From Chamaelirium japonicum (Eukaryota > Streptophyta > Magnoliopsida > Liliales > Melanthiaceae): DNA of 64,000 nt. The translations under genes and the position numbers were made by a program. The stretch's first letter is position 1. Each line of letters begins with the position of its first letter. The notes below the pieces were generated by a model, which did not search any database, had not been told where the DNA came from, and saw only the letters and a list, made by a program, of their open reading frames with translations. This document shows positions 1 to 64,000 of the stretch, in pieces. Location: positions 124,001 to 188,000 of the forward strand of contig CANTAL010000025.1 in the NCBI GenBank assembly GCA_947650365.1, written 5' to 3'.

Positions 1-124
1 GGTCATATGTTATTTATAGGGTAAGCTTACTTAGGGCCAAAGCAATCTATGGGAAACCCTAATCCACGGGAGAGATCCGATGGTGGACAGCTATCCGATC
101 GAACGATCTCATAACAGTTATAAT
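1..124 (-). repeat. Reverse LTR-like module fragment with U3-like edge
   Basis: Read on the minus strand, this piece carries the U3-like edge (gatcgttcgatcggatagc), the 'attagggtttcccatag' box and the TATA region (ttaccctataaataacat). It is cut by the window start. The inner boundary passes straight into the AT-rich island that follows. The same boundary recurs near 9,900, 17,480, 27,700, 37,150 and 62,530, so it looks like the natural upstream end of the module. No coding sequence is visible. Confidence 0.75.
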
Positions 125-470
125 GTTTTAATTTTTTTTTTAAAAAATATAAATTATTTCTAAAGCAAAAAATTCGGGTGTGCCTCATCTTACTTCTTTA
201 CTTCCTATTATTTAATTTATTTATTATTTAATAAATCAAATAGTTAAATAATTAAATAATTAAATAAATATTTAGTAATCTATATAATTAAATAATTAAA
301 ACTTTTTAAATAATTTATTTATCATTTAAATATTAAAATAAATAAATATTTATTTGATTATTTAAAAAATATTATTTATTTAAAAAAATATTTTATTATT
401 TATATATTCAAATAATTAACTATTTATTTAAATAATAAGTAAATAGTTATTAAATTTAAATTTTTTAATA
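125..470. repeat. AT-rich island 1
   Basis: Almost pure A and T after a short mixed leader (aattcgggtgtgcctcatct, then a ttctttacttcctatt box). The leader recurs next to the islands at about 9,820, 17,390, 27,620, 37,215 and 62,595, so this is a member of a repeat family and not simple low-complexity drift. No ORF, no RNA gene. Confidence 0.75.
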
Positions 471-2451
471 AAGAAGAGAGAAGATAACGGAGAGATAAAC
501 GAAGAGAGAAGAAGTCTTGATACAGTCCATTGGCGTCGGGTATATGTGTAAAGTAAGAAGGAATCTAAATTTAAAAATTCCACTTCTCAATAATATAATT
601 AAATCTCTCTGTTCGCTTCTCTCTTCTCCCATAGATTAGAGTTTCCCACAGATTGCTTAGGCCCTAGGTAAGCTTATCCTATAAATAATATATGACCCCT
701 TTTGGGTGGGGCACGTTTAATGGCTCTACTCCATACTCTCAATAATATAATTAAATCTCTCTGTTCTCTTTTCACTTCTCCCATAGATTAGGGTTTCCCA
801 TATATTGCTTAGGACCTAAGTAAACATACCCTATGAATAATATACAAACCGATTAGGGTGTGGCACATTTGACGGCTTTGTCTTTCTTGCATCTCACAAC
901 ACGTTATTAGCACGAACATGTCGAGCCCAGCCGACTAGTAAAAAGAAAACAGAGAGAGAAATGAAGATAGAAGAGAGAGAAGAAGAGAGAAGAGAATGGA
1001 GATATAAACGAAGAGATAAGTAAGTAGAAGTCCTGCTCCAGTCCATTGGCCACGGGTATAGGTGTGAAGTAAGAAGGAATCTAAATTCCAAAACTCCACT
1101 TCCTAATATTTATATGACCCCATTAGGGTGGGGCACGTTTGATGGATCTCTCTTTCTCCCATCTCATAACACGTTATCAGCATGAACATATCGATCGCAA
1201 CGGACTAGTCATAAGAAAACGGAGAGAGAAATTAATACAGAAGTGGCGTTTTGGAATTTAGATTCCTTCTTACTTCACACCTATACCCGTAGCCAATGGA
1301 CTGTAGCAGAACTTCTTCTTTCTTCTCTCTTTATTTATCTTTCCGTGCTCTAGTCCATTGCCCACGGGTATAGATGTGAAATAAGATGGATGGCTATCCA
1401 CCGTCGTATCTCTCCCATGGATTAGGGTTTCCTATAGATTGCATAGGCTCTAAGTATGCTTACCCGATAAATAATATGCAACCCCTTTAGGGTAAGGCAT
1501 ATTTGATGGCTCTCTCTTTCTTCCATCTCATAATACATCATCAGCACGAATATATCGAGCCCAGCCGACCAGTCACAAGAAAACGGAGAGAGAAACAAAG
1601 ACAAAAGAGAGAGAAGAAGAGAGAAGAAAACGGAGAGATAAACGAAAGGAGATAAGAAAAGAAGTCCTGCTCCAGTCCATTGGCCACGGGTATAGGTGTG
1701 AAGTAAGAAGGAATCTAAATTCCAAAACTCCACAAAAGAGAGAGAAGAAGAGAGAAGAGATTTCCCGTAGATTGTTTAGGCCCTAAGTAAGCTTACCCTA
1801 TAAATAATATACGACCCTTTTAGGGTAGGGCACGTATAACGACTCTTTCTTTCTCCCATCCCACAACATGTTCTCATCACTAATATATCGAGCCCAATCG
1901 ACCAGTCGAAAGAAAATGAAGAAAAAAATAAAGATAGAAGAGAGAAAAAAAGAGAAGAGAACGGATAGATAAACAAAGAGAAAAAAGAAAAAAAGTTCTG
2001 CTCCAGTCCATTGGCTATGGGTATAGGGTTGAAGTAAGAAGGAATCTAAATTCCAAAACTCCATAGAAGAGTGAGAAGAAGAGACAAGAGAAAATACAGA
2101 TAAATAAAGAGAGAAGAAGTCCTGCTCCAATCCATTGGCCACGGGTATAGATGTGAAGTCAGAAGTAATCTAAATTCTAAAACTCCACAGAAGAGAGAGA
2201 ATAAGAGAGAAGAAAACTGAGAGAGAAACGAAGACAAAAGAAAGAGAAGAAGAGAGAAGAGAACGGAGAGAAAAATAACGAGAGAAGAGAGAAGAAGTTC
2301 TACTCCTGTACATTCGCCACGGGTATAGCTGTCCACCATCGTGTTGTGAGTAGAGAGAAGAAGAGAGAAGAGAACTAATAGATAAACGAAGAGAGAAGTC
2401 CTGCATTAGCCCATTGGCCACGGGTGTGGGTGTGAAGTAAGAAGGAATTAT
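471..2451 (+). repeat. LTR-like module array, mainly forward
   Basis: Consecutive forward modules, with TATA boxes near 680, 830 and 1,800 and 'acacgttatcagcac'-type motifs near 900, 1,170 and 1,530. A short reverse piece lies at 1,237-1,335. An odd join near 2,325-2,350 (gggtatagctgtccacc next to gtgttgtgag) is shared with 8,939-8,965. The order of pieces from about 590 to 2,440 matches 8,120-9,085, except for about 0.88 kb present only here. Short ORFs inside are products of the purine/pyrimidine tract. Confidence 0.8.
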
Positions 2452-4924
2452 GCTGATAACGTATTATGAAATGGGAGACATTATATTATTGAGAAGTGGA
2501 GTTTTGGAATTTAGATTCCCTCTTACTTCATACCTATACCCGTCGCCAATGTACTGAAGCAGGACTTATTCTCTCTTTTATCTTCGTTTATCTCTCCGTT
2601 CTCTTCTCTCTCATGTCTTCATTTCTCTCTCCGTTTTCTTATGACTGGTCTGTTGGGCTCGATATTTTCGGGCTGATAATGTGTAGTGAGATAGGAAAAA
2701 GAGAGAGCCGTTAAACGTGCCCCATCCTAAAGGGGTCATATAAATATTGAGAAGTGGAGTTTTTGAATTTAGATTCCTTCTTACTTCACACCTATACCCG
2801 TGGTGATTTGATTGGAGCAGGACTTCTTCTCTCTTTTCCCTTAATTGTTTATCTCTTCGTTCTCTTCTCTCTTTTTCTCTCTTCTCACACGGGTATTGGT
2901 GTGAAGTACGAAGGAATCTAAATTCCAAAACTCAATAGAAGAGAAAGAATAAGAGAGAAAAGAATAAAGAGAAATGAAGAGAGAAAAGAGAAGAAGTCAT
3001 GCTCCAATCCCTTCGCCACGAATATAGGTGTAAAGTAAGAAGGAATCTAAATTCAAAAACTTTACATCCCAATATTTATACGACCCCTTTAGGGTGGGGC
3101 ACATTTGACGGCTTTCTCTTTCACCCATCTCACAACACGTTATTAGCACAAACATGTCGAGCCCAGCCGACGAGTCATAAGAAAACAAAGAAAGAAACGA
3201 ATACAAAAGTAGAGTTTTGGAATTTAGATTCCTTCCTACTTCACATAATTAGTCGTAGCCAATGGACTGGATCAAGACTTCTTCCTTGTTCTCTCTTTAT
3301 TTATTTCTCCGTGCTCCTATCCATTGGCCACAGGTATAGGTGTGAAGTAAAAAGAATGGCTGTCCACCATCGAATGTCTCCTTTCTCTTCTCTCTTCTTT
3401 TCTCTCTTCTATCTTCGTTTCTCTTTCTGTTTTCTTGTGACTGGTCGGGTGGGCTCAACATGTTCGTGCTGATAACGTGTTATGAGAAGGAAGAAAGAGA
3501 GAGTCGTCAAACATGCCCCACCCTAAAGGGGTCGAATATTATTTTTAGGATAAGCTTACTTATGGCCTAAGCAATCTATGGGAAACCCTAATCTATGGGA
3601 GAGAAGAGAAGAGAACAGAGAGATTTAATTATATTATTTAGTAGTGGAGTTTTGGAATTTAGATTCCTTCTTACTTCATACCTACACCCGTGTCGAATGG
3701 ACTGGAGTAGGACTTCTTCTCTTTCTCTCTTCGTTTATTTCTCCATTCTCTTCTCTCTTCTTCTCTCTTCTCACACGTGTATAGGTGTATAGTAAAAAGG
3801 AATCTAAATTCCAAAACTCTCTAGAATAGAGAGAAGAAGAGAGAAGAGAATAGAGAGATAAATGAAGAGAGAAAAAGTTCTGCTCTAATCCATTGGTCAC
3901 GGATATAGGTGTGAAGTAAGACAGAATCTAAATTCCAAAACTCCACTTCTCAATATTTATACGACCGCTTTAGGGTGGGGCACGTTTGACGACTCTATCT
4001 TTCTTTCTCTTCTATCTTTGTTTCTCTCTCTATTTTTTTATGATTGGTCGGCTGGGCTCGATATGTTCATGCTGATAATGTGTTGTTAGATAGGAGAAAG
4101 AGAAAGCAGTCAAATGTGCCCCACCCTAAAGGGGTCATATAGTATTTATTGGATAAACTTACTTAGGGCCTAAGCAATCTATGGAAAACCCTATTCCATG
4201 GGAGAAGAAAGAAGAGAACGGAGAGATTTAATTATATTATGGAGAAGTAGATTTTTGGAATTTAGATTCCTTCTTACTTCACATCTATACTCGTGGCCAA
4301 TGGACTGGAGCGGGACTTGTTCTCTCTTCTCTCATTGTTTATCTCTCTGTTCTCTTCTCTCTTTTTCTCTCTGTTCTGTCTTTGTTTCACTCTCCGTTTT
4401 CTTATGACTGGTCGGCTAGGCTAGACATGTTCGTGCTGATAATGTGTTGTGAGATGGGAGAAAGAGAGAGCCGTCGAACGTGCCTTGCCCTAAAAGGGTC
4501 ATAAATATTGAGAAGTGGAGTTTTGGAATTTAGATTCCTTCCTACTTCACACCTATATCCCTAGCCAATAGATTGGAGCATGTCTTCTTCTCTCTAAATA
4601 TTCATCCGATCGTTAAACTCCACTTCACAAGAAAACAGAGAGAGAAATGAAGACAAAAGAGAGAGAAGAAAAGAGAAAAGAATAGAAAGATAAACGAAGA
4701 GAGAAAAGAGAAGAACTTCTGCTCCAGTCCATTGGCCACGGGTATAGGTGTGAAGTAAGAAGGAATCTAAATTCCAAAACTCTGCAAAAGAGAGAGAAGA
4801 GAATGGAGAGATAAATGAAGATACTATTGAGAAGTTGAATTTTGGAATTTAGATTCCTTCTTACTTCACACCTATACCCGTGGGGAATGGACTGGAGAAG
4901 GACTTCTTCTCTCTTCTCTCTCAA
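2452..4924. repeat. LTR-like module array, mixed orientation
   Basis: Orientation switches repeatedly: reverse 2,452-2,870, forward 2,880-3,200, reverse 3,205-3,310, a short forward piece, reverse 3,375-3,775, forward 3,770-3,995, reverse 4,000-4,600, forward 4,630-4,830, then reverse. The second half is collinear with 11.8-13.2 kb. Shared private features include 'gagaaggaagaaag' at 3,484 against 'gagaagggagaaag' at 11,914, and the 'cttctcacacg' join near 3,768 against 12,183. No gene is seen. Confidence 0.8.
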
Positions 4925-5064
4925 TATTTATTTAATTAGTTTACTTTATATTATTTATATTAAAAAATAATTAAATTAGTAGATAATTAAATAATTAAAA
5001 AAATTAATTATTTTACTAAAAACTTAATTATTAAATTATTTAAATTATTAAATAATTTAAATGA
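4925..5064. repeat. Short AT-rich stretch
   Basis: About 140 bp of nearly pure A+T between a reverse module end (ctctcttctctctcaatatt) and a forward purine tract. A matching stretch with the same borders lies at about 13,240-13,385. A related one, inverted relative to 37,575-37,710, lies at 27,170-27,295. Nothing coding. Confidence 0.65.
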
Positions 5065-5160
5065 AGACAGAAGATAGAGAAGAGAGAAGAAGTCCAGCTC
5101 CAGTCCATTCTCGACGGGTATAGGTATAATGTAAGAAGAAATCTAAATTCCAAAACTCCA

Positions 5161-5310
5161 CTTCTCAATAGTATCATCTCAACATTATTTTGATTATCAT
5201 AGTAAATTTTCTTCTCTCTTTGTTTTAATTAAATGATTAATTTAATTAAAAAAATTATAGTAATATTACTATGATAATCATAATAACGTTGGGATGATAC
5301 TATTGAGAAG
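5161..5310. repeat. Fold-back hairpin element (150 bp)
   Basis: The outer 45 bp at 5,161-5,205 and 5,266-5,310 are inverted copies of each other with only a few mismatches. They begin and end with cttctcaatagtatcatc / gatgatactattgagaag. The loop is AT-rich. The same terminal sequence borders the large AT islands on one side, so this is either a MITE-like fold-back or two island ends joined head to head. No target-site duplication is obvious. Confidence 0.8.
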
Positions 5311-7940
5311 TGGAGTTTTGGAATTTAGATTCCTTCTTACTTTACACCTATACCCGTGGCCATTGGACTTGAGTAGGATTTCTTTTCGCTTCGTTTATTT
5401 CTCTGTTTTCTTCTCTCTTCTCTCTTCTTCTCTCTCTTCTGTCTTCGTTTCTCTCTCCGTTTTCTTGTGACTAGTCGGCTGGGCTCGATATATTCGTGCT
5501 GATAAGATATTATGAGATGGAAGAAAGTAAGAACCGTCAAATGTCCCCCACCCTAAAGGGGTCGTATATTATTTATAGGGTAAGCTTACTTAGCGACTAA
5601 GCAATCTATGAAAAACCCTAATACATGGGAGAAGAGAGAAGAGAACAGAGATATTTAATTATATTATTGAGAAGTGGAGTTTAAGAATTTAGATTCCTTC
5701 TTACTTTACACCTATACCCGTGGCTAATGGACTAGAACATGACTTCTTCTCTCTTCTATCATCGTTTATCTCTTCGTTCTCTTCTTTTTTCTTCTCTCTT
5801 TTTGTTTCTCTCTCTATTTTCTTGTGACTAGTCGGCTGGGCTCGACATGTTCGTGCAGATAACGCGTTGTGAGATGAGAGAAGAAGAAAGAAGAGAACAG
5901 AGAGATAAACGAAGAGGGAAGAGAGAAGAACTCATGTTCCCGTCTATTCGCCACGGGTATATGTATAAAGTAAAAGGAAATCTAAATTCCAAAACTCTAC
6001 TTCTTAAAATTTATACGACCCCTTTAGGGTGGGGCATGTTTGATTGCTCTCTCTTTCTCCCATCTCACAACACATTATTAGCATGAATATGTCGAACCTA
6101 GCCGATCAGTCACAAGAAAACGGAGAGAGAAATATTGATAGAAAAGAGAAGAAGAGAGAAAAGAACAGAGAGATAAATGAAGAAAGAAGATAAGTCCTGC
6201 TCCAATCCATTGGCCACGGGTACAGGTGAGAAGTAAGAAGAAATATAAATTCTAAAACTCTATTTCTAAATAACATAATTAAATCTCTCCGTTCTCTTCT
6301 CTTTTCTTCCATGGATTAGGATTTCCCACAGATTGCTTAGGCGCTAAGTAAGCTTACCCGATAAATAATATACGACCCCTTTAGGGTGGGGCACATTTGA
6401 CAGCTCTCTCTTTCTACCATCTCATAACACTTTATCAGCTCGAACTTGTCGAGACCAGCCGATCAGTTGCAAGTAAACAGAGAGAGAAACGAAGACAGAA
6501 GAGAGAGAAGAAGAGAGAAGAGAATGAAGAGATAAATGAAGACAAAAGAGAAAAGAAGTCCAGCTCTAGTCCATTAGCCACGGGTATAGGTGTGAAGTTA
6601 GAAGAAATCTAAATTAAAAAACACTATATTTGTCTTTGTTTCTCTCTCCTTTTTCTTGTGACTGGTCGGCTAGGCTCGACATGTTCGTACTGATAATGTG
6701 TTGGGAGAAGAAAGAAGAGAATTGAGAGATAAACGAAGAGAGAATAAGTCCTGCTCTAATCCATTCGCTATGGTTATAGGTATGAAGTAAGAAGGAATCT
6801 ATATTCCAAAACTCCACTTCTTAATAATATAATTAAATCTCTTCGTTCTCTTTCTCCCATCTCATAGCACATTATTAGTACGAACATGTCGAGCCTAGCC
6901 GACTAGTCATAAGAAAACGACGAGAGAAACGAAGACAAAGAAAAGAGAAGAAGATAAAAGAGAATGGAGAAATAAACAAAGAGAGAAAAGGGAAAAATTC
7001 CTACTCCAGTCCATTGGCCTCGGGTATAGGTGTGAAGTAAAAAGGAATCTAAATTTGAAAACTCCACTTTTCAATATTTATACGATCCCTTTAGGGTGGG
7101 GCATATTTAATGGCTCTCCCATTCTCCCATCTCACAACACGTTATCAATATGAACATGTCAAGCCCAACCGACCAGTCATAAGAAAACAGAGAGAGAAAC
7201 GAAGACCGAAGAGAGAGAAGAAGAGAGAGGAGAACAGAGAGATAAACAAAGAGAGAAGAGAGAAGAAGTCCTACTCCATTCCATTGGCAAGAAAACAGAG
7301 AGAGAAATAAAGACAGAAGTAGAGTTTTAGAATATAGATTCCTTCTTACTTTATACCTATACCCGTGGCCAATGGACTGGGCAAGACTTCTTCTCTCTTC
7401 TCTCTTCGTTTATCTCTCTATTCCCTTCTCTCTTCTTCTATCTCTTCTGTCTTCGTTTCTCTCTCCGTTTTGTTACGACTGGTCGGCTGGGCTCGACATG
7501 TTTGTGCTGGTAACGTGTTATGAGATGGGAGAAAGAAAGAGCCATCAAATGTGCCCCACCCTAAAGGGGTCGTATATTATGTATAGGGTAGGCTAACTTA
7601 GAGCCTAAGCAATCTATGAGAAACTTTAATCCATGGGAGAAGAGAGAAGAGAATGAATAGATTTAATTATATTATTGATAAGTAGAGTTTTGGAATTTAA
7701 ATTTTTTCTTACTTCACACCTATACCCGTGGCCAATGGACTAGAACATGACTTCTTCTCTCTTCTCTCTTCTCTCTTCATTTATCTCTCCGTTCTCTTCT
7801 CTCTAATTCTCTCTCTTCTGTCTTCCTTTCTCTATCCGTTTTCTTGTGACTGGTCGGTTGGGCTCGACATGTTCGTGCTGATAACGTATTATAAGATGGG
7901 AGACTTGAAGAACCGTCAAATATGCACCAAAACTCTACTT
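5311..7940. repeat. LTR-like module array, mixed orientation
   Basis: Reverse to about 5,875, forward 5,880-6,630, a short reverse piece to 6,705, forward to 7,320, reverse to 7,935. The switch at about 5,870-5,885 (gttgtgag joined to agagaagaag) and the one at about 7,315 (acagaag joined to tagagtttt) are the two recurrent inversion junctions of this window. TATA boxes of forward units lie near 6,360. Confidence 0.8.
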
Positions 7941-8119
7941 CTTATTAGTTTCATCTCAACGTTATTATGATTATCATAATAATGTTACTAAATCATTAGG
8001 GATTAGTGTTTCCCTCCGTTCTCTTCTAGTATCATCTCAACGTGCAACATAGTAACATTATTATGATTATCATAGTATCATCTCAACCTAAGTTTTTAAA
8101 TTAAATTAATTATTAAATT
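7941..8119. repeat. Scrambled fold-back or island-end fragments
   Basis: Three incomplete copies of the island terminus (tatcatctcaacgt, attatgattatcatag) lie close together around 7,955, 8,030 and 8,075, with module scraps (agggattagtgtttccctcc) between them. This looks like rearranged hairpin ends. No ORF. Confidence 0.6.
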
Positions 8120-9086
8120 AAATCTCTTCGTTCTCTTCTCTCTTCTCCCATAGATTACGTTTTCCATAATTGCTTAGACACTAAGTAAGTTTACCCTATA
8201 AATAATATACGACCCCTTTAGGGTGGGGCACGTTTGATGGCTCTATTCCACTTCTCAATAATATAATTAAATATCTCTGTTCTCTTCTCTCATATCCCAT
8301 GGATTAGTGTTACCTATAGATTACTTAAGACCTAAGTAAGAATACCCTATGAATAATATACGACCCCTTTAGGGCGGGGCACGTTTGACAGCTCTCTCTT
8401 TCTCTTATCTCATAACATATTATCAAAACAAACATATCGAGCCTAGTCGACCAGTCACAAGAAAACGGAGAGAAAGAAACAAAGACAGAAAAGAGAGAAG
8501 AAGAGAGAAGAGAACATTAAGATAAATGAAGAGAGAAGACCAATCGACCAGTCGCAAAAAAACGAAGAGAAAAATAAAGATAGAAGAGAGAAGAAACGAG
8601 AAGAGAATGGAGAGATAAACAAAAAAAGAACAGAGAAGAAGTCCTGCTCCAGTCCATTGGCCATGGGTATAGGTGTTAAGTAAGATGGAATCTAAATTCC
8701 AAAACTCCACAGAAGAGAGAGAAGAAGAGACAAGAGAAAGGAAAGATAAATGAAGAGAGAAGAGAGAAAAAGTCCTACTGCAGTCCATTGGCCATGGGTA
8801 TAGGTGTGAAGTAAAAAGGAATCTAAATTCCAAAACTCCCCAGAAGAGAGAGATAAAGAGAGAAGAAAACGGAGAGAGAAATAAAAACAAAAAAGAGAGA
8901 AGAAGAGAGAAGAACTTCTTCTCCAGTCCATTCGTCACGGGTATAGCTGTCCATCATCGTGTTGTGAGTAAAAAGAATAAGAAAGAAGAGAACGGAGAGA
9001 TAAACGAAGAGAGAAGAGAAAAGAATTCCTGCTCCAGTCCATTGGACACGGGTATAGGTATGAAGTAAGAAGGAATCTAAATTCCA
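8120..9086 (+). repeat. Forward LTR-like array, duplicate of 590-2,440
   Basis: The piece order copies the left part of the window: a TATA module, a truncated module, then purine tract units. The odd tgtccatcatcgtgttgtga join near 8,950 matches that near 2,330 (offset 6,618). Upstream matches have an offset near 7,515, so about 0.88 kb differs between copies. Confidence 0.75.
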
Positions 9087-9900
9087 AAATAAATAGTTAA
9101 TTATTTGAATATATAAATAATAAAATATTTTTTCAATATCTTAATATTTTATTAAATATTTTAATAAAGATTTATTTATTTTTATATTTAAATCACAAAT
9201 AAATTATATAAATAATTTAATTATATACTGTAAAGTAAGAAGGAATCTATATTCCAAAACTCTACTTCTCAATATAATCATCTCAATGTTATTCTGATTA
9301 TTATAGTCATATTACTAATTTTTTTTTAATTATTATATAATTTAAAAATTTAAGTTTTAGTAAAATAATTTATTGATTTAATTATTTCATTATCGAGTTA
9401 TTTATTTAAATTTGTTATTTTAGTTATTTATTATTATTATATTATTTTATAATTCAATTAGGTAACTATTTAGTAATTTAAATTATTAAATATAGAAATA
9501 CTGATTTAATTATATAATTACTTTATTAATTCATTTTATTAGTTATTTATTTAATTTTTATTTTATTTTTCATTTATTAAATAATTAGTCATTCATCTAA
9601 ATATTAAAAAACTTATTTAGAGAAGAAATATATTAAAAAGATTATTTATATAATAAATAAATAATTTAATTATGAAAAGATTTTATAATTACATAATTTA
9701 ATATTTCTAAAATAAATAAATTTTTTAAATAATTTATTTATATTATTATATATAATTTCATATTTATTTAATTATTTAATTATTTTATTATTTTTTTATT
9801 AAACTAATTAAATTAACTAAATAATAGGAAGTAAAGAACGAAAATGAGGCACACTCGGATATTTTGCTTTAAAAATATTTTACATTTTTCAATAAAATAA
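9087..9900. repeat. AT-rich island 2
   Basis: Starts directly after 'aattccaaaa' of a forward module and ends at the 'aataggaagtaaagaacg' leader followed by the U3-like edge at about 9,940. Inside it shares words in the same order with other islands (for example ttaggtaactatttagtaat). No coding potential. Confidence 0.75.
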
Positions 9901-10115
9901 TTTAAAACATTATAACTGTTATGAAATCATTCGATCGGATAGCTTTCCATCATCGAATCTCTCCCAATGATTAAGATTTTCCATAGATTGCTTAGTCCCT
10001 AAGTAAGTTTACCCTATAAATAATATACAACCTCTTGAGAGTTATACTGTAGTACATTTGCCATGGGTATAGGTGTGAACTAAGAAGGAATCTAAATTCT
10101 AAAATTTCACTTCTG
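9901..10115 (+). repeat. Forward module fragment with U3-like edge
   Basis: Reads U3-like edge (atcattcgatcggatagc), TATA region near 10,010 (accctataaataatatac), then jumps to the 3' box (gccatgggtataggtgtgaa) and ends in the island terminus at about 10,115. The middle of the module is missing. Confidence 0.7.
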
Positions 10116-11090
10116 AATACTATCATCTTAATATTATTATGATTATCATAGTAATATTACTATTATTTTTTAATTAAATTAATCATTTATTTAATTATTA
10201 AATAAGTTAAATAGTTTAATAATGAAGCTTTTAGTAAAATAAATAATTTATTTATTTATTAAATTATCTAGTTATTTATTTAAATCTATTATTTTATTTA
10301 TTTATTTTTATTATATTATTAAATAATTAACTTAGGTAACTATTTAATTATTTCAATTATTTAATTAAAAAATAATAATTTAAGTATATAATTAATTTAT
10401 TAAATAATTTTCTTAGATTTTACTTTAATTATTATTTTATTTTTAAATAATTAAATATTTAATTAATTATTTAAATATTTAAACACTTATTTAGTAACAA
10501 AATATATTAAATTTATTATTTACTTAAAACAATAAATAATTTAATTATTAAAAGATTTTATAGGTAAATAAATAATAATTTAAATAAAGTATTATGTAAT
10601 TAAATAATTAAAAAATTAAATTATAAAATTATGAAATATTAATTAAAATAAATAAAAAATTAATTATTTAACTAAGTAATTAAATAAAATAATAATTTAA
10701 TAATATTTATTTATTATTTAAATAATTATATTTTATTTTAATATATAAATAATAATATATTTTTTGAAATAACTTAATATCTTTATAAATAATCAAAAAA
10801 AAATTTATTTATTTAAATTTTTAAATAATAAATATTAAAAATTTTCAAAAATTTTAATGATTTAATAATTAAATTTTAGTAAAATAATTAATTTATTTAA
10901 TAATTTAGATATTTAGTTATTTAATTAAATTTATTATTTTATATACTTATTATTATTATATTATTAAAAAATAAAATTTGGTAACTATTTAATTATTTAA
11001 ATTATTTAATAAAGAAATTATAATTTAATTATATACTTAATTTATAAATTTATTTTATTAGTTATTTCTAAAAATATATTTTATTTTGAA
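10116..11090. repeat. AT-rich island 3 (about 1 kb)
   Basis: Opens with a degraded terminus (ctgaatactatcatcttaat, attatgattatcatag) and continues as nearly pure A+T. 'ttaggtaactatttaattat' near 10,342 recurs as 'ttggtaactatttaattatt' near 10,978, so the island contains a partial internal duplication. Nothing coding. Confidence 0.7.
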
Positions 11091-13239
11091 ATTTAGATTC
11101 CTTCTTACTTCACAACTATACCCATAGCCAATCAACTAGAACATGACTTCTTCTTTCTACTCTCTTCATTTATCTCTCTGTGACCCAGTCTATTGGACAC
11201 GGGTATAGGTGTGAAATAAGAAGGATGGCAGTCCACCGTTGGATCTATCCCATGGAATAGGGTTTCCTTTAGATTGCTTTGGTCCTAAGCAAGCTTACCT
11301 TATAAATAATATACGACCTTTTTAGGGTGGGGCACGTTTAACGGCTCTCTATTTTACCCATCTCATAATATATTATCAGTATGAACATGTTGAGCCCAGC
11401 CGACTAGTCACAAGAAAATGGAGAGAGAAACGAAGACAGAAGTGGAGTTTTGAAATTTAGATTCCTTCATACTTCACACCTATACCCGTGGCGAATAGAC
11501 TGGAGCAGGACTTCTTTCTACTGCTTTTATCTCTCTGTTCTCTTTTCTCTTCTTCTCTCTCTTTTATCTTCATTTCTCTCTCCATTTTCTTATGACTGGT
11601 CGGCTGGGCTTGACAAGTTTGTACTGATAATGTGTTGTGAGATGGGAGAAAAAGAGAGCCGTCAAATGTGCCCTACCCTAAAAGGGTCGTATAAATATTA
11701 AGAAGTAGAGTTTTGGAATTTAGATTACTTCTTACTTCACACCTATACCCGTGTCCAGTGGACTAGAGCATGAGTTCTCTTCTCTCTTCATTTAACTCTC
11801 TGTTCTCTTCTATCTTTTTCTCTCTCTTTTATTATTATTTTTCTCTCCGTTTACTTGTGATTGGTCGGCTGGGCTCGATCTGTTCGTGCTGATAACGTGA
11901 TATGAGAAGGGAGAAAGAGAGAGCCATCAAACGTACCCCACCCTAAAGGGGTTGTATATTATTTATTGGGTAAGCTTACTTAGGGCCTAAACAATCTATG
12001 GGAAATCCTAATCCATGGGAGAAGAGAGAAAATAATAGAGAGATTTAATTATATTATTGAGAAGTAGAGTTTTAGAATTTAGATTCTTTCTTACTTTATA
12101 CCTATACCCGTCGTGAATGGACTGGAGCTGGACTTCTTCTTTCTTTGTTTATCTCTCTGTTGTCTTCTCTCTTCTTCGGTTTTCTCGCACGGGCATCGAT
12201 GTGAAGTAAGAAGGAATCTAAATTCCAAAACTCCACAGAATAGAGAGAAGAGAACGGAGAGATAAATGAAAAGAGAAGAGAGAAAAGAGAAGAAGTCCTG
12301 CTCCAGTCCATTGGTCACGGGTATAGGTGTGAAGTAAGAAGGAATCTAAATTCCAAAACTCCACTTCTTAATTTTTATACGACCCATTTAGGGTGAGGCA
12401 CGTTTGACGGCTCTTTCTTTCTCTAACTTCTGTCTTTATTGCTCTCTCCGTTTTCTTGTAACTGGTCGACTGGGCTCCACATATTCGTGCTGATAATGAA
12501 TTGTGAGATGGGAGAAAGAGAGAGCAGTTAAACATGCCCCACCCTAAAAGGGTCGTATATTATTTATAGGGTAAACTTACTTAGGGCCTAAGCAATCTAT
12601 AAAAACCCCTAATCAATGGGAGAAGAGAAAAGAGAACAGGGAGATTTAATTATATTATTAAGAAGTGGAGTTTTGGAATTAAGATTCCTTCTTACTTCAC
12701 ATCTATACCCGTGGTCAATGGACTGGAGCAGGACTTCTTCTCTCTTCTTTATTCGTTTATCTCTTCATTCTCTTCTCTCTTCTTCTTTCTCTTCTGTCTT
12801 TGTTTCTCTCTCTATTTTCTTGTGACTGGTCAGTTGGGCTAGACATAGTCATGCTAATAACGTATTGTGAGACGGGAGAAAGAGAGAGCCGTCAAACTTG
12901 CCCCACTATTAAGGGGTAGTATAAATTTTAAGAAGTAGAGTTTTGGAATTTAGATTCCCTTTTACTTCACACCTATACCCTTGGATAATGGACTGGAACT
13001 GGACTTCGAAGTGAGAAAAGAAAAGAAGTCCTGCTCCAGTCCATTGGCCACGGGTATAGGTGTGAAGTAAAAAGGAATCTAAATTCCAAAACTCTAAAGA
13101 ACAGATATAAGAAGAGAGAAGAGAATGGAAAGATAAATAAAGATACTATAGAGAAGTGGAGTTTTGGAATCTAGATTCCTTCTTACTTCACACCTATACC
13201 CGTGGCGAATGGACTTGAGAAAAACTTCTTCTCTCTTCT
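11091..13239. repeat. LTR-like module array, mixed orientation
   Basis: Reverse to 11,185, forward to 11,443, reverse to about 12,190, forward to 12,425, reverse to 13,010, forward to 13,145, then reverse. The short reverse-to-forward join with 'atggcagtccaccgttgg' near 11,225 has siblings near 1,390 and 3,357. From about 11,830 this is copy 2 of duplication A. Confidence 0.8.
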
Positions 13240-15035
13240 CTCTCAATATTTATTTAATTAGTTTACTTTATATTATTAATATTAAAAAAATAATTAAATA
13301 ACTAGATAATTAAAGAATTAAATTAATTAATTATTTTACTAAAAACCTAATTATTAAATTATTTAAATTATTAAATAATTAAAATGAATATAGAAGAGAA
13401 AGAAGAGAGAAGAAGCCCTGATCCAGTCCATTCTCGATGGGTATAGGTATGAAGTAAGAAGAAATCTAAATTTCAAAACTCCACTTCTCAATAGTATCAT
13501 CTCAATGTTATTTTGATTATCATAGTAAATTCTCTTCTCTATTCGTTTTAATTAAATAATTAATTTAATTAAAAAAAATATAGTAACATTACTATGATAA
13601 TCATAATAACTTGATACTATTGAGAAGTGGAGTTTTGGAATTTAGATTCCTTCTTACTTCACACCTATACCCGTACGTGGCCATTGGACTCAAGCAGGAC
13701 TTCTTCTCTTTTTTCTCTTTGTTTATCTCTCCATTCTCTTATATCTTCTCTCTTCTTCTTTCTCTTCTGTTTTCGTTTCCCTTTCCGTTTTCTTGTGACT
13801 GGTTGGATGGGCTCGACATGTTCGTGCTGATAACATGTTGTGAGATGGGAGAAAGAGAGCCGTCAAACGTGCCCACCGTAAAGGGGTCATATATTATTTA
13901 TAGGGTATGCTTACTTAGGGCCTCAGGAATTTATGGAAAACCCTAATTCATGGGAGAAGAGAGAAGAGAACGGAGAGATTTAATTATATTATTGAGAAGT
14001 GGAGTTTTAGAATTTAGATTCCTTCTTACTTTACACCTATTCCCGTGGCCAATGGACTAGAGCAGGATTTCTTCTCTCTTCTATCATCGTTTATCTATCT
14101 GTTCTCTTCTCTCTTCTTCTCTCTCTTCTGTCTTCGTTTCTCTCTCCATTTTTTTGCGACTGGTCGGCTGGGCTCGACATGTTCGTGCTAGTAACGTGTT
14201 GTGAGATGAGAGAATAATAGAGAAAAGAACAGAGAGATAAACGAAGAGAGAAGAGATAAGAAGTCCTGCTCTTGTCCATTCACCATGGGTATAGGTGTAA
14301 AGTAAAAAGGAATCTATATTCCAAAACTCCGCTTCTCAATATTTATACAACCCCTTTAGGGTGGAGCTTGCATATTTGATAGCTCTCTCTTTCTCTCATC
14401 TCACAACACGTTATCAGCACGTACATGTTGATCCCAGCCGACCAATCACAAGAAAACGGATAAAGAAATGAAAACAGAAGGGAGAGAACAAGAGAGAAGA
14501 GAACGGAGAGATAAACAAAGAAAGAAGAGAGAAGAAGTCATGCCCGAGTCCATTAGCTATGGGTACAGGTAAGAAGTAAGAAGGAATCTAAATTCAAAAA
14601 CTCTATTTCTAAATAATATAATTAAATCTCTTTGTTCTCTTCTCTTTTCTCCTATGGATTAGGGTTTCCCATAGATTCTTAGACCCTGAGTAAGCTTACC
14701 CTATAAATAATATACGACTCCTTTAGGATGGGTCACATTTGACGGCCCTCTATTTCTCCCATCTCATAACATATTATTAGCACAAACATGTCGAGACCAG
14801 TTGACCAGTCGCAAGAAAACAGAGGGAGAAATAAAGACAAAAGAGAGAGAAAAAGAGAGAAGGGAATGAAGAGATAAATAAAGAGAGAAAAGAGAAGAAG
14901 TCCTGCTTAATTCCATTAGCCACGGGTATAGGTGTGAGGTAAGAAAGAATCTAAATTCAAAAACTCCACTTCTATCTTCGATTCTCTCTCTATTTTCTTG
15001 TGACTGGTCGGTTGGTCTTGATATGTTCGTGCTGA
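11830..15035 (+). repeat. Direct segmental duplication A, copy 2 (partner 3,380-6,690)
   Basis: Collinear with 3,380-6,690 at an offset near 8,323 (fold-back starts at 5,161 and 13,484). It includes the short AT stretch at 13,240-13,385 and the fold-back. By-eye boundaries only. Confidence 0.75.
13484..13627. repeat. Fold-back hairpin element (144 bp)
   Basis: Ends are cttctcaatagtatcatc and gatactattgagaag; inner arms are gattatcatagtaaa and tactatgataatcataataa. The right arm is slightly shorter than the left. Orthologous by position within the segmental duplication to the fold-back at 5,161-5,310. Confidence 0.78.
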
Positions 15036-15439
15036 TAACGTATTGTAAAATGGGAGAAATAAAGAGTTATCAAATATGCCCTACCCAAAAGGAGTCGTAT
15101 ATTATTTATAGGGTAAGCTTACTTAGGGCCTAAGCAACCTATGAAAAACCCTAATCTATGAGAGAAAATAGAAGAGAACGGAGAGATTTAATTATATTAT
15201 TTAGAAACGGAGTTTTGGAATTTAGATTCCTTTTTACTTCACCCCTATACCCGTGGCCAATGGACTGTAGCAGGACTTCTTCTCTCTTCTCTCTTCGTTT
15301 ATCTCTCCGTTCTTTTCTCTCTTCTTCTATCTCTTCTGTCTTCGTTTCTCTCTCCGTTTTCTTACGACTGGTCGGCTAGGCTCAAATGTTCGTGCTGATA
15401 ACGTGTTATGAGATGGGAGAAAGAGAGAGCCATCAAAAC
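13628..15439. repeat. LTR-like module array, mixed orientation
   Basis: Reverse to about 14,205, forward to 14,970, reverse to 15,440. The last switch uses the recurrent junction seen from the other strand (ccacttctatcttcg near 14,967). The block ends where 'atcaaaactctacttctcaa' meets the island terminus. Confidence 0.78.
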
Positions 15440-15750
15440 TCTACTTCTCAATAGTATCATCTCAATGTTATTATGATTATCACGGTAATATTACAATAAT
15501 TTTTTAATTAAATAAATTATTTATTAAATAATTTAATAATTAAGTTTTTGGTAAAATAATTAATTTATTTAATTATTTATTTATCTAGTTATTTAATTAA
15601 AATTTATTATTTTATATATTTATTATTATTATATTATTTAATAATTAAATTAGGTAACTATTTAATTATTTAAATTATTAAATAAAGAAATAATGGTTTT
15701 AAAAAATTAAATAAATTAAAAAATATTTAATTATAAAATATTACAACTTT
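15440..15750. repeat. AT-rich island 4
   Basis: Starts with the canonical terminus (ctcaatagtatcatctcaat). Contains the shared 'taggtaactatttaattatt' string near 15,651. Truncated before the leader but still followed by the U3-like edge (gatcgttcgatcggatggct) at about 15,757. Confidence 0.75.
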
Positions 15751-16607
15751 TAATAGATCGTTCGATCGGATGGCTGTCTACCGTCGGATCTCTCCTGTAG
15801 ATTAGGGTTTTTTATAGATTGCTTAGGCCCTAAGTAATTTTACCCTATAACTAATATACGACCCATTTAGAGTGGGGCACGAACATATCGATATCAGTAG
15901 GCTTGTCCATTAGCCACGGGTATAGGTATAAAGTAAAATAATTAAATTAAAATAACTAATTAATTATTTAATAACTAATTAGGGCTGACCAGTCGTTCGA
16001 TCGGATGGTTGTCCATCATCGAATCTCTCCCATGGATTAGGGTTTCCCATATATTGCTTAGTACCTAAGTAAGCTTACCCTATAAGTAATATACGACCCC
16101 TTTAGGTTATGGCACATTTGAAGGCTCTCTCTTTCTCCTATCTCACAACACGTTATCAATACAAACATGTCGAGTCCAGCCAACCAGTCATAAGAAAACG
16201 AAGAAAGAAACGAAGACAGAAGAGAGAGAAGAAGAGTGAAGAGAACGAAGAGATAAACAAAAAGAGAAAAAAGAAGAAGTTTTGTTCTAGTCCATTGACC
16301 ATAGGTATAGGTGCGAAGTAAGAAGGAATCTAATTTCCAAAACTATACTTCTTAATATTTATATGACCCCTTTAGGGTAGGGCACGTTTGACGGCTCTTC
16401 CTTTCTCTCATCTCACAACTAGTTATCAACACGAACATATCAACCCAGCCTACCAGTCATAAGAAAACAGAGAGAGAAACGAAGATATAAGAGAGAGAAG
16501 AGAATGGAGAGATAAACGAAGAGAGAAGAAGTCCTGCTTCAGTCCATTCGCCACGGGTATAGGTGTGAAGTAAGAATGAAGCTAAATTCTAAAACTCCAC
16601 TTCTCAA
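15751..16607 (+). repeat. Forward LTR-like array with two U3-like edges
   Basis: U3-like edges occur near 15,757 and 15,992. The second is preceded by a 60-bp AT piece (ttaaaataactaattaatta). That piece plus 'agggctgaccagtcgttcga' recurs inverted at about 19,295-19,375 and 19,675-19,750. TATA boxes lie near 15,842 and 16,078. Confidence 0.75.
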
Positions 16608-17480
16608 TAGTTTCATATCAAATTTATTATAATTATCATAGTAATATTAATATAATTTTTTTATTTAAATTATTATTTATTTAATTATTATATAATTTAA
16701 TAATTAAGTTTTTAGTAAAATAATTAATTAATTTAATTATTTAATTATCTATTTATTTAATAATTTTTTTATAATATTTATTTATTATGATTATATTATT
16801 ATATAATTAAATATGGTAACTATTTAATTATTTAAATTTTAAAATAAAGAAATAATGATTTTATTATATAATTTATTTATTTTATTATTTGGTTTTTAAA
16901 ATAATATTTTATTTTGAAATAATTAAATAATTAGTTAATTATTTAAATATTTAAAAACTTATTTAGTGAAGAAATATATTAAATATATTATTTAGTTAAA
17001 CAAATAAATAATTAAATTAATAAATAATTTCATAGTTAAATAAATAATAATTTAAATAAATTATTATATATTTAAATAATTAAAGAAATATTTTATTAAA
17101 TTTTGAAATATTAATTAAACTAAATAAAAAAATTTATTATTTAATTAAATAATAAAATAAAATAATAATTCAATAATTATTTAATTATTATTTAAATAAT
17201 TAGTTAATTATTTGAATTTATAAATTACTTAATATTTTTTTAAATAATCAAATAAATATTTAATTTTTTTACATATTTAAATAATAAAAAATTATTTAAT
17301 TAATTTAATTGTTTATTTATATAGATAATTAAATATTTATTTAATTATTAATTATTTAACTATTTAATTTATTAAATTAATAAGATAATAGGAATTAAAA
17401 AAGGAAGATGAGACACACCCGAATTTTTTACTTTAAAAATAATTTGCATTTTTCTTTAAAAAATTTAAAACATTACAACT
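16608..17480. repeat. AT-rich island 5, one of the most complete copies
   Basis: Opens with the island terminus (tagtttcatatcaaatttat, then attatcatagtaatatta), runs through about 750 bp of A+T with the shared word order, and closes with the leader (gaagatgagacacacccgaa) and 'cattacaactgttatgagat' just before the U3-like edge. This copy shows that the island normally sits between a module 3' box and a module U3-like edge. Confidence 0.78.
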
Positions 17481-18215
17481 GTTATGAGATCTTTCGATCG
17501 GATGGCTATCTATCGTCAGATCTCTCCCATGGATTAGAGTTTCCTATAGATTGCTTAGTCCCTAAGTAAGCTTACCCTATAAATAATATACGACCCCTTT
17601 AGGGTGGAGCATGTTTGACAGTTCTCTTTTTCTCCCATCTTATAACACGTTATCAGTACGGACATGTCGAGCCCAGCCGACCAGTCACAAGAAAACGAAG
17701 AAAAAAATACAAAGAGAAGAGAACAAAGAGATAAACGATAAGAGAAGAGAGAAGTCCTACTCCAGTCCATTGGCCACGGGTATCGGTGTGAAGTAAGAAG
17801 GAATCTAATTAGGGTGGGGCATATTTGATAGATCTCCTTTCTTTCATCTCACAATACGTTATTAGTACAAACATATCGAGCCCAACCTACCAGTCATAAG
17901 AAAACAGAAAGAGAAACAAAGATAGAAGAGAGAGAAAAAGAGAGAAGAGAACAGAGAGATAAACAAAGAAAGAAGAGAGAAAATGGAGAGATAAACAAAG
18001 AAAGAAGAGAGAAGAAGTCCTACTCTAGTAAATTGGCCATGGGTATAGGTGTGAAGTAAGAAGGAATCTAAATTCCAAAACTCTACAGAAGAAAAAGAAG
18101 AAGAGAGAAGAGAACAAAGAGATAAATGAAGAAAGAAGAGAGAAGAAGTCCTGCTCCATCCCATTGGCCACTGTTATAGGTGTAAAGTAAGAAGGAATCT
18201 AAATTCCAAAACTTT
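17481..18215 (+). repeat. Forward LTR-like array with a complete upstream part
   Basis: A good reference copy: U3-like edge at about 17,490, 'ccatggattagagtttccta' box at 17,528, TATA at 17,577, GGGTGG(A)GC box at about 17,600, primer-site-like motif at 17,644, purine tract, and 3' box ending near 17,805. It is followed by shortened units to 18,215, where the recurrent inversion junction (ctttacttctgtcttc) flips orientation. Confidence 0.78.
17577..17586 (+). promoter_or_regulatory. TATA box of the LTR-like module (reference copy)
   Basis: 'ctataaataa' is a good plant TATA match. It sits at a fixed place in every long module, between 'aagtaagcttac' and the 'acccctttagggtgggg' box, on whichever strand the module points. 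A transcription start about 30 bp downstream would fall in the GGGTGGGGC box (family expectation, not shown). Equivalent copies lie for example near 6,362, 24,166, 41,353, 54,982 (plus) and 5,568, 37,060, 62,435 (minus). Confidence 0.55.
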
Positions 18216-20954
18216 ACTTCTGTCTTCATTTCTTTCTCTATTTTCTTGCGACTGGTTGGCTGGGCTAAACATGTTCATGCTGATAATGTGTTGTGAGATA
18301 GGCGAAAGAGAGATCCGTCAAACATGCCCTACCCTAAAGGGGTCGTATAGTATTTATAAGGTAAGATTACTTAGGGCCTAAGCAATCTATGGGAAACCTT
18401 ACTCCATAGGAGAAGAGAGAAGAGAATGGAGAGATTTACTTATATTATTGAGAAGGGGAGTTTTGGAATTTAGATTCCTTCTTACTTCACACCTATACCC
18501 ATGGCAAATGGACTAGAGTAGGACTTCTTCTTTCTTCTCTATTCGTTTATCTCTCCGTTCTCTTCTCTCTTCTTCTCTCTCTTTTGTCTTTGTTTCTGTC
18601 TCCGTTTTCTTGTGACTGGTCGGCTAGGCTCGATATATTCGTGCTAATAACGTATAGTAAGGTGGGATAAAAAGATAAAAGAAAATGGATACATAAACGA
18701 AGAGATAAGAAAGAAGAAGTCTTGCTTCAGTCCATTGGCCACAGGTATAGGTGTGAAGTAAGAAGGAATCTAAATTTCAAAACTCCACTTCTGTCTTTGT
18801 TTTTTAGTTCGTTTTCTTGCTACTGGTCAGCTGGGCTCGATATATTCGTACTGATAACGTGTTATGAGATGGAAGAAAGAGGGAGCCATCAAACATGCCC
18901 GAACCTTAAGGGTTCGTATATTATTTATAGTGTAATCTTACTTAAGGCCTAATCAATCTATAGGAAACCCTAATCTATAGGAGAAAAGAGAAGAGAACAG
19001 AGAGATTTAATTATAAATATTAAAAAGTAGAGTTTTGGAATTTAGATTCTTTCTTACTTCACACTTATACCCTTGGCCAATGGACTGGAGCAGGACTTCT
19101 CTCTTCTCTCTTTGTTTATCTCTCCGTTCTCTTATGTCTTCTTCTCTCTCTTCTATCTTTATTTTTCTCTCCGTCAAACATGCCCTACCCTAAAGGGGTC
19201 GTATATTATTTATATGGTAAGCTTACTTAGGGCCTAAGCAATCAATGGGAAACCCTAATCTATAGGAAAGATCCAACGGTGGACAGCCATCCAATCGAAT
19301 GACTGGTCGGCCCTAATTAGTTATTAAATAATTAATTAGTTATTTTAATTTAATTATTTTACTTTATACCTGTACCTGTGGCCAATGGACTCGAGTAGGA
19401 CTTCTTCTCTCTTATATTTTTATTTATCTCTCTATTCTCTTCTTTCTTCTTCTCTCTGTTTTGTCTTTGTTTCTCTCTTCATTTTTTTTATGACTGGTCG
19501 GCCGGGCTCGATATTATTCGTACTGATAATGAATTGTGAGATGGGAGAAAGAAAGAGCCGACAAATATGTGCCACCCTAAAATGGTCGTATATTATTTAT
19601 AGGGTAAGCTTACTTTGGTCCTAAGCAATCTATGGGATACCTAAATCCATGGGAGAGATACGACGGTAGATAGCCATTCGATCAAACGACTAGTCAGCCC
19701 GAATTAGTTATTAAATAATTAATTAGTTATTTTAATTTAATTATTTTTTTTCACACTAATACCCTTGGCCAATGGACTGGAGTATGACTTCTTCTTTTTA
19801 ATATCTTTGTTTATCTCTCCATTCCCTACTCTCTTCTTCTCTCTCTTCTGTCTTTGTTTCTCTCTTTGTTTTCTTATGATTAGTCGGCTGGGCTCGATAT
19901 ATTCCTTTTGATAATATTTTATGAGATAGAAGAAAAACAGAGCCGTCAAACATGCCCCACCCTAAAGGGGTCGTATATTATTTATAGTGTAAGCTTACTT
20001 AGGGCCTAAGCAATCTATGGGAAACCCTAATCTATGGGAGAGATTTGATGGTAGACAGCTATATGATCGAACGATCTCATAACAGTTATAATATTTTAAA
20101 TTTATAACTATTTTAATTAATATTTATACGACCACTTTAGAGTAGGCCATGTTTGATGGCTCTCTGTTTCTCCCATCTCACAACACGTTATCAGCACGAA
20201 CATATCGAGCCCAGCCGACCAGTCAAAAACAAACAGAAAGAGAAACAAAGACAAAAGAGAGAAAAGAGGAGAGAAGAGAACGGACAGATAAATGAAGAGA
20301 AAAAAGAAAAGAAGTCCTGCTCCAGTCCAATGGCCATGGGTATATGTGCGAAGTAAGAAGGAAACTAAATTCCAAAACTTAACTTTTCTCTTCGTTTCTC
20401 TCTCCGTTTTCTTATGACTGGTTAGCTGGGCTCGACATGTTCGTACTGATAATGTGTTGTGAGATGAGAGAAAGGGAGAGCCGTCAAATGTGCCCCACCT
20501 TAAGGGGGTCGTATGTTATTTATAGGGTAAGTTTACTTAGGGCCTAAACAATCTATAGGAAACCCTAATCTATGGGAGAAAAGAAAAGAGAATTGAGATA
20601 TTTAATTATATTATTGAGAAGTGGAATTTTGGAATTTAGATTGCTTCTTACTTCACACCTATACCCATGGCAAATAAACTGGAGTAGGACTTCTTCTCTC
20701 TTCTCTCTTCGTTTATCTCTCTGTTCTTTTCTCTTTTCTTCTCTCTTCTCACAACACGTTATCAGCATGAACATATTGAGCCCAGCCGACTAGTCACAAT
20801 AAAACAAAGAAAGAAACGAAAATAGAAAAAAGAGAGAGAAGAGAACGGAGAGATAAATGAAGAGAGAAGAGAGAAGAAGTCCTACTCCAGTCCATTGGCC
20901 ATGGGTATAGTTGTGAAGTTAGAAGAAATCTAAATTCCAAAACTCCACTTCTCA
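18216..20954 (-). repeat. LTR-like module array, mainly reverse
   Basis: Reverse modules with a short forward piece at 18,668-18,786 and forward pieces at about 20,120-20,380 and 20,745-20,954. Two copies of the 'AT piece plus ggtcggccctaattag' join lie at 19,295-19,375 and 19,675-19,750, inverted relative to 15,926-15,990. A truncated U3-like edge and island scrap (ctcataacagttataatatt) lies at 20,075-20,125. Confidence 0.75.
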
Positions 20955-21575
20955 ATATTATCATCTCAACGTTATTATGATAATCATATTAATATTACTA
21001 CAATTTCTTTAATTAAATTAATTAATTATTTAATTAGTAAAAAATTAAATAATTTATTAATTAATTTTTTAGTCAATATTTAAATTAGGTAACTATTTTA
21101 TTATTTATATTATTAAATAAAAAATAATTATTTAATTATTTATTTTATTTTATTTTATTAGTTTTTTATTTAATTATTTTTTTAGTTTTAATTAAAAAAA
21201 TAATTAATAAATTATTTAAATATTTAAAAACTTATTTACTGAAGATATATATAAAATAGTTTATTTACTTAAATAAATAAATAATTTAATTAAAAAAATT
21301 TTATTTATAATCATAATAATGTTGAGATGACTTAAATAACTAATTAGTTAATAAATTAAATAAATATTTAAATAAATAAATAAATAAATAAATAATAATT
21401 ATCATAGAAATGTTATTATAATTTTAATAATTTAATAATTAATTTTTAGTAAAATAATTAATTAATTTAATTATTTAATTAACTGGTTATTTAATTAAAT
21501 TTATTATTTTATTTATTTATTATTATTATATTATTAAATAATTAAATTAGTTAAGTATTTAATTGTTTAACTGTC
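20955..21575. repeat. AT-rich island 6 with TAAA microsatellite
   Basis: Opens with 'ctcaatattatcatctcaac'. A second internal terminus (taatcataataatgttgaga) near 21,308 and a third partial one (attatcatagaaatg) near 21,398 show internal rearrangement. A TAAA run of about 27 bp lies at 21,369-21,395. 'aattaggtaactattttatt' near 21,083 ties it to the island family. Confidence 0.72.
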
Positions 21576-22944
21576 AAACGTGCCCCACCTTAAAGGGGTT
21601 ATATATTATTTATTGGGCAACCTTACTTAGGACTTAAGCATTCTATAAGAAACCATAATCTATAGGAAAGATCTGATGGTAGATAAAATCCGACAGTAGA
21701 CAGCTATCCGATCGAACGATCTCATATCAGTTGTAATGTTTTATAATTAAATATTTAAATAATAACATTGAGATGATACTATTTAAATATTTAATAAAAC
21801 AATATACTTTATAATATTTAAAGAAATATTAATTAAAATAAATAAAATAAATAAGCAATCCCCCATCTCACAACACTTTATCAGCATGAACATGTCGAGC
21901 CCAACAGACCAGTCTCAAGAAAATGAAGAGAGAAACAAAGATATAAGTGGAGTTTTGGAATTTAGATTTCTTCTTACTTCATAACTATACCCGTGGCCAA
22001 TGGACTGGAGCATAACTTCTTATATCTTCGTTTATCTCTCCGTTATCTTCTTTCTTCGTTTCTCTCTCCTTTTTTTTATGACTGGTCGGCAGGGCTCGAT
22101 ATGTTCGTGCTGATAACATATTGTGAGATGGGAGAAAAAAAGAGCCGCCAAATTAAATATTAAATAGTTAAGAAGAGAGAAGAAGAAAGAAGAGAACGGA
22201 GAGATAAATAAAGAGAGAACAGAGAACAGAGAAGAAGTCCTCCTCCAGTCCCATAGATTATTTAATAAGTTAGAAGTTGAGTTCTTCTCTCAATAGTTTC
22301 AATCTCTTCGATTTTCTATATTATTTATAGGGTAAGCTTACTTAGGGCCTAAGCAATCTATGGGAAACCCTAATCCATGGGAGAAGAGAGAAGAGAACAA
22401 AGAGATTTAATTATATTTTTGAGAAGTAGAGTTTTGGAATTTAGAATCCTTCTAACATCACACCTATACCCGTGGCCAACGTACTGGAGTAGGACTTCTT
22501 CTCTCTTCTCTCTTCGTTTATCTCTCTGTTCTATTCTATCTTCTTCTTTCTCTTATGTCTTCGTTTCTCTCTCTATTTCCTTGTGACTAGTGGGCTGGGC
22601 TCGACTTGTTCGTGCTGATAACGTGTTGTAAGATGGAAGAAAGGGAGAACCGTCAAACGTGCCCCACCCTAAAGGGGTCGTATAAATATTAAGAAATTGA
22701 GTTTTGGAATTTACATTCCTTCTTACTTCACACCTATACCCGTGGCTAATGGACTGGAGCAGGACTTCATTTCTCTTCTCTCATCGTTTATCTCTTCGTT
22801 CTCTTCTTCTTTCTTCTTCTCTATCTTCTGTCTTTGTTTCTATCCATTTTCTTATGACTGGTCGGCTGGGCTTGATATATTTGTGCTGATAACATGTTGT
22901 GAGATGGGAGAAAGAAAGAGCTATCAAACATGCCCCACCCTAAT
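21576..22944 (-). repeat. LTR-like module array, mainly reverse, with AT scraps
   Basis: Reverse module and U3-like edge to 21,740, an AT scrap to 21,855, a forward piece to 21,937, then reverse units. The stretch 21,745-21,910 (aataacattgagatgatact, then aaataaataagcaatccccc) is the inverted counterpart of 35,760-35,905 and 61,150-61,290. Confidence 0.72.
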
Positions 22945-24655
22945 GGGATTGTATAAAATTTATTAATATTTAAATAATTATTTAACTATATTAATATATT
23001 GAGAGCATAACTTCTTCTCTCTTTATTCACTCTCTTCTATCTTTGGTTATTTAGAGAGAAGAAGTCATGCACCAGTCCGTTGTTTTATAATTAGTTAAAA
23101 TAAAATAAATAAGCAATCTCTCATCTTACAACCCATGGCCAATGGACTGGAGCAGGACTTCTTCTCTCTTCTTTTAAATATTTATTTAAATCTCCCTGTT
23201 TTCTTCTCTCTTCTCCCATAGATTAGGGTTTCCCATAGATTGCTTAAGCCCTATGTAAGCTTACCCTATAAATAATATACGACCTCTTTATGGTGGAATA
23301 CGTTTGATGGCTCACTCTTTCTCTAATCTCATAACATGTTATCAGCACGAACATGTCGAGCCCAGCTGACCCGTCATAAGAAAACAGAGAGAGAAACAAA
23401 GATAGAAGAGAGAGAAGACGAGAGAAGAGAACAGAGAGATAAATGAAGATAGAATAGAGAAGAAGTCCTGCTCCAGTCCATTACCATCCGATCGAACGAT
23501 CTTATAATAGTTGTAATGGATTAGGGTATCCTATAGATTGCTTAGGCCCTAAATAAGCTTACCCTATTAATAATATACGACCCCTTTTGGGTGGGGCACG
23601 TTTGATGACTCTCTCTTTCTCTCATCTCACAACACGTTATCAGCACGGACATGTCGAGCCATAGAAGAGAAAGAAGATAACGGAGAGATAAACAAAGATA
23701 GAAGAGAGAAAAATTCCTGCTGTAGTTTATTGCCATCTAATCGAACGATCTCATAACAGTTGTAATGGATTAAGGTTTCCCATAGATTTCTTAGGCCCTA
23801 AGTAAGATCACCTATAAATAATATACGACCCCTTTAGGGTGGGACACGTTTGACGGTTCTCTCTTTCTCCCATCTTATAATATATTATCAGCACAAACAT
23901 ATCGAGCACAGCTAACCAGTCGTAAGAAAACGAAGAGAGAAACGAAGACAAAAGAGAGAGAAGAGAACGAAGAGATAAACGAAGATAGAAGAGAGAAGAA
24001 GTCTTATTCCAGTCTATTTGCTATGGATATAGGTGTGAAATAAGATAGAATCTAAATTCCAAAACTCCACTTCTCAATAATATAATTAAATCTCTCCATT
24101 CTCTTCTCTCTTCTCCTATAGATTAGGGTTTGCTGTAGATTGCTTAGGCTCTAAGTAACTTACCCTATAAATAATTTAGGGAGGGGCACGTTTGACAGCT
24201 CTCTCTTTCTCCCATCTCACAACACGTTATCAGCACGAACATGTCAAGTCCAGCCGACCAATTACAAGAAAACGGAGGAAGAAACGAAGACAGAGAATAA
24301 GGAAGAAGAGAGAAGAGAACGGATAAATAAATGAAGATAGAAAAGAGATGAAGTCCTGCTCCAGTCCATGGTCACAGGTATAGGTGTGAAGTAAGAAGGA
24401 ATATAAATTCCAAAACTCCACTTCTCAATAATATAATTAAATCTCACCATTCTCTTCTCTCTTCTCCCATGGATTAGGGTTTCCCATAGATTGCTTAGGC
24501 CCTAAATAAGCTTACCCTATAAATAATATACGACGTCTTTAGTATGGGGAACGTTTAACGGCTCTCTCTTTCTACCATCTCACAATCATTATCAGCACGA
24601 ACATGTCGAACCCAGTCGACCAGTCGTAAAAATACGGAGAGAGAAACAAAGATAG
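22945..24655 (+). repeat. Outer palindrome arm, left (partner 50,120-51,708)
   Basis: An inverted copy of 50,120-51,708. Anchors: gtataaaatttattaata at 22,951 against its complement ending 51,708; ttttataattagtt at 23,093 against 51,579; ccatccgatcgaac at 23,484 against 51,196; ccatctaatcgaa at 23,733 against 50,948; gaatataaa at 24,399 against 50,379. Coordinate sums stay at 74,659-74,785, so the arms are collinear with few indels. The content is forward modules plus two short U3-edge joins. Confidence 0.75.
24221..24238 (+). other. Primer-binding-site-like motif of the LTR-like module (reference copy)
   Basis: 'aacacgttatcagcacga' is the best-kept box of the module and lies about 60 bp downstream of the GGGTGGGGC box. 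I associate this word with the LTR/leader junction of plant Ty1/copia elements (from memory). Its complement also resembles the anticodon arm of plant tRNA-Ile(AAU). Both links are inference. No gag or pol coding sequence follows any copy, so the modules are LTR or leader relics, not whole elements. Confidence 0.35.
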
Positions 24656-25819
24656 AAGTGGAGTTTTGAAATTTATTTTACTGGTAGGTTGGGCTCAATA
24701 TATTCGTACCGATAACGTATTGTGAGATGGGAGAAAAAGAGAGCGGTCAAACGTGCCCTACCATAAAGGAGTCGTATATTATTTATAGGGTAAGCTTACT
24801 TAGGACCTAAGCAATCTATGTGAAACCCTAATCAATGGGAGAAGAGAGAAGAGAACGGAGAGATTTAATTATATTATTGAGAAGTAATGTTTTGGAATTT
24901 AGATTTCTTCTTACTTCATACCTATACCTGTGGCGAATGGACTGAAGCACTTCACACCTATACCCATGGCCAATGGACTGGAGCAAGACTTCTTTTCTCT
25001 TCTATTTTTATTTATCTCTACGTTCTCTTCTCTCTTCTTCTTTCTCTTCTGTCTTCGTTTCTCTCTCCGTTTTCTTATGACTGGTCGATTGGGCTCGATA
25101 TATTCGTGCTGATAACGTGTTATGAGATAGGAGAAAGAGAGAGCCATTAAACGTGCCTCATGCTAAAGGGGTCCTATATTATTTATAGGGTAAGATTACA
25201 TAGGGCCTAAGCATTCTATAGGAAACCCTAATCCATGGGAGAAGGAAGAAGAGAACGAAGAGATTTAAATATATTATTAAAAAGTAGAGTTTTGGAATTT
25301 AGATTCCTTCTTACTTCACACCTATACCTATGGCCAATGCACTAAAGCAGGACTTATTCTCTTTTCGTTTATCTCTTCTTCTCAATCTTCTGTCTTCGTT
25401 TCTTTCACCATTTTCTTGTGACTTATTGGCTGGGCTCGATATATTCGTGCTGATAACTTGTTGTGAGATACGAGAAAGAGAGAGCCATCAAACGTGCCCC
25501 ACCCTAAAGGGTTTATATATTATTTATATGGTAAGCTTACTTAGGGTCTAAGTAATCTATGGGAAATTCTAATCTATTAAATAAGAGAGAGAAACGAAGA
25601 TTGAAGAGAGAGAAGTAAACGAAGAGAGAAACGAAGACAAAAGAGGGAAGACCTCTTCTTTCTTTATTTATCTCTCTATTCTCTTCTCTCTCTTCTATCT
25701 TCGTTTATCTCTCTGTTCTCTTCTCTTTTCTGTCTTCGTTTCTCTATCTGTTTTCTTGTGACTGGTCAACTGGGCTCGATAAATTCGTGTTGATAATCAT
25801 AAAAACTCTACTTCTCAAT
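24656..25819 (-). repeat. Reverse LTR-like array
   Basis: Reverse modules, opening with a shortened unit. The join at 24,932-24,965 (ggcgaatggactgaag, then cacttcacacctatacc) is a truncated 3' box fused to a full one. The same fusion, inverted, is at 39,775-39,800. From about 25,560 short purine and pyrimidine pieces lead into the island. Part of the inner palindrome. Confidence 0.75.
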
Positions 25820-26335
25820 AATTTTAATTAATATTTTATAATTTATTAAATAAATTTTTAATTATTTAATTACATAATAATTTTTTTAAATTATTATTTA
25901 TTTAACTATAAAATTATTTAATAAATAAATTATTTATTTATTTAAGTAAATAATATATTTCATCACTAAATAAGTTTTTAAATATTTAAATAATTAACTA
26001 ATTATTTAATTATTTAAAAATAAAATAATAATTAAAGAAATAACTAATAAAATAAATTAATAAATTAATTATATAATTAAATTATTATTTCTTTATTTCA
26101 TTATTTAAATAATTAAATAGTTATCAAATTTAATTATTAAATAATATAATAATAATAAATAAATAAATAAATAAATTTAATTTAATAAATAGATAAATAA
26201 ATAATTAAATAAATTAATTATCATACTAAAACTTAATTATTAAATTATTTAAATTATTTAATAATGAAATAAATAATTAATTTAATTAAAAAAATTATAG
26301 CAAATTACTATGATAATCATAATAACGTTAAGATG
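25820..26335. repeat. AT-rich island 7
   Basis: Inverted relative to most islands: the terminus is at the right (tactatgataatcataataa near 26,305, then cgttaagatgaactattgct). It pairs with the island at 38,691-39,235 as part of the palindrome. No coding content. Confidence 0.75.
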
Positions 26336-27169
26336 AACTATTGCTATGGCAAACCCTATTCCATGGAAGAAAAGAGAAGAGAACAGGGAGATTTAATTAT
26401 ATTATTAAGAAGTGGAGATTTGGAATTTAGATTCTTTCTTACTTCACACCTATACCCATGACAATGGACTGGAGCTGGACTTTTTCTCTCTTCTCTCTTC
26501 ATTTATATCTCTGTTTTCTTTTTTCTTCTTCTTTCTCTTCGGTCTTCGTTTCTCTTTCCATTTTTATGTGACTGGTCGGCTGGGCTTGATATGTTCGTGC
26601 TACTAACGTATTATGAGATAGGAGAAAGAGAGAGCCGTCAAATATGCCCCACCCTAAAGGGTTCGTATAAATATTGAGAAGTAGAGTTTTGGAATTTAAA
26701 TTCCTTCTTACTTTACACCTATACCTGTAGCCAATAGACTAGAGTAGGACTACTCCAGTCCATTGGCCACGGGTATAGGTGTGAAGTAAGAAGGAATCTA
26801 AATTCCAAAACTCTACTTCTTAATATTTATACGACCCTTTAGGGTGGGGCATATTTGACAGCATTCTATTTCTCCCATCTTACAACATGTTATCAGCATG
26901 AATATATAGAGCCCAGCCGACCAATCTTAAGAAAACGGAGAGAGAAACAAAGATAGAAGAGAGAGAAGAAGAGAGAAGAGAACATAAAGATAAACGAAGA
27001 GAGAAGAGAGAAGAAGTCCTGCTCCAATCCATTGGCCACGGGTATAGGTGTGAAGTAAGAAGAAATTTAAATTTCAAAACTCTATTTCTTAATAATATAA
27101 TTAAATCTCTCCGTTCTCTTCTCTCTTTTCCCTTGGATTAGGACCTGTTCTCTTTTCTCTCTGAATAAT
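26336..27169. repeat. LTR-like module array
   Basis: Reverse 26,336-26,755, then forward 26,745-27,135. The flip at about 26,750 joins 'ggactactccagtccattgg', that is two 3' boxes back to back. Ends in a module truncated after 'ttggattaggacc'. Confidence 0.72.
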
Positions 27170-27700
27170 TATTTAGTTCGTTTACTTTATATTATTAATA
27201 TTAAAAAAATAATTAAATAACTGAATAATTAAATAATTAAATTAATTAATTATATTACTAAAAAATTAATTATTAAATAATTAAATAATTTAAACGAAGA
27301 CAGGAGAGAGAGAAGAGAGAAAAAGTCTTATTCTAGTCCATTCGCCATGGGTATAGGTATAAAGTAAGAAGGAATCTAAATTCCAAAAGTCCACTTCTCA
27401 ATAGTATCATCTCAATATTATTATGATTATCATAGTAAATTCTTTTCTCTTTTGGTTTTAATTAAATGATTAATTTAATTGAAAAAATTATAGTAACAAA
27501 CTCTACTTAATTATTATAGTAGTAAAATATAGAAAGATAAGAGAAGATAATTAAATATATATTTAATTTTTTAAATATTTAATTTATTAAACTAATTAAA
27601 TTAATTAAATAATAGGAAGTAAAGAAGGAAGATAAAGCATACCCGTATTATTTGCTTTAAAAATAATTTACATTTTTCTTTTAAAAAATTAAAAACATTA
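27170..27700. repeat. AT-rich stretches with a broken fold-back and island leader
   Basis: AT stretch to 27,295, a short forward purine tract and 3' box, half a fold-back from 27,398 (cttctcaatagtatcatctc), then the leader (gaagataaagcatacccgta) and 'cattacaactgttatgagat'. The whole series is repeated inverted at about 37,140-37,700 and 62,520-63,080. Confidence 0.75.
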
Positions 27701-28068
27701 CAACTGTTATGAGATTATTCGATCGAATGACTGTCCACCGTCGGATCTCTCTCATGGATTAGGGATTCCTATAGATTACTTTGGCCCTAAATAAGCTTAG
27801 CCTATAAATAATATATGACCTATTTAGGGTGGGGCATATTTGACAGCTCTCTCTTTCTTCTATCTCACAACACGTTATTAGCACGAACATGTCGAGCTCA
27901 ACCGACCAGTCGTAAGAAAATAGAGAGAGAAATGAAGACAGAAGAGAGAAAAGAAGAACGAAGAGAACATAAAGATAAATAAAGATAAAAGAGAGAAGAA
28001 ATCCTGCATCAGTCCATTGGCTACTGGTATAAATGTGAAGTAAGAAGAAATCTAAATTCCAAAATTCC
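27701..28068 (+). repeat. Forward LTR-like module, near full length
   Basis: U3-like edge near 27,715, TATA near 27,801, GGGTGGGGC box near 27,828, primer-site-like motif near 27,867, purine tract and 3' box, ending at 'ccaaaattccacttttcaat'. About 365 bp and one of the simplest complete units in the window. Confidence 0.75.
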
Positions 28069-28790
28069 ACTTTTCAATAGTATCATCTTAACATTATTAT
28101 GATTATCATAGTAATATTACTATAAATTTTTTAATTAAATTAATAATTTATTTAATTATTAAATAATTTAAATAAATTAATAATTATTTTTTTAGTAAAA
28201 TAATAAATTTATTTAATTATCTAGGTATTTTATTAGTTATTTCTTAAATTATTATATTATTTTTAATTAATTAAATAATTAGTTAATTATTTAAATATAT
28301 TAAAATTTATTTATGGAAGAAATATATTAAATAAATTATTTACATAGACAAATAAATAATTTAATTAATAAAATATTTTATAGAAAAATATATAATAATT
28401 AAAATAAATTATTATCTAATTAAATAAATAAAAATTATTTTATTAAATTATGAAATTTTAATTAAAATAAATAAAAATTTTAATTATTTAATTAAGTAAT
28501 AAAATAAAATAATAATTCAATAAATATTTACTTATTATTTAAATAATTAGTTAATTATTTGAATATATAAATAATAAAATATTTATTTAAATAACTTAAT
28601 ATTTTCTTAAATAATTAAATAAGTATTTATTTATTTTAATATTTAAATAATATATATTTAATTTAAATAATTTCATTTTAATAAATATAATAAATAAATA
28701 TTGAGAAGTAGAGTTTTAGAATAATTTATAGGTATGAAGTAAATTTAAATTTTGGAAATAAAATTATTTAATTAATTTATAATTATATAA
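28069..28790. repeat. AT-rich island 8
   Basis: Opens with the terminus (agtatcatcttaacattatt). Near 28,700-28,790 it holds a degraded module 3' box (gagaagtagagttttagaat, aggtatgaagtaaattt). Inverted partner of 35,930-36,795: that island has the same degraded box at 35,945-35,990. Confidence 0.75.
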
Positions 28791-31700
28791 CATGTTATCA
28801 GCACGAACATATCGAGCCCAGCCGACCAGTAACAAGAAAGCGGAGAGAGAAACGAAGCCAGAAGTGGAGTTTTGGAATTTAGATTCATTATTACTTCACA
28901 CCTATACCCGTGGCCAATGGACTGGAGTAGGACTTCTTCTCTCTTTTCTCTTCATTTATTTCTCCGTTCTGTTCTCTCTTTTTCTCTCTCTTCTGTCTTC
29001 GTTTCTTTCTTAGCTTTCTTGTGATTGGTCGGCTGGGCTCGGCATATTCGTGCTGATAACGTGTTGTGAGATGGGAGAAAGAGAGAGCAATCAAATGTGT
29101 CCTACCCTAAAGGGGTCGTATAAATATTGAGAAGTGGAGTTTTAAATACTCACTTCTCAACACGTTATAAATAAATTTAAATTATTTAAGTTGTGATATA
29201 ATAATCTTTGGGAAACCCTAATCCATGAGAGAAGAAAAAAGAGAATAGAGAGAAAAATGAAGATAGAAGAGAGAAAATAACAAAGAGATTTAGTAATTTT
29301 TCTTTTGACTGGTCAGCTTATTATTTAAATATTTAATTATAAATAATTTTTAAAAAATTAAATCTCTCCATTCTCTTCCCTTTTTGTTTATCTCTTTGTT
29401 CTCTTCTCTGTTTATTTTTTTCTTCATTTTTTTGTGACTGGTCGGCTGGACTCGACATGTTCGTGCTGATAACATATTGTGAGAAGAGAGAAGAAGAGAG
29501 AAAAGAACGGAGAGATAAACGAAGAAAGAAGAGAGAAGAAGTCCTGCTCCAGTCCATTAGCCACGGGTATAGGTGTGAAGTAAGAAGGCGGGCACGTTTG
29601 ATGGCTCTTTCTTTCTCCCATCTCACAACACGTTATCAGCACGAACATTTCGAGCCCAACCGACCAGTCATAAGAAAACAGACAGAAAAACGAAGACAGA
29701 AGTAGAGTTTTGGAATTTAGATTTATTCTTACTTCACACCTATACCCATAGCCAATGAACTAGAATATGACTTCTTCTCTCTTCTATCTTTGTTTATCTC
29801 TCTATTTTTTTCTCTCTTCTTTTCTCTCTTCTGTCTTCGTTTCTCTCTTCGTTTTCTTGCGACTGGTCGGTTGGGCTTGACATGTTCGTGTTAATAACGT
29901 GTTATGAGATGGGAGAAAGAGAGAGCTGTTAAACATGCTCCACCCTAAAGGAGTAGTATTTTATTTATAGGTTGAGCTTACTTAGGGACTAAGCCATCTA
30001 TGGGAAACCCTAATCCATGGGAGAAGAGAGAAGAGAACGGAGAGATTTAATTATATTATTGAGAATTAGAGTTTTAGAATTAAAATACCTACTGAATTAA
30101 ACTAGATATATTATCAGCACGAACATGATTTCTTCTCTCTTCTCTCTTTGTTTATCTCTCCGTTCACTTCTATCTTCTTCTGTCTTCATATCTCTCCCTG
30201 TTTTCTTATGACTGGTCGACTAGGATTGACATATTCATGCTGATAATATGTTGTGAGATAAGAGAAGAATAGAGAAGAGAATAAAAAGATAAACAAATAG
30301 AGAAGAGAGAAGAAGTCTTGCTCTCTTTTTCTCTTATCTCACAACACGTTATCAGTATGAACATGTCTAAACCAGCCGACCAGTTGCAAGAAAATAGAGA
30401 GAGAAATAAAAACAGAAGAGAGAGAAGAAGAGAAAAGGGAACGGAAAGATAAACGAAGAGAGAAGAAATCCTGCTCCAGTCCATTGGCCACAGGTATAGG
30501 TGTAAAGTAAGAAGGTATCTAAATTCAAAAACTCCACTTCTGTCTTTATTTCTCTCTATATTATTATGATTGGTCAGTTGGGCTCAACATGTTCATGTAG
30601 ATAACGTGTTATGAGAAGAAAGAAGAGAACGGAGAGATAAACATAGAGAGAAGAGAGGATAAGTCTGGCTCTAGTCCATTCGCTATAGTTATAGGTATAA
30701 AGTGAGAAGGAAGCTAAAGTCAAAAACTCTACTTCTCAATAATATAATTAAATCTCTCCGTTCTCTTCTCTCTTCTCCCATGGATTAGGGTTTCCCATAG
30801 ACTGATTAGGCCCTAAGTAAGTTGACCCAATAAATAATATATGACCCCTTTAGCTAGGGGCATATTTGATGGCTCTCTTTGTCCCATCTCACAACACATT
30901 ATCAGCACGAACATGTCGAGCCCAGCCGACCAGTCATAAGAAAAGGGAGAGAGAAACGAAGATAGAAGAAGAGAGAAGAGAACGAAGAGATAAATATATA
31001 AAGAAAAAAGATGAAGTCCTGCTCCAGTCCATTGGCCATGGGTATAGGTGTGAATTAAGAAGGAATCTAAATTCCAAAACTCTACTTCTTAATATTTATA
31101 CGACCCTTTAGGGTGGGGCACATTTGATGGCTCACACTTTCTCCTATCTTACAATACGTTATCAGTATGAACATATCGAGCCCAGTTGACTAGTCACAAG
31201 AAAACGGAGAGAGAAATAACGACAGAAGAGATAGAAAAAGAGAGAAGAAAATAAAGAGATAAATAAAGAGAGAAGAGAGAAGAAGTCCTACTCCTGTCCA
31301 TTGGGAATAAAATAGAGAGAGAAATAAAGGCAGAAGTGGAGTTTTGAAATTTAGATTCCTTCTTACTTCACACCTATACCTGTGGCCAATGGACTAGAGC
31401 AAGACTTCTTCTCTCTTCTCTCTTCGTTTATCTCTCCGTTCTCTTCTCTCTTCTACTATCTCTTCTGTCTTCGTTTCTCTCTCCATTTTCTTGCGACTGG
31501 TCGGCTGGGCTTGATATGTTCGTGCTGATAACGTGTTGTAAGATAGAAGAAAGAGAGAGCCGTCAAATGTGCCCCGCCCTAAACGGGCCATATATTATTT
31601 ATAGGGTAAGTTTACTTAGGGCCTAAGCAATCTATGGAAAATCCAAATCTATAGGAGAAGAGAGAAGAGATCAGAGAGATTTAATTATATTATTGAGAAG

Positions 31701-31941
31701 TAGAGTTTTGGAATTTAAATTCCTTCTTACTTCACACCTATACCCGTGGCCAATTGACTGGAACAGGACTTCTTCTCTCTTTATTTATCTCTCCGTTCTC
31801 TTCTCTCTTATTCTCTCTCTTCTGTCTTCGTTTCTCTCTCCGTTTTCTTGTGACTGGTCGGTTGGGCTCGACATGTTCGTACTGATAACGTATTATGAGT
31901 TGGGAAAAAGAGAGAGACATCAAACGTGCCCCAAAACTCTA
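28791..31941. repeat. LTR-like module array, mixed; left palindrome arm
   Basis: Forward to 28,863, reverse to about 29,150, a patch of AT and module scraps to 29,370, reverse to 29,480, forward to 29,700, reverse to 30,250, forward to 30,538, reverse to 30,615, forward to 31,330, reverse to 31,941. Most flips use the two recurrent junctions. Everything from 29,825 on is repeated near 55.2-57.3 kb. Confidence 0.78.
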
Positions 31942-32159
31942 CTTCTGTTATTATGATTATCATAGTAATATTACTATAATTTTTTAATTAAATTAATCAT
32001 TAATTTAATTATTAAATAATTTAAATAATTTCATAATTTAAATAATTTAATAATTTAAATTAATCCTTAATAATTAAATAAATGATTAATTTAAATAAAA
32101 AAATTATAGTAATATTACTATGATAATCATAATAACATTAAGATGATACTATTGAGAAG
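31942..32159. repeat. Core fold-back hairpin of the giant palindrome
   Basis: Left arm 'attatgattatcatagtaat' and onwards, right arm the complement ending 'gatgatactattgagaag', with an AT-only loop. The flanks are also inverted: 'cgtgccccaaaactctactt' on the left mirrors 'agtagagttttagggcacg' on the right. The duplicate at 57,328-57,563 keeps the full left end, so the missing end here is a deletion in this copy. Confidence 0.8.
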
Positions 32160-35100
32160 TAGAGTTTTAGGGCACGTTTGATGACTTTCTCTTTCTCCCA
32201 CCTAATAATACGTTATCAGCATGAACATGTCGAGCCCAGCCGACCAGTCACAAGAAAATGGAGAGAGAAACGAAGATAGAAGAGAGAGAATAAGATAGAA
32301 GGGAACAGAGAGATAAATAAAGAGAGAAGAAATCCTACTCCAGCCCATTGGCCACGGGTATAGGTGTGAAGTAAGAAGGAATTTAAATTCCAAAACTCTA
32401 CTTCTTAATAATATAATTAAATCTCTTCGTTCTCTTCTCTTTTTTCTTTTCTCCCATAGATTAGGGTTTTCCATAGATAGCGTAGGCCCTAAGTAAGCTT
32501 ACTCTATAAATAATATAAGACCCCTTTAGGGTAGGGCACATTTGACGGCTCTCTTTTTCTTCCATCTTACAACACGCTACCAGTATGAATATGTCGAGCC
32601 CAACCGACCAGTCACAAGAAAACAAAGAGAGAAACAAAGATAGAAAATATATAAGAAAAGAGGAGAGAATGGAGAGATAAATAAAGTGAGAAGAGAGAAG
32701 TCCTGCTCCAGTCGATTAGCCATGGGTATAGGTGTGAAGTAAGAAGTAATCTAAATTCCAAAACCCCACTTTTGCCTTTATTTCTCTCTCTATTTTTTTC
32801 CCAATGGACTGGAGTAGGACTTCTCTCTTCTTTCTATGTTTATCTCTCCGTTCTCTTCTCTCTTATTCTCTTTCTTCTTTCTTTAATTCTATCTCCGTTT
32901 TCTTTTGGTTGGTTGATTGGGCTCGACAAGTTCGTACTGATAATGTATAATGAAATGGGAGAAAGAGAGAGCCATTAAATATGCCCCACCCTAAAGGGTC
33001 GTATAAATATTAAAAAGTGGAGTTTTGGAATTTAGATTCCTTCTAACTTCACACCTATACCCGTGGCCAATGGACTTGAGCAGGAGTTTATCTCTTTTCT
33101 CTCCTTATTTATCTCTCTGTTCTCTTCTCTCTTCTTCTCTCTCTTCTATCTTCGTTTCTTTCTGTTTTCTTATAACTGGTCGGCTGTGCTCGACATGTTT
33201 GTACTGATAATGTGTTGTGAGATGGGAGAAAGAGAGAGCCATCAAATGTGCCCCAGGCTAAAGGGGTTGTATATTTTTTATAGGGTCAACTTACTTAGGG
33301 CTTAATCAGTCTATGGAAATCCTAATCCATGGGAGAAGAGAAAAGAGAACGGAGAGATTTAATTATATTATTAAAAAGTGGAGTTTTGAAATTTAGATTC
33401 ATTCTCACTTTATACCTATAACCATGGCGAATGGACTGGAGCCGAACTTATCCTCTCTTCTCTCTTCGTTTATCTTTCCATTCTCTTCTTTCTTCTCACT
33501 ACACATTATCTGCACGAACATGTCGAGCCCAATCGACCAGTCATAAGAAAATAAAGAGAGAAATAAAGATAGAAGTGGAGTTTTTGAATTTAGATTCATT
33601 CTTACTTCACACCTATACCTGTGGCCAATGAACTGGTGTAGGACTTCTTCTCTCTTTGTTTATTTCTCCGTTCCTTTCTCTCGTTTTCTCTTTCTTCTGT
33701 CTTCGTTTCTCTCTCTATTTTTTTGCAACTGGTTGGCTGCTCTCGATATGTTCGTGTTGATAACGTGTTGTTAGATGGAAGAAATAGAGAGCCATCAAAT
33801 TTGCCCCACCCTAAAGGGGTCATATATTATTTATTGGGTAAGTTTACTTAGGGTCTAAGCAATCTATGGAAAACCCTAATCTATGGGAGAAAAAAGAAGA
33901 TAACAGAGAGATTTCATTATATGATTTAGAAATAGAGTTTTAAAATTTAGATTCCTTCTTATTTCTCACCTGTACCCGTGGCCAATGGACAGGAGCAGGA
34001 CTTCTTCTCTCTTCTCTCTTCGTTTATCTCTCTATTCTCTTCTCTCTCTTCTGTCTTCGTTTCTCTCTCCATTTTTTTGTGACTCGTTGGCTGGGCTCGA
34101 CATGTTCATGCTGATAATGTGTTATAAGATGGGAGAAAGAGAGAGCCATTAAACATGCCCCATCTTAAAGGGGTCGTATAAATATTGAGAAGTGGATTTT
34201 TGGAATTTAGATTCCTTTTTACTTCACACCTATACCCATGGTGAATGGACAGGAGCAAGACTTCTTCTCTCTTCTCTCTTTGTTTATCTCTCTGTTCTCT
34301 TCTCTATTCTTCTCTTATCTCACAACACGTTATCAGTATGAACATATCGAGCCCAGTCGATCGGTCACAAGAAAACGGAGAGAGAAATAAAGACAGAAGA
34401 AGGAGAAAAGAATGGAGAGATAAACAAAGAGAGAAGAAGTCCTGTTCGTATTGATAATATGTCTACTTTAATTCAGAAGGAATCTAAATTCCAAAACTCT
34501 ACTTCTTTGTAATATAATTAAATCTCTCCATTCTCTTCTCTTTTCTCCCATGGATTAGGGTTTCACATAGATGGCTTAGTCCCTAAGTAAGCTTAACCTA
34601 TAAATAATATATGACTCCTTTAGGGTGGTGCATGTTTGACGGCTCTGTCTTTCTCCCATCTCATAACACGTTATTAACATGAACATGTCGAGCCCAGCTG
34701 ACCAGTCGTAAGAAAACGGAGAGAGAAACGAAGACAGAAGAGAGAGAAGAAGAGAGAAAAAAACGAAAAGATAAACAAAGATGGAAGAGAGAAGAAGTCA
34801 TGGTCCAGTCTATTGGCCATGGGTATAGGTGTGAAGTAAGAAGGAATCTAAATTCCAAAACTCTACTTCTGTTTTTGTTTTTCTCTCTATTTTCTTGTGA
34901 CTGGTCGGCTGGGCTCGACATGTTCATGCTGATAACGTGTCGTGAGATGGGAGAAAGAGAGAGCCATCAAATGTGCCCACCTTCTTACTTCACACCTATA
35001 TCCATGGCCAATCGACTGGAGTAGGACTTCTTCTCTCTTCTTTCTTTATTTATCTCTCCGTTCTCTTCTCTCTTCTTTTCTTTTCTCACAATATGTTATC

Positions 35101-35794
35101 AGTACGAACATGTCGAGCCCAGCCGACCAGTCACAAGAAAACGAAGAGAAAAATGAACAGAGAAGAGAACAGAGAGATAAACGAAGAGAGAAAAGAATAA
35201 AGAGATTTAATTATTTAAAAATTATTTATAATTAAATATTTAAATAATAAGCCGACCAGTCACAAAAAAAATTATTAAATCTCTCTGTTCTCTTCTCTCT
35301 TCTATCTTTATTTCTCTCTCTGTTTTTTTCTTTCTTCTTCTATGGATTAGGGTTTTCCATAGATTGTTATATCACAATAATTTAAATAATTTAATTTTAA
35401 ATATAACATGTTGAGAAGTGAATATTTAAAACTCTACTTCTCAATATTTATACAACCCCTTTAGGGTGGGGCACGTTTGACGGCTCTCTTTCTCCCATCT
35501 CACAACACGTTATCAGCACGAACATGTCGAGCGTAGCCGACCAATCACAAGAAAGTGGAGAGAGAAATAAATACAGAAGAGAGAGAAGAAGAGAGAACAA
35601 AATGGAGAAATAAATAAAGAGAAAAGAGAGAAGAAGTCCTGCTTCAGTCCGTTTGCCACGGGTATAGGTTTGAAGTAATAAGGAATCTAAATTCCAAAAC
35701 TCCAATTCTGTCTTCGTTTCTCTCTCTGTTTTCTTATGACTGGTTAGCTGGGCTCGATATGTTCGTACTGATAACGTGTTGTGAGATGAGGGAT
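32160..35794. repeat. LTR-like module array, mixed; right palindrome arm
   Basis: Mirror of 28.8-31.9 kb: forward 32,165-32,770, reverse to 33,490, forward to 33,575, reverse to 34,312, forward to 34,860, reverse to 35,085, forward to 35,215, an AT and module patch to 35,440, forward to 35,705, reverse to 35,794. It is about 0.46 kb longer than the left arm between 33.3 and 34.3 kb, consistent with one extra unit. Confidence 0.78.
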
Positions 35795-36795
35795 TTCTTA
35801 TTTATTTTATTTATTTTAAGTAATATTTATTTAAATATAATAAAGTATATTATTTCTTTAAATATTTAAATAGTATAATCTTAACGTTATTATTTAAATA
35901 TTTAATTATAAAATAATCAAATAATTTTATTTCCAAAATTCAAATTTACTTCACACTTATAAATTATTCAAAAACTCTACTCCTTAATGTGTATTTATTA
36001 TATTTATTATAATTAAATTATATAAATAATTTATATATTATTTAAATATTAAAATAAATTATTATATATTTAATTATATAAAAAAATATTAAGTTTTTTA
36101 AATTAATATTTTATTATTTATTTATTCAAATAATTTAGTAATTATTTAAATAATAATTAATAGTTATTTAATTATTGTTTTATTTTATTATTTAATTAAA
36201 TAAATAATTTTTTTATTTATTTCAATTAATATTTTATAATTTAATAAAATAGTTTTTAATTATTTAATTAAATAATAATTTATTTAAATTATTATTTGTT
36301 TTACAATAAAATCATTTAATAATTAAATTATTTATTTGTTTAAGTAAATAATCTATTTAATAAATTTTTTTCATAAATAATTTTTTAAATATTTAAATAA
36401 TTATATAATTATATAATTATTTAAAAATAATATAATAATTAATGAAATAACTATTAAAATAAATTAATAAATTAATAAATTAATTATATAATTATATCAT
36501 TATTTATTTATTTAGTAATTTAAATAATTAAATAGTTACCTAATTAAACTATTTAATAATATAATAATAATATAATAATAATACAATAATAATAAATAAA
36601 TAAATTTTTAAAATTAATTAAATAACTAGATAATTACATAATAAAATAAATTTATTATTTTACTAAAAACTAAATTATTAAATAATTAAATTATTTAAAT
36701 TATTTAATAATTAAATAATTAATTAATTTAAATAAAAAAATTATAGTAACATTACTATGATAATCATAATAACGTTAAGATGATACTATTGAGAA
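35795..36795. repeat. AT-rich island 9 with ATA-type microsatellite
   Basis: About 1 kb of nearly pure A+T. The terminus is at the right (tactatgataatcataataa, then cgttaagatgatactattga). A run of ATA/AAT units lies at 36,551-36,602. In the duplicate at 61,185-62,165 this run is slightly longer, as expected of a microsatellite. No gene. Confidence 0.78.
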
Positions 36796-38690
36796 GTGAA
36801 GTTTTGAAATTTAGATTCCTTCTTACTTCACACCTATACCCATGGCTAATGGATTGGAGCAAGACTATTTTTTTCTTTTATCTTTGTTTATTTGTATGTT
36901 CTCTTATCTCTTCTTCTCTCTCTTCTGTCTTTGTTTCTCTCTCTATTTTCTTACGACTGGTCGGCTGTGCTCGACATATTCTTACTGATAACGTGTTGTG
37001 AGATGGGAGAAAAAGTGAGCCGTCAAATATGCCCCACCATAAATAGGTCGTATATTATTTATAGGGTAAGCTTACTTAGGGCCTAAGCAATCTATGGGAA
37101 TCCCTAATCCATGGGAGAGATCCGACGGTGGACAGCCATTTGATCGAATGATCTCATAAAAGTTATAATGTTTTAAATTTTTTTAAAGAAAAATATAAAT
37201 TATTTTTAAAGTAAAAAATAATGGTGTGCCTTATCTTCCTTCTTTACTTCCTATTATTTAATTAATTTAAATAGTTTAATAAACTAAATAAATAAAAAAT
37301 TAAATAAATATTTAATTATCTTCTCTCATCTCTCTATATTTTATTACTATGATAGTTAAGTGGAGTTTGTTACTATAATTTTTTTAATTAAATTAATTGT
37401 TTTATTAAAATGAAGAGAGAAGAGAATTTACTATGATAATAATAATAATGTTGAGATGATACTACTGAGAAATAGAGTTTTGGAATTTAGATTTCTTCTT
37501 ACTTTATACCTATACCCGTGGCGAATGGACTGGAGTAAGACTTTTTCCCTTTTCTCTCTCTCCTGTCTTCGTTTAAATTATTTAATAATTTAAATAATTT
37601 AATAATTAAGTTTTAAGTAAAATAATTAATTTATTTAATTATTTAATTATCTAGTTATTTAATATTTTTTTTAATATTAATAGTTTAAAGTAAACTAATT
37701 AAATAATTATTGAGAGAGAAGAGAGAACAAGTTCTAATCCAAGGGAGAAGAGAGAATAGAATGGAGAGATTTAATTATATTATATAGAAGTAGAGTTTTA
37801 AAATTTAAATTCCTTCTTACTTCATATCTATACCCGTGGCCAATGGACTGGAGTAGGACTTCTCTTTTCTCTCTTCGTTTATCTCTCTGTTCTCTTCTAT
37901 CTTCTTATCTCTCTTTTTCTCTCTCTTTTGTCTTCGTTTCTCTCTCTGTTTTCTTATGACTGGTCGGCTGGGCTCGACATATTCATGCTGATAATATGTT
38001 GTAAGATGGGGGAAAGAGAAAGACATCAAACGTGCCCCACCCTAAAAGGGTCGTATAAATATTAAGAAGAGGAGTTTTGGAATTTAGATTCCTTCTTATT
38101 TCACACCTATACTCATGGCCAATGGACTGGAGCAGGACTTCTTCTCTCTTCTTATAATACGTTATTAGCACGAACATGCATGTCGAGCCCATCCGACTAA
38201 TAATAACAAAATGGAGAGAGAAACAAAGACCAAAGAGAAAGAAGAAAAGAGAAGAGAATGAAGAGATAAACAAAGAGAGAAGAGAGAAGAAATCCTACTC
38301 TAGTCCATTGGCCATGGGTATAGGTGTGAAGTAAGAAGGAATCTAAATTCCAAACCTTCACTTCTCAATATTTATACGACCTCTTTAGGGTGGGGCACGT
38401 TTGACGGCTCTCTTTTTCTCCTATCTCATAACACGTAATCAGTACGAACATGTCTAGCCCAGCCGACCAGTCACATGAAAATAAAGAAAGAAACAAAAAC
38501 AGAAGAGAGAGAAGAAGAGAGAAGAAAATAGAGATATAAAAGAAGAGAAAAGAAGTCCAGCTCCAATCTATTGGCCACGGGTATAGGTGTGAAGTAAGAA
38601 GGAATCTAAATTCCAAAACTCTACTTCTCAATAATATAAATAAATCTCTTTGTTTTCTTCTCTTTTCTCCCATAAATTAGGGTTTCCCAT
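36796..38690. repeat. LTR-like modules with inserted AT pieces
   Basis: A reverse module to about 37,150 with U3-like edge, leader and AT stretch 37,160-37,330, part of a fold-back to 37,460, reverse 3' box to 37,575, AT stretch to 37,710, reverse to 38,150, then forward to 38,690. The forward unit at 38,165 has 'catgcatgtcgagccc', a 4-bp duplication also present at 63,552. Confidence 0.75.
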
Positions 38691-39235
38691 AGCAATAGTT
38701 CATCTCAACGTTATTATGATTATCATATTAATTTTCTATAATTATTTTAAATTAATTAATTATTTATTTCATTATTAAATAATTTAAAAAATTTAATAAT
38801 AAAGTTTTTAGTAAGATAATTAATTAATTTAATTATTTATTTATCTAGTTATTAAATAAATTTATTATTGTTTTTATTTATTATTATTATAATATTTAAT
38901 AATTAAATTAGGTATTTATTTAATTATTAAAATTATTAAAGTAAAAAATAATAATTTAATTATATAAGTAATATATTAATTCATTTTATTAGTTATTTCT
39001 TTCATTATTATTTTATTTTAAAATAATTAAATAATTAGTTAATTATTTAAATATTTAAAAACTTATTTAGTGATGAAATATATTAAATAAATTATTTACT
39101 TAAACAAATAAATAATTTAATTATTAAATAATTTTATAGTTACATAAATAATAATTTAAATAAATTATTATATAATTAAATAAATAAAAAATTATTTTAT
39201 AAATTATAAAATATTAATTAAAACTATTGAGAAAT
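38691..39235. repeat. AT-rich island 10
   Basis: Opens 'agcaatagttcatctcaacg', closes 'aaaactattgagaaatggag'. Duplicated in direct orientation 1,804-1,816 bp downstream (40,496-41,068), with a truncated third copy at 54,531-54,825 and an inverted copy at 25,820-26,335. Confidence 0.78.
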
Positions 39236-40495
39236 GGAGTTTTTATGATTATCAGTATGAACTTGTCGAGTCCAGCCGACCAGTCACAAGAAATCGAAGA
39301 GAGAAACGAAGACATAAAAGAAACAAGAAGAGGTAAGAGAATAGAGAGAAAAACAAAAACAGAAGAGAGAGAAGAGAGAAGAGAATGAAAAGATAAATGA
39401 AGAGAGAAGAGAGAAGAAGTCTTCCCTCTTCTGTCTTTATTTCTTATTTAGTTTTCTTCTCTCTCTTCTATCTTCGTTTCTCTCTCTTATTTAATGGGTC
39501 AGGGTTTCCCATAGATTACTTAGACCCTAAGTAAGCTTACCATATAAATAATATATGACCCCTTTACTGTAGGGCATGTTTGATGGCTCTCACTTTCTCG
39601 TATCTCACAATACGTTATCAACACAAATATGTCGAGCCCAGCCAACCAGTCACAAGAAAACGGAGAGAGAAACGAAGACAGAAGAGAGAGAAGAAGGGAG
39701 AAGAGAATAGAGAGAAACGAAAAGAGAAGAGAGAAGAAGTCCTGCTCTAGACCATTGGCCATGGGTATAGGTGTGAAGTTCTTCAGTCCATTCGCCATAG
39801 GTATCGGTGTGAAGTAAGAAGGAATCTAAATTCTAAAACTCTAATTCTCAATAATATAACTAAATCTCTCCGTTCTCTTCTCTCTTCTCCAATGGATTAG
39901 GGTTTCATATAGATTGCTTATGCCCTAAGTAAGCTTACCCTATAAATAATATACGACCCCTTTAGGGTAGGGCATATTTGACGGCTCTCTCTTTCTCCCA
40001 TCTCACAACACGCTATCAGCACGAACATATTGAGCCCAGCCGACCAGTCAAAAGAAAATAGAGAGAGAAATTAAAATATAAGAGAGAGAAACGAAGAAAG
40101 AAGAAGTTCTGCTCCAGTCTATAAGCCATGGGTATTGGTGTGTAGTAAAAAGGAATCTGAATTCCAAAACTCTACTTTTTAATATTTATACGACCCGTTT
40201 AGGGTGGGGCACTTTTGACGACTCTTACTTTCTCCCATCTCATAACATGTTATCAGCACGAATATGTCGAGCCCAACTGACCAGTCATAAGAATACGGAG
40301 AGAGAAACGAACACAGAAGAGAGAGAAGAAAATGGAGAGATAAACGAAGAGAGAAGCAGCTCTACTCTAGTCCATTGGTCACAGGTATAGGTATGAAGTA
40401 AGAAGGAATCTAAATTCCAAAACTCCACCTCCCAATAATATAATTAAATCTCTCAGTTCTCTTCTATTTTCTAATATGGATAAGGGTTTCCTATA
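39236..40495 (+). repeat. Forward LTR-like array
   Basis: Forward modules with TATA boxes near 39,541 and 39,940. It includes the fused 3' boxes at 39,775-39,800 (gaagttcttcagtccattcg). 38.36-39.58 kb and 40.17-41.39 kb form a 1.8-kb direct repeat with the islands inside. Confidence 0.78.
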
Positions 40496-41068
40496 ACAAT
40501 AGTTTATCTCAACGTTATTATGATTATCATTGTAATGGTATTATACTTTTTTTAATTAAATTAATTATTTATTGAATTATTAAATCATTTAAATATTTTA
40601 CTAATTTTAATAATTTATTAATCAAGTTTTTAGTGAATTAATTAATTAATTTAATTATATAATTATCTAGTTATTTAATTAAATTTACTATTTTATTTAT
40701 TTAATTTTTTTATATTATTTAATAATTAAATTGGGAAACTATTTAATTGTTTAAATTACTAATTAAAGAAATAATGATTTAATTATATAATTAACTTATT
40801 AATTTATTTTATTAGTTATTTCTTTAATTATTATTTTATTTTTAAATAATTAAATAATTAGTCATGTATTTAATTGTTTAAAAACTTATTTAGTGAAGAA
40901 ATATATTAAATAGTTATTTACTTAAACAAATAAAAAATTTAATTATTAAATTTTTTATAGTTAAATAAATAATAATTTAAATAAATTATTATATTATTAA
41001 ATAATTATAAAATTATTTTATAAATTATATAATATTAATTAAAACTATTGAGAAGTGGAGTTTTTATG
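40496..41068. repeat. AT-rich island 11 (duplicate of island 10)
   Basis: Opens 'acaatagtttatctcaacgt' and closes 'aaaactattgagaagtggag'. 'ttgggaaactatttaattgt' near 40,731 is the family word. Collinear with 38,691-39,235. Confidence 0.78.
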
Positions 41069-41810
41069 ATTATCACCACAAACATGTCGAACCCAGTCAC
41101 AAGAAAACAGAGAGAGAAACGAAGATAGAAGAGAGAGAAGAAGAGAGAAGAGAATGGAGAGATAAACGAATACTGAAGAAAGTGAAGAAGAAAGAAGAGA
41201 ACGGATAGATAAATGAAGAGAGAAGAGAGAAGAAGTCTTCCCTCTTCTGTCTTTGTTTCTCTCTTCATTTTCTTCTCTCTCTTTTCATTTCTCTCTCTTA
41301 TTTAATGGATTAGGGTTTCCCATAGATTACTTAGGCCCTAAGTAAGCTTACCCTATAAATAATATACGACTACTTTAGGGCAGGGCACGTTTGACGGCTT
41401 TCTTTTTCTCCCATCTCACAACACGTTATCAATACGAACATGTCGAGCCTAGCCAACCAGTTATAAGAAAATAGAGAGAGAAACGAAGACAGAAGAGAAA
41501 GAAGAAGAGAGAAGAGAACGGAGAGATAAACGAAGAAAGAAGAGAAAAGAAGTTCTATTGTAGTTTATTAGCCACGGGTATTGGTGTGAAGTGAAAAGGA
41601 ATCTAAATTCCAAAACTCCCCTACTTAATAATATAATTAAATCTGTCCGTTCTTTTCTCTCTTCTCCCATGGATTAGGGTTTCCTATAAGTTGTTTAGAC
41701 CCTAATTAAGCTTCCCCTATAAATAATATAGGACCCCTTTAGGGTAGGGCACGTTTGACGACTTTCTCTTTCTCCCATCTCACAACACATTATCAGCACG
41801 AACATGTCGA
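41069..41810 (+). repeat. Forward LTR-like array interrupted by the CACTA element
   Basis: Forward units with TATA near 41,353 and 41,718. The last one stops in 'aacatgtcga' exactly where the CACTA terminus begins. The module resumes at 48,810 with 'cagccgactagtcacaagaa', so the transposon landed between 'gtcga' and 'cagccgac' of one module. Confidence 0.8.
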
Positions 41811-41865
41811 CACTATAAAAAAAAACATTTTTTACCGACAGAATATATCCATTGGTAATATTGGG
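41811..41865 (+). repeat. CACTA terminal inverted repeat and first subterminal motif
   Basis: 'cactataaaaaaaaacattt' gives the diagnostic CACTA start, and 'accgacagaatatatccatt' gives the subterminal transposase-binding-like motif. A complementary perfect partner is not found at the right end. Confidence 0.8.
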
Positions 41866-41879
41866 TTTTCATCGGTAAC

Positions 41880-44305
41880 AATTCATATTTAGATGTTTTT
41901 TCGTATTTCGAATTTGTGAGCAAGTTTTAAGTAGTAATTGTAAGAATTTACCCACCGATTGACTAATTTAAAGTCTAAGCGTTGAAAAATCATAAGTTAG
42001 TGTGTTTCGGATTTTGAAATTGGTTTGGATTCGATCGGATCGTCATCGAATCGTATCCGATAAATTGTACTTGGATGTTTTTTTATATTTTAGACTTGCT
42101 AGCAAGTTCTAATTAGATGTTTTAAATTTACCCTCCGATTGACAAATTTAGAGTCTAAGCGTTCAAAAATTATAAGTTAGCGTGTTTCAGATTTGAAATT
42201 GGTTTGGATTCAATCAGATCATCATCGGATCACATTCGATAATTTGTACTTAGATTTTTTTTGTATTTCAGACTTGCGAGCAAGTTTTAAGTAGATATTT
42301 TAACAATTTACCCTCCGATTGACTACTTTAGAGTCTAAGCGTTGAAAAATCATAAGTTAGCATGTTTTAAATTTTGAACTTGTTTTGGATTCGATAGAAT
42401 TATCATCGGATCACATCCGATATTTCGTACTTAGAAGTTTTTTCGTATTTTGGACTTGCGAGCAAGTTTTAAATAGATATTTTGAGAATTTACCCTCCGA
42501 TTGACTAATTTAGAATCTAAGCATTGGAGAATCATAAGTTAGCGTGTTTCAAATTTTGAAGTTGGTTTGGATTCGATCGGATCGTCATCGGATTGCATCT
42601 GATAATTCGTATTTGGATGTTTTTTATATTATGGACTTGCGAGCAAGTTCTAATTAGATATTTTAAGAATTTACCCTCCGATTGACCAATTTAGAGTCTA
42701 AGCGTTCAAAAATTATACGTTTGCTAGTTTAGGATTTGAAATTGGTTTGGATTCGATCGAATTGTCATCGAATCACATTCGATAATTCGTTCTTAGATTT
42801 TTTTTTATATTTTGGACTTACGAGCAAATTTTAAGTATATATTTTAAGAATTTACCCTCCGATTGACTAATTTAGAGTCTAAGCGTTCAAAATCATAAGT
42901 TAGCGTGTTTCGGATTTTGAAATTGGTTTGGATTCGATTGGATCATTATCGGATCACATCTGATAATTCGTACTTGGATGTTTTTCATATTTCGGACTTG
43001 CAAGCAAGTTCTAATTAGATATTTTAACAATTTACACTCCGATTGATCAATTTAGAGTCTAAGTGTTCAAAAATCATAAGTTAGCGTGTTTCAGATTTGA
43101 AATTAGTTTGGATTCGATCGGATCATCATCAGATCGCATCCGATAATTCGTACTTGGATATTTTTTGTATTTCAGACTTGCGAGCAAGTTCTAATTAGAT
43201 ATTTTAACAATTTATCTTTCGATTGACCAATTTAGAGTCTAAGCATTCAAAAATTATAAGTTAGCGTGTTTCGGATTTTAAATTGGTTTGGATTCGATCG
43301 GATCGTCATCGGATTACATCCGATAATTCGTACTTGGATGTTTTTTCGTATTTCGGACTTGCAAGCATGTTTTAAGTAGTTATTTTGTATTTCGGACTTG
43401 CGAGAAAGTTCTAATTAGATATTTTATGCATTTACCCTCCGATTGACCAAGTTAGAGTCTAAGCATTCAAAAATCATAAGTTAGCTTGTCTTATATTTGA
43501 AATTAGTTTGGATTCGATCGGATCGTCATCGGATTGCATTCGATAATTTGTACTTAGATTTTCTTTTGTATTTCGGACTTGAAAGCAAGTTTAAAGTAGA
43601 TATTTTAATAATTTACCCTCCGATTGACTAATTTAGAGTCTAAGCGTTGAAAAATCTTAAGTTAGCGTGTTTCGGATTTTGAACTTTGTTTGGATTCAAT
43701 TGAATCATCATCAGATCGCATCCGATAATTCGTACTTGGAAGTTTTTTCGTATTTCTGACTTGCGAGCAAGTTTTAAGTAGATATATTAAGAATTTACCC
43801 TCCGATTGACTAATTTAGAATCTAAGCGTTGGGAAATCATAAGTTAGCATGTTTCAGATTTTGAAGTTGGGTTGGATTCGATCGGATCAACATCGGATCA
43901 CATCCGATAATTCGTACTTGAATTTTTTTTTGTATTTCGGACTTGCGAGCAAGTTCTAAATAGATATTTTAAGAATTTACCCTCTGATTGATCAATTTAG
44001 AGTCTAAGCGTTCAAAAATCATAACTTATCGAGTTTCAGATTTGAAATTGGTTTGGATTCGATCGGATCATCATTGGATTGCATCCGATAATTTGTACTT
44101 GTTTTTTTTTTTGTATTTCAGACTTGCGAATAAGTTTTAAGTAGATATATTTAGAATTTACTCTCCGATTGACTAATTTAGAGTCTAAGCATTCAAAAAT
44201 CATAAATTAGCGTTTTTGGATTTTGAACTTGGTTTGGATTCGATCGGATCGTCATCGGATCGCATCTGATAATTCATACATGGATGTTTTTTCGTATAAC
44301 AAGAG
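41880..44305. repeat. 13 tandem copies of a ~181-bp subterminal repeat
   Basis: The phrase 'tggtttggattcgatc' or a close variant starts at about 42,021, 42,200, 42,381, 42,563, 42,743, 42,924, 43,104, 43,284, 43,504, 43,686, 43,868, 44,049 and 44,230. Spacing is 179-182 bp except for one 220-bp interval, where a 40-bp piece (attttgtatttcggacttgc) is duplicated at about 43,381. Each unit holds 'ggacttgcgagcaagtt', 'accctccgattga' and a hyphenated palindrome around gattcgatcgga/catccgat. Long subterminal arrays are common in CACTA elements. The array abuts the transposase relic without a gap. Confidence 0.9.
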
Positions 44306-46313
44306 ATAACAATCGCTGCATAAGAACATGACAATCATGACTCTTTAATCTAGACAACTTTCGGTCGTTCTCTTACATGTATCGTGCGATATTCGAAGAG
44401 TAACCATCCGGCGTTTTCACAGACCATAGGAATGCACATATGGCTGTCTTCTGCTGTGAGCTCATGGTATAGCATGCAACTGGCAATACATACTTTTCCC
44501 CAATCTCTTGGGGATGAAGTGATTTTTGGATGCCTAACTCCTTAAGATTGAGTTAAAATTTAAGATTATCTTTCATCTTACCATCGAGATTCAGTAGTGT
44601 TCCTATAATATTGTCACATATATTTTTCTCGATATATATGATATCCAAGTTATGCTGCAAGAGTAGGCTGCTCCAATACGATAGTTTAAAGAAAATACTC
44701 TTCTTCTTCCAGTTATACTCACGCGCAGATTCTTCATGCGTTATCTTCTTTTTGCTTTTCCCAAGTGTCACCGCATCAAGCTGATCCAATTCACATAAGA
44801 CTTCTACCCCCGAAAGCTGCTCTGGAGCCTTTGCAAGTTTCTTCTTGCCGTTGAATGCTCTTTTGTTCTGCCTCCACTTATGGCCGTTAACAAGGAACCT
44901 TTGATGGCCTATATAACAGAACTTGCCTCCGTTCTTTAACCGTAATGAATCTGTCTCCTTATTGTATGTAGGGCACCCTAATTTTCCTTTAGTACTCCAC
45001 CCGGATAAGTTGCAATATGCAAGAAAATCGTTGATGGTCCATAGAAGTGTTGTATGTATTTTAAAATTCTAGCACAATGAGACGTCATACGTATCAGCCC
45101 CAACTTCCCATAACTCGTTCAACTCCTTAGTCAACGGCTGCAAGTGAACGTCAATATCATTACCAGGTGACCTGGGTTCAGGAATGAGCAAAGAGAGCAT
45201 TGCGTATGGCTTTTTGAAGCACATCCAGGGAGGTAAATTATATAGAACTAGGACAACTGGCCAAATGTTATACGACACACTCATATTCCCAAAGGGATTG
45301 AAGCCATTGCTAGCAAGCCCTAACCTGACGTTGCGAACTTCATATATGAATTAAGGATAGATCTGATCAAAATCTTTTCATGTCAGAGAGTCGGTCGGAT
45401 GTCTTATAACCCCATCATCTATACGTTCTCGTGTATGCCACCTCATGTGCTCAGCAGTCTTCGATGACATAAACAACCTCTGAAGCCTGTCCCTAAGCAG
45501 AAAGTATTGGAGAACCTTTGTAGATACATTTTTCTTTTTTTGATTAGTACTAAACTTGGTATTCGCCTCTTTATATCTCGTTGCTCCATATATGTGGCAT
45601 GATCGCACATGTTTGTACTCCTTTGGGTATAACATACAATCATTCATGCATGCATCAATTTTGTCATAACCGAGCCCGAGATCTTTAATTGTCTTCTTTG
45701 CTTCGTAGAATGATTTCGATACTGTCTCACCTATAGGAAAAGTCTCTTTCAATAACTCTGCCAATATATTAAATGACTTATTACTCCAACCATTGAGGCA
45801 CTTCAAATAAAGAAGCTTTACAGTAAAAGAGAGTTTTGAAAATTTTGATCTCATACCTCGAGTATAGAGGTTGTTCAGCATCCTTAAGCAATCTGTAGAA
45901 CTTGTCCGCTTCAATATTGGGTTGATCACCTGACGGTGTTTACGTGCCTATTCTACCTTGCAAATCATGTATCATACCTTGGATATCATCGCCATCATCC
46001 GTATTAATATTATTATCATTGATCACTGTGTTCGCATTTTTACCGTGACCTGCATGGGGACTACATCTAGTTCCTCACCGTGTAAGAACCAATGAGTATA
46101 GCTAATGGGAATGCCACACATTACCAGATCAACCTCGTATTCCTCTCGAACCTTCCTAATCACCCTTCCGTAGTCTATATAGGGACACATAATTTTTTCA
46201 TCAAGCGGTGCAAGATGCTCAAATACAAAATCTAAAAATTTCCTGACTCCTTCTCTGTACTCTTGGCTCATCCGATTCGAATTACTCATCCAACTCTTAT
46301 CGATCGAAGACAT
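44299..46313 (-). pseudogene. CACTA TNP2-like transposase relic
   Basis: Transposase that would bind element ends and catalyse excision and insertion in the nucleus. The N-terminus 'MSSIDKSWM' at 46,313 opens a transposase-associated domain (CPYIDYGRV, then HWFLHGEEL) to about 46,060. The next block has 'KCLNGWSNKSF' and 'CMNDCMLYPKEY' (45,618-45,650), both TNP2 hallmarks. Then comes 'RNVRLGLASNGFNPFGNM' (about 45,275-45,335), followed by 'LPPWMCFKKPYAMLSLLIP', 'HKWRQNKRAFNG', 'LDIIYIEKNICDNIIGTLLN' and 'RLKSHDCHVLMQRLL' near 44,310. At least one frameshift near 45,860 and in-frame stops (for example TGA at 45,378-45,380, where the family has Trp) split it. Asn replaces the usual Asp of DGFNPF at 45,306-45,308. 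About 670 codons remain; the C-terminal part is replaced by the 181-bp array. The start is chosen from the family N-terminus. Confidence 0.9.
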
Positions 46314-46590
46314 CTTTGTCTATCTTTCCACGTAACAGCTGCAGTAATTTCAAACCATGTCTATCAGACTCCGCACAATTTTAGTTAATGGAAAAATGGC
46401 GATAGCTTCTGCCCAATTTTAGTTAATAAAAAAATCCCAAGCCCAAAAGCCAATCATCGGTTGTGGCAAGCTACACCATTTTTTAAAACCTAAAATGGCT
46501 TAAATGATTGATGTTAGGATTTTATGGTAAGTACATACTAGTTTTTTTTTTAGCATCACACTGTATCTCATATGTGGGGGGTTAAAGCTG
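46314..46590. other. Non-coding stretch inside the CACTA element
   Basis: Lies upstream of the transposase relic on its coding strand, so it would be 5' leader or intron. I see no ORF, no motif beyond a T-run at 46,540, and no module sequence. Confidence 0.6.
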
Positions 46591-47480
46591 AGCCAATCTT
46601 TGGCCGACTTGAGCTTGTTTACGAGCCTAAACTTCAGACTAGGCTATGCTCAATTAGTGATTGAACAGTCCCTTATGGAGCTTGTTCATGATCCTAAACT
46701 TCATACTATGATATATGTTAGGCTTATTCAAGTCATTTATGAGCCTATCCATGAGCCATTTATGAGCCTATCAAGTTTGTTCATGAGCTTTGCTCACAAG
46801 CCCTAAACAAGCATGTTCGCGAGCCCAAACGAGCCGAGCTTTGGTCTACTTAAGCCTGGCTCATTTATTAAATGAGCCTAAACCGAGCTTTGGTCGGCTT
46901 GAGCTTGTTCATGAGCCTAAACTTCAGACTAGGCTATGCTCAAATAGTGATTGAATAGTCCCTTATCGAGTTTGTTCACGAGTCTAAACTTCATACTAGG
47001 CTATATGTTAGGCTTATTCAAGCCATTTATGAGCCTATTCATGAGCCTTTTATGAGCCTATCGAGCTTGTTCATGAGCTTTGCTCACAAGCCCTAAACAG
47101 GCATGTTCATGAGCCCAAACGAGTTGAGATTTGGTTTGCTTGAGCTTGGCTCATTTATTAAATGAGCCTAAACCGATCTTTGGTCGGCTCGAGCTTGTTC
47201 ACGAGCCTATTCACGAGCCTAAACTTCAGACTAGGCTATGCTCAATTAGTGATTGAACAATCCCTTATCGAGCTTGTTCACGAGCCTAAACTTCATACTA
47301 GGCTATATGTTAAGCTTATTTAAGCCACTTATGAGCCTATTCAGAAGCCCTTTATGAGCCTATCGAGCTTGTTCATGAGCTTTGCTCACAAGCCCTAAAT
47401 AAGCATATTCGTGAACCAAAACGAGCCTAGATTTGGTCTGCATGAGCTTGGCTCGTTTATTAAATGAGCCTATACTCTAG
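46591..47480. repeat. Three tandem ~290-bp GAGCCT-rich repeats
   Basis: 'ctttggccgacttgagcttg' at 46,598, 'ctttggtcggcttgagcttg' at 46,888 and 'ctttggtcggctcgagcttg' at 47,178 mark unit starts exactly 290 bp apart. Units end in the near-perfect palindrome 'ggctcatttattaaatgagc(c)' at 46,858-46,878, again near 47,149 and 47,451. The third unit has a small internal duplication (acgagcctattcacgagcct). The 68-residue ORF over it is a by-product. Origin unknown; it may be a separate insertion in the 5' part of the transposon. Confidence 0.85.
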
Positions 47481-48245
47481 GCTTGGGCTTGGCTTGACTA
47501 GTAACCGAATGAACTCGAACGAGCTTTTATCGAGCCAAGCCGCGAGCCGCTCACGAACAGCTTTGTTCGTTTACAGCTATACCTAAACCTAAACCTAACC
47601 TAACCCCTAAACCTAATTTCTGAAAATGTAACTTTCTGAAAAATTCCCATAATTCTGAATCAGAATTGGATTTTGAAAATTTGAAATTTCAGAATCAGAA
47701 TCAAAATAATATTTGGGATTTTAAAATTTTTTGACAATTTTTTGAACACCTCTATTTCGATCCGATCCGATCCATCCGAAAATCAGCCCTAGATAAAATG
47801 ATAAAATCAAAAATTAAGTAGTTGAACAATGGGTATTGTGCTAGCAATTCAAACTTTAGGGTGTGTTTTGGAACAAAACAGTTGACAAAAGGGGTATTGT
47901 GCTAACATTTCAAATTTTAGGGTGCGAATTTACAGATCAAGGCTTGGCTGAGTATGCGTGCACAATGTGCGCACGGTGCAGCAGCCGAGCATGGATGATG
48001 TGCTCGATTGACACGAACCATTTGCATCAATCGAGCCGTTGGATTGACCATACTCGAATGCAACACAATTGCAAGGGGTTAATTAATTAATATCCATTTT
48101 ATAGAAAAATTCTTAAAAAGACATGTTATAATTTCAGTTCAGATGATTATAGTAGTCTCGATCGGCATGTGCGCTTGAGCCCACTAATCACTAGTATGAA
48201 CTCAAGTGTATAAGTAGATGACAAAAGAGATTTTGTGCTAACATT
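47481..48245. other. Non-coding CACTA interior with short direct repeats
   Basis: Holds a degenerate telomere-like run (cctaaacctaaacctaacct at 47,583) and a ccgatccgatcc patch near 47,762. It also has three short direct copies of 'ggtattgtgctaacatttca' type: 47,832 (as gctagcaattca), 47,892 and 48,229. The last two bracket about 290 bp, which suggests a filled insertion between repeats. A 75-residue ORF at 47,863-48,090 matches nothing I recognise and crosses a repeat copy. Confidence 0.6.
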
Positions 48246-48252
48246 TCAAACA

Positions 48253-48535
48253 TTAGTATGCGATTTGGAAGAAAAATAAACTAAGGGGGAGAGGGAGGAG
48301 GAGGAGAAGGAGGAGCTCACCAGAGAGGGAGAGGGAGGCCTCAAGGAGGAGGAGGAGCAACAACGCCGGTAGAGGGGAGGTCAAGCAGCATCGCCGGTTG
48401 GTGGCGCGCGGAAGGGGAGGGGAGGGGTGGCAGGTCAGAGGCACACGAGAGAGGAGAGGAAGGCCAGGGAAGCGGGGAATTAGATCGAGATAGAGGGGAG
48501 GGAGGCCGGGGAGGGGGGGGTATATAATTTAGATC
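48253..48535 (-). promoter_or_regulatory. GC-rich promoter / first-exon-like region of the CACTA transposase
   Basis: The only GC-rich stretch in the window. On the minus strand a TATA-like 'aaattatatac' (48,530-48,520) is followed at once by C-runs and a pyrimidine-rich leader. An ATG-initiated frame runs from 48,444, with Leu/Ser/Pro-rich residues. At 48,320 there is a good 5' splice-site match (ctctg/gtgagctc). This is where a promoter and first exon would be expected, upstream of the relic at 46,313 on the same strand. Function is inferred from position and sequence only. Confidence 0.45.
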
Positions 48536-48574
48536 GAAACAGAAAGGGGATCTGGGATCGGGTGGTTATTAAAT

Positions 48575-48809
48575 GTAGGATTTTTTACCGACATATACAT
48601 CCGTTGGTATAATATTTATACCAACAGTCTTATATTAATAGTACCGACGGAACAGATATATACTGTCGGTAATATAACATTTTATCGACGAATAAATATA
48701 TTACCATCTGTATATTAATTATGTGACGGATATAAATATACCATCGGGAAAAATAAACAAAAAAATTAGCAAAATATAAAATATATTATACCTATGAATT
48801 AATAGATAT
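48575..48809. repeat. Right subterminal region of the CACTA element
   Basis: Inverted and direct copies of an ACCGACR...YGTYGGTA word: 'taccgacatatacatccg' at 48,586, 'accgacggaacagatata' near 48,641, 'actgtcggtaatataac' near 48,667. These mirror the left-end motif. The last 100 bp are AT-rich without a terminal CACTA/TAGTG. Confidence 0.75.
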
Positions 48810-49335
48810 CAGCCGACTAGTCACAAGAAAACGAGGAGAGAAGAGAGAAGAGAGAAGAGAGAAGAAGTCCTGCTCTAGTCCATTGGGCACGGGTATTGGT
48901 ATGAAGTGCTCCAGTCCATTCACTATGGGTATAGGTGTGAAGTAAAAAGGAATCTAAATTCCAAAACTCCACTTCTTAATAATATAATTAATTCTCTCTG
49001 TTCTTTTTTCTTTGTCTTCCATGGATTAGGGTTTTCTATAGATTGCTTAGGCCCTAAGTAAGGTTACCCTATAAATAATATACGACCCTTCTAGGGTCGG
49101 GCATGTTTGACGGCTCTCTCTGTCTTCCATCTCATAACACATTATCAGCACGAACATGTCGAGCCTAGCCGACCAGTTATAAGAAAACGGAGGGAGAAAC
49201 GATGACAGAAGAGAGAGAAGAAGAGAGAAGAGAACGGAAAGATAAATGAAAAGAGAAGAGAGGAAGTCCTGCTCCAGTCCATTGGCCATGAGTATAGGTG
49301 TGAAGAATGAATCTAAATTCCAAAACTCCACTTCT
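48810..49335 (+). repeat. Forward LTR-like array right of the CACTA insertion
   Basis: Resumes the interrupted module with 'cagccgactagtcacaagaa', then a shortened purine tract and fused 3' boxes (gaagtgctccagtccattca at 48,903), and a further full unit with TATA near 49,070. Ends at the island terminus (caatagtatcatctcaatat). Confidence 0.78.
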
Positions 49336-49475
49336 CAATAGTATCATCTCAATATTATTATGATTATTATAGTAACATAACTATAATTTTTTAAATAAAT
49401 TAATCATTTATTTAATTATTAAATAATTTAAATAACTTAATTTTGTAATTATTTAATTATCTAGTTATTTAACAT
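49336..49475. repeat. AT-rich island 12, short
   Basis: About 140 bp: terminus 'agtatcatctcaatattatt', then A+T, then cut into a reverse module at 'aacatgttatgacatgggag'. No coding content. Confidence 0.7.
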
Positions 49476-51500
49476 GTTATGACATGGGAGAAAGAGAGAG
49501 CTGTCAAATTTGCTCGACCCTAAAGGGGTCGTATATTATTTATAGGTTAAGCTTACTTAGGGTTTAAGCAATCTATAGGAAACCCTAATCCATGAAAGAA
49601 GAGAGAAGATAACGGAGAGATAAACAAAGAGAGAAGAGAGAAGAGAAGAAGCCCTACTCTAGTCCATTGGCCACGGGTGGAGGTGTGAAGTAAGAAGGAA
49701 TATAAATTCTAAAACTCTACTTCTCAATATTTATACGACCACTTTGGAGTGGGGCACATTTGACGGCTCTCTCTTTCTCCCATCTCACAATATGTTATCA
49801 GCACGAATATGTCGAGCCCAGTCGACTAATCAGAAGAAAATGAAAAGAGAAACGAATACAGAAGAGAATAAAAAAGAGAAAAAATAACGAAAAGATAAAC
49901 GAAGAGAGAAGAGAATAGAAGTCCTGCTCTAGTTCGTTGGCCACGGGTATAGGTGTGAAGTAAGAAGGAATCTAAGTTCCAAAACTCTACAGAAGAGAGA
50001 GAAGAAAAGCGAAGAGAACGGAGAGATAAATGAAGAGAGAAGAGAGAAGAAGTCCTACTCTAGTCCATTGGCCATGGGTATAGGTATTAAGTAAGAAGGA
50101 ATCTAAATTCAAAAACTCCACTTCTGTAATTATTTCTTTCTTTTTTCTTACGACTGGTCGACTGGGTTCGACATGTTCATGCTGATAACCTATTGTGAGA
50201 TGGGAGAAAGAGAGAGTCGTCAAACGTGCCCCATATTAAAGGGGTCGTATATTATTTATAGGATAAGCTTACTTAGGACCTAAGCAATCTATAGGAAACC
50301 CTAATCCATAGGAGAAGAGAAAATTGAATGGAAAGATTTAATTATATTATGGAGATGTGGAATTTTAAAATTTATATTCCTTCTTACTTCACACCTATAC
50401 CCATGGCCAATGGACTGGAGCAGGACATCTTCTCTCTTCTATCTTCGTTTATCTCTCCAAATCTCTTATTACTTCACACCTATACCCATAGCCAATGAAC
50501 TGTTCGTGCTGATAACGTGTTGGGAGATAAAAGAAAGAGAGAGTCATCAAACGTGCCCCTTCCTAAAGAGATCGTATATTATTTATAGGGTAAGCTTACT
50601 TAGGGCCTAAGCAATCTATGAGAAACCCTAATCCATGGAAGAAGAAAGAAGAGAAAAGAGAACTTTAATTATATTATTATAAAGTGGAGTTTTGTAATTT
50701 AGATTCAATCTTACTTCTTCTCTCTCTTCTGTCTTTGTTTGTCTCTCCGTTTTCTTTTGACTGGTCAGTTGGGCTCGACATATTCGTGCTAATAACGTGC
50801 TATGAGATGGAAGAAAGAGAGAGCCGTCAAATATGTCCCACTTTAAAGGGGTTCTATATTATTTATAGGATAAGCTTACTTAGGGCCTAAGAAATCTATG
50901 GGAAACCCTAATTCATTACAACTGTTATGGGATCATTCGATTGGATGGAAATGAACTGCAGTATGGTTTCTTCTCTCTTCTATCTTTGTTTATCTCTCCG
51001 TTATGTTCTCTCTCTTCCGTGGCTCATTATATTCGTGTTGATAACGTGTTGTGAGATGGGAGAAAAAGGGAGCCGTCAGATATGCCCCACCCTATAGGGG
51101 TTGTATATTATTTATAGGGTAAGCTACCTTAGGGCCTAAGCAATCTATGGGAAACCCTAATCTATTACAACTGTATAAGATAGTTCGATCGGATGGCAAT
51201 GGATTGGAGTAGGACTTTTTCTCTCTTCTATCTTCGTTTATCTCTTCGTTCTCTTCTCTATTCTTCTCTCTTCTATCTTCGTTTCTCTCTCTGTTTTCTT
51301 GTAACTGATCGGCTGGGCTCGACATGTTCGTGCTGATAACGTGTTGTGAGATTAGAGACAAAGAGAGCCATCAAACGTGCCCGACTATAAAGGGGTCGTA
51401 TATTTTTTATAGGGTAAACTTACTTAGGGCCTAAGCAATCTATGGGAAACCCAAATCTATAGGAGAAGAGAGAAGAAAATGGAGAGATTTAATTAAATAT
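49476..51500. repeat. LTR-like array, includes right outer palindrome arm
   Basis: Reverse to 49,590, forward to 50,125, reverse from 50,126 on. Two short joins at 50,915-50,960 and 51,165-51,205 fuse 'aaccctaatctattacaact' to a U3-like edge and then to the 3' box. They mirror 23,480-23,525 and 23,730-23,760. 50,120-51,708 is the partner of 22,951-24,660. Confidence 0.75.
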
Positions 51501-51720
51501 TAAATCCTGCTCCAGTATATTGGTCATGGGTTGTAAGATAGGAGATTGCTTATTTATTTTATTTTAACTAATTATAAAATAATAGAATGGAGCAGGACTT
51601 CTCTATAAATAAATAAAGATACCAGAGATAGAATAAAGAAGGAGGAAGTCCTAGTCTTAATATATTTAAATAGTTAATTAATTATTTAAATATTAATAAA
51701 TTTTATACAACCCCTTGAGA
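51501..51720. repeat. Mosaic of module scraps and AT pieces
   Basis: Alternating short pieces: 'aaatcctgctccagtatatt', 'ggagattgcttatttatttt', 'ggagcaggacttc', then A+T to 'aataaattttatac'. The same mosaic in inverted order is at 22,951-23,190, which makes it a good marker for the outer palindrome arm. Confidence 0.7.
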
Positions 51721-54530
51721 GTGGAGCACGTTTGACGGCTCTCTCATTCTCCCATCTCACAACACGTTATCAGTACGAAAATGTCAAGCCCAGCGAACCT
51801 GTCACAAGAAAACAGAAAAAGAAACGAAGATAGAAGAAAGAGAAGAAGAGAGAAGAGAGAGAAGAAGAAAGAAGAGAATGGAGAGATAAATAAAGAAAGA
51901 AGAGAGAAGAAGTCCGGTTCCAGTCCATTGGCCACGGGTATAGGTGTGAAGTAAGAAGGAATCTAAATTATAAAACTCTACTTTTCAATATTTATACGAC
52001 CACTTTAGGGTAGGCCATGTTTGACGGCTTTGTCTTTCTCCCTTCTTATAACACATTATCAGCACGAACATATCGAGCCCAGTCGACCAGTCACAAAAAA
52101 ACGACGAGTAAAACAAAGACAGAAGAGAGAGAAGAAGAGAGAAGAGAACGAAGAGATAAATGAAGAGAGAATAGAGAATAAGTCCTGCTCCAGTCCATTG
52201 GCCATGGATATAGGTGTGAAGTAAGAAGGAATCTAAATTCCAAAACTCTACTTCTTAATATTTATACGACCCCTTTAGGGTGGGCCATGTTTGACGGCTC
52301 TCTCTTTCTCCCATCTTATAGTTTGTTATCAGCACGAACATGTCGAGCCCAGCCAGCCTATCACAAGAAAACAGAGAGTGAAACAAAGACAGAAGAGAGA
52401 AAAAAAGAGAGAAGGGAATAGAAAGGTAAACGAAGAGAGAAGAGAGAAGAAGTCCTACTCTAGTCCATTAGCCATGGTTATAGGTGTGAAGTGCTCCAGT
52501 CCATTCGCCACGGGTATTGGTATGAAGTAAGATGGAATCTAAATTTCAAAACTCCACTTCTCAATAATATAATTAAATCTCTACGGTCTCTTCTCTTTTA
52601 TCCCATGGATTAGGGTTTCACATAGATTGCTTAGGCCCTAAGTAAGCTTACCCAATAAATAATATATGACCCCTGTAGGGTGGGGCACGTTTGACAGCTC
52701 TCGCTTTCTCCTATCTTATAACACCTTATCAACACGAACATGTCCAGCCCAGCCGACCAGTCATAAGAAAATAGTGAGTGAAATGAAGACAGAAGAGAGA
52801 GAAGAAGAGAACAAAGAGATAAACAAAGAGAGAAGAGAGAAGAAGTCCTGCTCCAGTCCATTAGCCACAGGTATTGGTGTGTAGTAAGAAGGAATCTAAA
52901 TTCCAAAATTCCACTTCTTAATATTTATACGACCCCTTTAGAATGGGGCACTATTGATGACTCTCTCTTTCTCCCATCTCACAACACGTTATCAGCACGA
53001 ACAAGTCGAGCCCAGTAGATCAGTTATAAGAAAACGGAGAGAGAAACAAAGACAGAAGAGAAAGAAGAGAATGAAGGGATAAATAAAGAGAGAATAAAGA
53101 AGAAGTCCTACTCCAGTCCATTGGCCATAGATATAGGTGTGGAGTATGAAGGAATCTAAATTCCAAAATTTTACTTCTTAATAATATAATTAAATCTCTC
53201 TATTCTCTTCTTTTTTCTCCCATAAATTAGGGTTCCTATAACATGTTTGATGGCTTTCTCTTTCTTCCATCTCATAACTTGTTATCAGCACGAACATATC
53301 AAATCCAGCCGACCAGTCGTAAGAAAATGGGGAGTGAAACAAAGTCAGAAGAGAGAGAATAAGAGATAAGAGAACGGAGAGATAAATAAAGAGAGAAGAG
53401 AAAAGAAGTCCTGCTCTAGTCCATTGGCCACGGGTATAGGTGTAAAGTAAGAAGGAATCTAAATTCTAAAACTCCACTTTTCAAAAATATAATTAAATCT
53501 CGGTTCTCTTCTCTCTTCTCTCATGGATTAGGGTTTTCCATAGATTGCTTAGACCCAAAGTAAGCTTACCCTATAAATAATATAGGACCCCTTTAGGATG
53601 GGGCACGTTTGATGGCTCTCTCTTTCTCCTATCTTATAATACATTATCAGAACAAACATGTCGAGCCCAACCGTTCAGTCACAAGAAAACGAAGAGAGAA
53701 ACAAAGATAGAAGAGAGAGAAGAAGAGAGAAGAGAACAGAGAGATAAATGAAGAGAGAAGAGAGAAGAAGTCCTGCTCTAGTCCATTGGCCACGGGTATA
53801 GGTGTGAAGTGCTCCAGTCCATTCACCATGGGTATAGGTGTAAAGTAAGAATGATCTAAATTCCAAAACTCCACTTCTCAATAATATAATTAAATTTCTT
53901 AGTTCTCTTCTCTATTCTCTCATGGATTAGGGTTTCCCATAGATTGCTTAGGCCCTACGTAACCTTACCTTATAAATAATATATGACCCCTTTAGGGTGG
54001 GGGATGTTTGACGGTTCTCTCTTTCTCCCATCTCACAATACGTTATCAGCACGAACATATCGAGCCCAGCCAACCAATAACAAAAAAATGGAGAGAGAAA
54101 CGAAGACACAAGAGAGAAAAGAAGAGAGAAGAAAATTGAGAGATACATAAAGAGAGAAGAAGTCCTGCTTCAGTCCATTGGCCACGGGTATTGGTGTATA
54201 GTAAGAAAGAATCTAAATTCCAAAACTCTACTTCTTAATATTTATATGACCCCTTTAGGGTAGGGCACGTTTGACGACTCTCTCTTTGCCCAGCCGATCA
54301 GTCACAAGAAAACAGAGAGAGAAACGAAGGCAGAAGAGAGAGTAGATGAGAGAAGAGAACAGAGAGATAAACGAAAAGAGAAAAGAGAAGAAGTCCAGCT
54401 CCAATCCATTGGCCACGGGTATAGATAAGAAGTAAGAAGGAATCTAAATTCCAAAACTCCACTTCTCAATAATATAATTAAATCTCTCTGTTCTCTTCTC
54501 TTTTCTCCCATGGATAAGGGTTTACTATAG
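51721..54530 (+). repeat. Uninterrupted forward tandem LTR-like array (2.8 kb)
   Basis: The longest run without inversion. Head-to-tail units alternate a short form (3' box joined to 'aatatttatacgacc') and a long form (3' box joined to 'aataatataattaaatctc', then the leader and TATA). Fused 3' boxes lie at 52,488 and 53,806. Primer-site-like motifs occur about every 330-460 bp. Confidence 0.82.
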
Positions 54531-54825
54531 TAATAGTTTATCTCAATATTATTATGATTATCATAGTAATGTTACTTTTATTTTTTTAATTGAATTAATC
54601 CTTTATTTAATTATTAAATAATTTATTAATTAAGTTTTTAGTAAAATAATAAATTTATTTAATTATTTAATTATCTAGTTATTTTATTAAATTTTTATTA
54701 AATTTATTTATTTAATATTATATTATTTAATAATTAAATTAGGTAACTATTTAATTATTTAAATTATTAAATAAAGAAATAATTATTTAATTATATAATT
54801 AATTTATTAATTCATTTTATTAGTG
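54531..54825. repeat. AT-rich island 13, truncated
   Basis: Opens 'agtaatagtttatctcaata' like the islands at 38,691 and 40,496, keeps 'ttaggtaactatttaattat' near 54,739, and is cut at 'tcattttattagtgctccta' into a module 3' box. Confidence 0.75.
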
Positions 54826-55207
54826 CTCCTATCCATTAGAAACATGTATAAGTGTGAAGTAAAAAGAAATCTAAATTCTAAAACTCCACTTCTTAATAAT
54901 TTAATTAAATATCCCTGTTCTCTTATCTTTGTCTCCCATGGATTAGGGTTTCCCACAGATTTCTTAGGCCCTATGTAAGCTTACCCTATAAATAATATAC
55001 GACCCCTTTAGGGTGGGGCACGTTTGATGGATTTTTCTTTCTCCCATCTCATAACACGTTATCAGCACAAACATGTCGAGTCTGGCCGACTAGTCACAAA
55101 AAAACAGCGAGAGAATCGAAGACAGAAGAGAGTGAAGATGAGAGAAGAGAACAGATATATAAATGAAGAGAGAAGATAGAGAGAGCTTGACATGTTCGTG
55201 ATGGATT
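54826..55207 (+). repeat. Forward LTR-like units up to the duplication breakpoint
   Basis: Forward unit with TATA near 54,982 and motif near 55,052. The purine tract ends at 55,185 in a short scar (gagcttgacatgttcgtgat) that contains an out-of-place reverse-module word, directly before duplication B copy 2 begins. Confidence 0.72.
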
Positions 55208-57327
55208 CTCTCTTCTGTCTTCGTTTCTCTCTCTGTTTTATTACGACTGGTCGGTTGGGCTTGACATGTTCGTGGTAATAACGTGTTATGAGATGGGAGA
55301 AAGAGAGAGCTGTTAAACATGCTCCACCCTAAAGGAGTAGTATTTTATTTATAGGTTAAGCTTACTTAGGGACTAAGCCATCTATGGGAAACCCTAATCC
55401 ATGGGAAAAGAGAGAAGAGAACGGAGAGATTTAATTATATTATTGAGAATTAGAGTTTTAGAATTAAAATTCCTACTGAATTAAACTAGACATATTATCA
55501 GCACGAACATGATTTCTTCTCTCTTCTCTCTTTGTTTATCTCTCCGTTCACTTCTATCTTCTTCTGTCTTCATATCTCTCCCTGTTTTCTTATGACTGGT
55601 CGACTGGGATTGACATATTCATGCTGATAATATGTTGTGAGATAAGAGAAGAATAGAGAATAGAATAAAAAGATAAACAAATAGAGAAGAGAGAAGAAGT
55701 CTTGCTCTCTATTTCTCCTATCTCACAACACGTTATCAGCACGAACATGTCTAGACCAGCCGACCAGTTGCAAGAAAATAGAGAGAGAAATAAAAACAGA
55801 AGAGAGAGAAGAAGAGGAAAGGGAACGGAGAGATAAACGAAGAGAGAAGAAATCCTGCTCCAGTCCATTGGCCACGGGTATAGGTGTAAAGTAAGAAGGT
55901 ATCTAAATTCAAAAACTCCACTTCTGTCTTTATTTCTCTCTATATTATTATGATTGGTCAGTTGGGCTCAACATGTTCATGTAGATAACGTGTTATGAGA
56001 AGAAAGAAGAGAACGGAGAGATAAACATAGAGAGAAGAGAGGATAAGTCTGGCTCCAGTCCATTCGCTATAGTTATAGGTATAAAGTGAGAAGGAAGCTA
56101 AAGTCAAAAACTCTACTTCTCAATAATATAATTAAATCTCTCCGTTCTCTTCTCTCTTCTCCCATGGATTAGGGTTTCCCATAGACTGATTAGGCCCTAA
56201 GTAAGTTGACCCAATAAATAATATATGACCCCTTTAGCTAGGGGCATATTTGATGGCTCTCTCTTTATCCCATCTCATAACACATTATCAGCACGAATAT
56301 GTCGAGCCCAGCCGACCAGTCATAAGAAAAGGGAGAGAGAAACAAAGATAGAAGAAGAGAGAAGAGAACGAAGAGATAAATATATAGAGAAAAAAGATGA
56401 AGTCCTGCTCCAGTCCATTGGCCATGGGTATAGGTGTGAATTAAGAAGGAATCTAAATTTCAAAACTCTACTTCTTAATATTTATACGACCCTTTAGGGT
56501 GGGGCACATTTGATGGCTCTCACTTTCTCCCATCTTACAATACGTTATCAGTATGAACATGTCGAGCCCAGTTGATCAGTCACAAGAAAACGGAGAGAGA
56601 AATAACGACAGAAGAGATAGAAAAAGAGAGAAGAAAATAAAGAGATAAATAAAGAGAGAAGAGAGAAGAAGTCCTACTCCTGTCCATTGGGAATAAAATA
56701 GAGAGAGAAATAAAGGCAAAAGTGGAGTTTTGAAATTTAGATTCCTTCTTACTTCACACCTATACCAGTGGCCAATGGACTAGAGCAAGACTTCTTCTCT
56801 CTTCTCTCTTCGTTTATCTCTCCGTTCTCTTCTCTCTTCTTCTATCTCTTCTGTCTTCGTTTCTCTCTCCATTTTCTTGCGACTGTTCGGTTGGGCTTGA
56901 CATGTTCGTGCTGATAACGTGTTGTAAGATAAGAAAAAGAGAGAGCCGTCAAATGTGCCCCGCCCTAAAGGGGCCATATATTATTTATAGGGTAAGTTTA
57001 CTTAGGGCCTAAGCAATCTATGGAAAATCCAAATCTATAGGAGAAGAGAGAAGAGATTAGAGAGATTTAATTATATTATTGAGAAGTAGAGTTTTGGAAT
57101 TTAAATTCCTTCTTACTTCACACCTATACCCGTGGCCAATGGACTGGAACAGGACTTCTTCTTTCTTTATTTATCTCTCCGTTCTCTTCTCTCTTATTCT
57201 CTCTCTTCTGTCTTCGTTTCTCTCTCCGTTTTCTTGTGACTGGTCGGTTGGGCTCGACATGTTCGTACTGATAACGTATTATGAGTTGGGAAAAAGGGAG
57301 AGACGTCAAACGTGCCCCAAAACTCTA

Positions 57328-57563
57328 CTTCTCAATAGTATCATCTCAATGTTATTATGATTATCATAGTAATATTACTATAATTTTTTAATTAAATTAA
57401 TCATTAATTTAATTATTAAATAATTTAAATAATTTCATAATTTAAATAATTTAATAATTTAAATTAATCCTTAATAATTAAATAAATGATTAATTTAAAT
57501 AAAAAAATTATAGTAATATTACTATGATAATCATAATAACATTGAAATGATACTATTGAGAAG
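57328..57563. repeat. Complete fold-back hairpin (236 bp), centre of the second palindrome
   Basis: The best-preserved fold-back: arms of about 75 bp, from cttctcaatagtatcatc to the complementary gatactattgagaag, with stem words 'attatgattatcatagtaat' and 'attactatgataatcataat'. The flanks continue the inversion into LTR-like modules on both sides. Confidence 0.85.
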
Positions 57564-60500
57564 TAGAGTTTTAGGGCACGTTTGATGACTTTCTCTTTCT
57601 CCCACCTAATAATACGTTATCAGCACGAACATATCGAGCCCAGCCGACCAGTCACAAGAAAATAGAGAGAGAAACGAAGATAGAAGAGAGAGAATAAGAT
57701 AGAAGGGAACAAAGAGATAAATAAAGAGAGAAGAAATCCTACTCCAGCCCATTGGCCATGGGTATAGGTGTGAAGTAAGAAGGAATTTAAATTCCAAAAC
57801 TCTACTTCTTAATAATATAATTAAATCTCTCCGTTCTCTTCTCTTTTTTCTTTTCTCCCATAGATTAGGGTTTTCCATAGATAGCTTAGGCCCTAAGTAA
57901 GCTTACTCTATAAATAATATAAGACCCCTTTAGGGTAGGGCACATTTGACGGCTTTCTTTTTCTTTCATCTTACAACACATTACCAGTATGAATATGTCG
58001 AGCCCAACCGACCAGTCACAAGAAAACAAAGAGAGAAACAAAGATAGAAAATATATAAGAAAAGAGAAAAGAATGGAGAGATAAATAAAGTGAGAAGAGA
58101 GAAGTCCTGCTCCAGTCCATTAGCCATGGGTATAGGTGTGAAGTAAGAAGGAATCTAAATTCCAAAACTCCACTTCTGCCTTTATTTCTCTCTCTATTTT
58201 TTTTCCAATGGACTGGAGTAGGACTTCTCTCTTCTTTCTATGTTTATCTCTCCGTTTTCTTCTCTCTTATTCTCTCTCTTCTTTCTTTAATTTTAACTCC
58301 GTTTTCTTTTGGTTGGTTGATTAGGCTCGAAAAGTTCGTACTGATAACGTATAATGAGATGGGAAAAAGAGAGAGCCATTAAATATGCCCCACCCTAAAG
58401 GGTCGTATAAATATTAAAAAGTGGAGTTTTGGAATTTAGATTCCTTCTAACTTCACACCTATACCCGTGGCCAATGGACTTGAGCAGGAGTTTATCTCTT
58501 TTCTCTCCTTATTTATCTCTCTGTTCTCTTCTCTCTACTTCTCTCTCTTCTGTCTTTGTTTCTTTTTGTTTTCTTATAACTGGTCGGCTGGGCTCGACAT
58601 GTTTGTACTGATAATGTGTTGTAAGATGGGAGAAAGAGAGAGCCATCAAATGTGCCCCAGGCTAAAGGGGTTGTATATTTTTTATAGGGTCAACTTACTT
58701 AGGGCCTAATCAGTCTATGGAAATCCTAATCCATGGGAGAAGAGAAAAGAGAACGGAGAGATTTAATTATATTATTGAAAAGTGGAGGTTTGAAATTTAG
58801 ATTCATTCTCACTTTATACCTATAACCATGGCGAATGGACTGGAGCCGGACTTATCCTCTCTTCTCTCTTCGTTTATCTTTCCGTTCTCTTCTTTCTTCT
58901 CACTACACATTATCTACACGAACATGTCGAGCCCAACCGACCAGTCATTAGAAAATAGAGAGAGAAATAAAGATAGAAGTGGAGTTTTTGAATTTAGATT
59001 TATTCTTACTTCACACCTATACCTGTGGCCAATGAACTGGAGTAGGACTTCTTCTCTCTTTGTTTATTTTTCCGTTCCTTTCTCTCTTTTTCTCTTTCTT
59101 CTGTCTTCGTTTCTCTCTCTGTTTTTTTGCAACTGGTTGGCTGCTCTCGATATGTTCGTGTTGATGACGTGTTGTTAGATGGAAGAAATAGAGAGCCATC
59201 AAATTTGCCCCACCCTAAAGGGATCATATATTATTTATTAGGTAAGTTTACTTAGGGTCTAAGCAATCTATGGAAAACCCTAATCTATGGGAGAAAAAAG
59301 AAGATAACAGAGAGATTTCATTATATGATTTAGAAATAGAGTTTTCGAATTTAGATTCCTTCTTATTTCTCACCTGTACCTGTGGCCAATGGACAGGAGC
59401 AGGACTTCTTCTCTCTTCTCTCTTCGTTTATCTCTCTATTCTCTTCTCTCTCTTCTGTCTTCGTTTCTCTCTCCATTTTTTTGTGACTGGTTGGCTGGGC
59501 TCGACATGTTCATGCTGATAATGTGTTATAAGATGGGAGAAAGAGAGAGCCATCAAACATGCCCCATCTTAAAGGGGTCGTATAAATATTGAGAAGTGGA
59601 TTTTTGGAATTTAGATTCCTTTTTACTTCACACCTATACCCGTGGTGAATGGACAGGAGCAAGACTTCTTCTCTCTTCTCTCTTTGTTTATCTCTCTGTT
59701 CTCTTCTCTATTCTTCTCTCATCTCACAACACGTTATCGGTATGAACATATCGAGCTCAGTCGATCGGTCACAAGAAAACGAAGAGAGAAATAAAGATAG
59801 AAGAAGGAGAAAAGAATGGAGAGATAAACAAAGAGAGAAGAAGTCCTGTTCGTATTGATAACATGTCTAATTTAATTCAGAAGGAATCTAAATTCCAAAA
59901 CTCTACTTCTTTGTAATATAATTAAATCTCTCCATTATCTTCTCTTTTCTCCCATGGATTAGGGTTTCCCATAGATGGCTTAGTCCCTAAGTAAGCTTAA
60001 TCTGTAAATAATATATGACTCCTTTAGGGTGGTGCATATTTGACGGCTCTGTCTTTCTCCCATCTCATAACACGTTATTAATATGAACATGTCGAGCCCA
60101 GCTGACCAGTCGTAAGAAAACGGAGAGAGAAACGAAGACAGAAGAGAGAGAAGAAGAGAGAAAAAAACGAAAAGATAAACAAAGATGGAAGAGAGAAGAA
60201 GTCATGGTCCAGTCTATTGGCCATGGGTATAGGTGTGAAGTAAGAAGGAATCTAAATTCCAAAACTCTACTTCTGTTTTTGTTTTTCTCTCTATTTTCTT
60301 GCGACTGGTCGGCTGGGCTCGACATGTTCATGCTGATTACGTGTCGTGAGATGAGAGAAAGAGAGAGCCATCAAATGTGCCCACCTTCTTACTTTACACC
60401 TATATCCATGGCCAATCGACTGGAGTAGGACTTCTTCTCTCTTCTTTCTTTATTTATCTCTCCGTTCTCTTCTCTCTTCTTCTCTCTTCTCACAATATGT

Positions 60501-61184
60501 TATCAGTACGAACATGTCGAGCCCAGCCGACTAGTCACAAGAAAACGGAGAGAAAAATGAACAGAGAAGAGAACAGAGAGATAAACGAAGAGAGAAAAGA
60601 ATAAAGAGATTTAATTATTTAAAAATTATTTATAATTAAATATTTAAATAATAAGCCGACCAGTCACAAAAAAAATTATTAAATCTCTCCGTTCTCTTCT
60701 CTCTTCTATCTTTATTTCTCTCTCTGTTCTTTTCTTTCTTCTTCTATGGATTAGGGTTTTCCATAGATTGTTATATCACAATAATTTAAATAATTTAATT
60801 TTAATTATAACGTGTTGAGAAGTGAATATTTAAAACTCTACTTCTCAATATTTATACAACCCCTTTAGGGTGGGGCACGTTTGACGGCTCTCTTTCTCCC
60901 ATCTCACAACACGTTATCAGCACGAACATGTCGAGCCTAGCCGACCAATCACAAGAAAGTGGAGAGAGAAATAAACACAGAAGAGAGAACAGAATGGAGA
61001 AATAAATAAAGAGAAAAGAGAGAAGAAGTCCTGCTTCAGTCCGTTTGCCACGGGTATAGGTTTGAAGTAATAAGGAATCTAAATTCCAAAACTCCACTTC
61101 TATCTTCGTTTCTCTCTCCATTTTCTTATGACTGGTTAGCTGGGCTCGATATGTTCGTACTGATAACGTGTTGTGAGATGAGGG

Positions 61185-62165
61185 ATTTCTTGTTTATTTT
61201 ATTTATTTTAAGTAATATTTATTTAAATATAATAAAGTATATTATTTCTTTAAATATTTAAATAGTATAATCTTAACGTTATTATTTAAATATTTAATTA
61301 TAAAATAATCAAATAATTTATTTCCAAAATTCAAATTTACTTCACACCTATAAATTATTCAAAAACTCTACTCCTTAATGTGTATTTATTATATTTATTA
61401 TAATTAAATTATATAAATAATTTATATATTATTTAAATATAAAATAAATTATTATTTATTTAATTATTTAAAAAAATATTAAGTTTTTTAAATTAATATT
61501 TTATTATTTATTTATTCAAATAATTTAGTAATTATTTAAATAATAATTAAATAGGTTTTAAATTATTATTTTATTTTATTATTTAATTAAATAAATAATT
61601 TTTTTATTTATTTCAATTAATATTTTATAATTTAATAAAATAGTTTTTAATTATTTAATTAAATAATAATTTATTTAAATTATTATTTGTTTTGCAATAA
61701 AATCATTTAATAATTAAATTATTTATTTGTTTAAGTAAATAATCTATTTAATAAATTTTTTTCATAAATAATTTTTTAAATATTTAAATAATTAACTAAT
61801 TATATAATTATCTAAAAATAATATAATAATTAAAGAAATAACTATTAAAATAAATTAATAAATTAATTATATAATTATATCATTATTTATTTATTTAGTA
61901 ATTTAAATAATTAAATAGTTACCTAATTAAATTATTTAATAATATAATAATAATATAATAATAATAATACAATAATAATAAATAAATAAAGTTTTAAAAT
62001 TAATTAAATAACTAGATAATTACATAATAAAATAAATTTATTATTTTACTAAAAACTTAATTATTAAATATTTAAATTATTTAATAATTAAATAAATAAT
62101 TAATTTAATTCAAAAAATTATAGTAACATTACTATGATAATCATAATAACGTTAAGATGATACTA
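61185..62165. repeat. AT-rich island 14 (duplicate of island 9)
   Basis: Collinear with 35,795-36,795, ending 'cgttaagatgatactattga'. The ATA/AAT run near 61,938-61,985 is longer than in copy 1. No coding content. Confidence 0.8.
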
Positions 62166-64000
62166 TTGAGAAATGGAGTTTTGAAATTTAGATTCCTTCT
62201 TACTTCACACCTATACCCATGGCTAATGGATTGGAGCATAAGTACTTTTCTCTTTTATCTTTGTTTATTTGTATGTTCTCTTATCTCTTCTTCTCTCTCT
62301 TCTGTCTTTGTTTCTCTCTCTATTTTCTTACGACTGGTCGGCTGTGCTCGACATATATTCTTATTGATAACGTGTTGTGAGATGGGAGAAAAAGAGAGCC
62401 GTCAAATATGCCCCACCATAAATAGGTCGTATATTATTTATAGGGTAAGCTTACTTAGGGCCTAAGCAATCTATGGGAATCCTTAATCCATGGGAGAGAT
62501 CCGATGGTGGACAGCCATTTGATCGAATGATCTCATAAAAGTTATAATGTTTTAAATTTTTTTAAAGAAAAATATAAATTATTTTTAAAGTAAAAAATAA
62601 TGGTGTGCCTTATCTTCCTTCTTTACTTCCTATTATTTAATTAATTTAAATAGTTTAATAAACTAAATAAATAAAAAATTAAATAAATATTTAATTATCT
62701 TCTCTCATCTCTCTATATTTTATTACTATGATAGTTAAGTGGAGTTTGTTACTATAATTTTTTTAATTAAATTAATTGTTTTATTAAAATGAAGAGAGAA
62801 GAGAATTTACTATGATAATAATAATAACGTTGAGATGATACTACTGAGAAATAGAGTTTTGGAATTTAGATTCCTTCTTACTTTATACCTATACCCGTGG
62901 CGAATGGACTGGAGCAAGACTTTTTCCCTTTTCTCTCTCTCCTGTTTTCGTTTAAATTATTTAATAATTTAAATAATTTAATAATTAAGTTTTAAGTAAA
63001 ATAATTAATTTATTTAATTATTTAATTATCTAGTTATTTAATATTTTTTTTAATATTAATAGTTTAAAGTAAACTAATTAAATAATTATTGAGAGAGAAG
63101 AGAGAACAAGTTCTAATCCAAGGGAGAAGAGAGAATAGAATGGAGAGATTTAATTATATTATAGAAAAGTAGAGTTTTAAAATTTAAATTCCTTCTTACT
63201 TCATATCTATACCCGTGGCCAATGGACTGGAGCAGGACTTCTCTTTTCTCTCTTCGTTTATCTCACTGTTCTCTTCTATCTTCTTATCTCTCTTTTTCTC
63301 TCTCTTTTGTCTTCGTTTCTCTCTCTGTTTTCTTGTGATTGGTCGGCTGGGCTCGACATATTCATACTGATAACGTGTTGTGAGATAGGAGAAAGAGAAA
63401 GCCATCAAATGTGCCCCACCCTAAAAGGGTCGTATAAATATTAAGAAGAGGAGTTTTGGAATTTAGATTCCTTCTTATTTCACACCTATACTCGTGGCCA
63501 ATGGACTGGAGCAGGACTTCTTCTCTCTTCTCATAATACGTTATTAGCACGAACATGCATGTCGAGCCCATCCGACTAATAAAAGAAAATGGAGAGAGAA
63601 ACAAAGACCAAAGAGAAAGAAGAAAAGAGAAGAGAATGAAGAGATAAACAAAGAGAGAAGAGAGAAGAAATCCTACTCTAGTCCATTGGCCATGGGTATA
63701 GGTGTAAAGTAAGAAGGAATCTAAATTCCAAACCTTCACTTCTCAATATTTATACGACCTCTTTAGGGTGGGGCACGTTTGACGGCTCTCTTTTTCTCCT
63801 ATCTCATAACACGTAATCAGTACGAACATGTCGAGCCCAGCCGACCAGTCACAAGAAAATGAAGAAAGAAACAAAAACAGAAGAGATAGAAGAAGAGAGA
63901 AGAAAATAGAGATATAAAAGAAGAGAAAAGAAGTCCAGCTCCAGTCTATTGGCCACGGGTATAGGTGTAAAGTAAGAAGGAATCTAAATTCCAAAACTCT

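Follow-up and report, generated by a model that had tools for sequence, protein, structure and literature searches.

The window analyzed here, that is, the whole stretch of 64,000 nt of Chamaelirium japonicum DNA (GCA_947650365.1, contig CANTAL010000025.1, positions 124,001–188,000 of the forward strand), contains a large palindrome whose two arms derive from one ancestral arrangement and whose axis is also the axis of symmetry of an AT-rich hairpin element (table 1). It probably arose long ago, when a repeat-mosaic segment of a plant chromosome was duplicated in inverted orientation, with this hairpin-forming element as the nucleus.

Table 1. Coordinates of the Features Described in the Window
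Feature	Start	End	Strand	Remarks
Left arm	24,671	32,056	−	7.4 kb; aligned to right arm, fragment order mirrored
Right arm	32,057	40,104	+	8.0 kb; self-BLAST, fragment order, arm alignment
Probable outer extension, left arm	22,315	24,670	−	BLAST and fragment order
Probable outer extension, right arm	50,104	52,258	+	Beyond CACTA element; BLAST and fragment order
CACTA transposon	41,811	48,809	−	Inserted in repeat unit of right flank
AT-rich hairpin element at axis	31,934	32,167		234 bp, 12% GC
Axis hairpin element, second copy	57,320	57,571		Both ends intact; mirror flanks
Duplicated segment including axis	29,822	38,622	+	Duplicated at 55,206–64,000; BLAST 97.1%
Second palindrome-core copy	55,206	64,000	+	Direct repeat; runs to window end
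Solo arm-like block, no mirror partner	5,306	7,990	−	Matches right arm 34,870–32,107, inverted
Shorter solo arm-like block	13,623	15,041	−	Matches 34,870–33,503 inverted, 81.8% (BLAST)

Mirror Arms within a Repeat Array

A 364-bp repeat unit fills 68% of the window, in 236 fragments (102 on the plus and 134 on the minus strand), and the 4,340 inverted matches returned by self-BLAST at E-values of 1e−10 or below make for a difficult background. Two direct duplications, of 1.8 kb (38,242/40,052) and 8.8 kb (29,822/55,206), were found by the same search. The "U3-like edges" proposed in the initial annotation could not be established: the unit does carry a TATA-like motif, but none of eight repeat-derived open reading frame (ORF) pieces reached the Pfam cut-off, and the matches of repeat ORFs below it (Holin_BhlA, Ferlin_C, dsRBD2, and SYS1) were taken as chance. 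The order of a TATA-like motif, a conserved stretch, and an ATG might suit a piece of a copia-type leader, an identity that we do not claim for the unit. There are 21 ORFs of at least 110 aa; in the analyzed DNA, no Rfam family reached the gathering threshold and no tRNA was found, plasmid records searched with 24,690–40,290 gave no match, and exact 20–24-mers of the unit had no match in either viral or prokaryote contigs.

Around the axis, five inverted self-BLAST matches form a chain on nearly constant coordinate sums: 30,320–33,792 on itself (sum 64,112, 85.3%), 28,093–30,323/36,590–34,253 (64,683, 81.1%), 26,750–28,702/38,135–36,105 (64,885, 81.8%), 25,026–26,749/40,104–38,293 (65,130, 83.5%), and 24,672–25,261/40,057–39,471 (64,729, 86.8%). 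They agree with the sums (64,105–65,036) and coordinates from which a giant palindrome had been claimed in the initial annotation, which had also called for a self-comparison and an arm alignment; the latter gives 88.2% identity over 6,973 columns, with 412 columns found only in the left arm and 1,075 only in the right. Counting k-mers per coordinate sum did not single out the axis (396 in the 64,500 bin, 426 in the 89,750 bin, median 106.5). Such counts did not make the axis stand out against the repeats around it, and they were replaced by a decisive test based on the order and truncation points of the repeat fragments, 30 in the left arm and 32 in the right. The mirror score of this order is 47, while 2,000 shuffles gave a mean of 4.2 and a maximum of 15.5; of the 30 left-arm fragments, 22 have both ends matched in a right-arm partner and eight are paired in part only, and matching odd truncations are common to both arms, in mirror order. 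When 1,036 pseudo-centers were scanned by fragment order, the best was 32,150, and the next best outside the shoulders of the peak (30,350–34,150) was 57,550, with a score of 9.0. The near-continuous mirror arms of 7–8 kb initially described are thus borne out by both fragment order and alignment.

Mirror partners are more similar (mean identity 0.878, 21 pairs) than opposite-orientation background pairs (0.822, 6,466 pairs). With the duplicated copy left out, the mirror partner is the best match of the left fragment in 12 of 21 cases and ranks 11th or lower in seven; another unit is closer for the nine remaining fragments (lowest partner rank 46 of 84), so that exchange within the array, or noise from short fragments, has to be allowed for. 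Overall, two collinear arms in mirror order descend from one segment, and the spacer between them is short, consisting of the 234-bp axis element, itself nearly symmetrical.

The initial extent of 7–8 kb holds for the arms themselves but understated the mirror, which probably runs outwards to about 22.3 kb on one side and 52–53 kb on the other, pairing 22.3–24.7 kb with 50.1–52/53 kb across a CACTA transposon that breaks the right side. The outer parts match by BLAST at 79.0% (22,419–24,675/52,258–50,104), and their fragment-order score of 11.5 exceeds the maximum of 9.5 in 1,000 shuffles; on the right, the BLAST match ends at 52,258 and the fragment alignment reaches about 53.2–53.5 kb. The CACTA element has its terminus, CACTATAAAAAAAAAC, at 41,811 and a degraded opposite end, and the repeat unit that it interrupts is recognizable again from 48,810. 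The Pfam scan identified its tnp2 transposase (PF02992, E-value 1.3e−29) at 44,553–45,068, which we take to be a sign of plant DNA.

Two arm-like blocks occur without a mirror partner. The longer one aligns with the right arm in two inverted BLAST pieces (82.2% and 82.7%), has an AT end from which no axis-anchored mirror extends, and possesses a unit (6,267–6,626) corresponding to the right-arm unit 33,572–33,928, which is absent from the left arm. At most informative sites, both blocks seem to lie outside the grouping formed by the arms: over the 891 columns common to the left arm (L1), the right arm (R1), and the two blocks, 45 sites group the arms against the blocks and eight and six sites support the alternatives. 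With the longer block alone (2,100 columns), the arms agree with each other at 188 sites, and the block agrees with the left arm at 126 and with the right arm at 123; identity is 87.5% between L1 and R1, and 84.2% and 84.5%, respectively, between each of them and this block. The shorter block groups with the longer one, and is nearer to R1 (84.9%, 1,364 columns) than to L1 (81.9%, 906 columns). The tree is unrooted, and the sisterhood of the arms in it depends on a rough clock judged by eye from branch lengths.

The Axis Hairpin Element and the Second Copy of the Core

The DNA at the palindrome axis can fold back on itself. The DNA folding energy of 31,925–32,185 is −77.6 kcal/mol, compared with −19.0 ± 3.1 kcal/mol for 200 shuffles (z −19), in accordance with the AT-rich hairpin initially placed at the center. 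The element is 234–252 bp long across copies; in the first, 18 bp are missing at its left end that are kept at its right end and in the sister copy. In the second copy, mirror flanks begin no more than 3 bp from both element ends and are 86.5% identical over about 1.49 kb (1.5 kb compared), and the first copy shows the same fit of flanks to element once the 18-bp loss is allowed for. We tested 27 AT-rich islands, out of 39 stretches of at least 60 bp outside unit coverage, for an axis-anchored mirror. Seven have one, which exceeds 106 bp only at the two palindrome axes, copies of one another, the five others having short mirror flanks of 55–106 bp. The hairpin stems include a geminivirus-type nonanucleotide, TAATATTAC, which we set aside, judging it to be expected in DNA so AT-rich and palindromic.

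The core of the palindrome is present twice, a point in which the initial annotation understated the structure. The two copies are 97.8% identical over 8,769 aligned columns, and the second starts within a repeat unit (29,822/55,206) rather than where an arm ends. This high identity makes arm-to-arm conversion testable: among 2,189 sites compared across copies, 218 arm differences are conserved between copies, one is of the within-copy, conversion-like type, and two are crossed. The arms have diverged with next to no conversion since the core was copied, and the palindrome is not of the conversion-maintained, sex-chromosome type. Age and a lack of strong conversion had been offered as alternatives in the initial annotation; both are supported, the age being great relative to the later duplication.

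Origin and Maintenance of the Palindrome

In the scenario that we favor, a break or a stalled fork would have exposed single-stranded DNA, in which the hairpin element could fold back and prime copying of the adjoining arm, yielding a fold-back or hairpin-capped inverted duplication; its survival may be due to the deletions, insertions, and point changes that made the arms unlike. We infer the priming step from the axis alone, the fold-back step leaving no unique scar after 12% divergence. With less confidence, a read-through transcript might fold into a central hairpin of about 150–170 bp followed by imperfect arms, and might feed the silencing of the repeat family by small RNAs, in which case the palindrome would be a by-product and not a selected device. 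TATA-covering units facing the center are few (two in the left arm and three in the right, vs. six and four facing away), which was counted against this scenario.

Sister-chromatid or inverted-repeat exchange (nonallelic recombination) is a somewhat unlikely source of the duplication in place of fold-back priming. Its substrates are abundant, given the density of inverted units, and the 1.8- and 8.8-kb direct duplications show that unequal exchange or a similar process took place here, but exchange between units would place the axis at a unit, whereas the observed axis is the one about which the hairpin element is symmetrical. This position counts against exchange among unit copies, while exchange at the level of the element still fits. 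The same axis is indeed expected from sister-chromatid exchange between the inverted halves of the element.

Another reading, compatible with an old fold-back duplication as to origin, concerns why the palindrome is kept: as a selected small-RNA locus whose long hairpin transcript silences the 364-bp family, on the model of the siRNA-yielding Arabidopsis inverted repeat IR71. We regard such selection as unlikely, although long double-stranded RNA from the arms, if they are transcribed, is a plausible candidate role. The arms share 55 perfect runs of at least 21 bp, 34 of them of at least 24 bp (longest 61), and central RNA hairpins of 150–173 pairs are predicted on both strands of both copies, with MFEI values of 2.06–2.40; the printed MFEI of the precursor of ice-plant mcr-miR6, a 22-nt hairpin small RNA, is 2.11 (PMC4977306). 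This 22-nt sequence matches 76 places in the window with at most four mismatches, three of them with a single mismatch, and its star matches 55, compared with none for ten shuffled queries; the small RNA corresponds to a stretch of the repeat. Five of the 24 novel ice-plant miRNA mature sequences were tested (mcr-miR4, 5, 6, 7, and 8), along with the stars of mcr-miR6 and mcr-miR3, and only mcr-miR6 and its star matched the window. However, the matched 22-mer may have some other cause of conservation, shared by repeats from a wide range of plants. Polarized changes show an excess of the C-to-T type (87 vs. 36, with 13 sites not polarizable), at per-site rates of 0.049 in CG, 0.077 in CHG, and 0.033 in CHH, which would fit dense methylation, but any silenced repeat could carry such a signature, which was read here with no unmethylated sequence as a control. 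Moreover, the arms have decayed by 12% with essentially no conversion, which speaks against their pairing being under selection.

A giant fold-back transposon, that is, a mobile unit in which 364-bp subunits, arranged as inverted repeats of at least 7 kb, surround an AT-rich core, is a quite unlikely alternative. Inverted arms built of subunits around such a core match the layout of fold-back elements, several AT islands lie between inverted unit ends, five islands besides the axes have mirror flanks of 55–106 bp, and the core exists in two copies. However, sharp outer ends were not seen, the homology continuing weakly into the outer extension; the start of the second copy falls within a unit; and arm-like blocks occur partnerless. 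No copies sharing the outer ends of the palindrome were seen within the 64-kb window. An assembly artefact, whether from reads that fold back or from a wrongly joined second haplotype, is highly improbable: read fold-back artefacts would give near-identical arms, whereas 12% of aligned arm sites differ here and 218 differences are common to both copies. An artefact would concern at most the second copy, which at 97.8% could be an allele set in tandem.

Significance and Comparison with Known Systems

The usual expectation for a long palindrome is loss or shortening, and yet this one, of 15 kb (perhaps 30 kb if the outer extensions are counted), has outlived at least one further duplication. The partnerless blocks and the sister copy provide, within 64 kb, an ordered natural record of palindrome formation, decay, and escape from conversion, and the hairpin that nucleated the structure has a precisely placed candidate in the axis element. 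AT-rich hairpins embedded in this repeat family might repeatedly nucleate fold-back duplications and spread the family through ever larger palindromes, the central stem being processed like a microRNA precursor, as is reported for a matching 22-mer of ice plant. In this microRNA-like reading, the stem would comprise the repeat-derived 22-mer on one side and its partner on the other, with an AT-rich stem-loop between them. Although this combination is very unlikely, it would mean that one hairpin both builds and silences the array.

The palindrome resembles fold-back transposons and long-TIR miniature elements in its AT-rich core and inverted, subunit-built flanks, from which it differs in that no defined ends were found and arm-like blocks occur without partners. 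Among palindromes of plant DNA, those of the Salix purpurea W chromosome are likewise large, but they are described as gene bearing, 200 kb in size, and subject to gene conversion between arms (PMC7023750), whereas here none of the five arm ORFs of at least 110 aa reaches the cut-off for a Pfam match, and there is essentially no conversion. Like the present palindrome, IR71 of Arabidopsis is a long inverted repeat that could in principle yield hairpin RNA; transcription and siRNAs, together with methylation in cis, are reported features of IR71 (PMC2902426), whereas transcription and siRNAs would be predictions for the present palindrome. In maize transposons, miRNA-like structures accompany more small RNA and CHH methylation (PMC10760457). 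Fold-back inverted duplication at hairpins is known in yeast (PMC7467729) and human (PMC3907307), and these cases share with ours inverted copies flanking a short spacer, with inverted sequence at the spacer boundary. They are new rearrangements, whereas the present palindrome is old, lies in repeats, and owes its priming interpretation to the axis only. It is a palindrome ordinary in kind and unusually well documented.

Mirror order of the arms

The palindrome comprises a left and a right arm (table below) that read in mirror order away from an AT-rich, hairpin-forming axis element. In a self-comparison of the window, five inverted matches with coordinate sums of 64,112–65,130 chained from the centre outwards, spanning 24,672–40,104, and the arms (left 7,385 bp, right 8,048 bp) aligned end to end with 88.2% identity over 6,973 shared columns, 412 and 1,075 further columns being private to the left and right arms, respectively. 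Identity per 500-column block was 0.85–0.91, except in the last block (0.79, 108 aligned columns). In the first copy, the axis element occupies 234 bp between the arms, with 12% GC, and the single-stranded DNA fold of 31,925–32,185 reaches −77.6 kcal/mol (z −19). Both the near-continuous mirror-order palindrome and the central AT-rich hairpin of the initial annotation are thus borne out.

Most of the window is formed by a 364-bp repeat unit. A profile search, seeded with a pair of units and taken through three rounds of refinement, identified 236 fragments (truncated pieces) of this unit, of which 102 lie on the plus strand and 134 on the minus strand; together they make up 68% of the window and 72% of the palindrome. 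Because such a mosaic gives thousands of inverted matches (4,340 in the self-comparison) and the palindrome axis ranks only second by k-mer count per coordinate sum, we compared the order and truncation points of the fragments, reading from the centre outwards and scoring a pair as full when orientation agreed and both ends fell within 12 positions. Twenty-two of 30 left fragments paired fully with a right fragment and eight partially, for a score of 47 against a mean of 4.2 and a maximum of 15.5 in 2,000 shuffles; none of 1,036 pseudo-centres in the window came near this score, except on the palindrome's own shoulders. The mean identity of mirror partners was 0.878, versus 0.822 for 6,466 background pairs. 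In this comparison, which used 21 of the 22 full pairs (one overlapped too little), the mirror partner was the left fragment's best match in 12 cases, among the top three in 14, and at rank 11 or beyond in seven. The two arms share a common ancestral arrangement.

By inspection, uncounted, fragments break recurrently at unit positions of about 128, 228, 244, 264, and 347 throughout the window, and the break is often adjoined by an inverted segment from near position 128; these breaks may have arisen by inversion via the unit's inverted pyrimidine/purine stretches. Another feature of the window is a two-piece direct duplication spanning about 3.3 kb (3377–6703 / 11797–15045, offset 8.3–8.4 kb, 83–86% identity).

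The mirror probably extends outwards past 24,671 and far to the right. BLAST aligned 22,419–24,675 with 52,258–50,104 (79.0%, 2,291 columns), and fragment order over 21,945–24,660 / 50,119–53,479 scored 11.5, whereas the best of 1,000 shuffles reached 9.5; the two methods disagreed about the outermost partners. We grade this extension as probable only, because it exceeds the shuffles by a narrow margin and because another, weaker palindrome (23,763–25,579, 77%) occupies the same site. The right-side gap before it contains a CACTA transposon, which has one clear and one degraded terminus, and a direct duplication some 1.8 kb long. Just inside the clear terminus, a repeat of roughly 181 bp is tandemly arrayed over 41880–44297 (copies 82–86% alike), perhaps as CACTA subterminal repeats, and 46598–47475, also inside the element, holds a direct repeat (290-bp offset, 88.6%). 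A further ORF of the element (45,378–45,947, minus strand) had no Pfam match, and the five arm ORFs of 110 aa or more had none above the cut-off.

Features of the palindrome and its surroundings
Feature	Position	Strand or orientation	Remark
Left arm	24,671–32,056		
Right arm	32,057–40,104		
Longer solo block	5,306–7,935	inverted	matches inner right arm, without its own mirror partner
Shorter solo block	13,623–15,041	inverted	matches inner right arm, without its own mirror partner
CACTA transposon	41811–48809		inserted in repeat unit, interrupted at 41,811 and recognisable again from 48,810
tnp2 transposase ORF of CACTA transposon	44,553–45,068	minus	PF02992, E 1.3e-29
One-mismatch mcr-miR6 sites	22609, 31519, 56905		

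Second copy, solo blocks, and order of events

An 8.8-kb segment including the axis was later duplicated directly, with the second copy at 55,206–64,000, where the window ends (97.8% over 8,769 columns). At the 2,189 columns where both arms of both copies align, 1,870 sites are identical in all, 218 are arm differences conserved between copies, and 93 are singletons; five others have at least three states, one resembles within-copy conversion, and two are crossed. The arms had already diverged at the time of the second copying and were scarcely homogenised afterwards, and the earlier suggestion that arm-to-arm conversion is not strong holds, with 218 conserved differences against a single conversion-like site.

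Outside the palindrome lie two arm-like blocks without a mirror partner (solo blocks). An unrooted six-sequence tree resolved the two left arms (L1, L2), the two right arms (R1, R2), and the solo blocks as three groups, each with a support of 100. Over 891 shared columns, 45 sites group L1 and R1 against the solo blocks (alternatives 8 and 6); with the longer block alone, 188 sites join left and right arms (other pairings 126 and 123). A rough clock by eye places the root on the solo stem, so that the inverted duplication would postdate the split of the solo lineage. That the shorter block is nearer R1 (84.9%) than L1 (81.9%) counts against this simple picture. One unit present in the right arm and absent from the left is matched by a corresponding unit in the longer block, so the left arm seems to carry a deletion.

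RNA potential and possible methylation signature

If transcribed throughout, the arms would offer 55 perfect arm-to-arm runs of at least 21 bp and 34 of at least 24 bp (longest 61), and the central RNA is predicted to fold with 150–173 pairs (MFEI 2.06–2.40) from either strand of either copy. A novel ice-plant miRNA of 22 nt, mcr-miR6, is described together with its star and its precursor, which is 233 nt long and has 28% GC and an MFEI of 2.11 (PMC4977306). With up to four mismatches allowed, mcr-miR6 has 76 matches in the window, 22 of them in the palindrome and three of the 76 with one mismatch; its star has 55 window matches, and ten shuffled queries had none. The repeat contains a 22-mer almost identical to mcr-miR6, and the published miRNA may have originated in a related repeat instead of a gene. 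From these matches, small RNA may be produced in at least one plant by a related sequence that lies in inverted arrangement. siRNA output from this palindrome remains a hypothesis.

Polarised changes between copies comprised 87 of C-to-T type and 36 opposite (13 unpolarised), with per-site rates, taken without a control region, of 0.049 (CG), 0.077 (CHG), and 0.033 (CHH). The excess would fit densely methylated repeats.

The axis element and the origin of the palindrome

The axis element's terminal motif occurs at 16 places in the window with up to three mismatches (none expected), mostly on or close to the edges of AT-rich islands. In the second copy, the element (57,320–57,571, 252 bp) keeps both ends, with mirror flanks beginning within 3 bp, and in the first its left side lacks 18 bp. 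Outside unit coverage, 39 stretches are 60 bp or longer, and 27 AT-rich islands among them were tested; seven have an end-anchored mirror flank, five of 55–106 bp. Flanks of kilobase scale occur only at the two axis elements, so the palindrome and the element share one axis. Within 57320–57571, the outermost 70 bp of each half pair with one mismatch, versus an arm difference of about 12%, which would suit local maintenance of stem similarity.

The palindrome most likely originated by fold-back at the axis element, which would have primed an inverted copy of the arm. The main rival, though less probable, is sister-chromatid exchange involving inverted repeats; had it taken place among copies of the unit, it would by itself leave the position of the axis unexplained. 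Fold-back priming at hairpins has been described for inverted duplications in yeast (PMC7467729) and human (PMC3907307). This palindrome is a true, old inverted duplication, unusually well documented; the kind is already known, and its axis element offers a specific nucleation candidate that can be tested.
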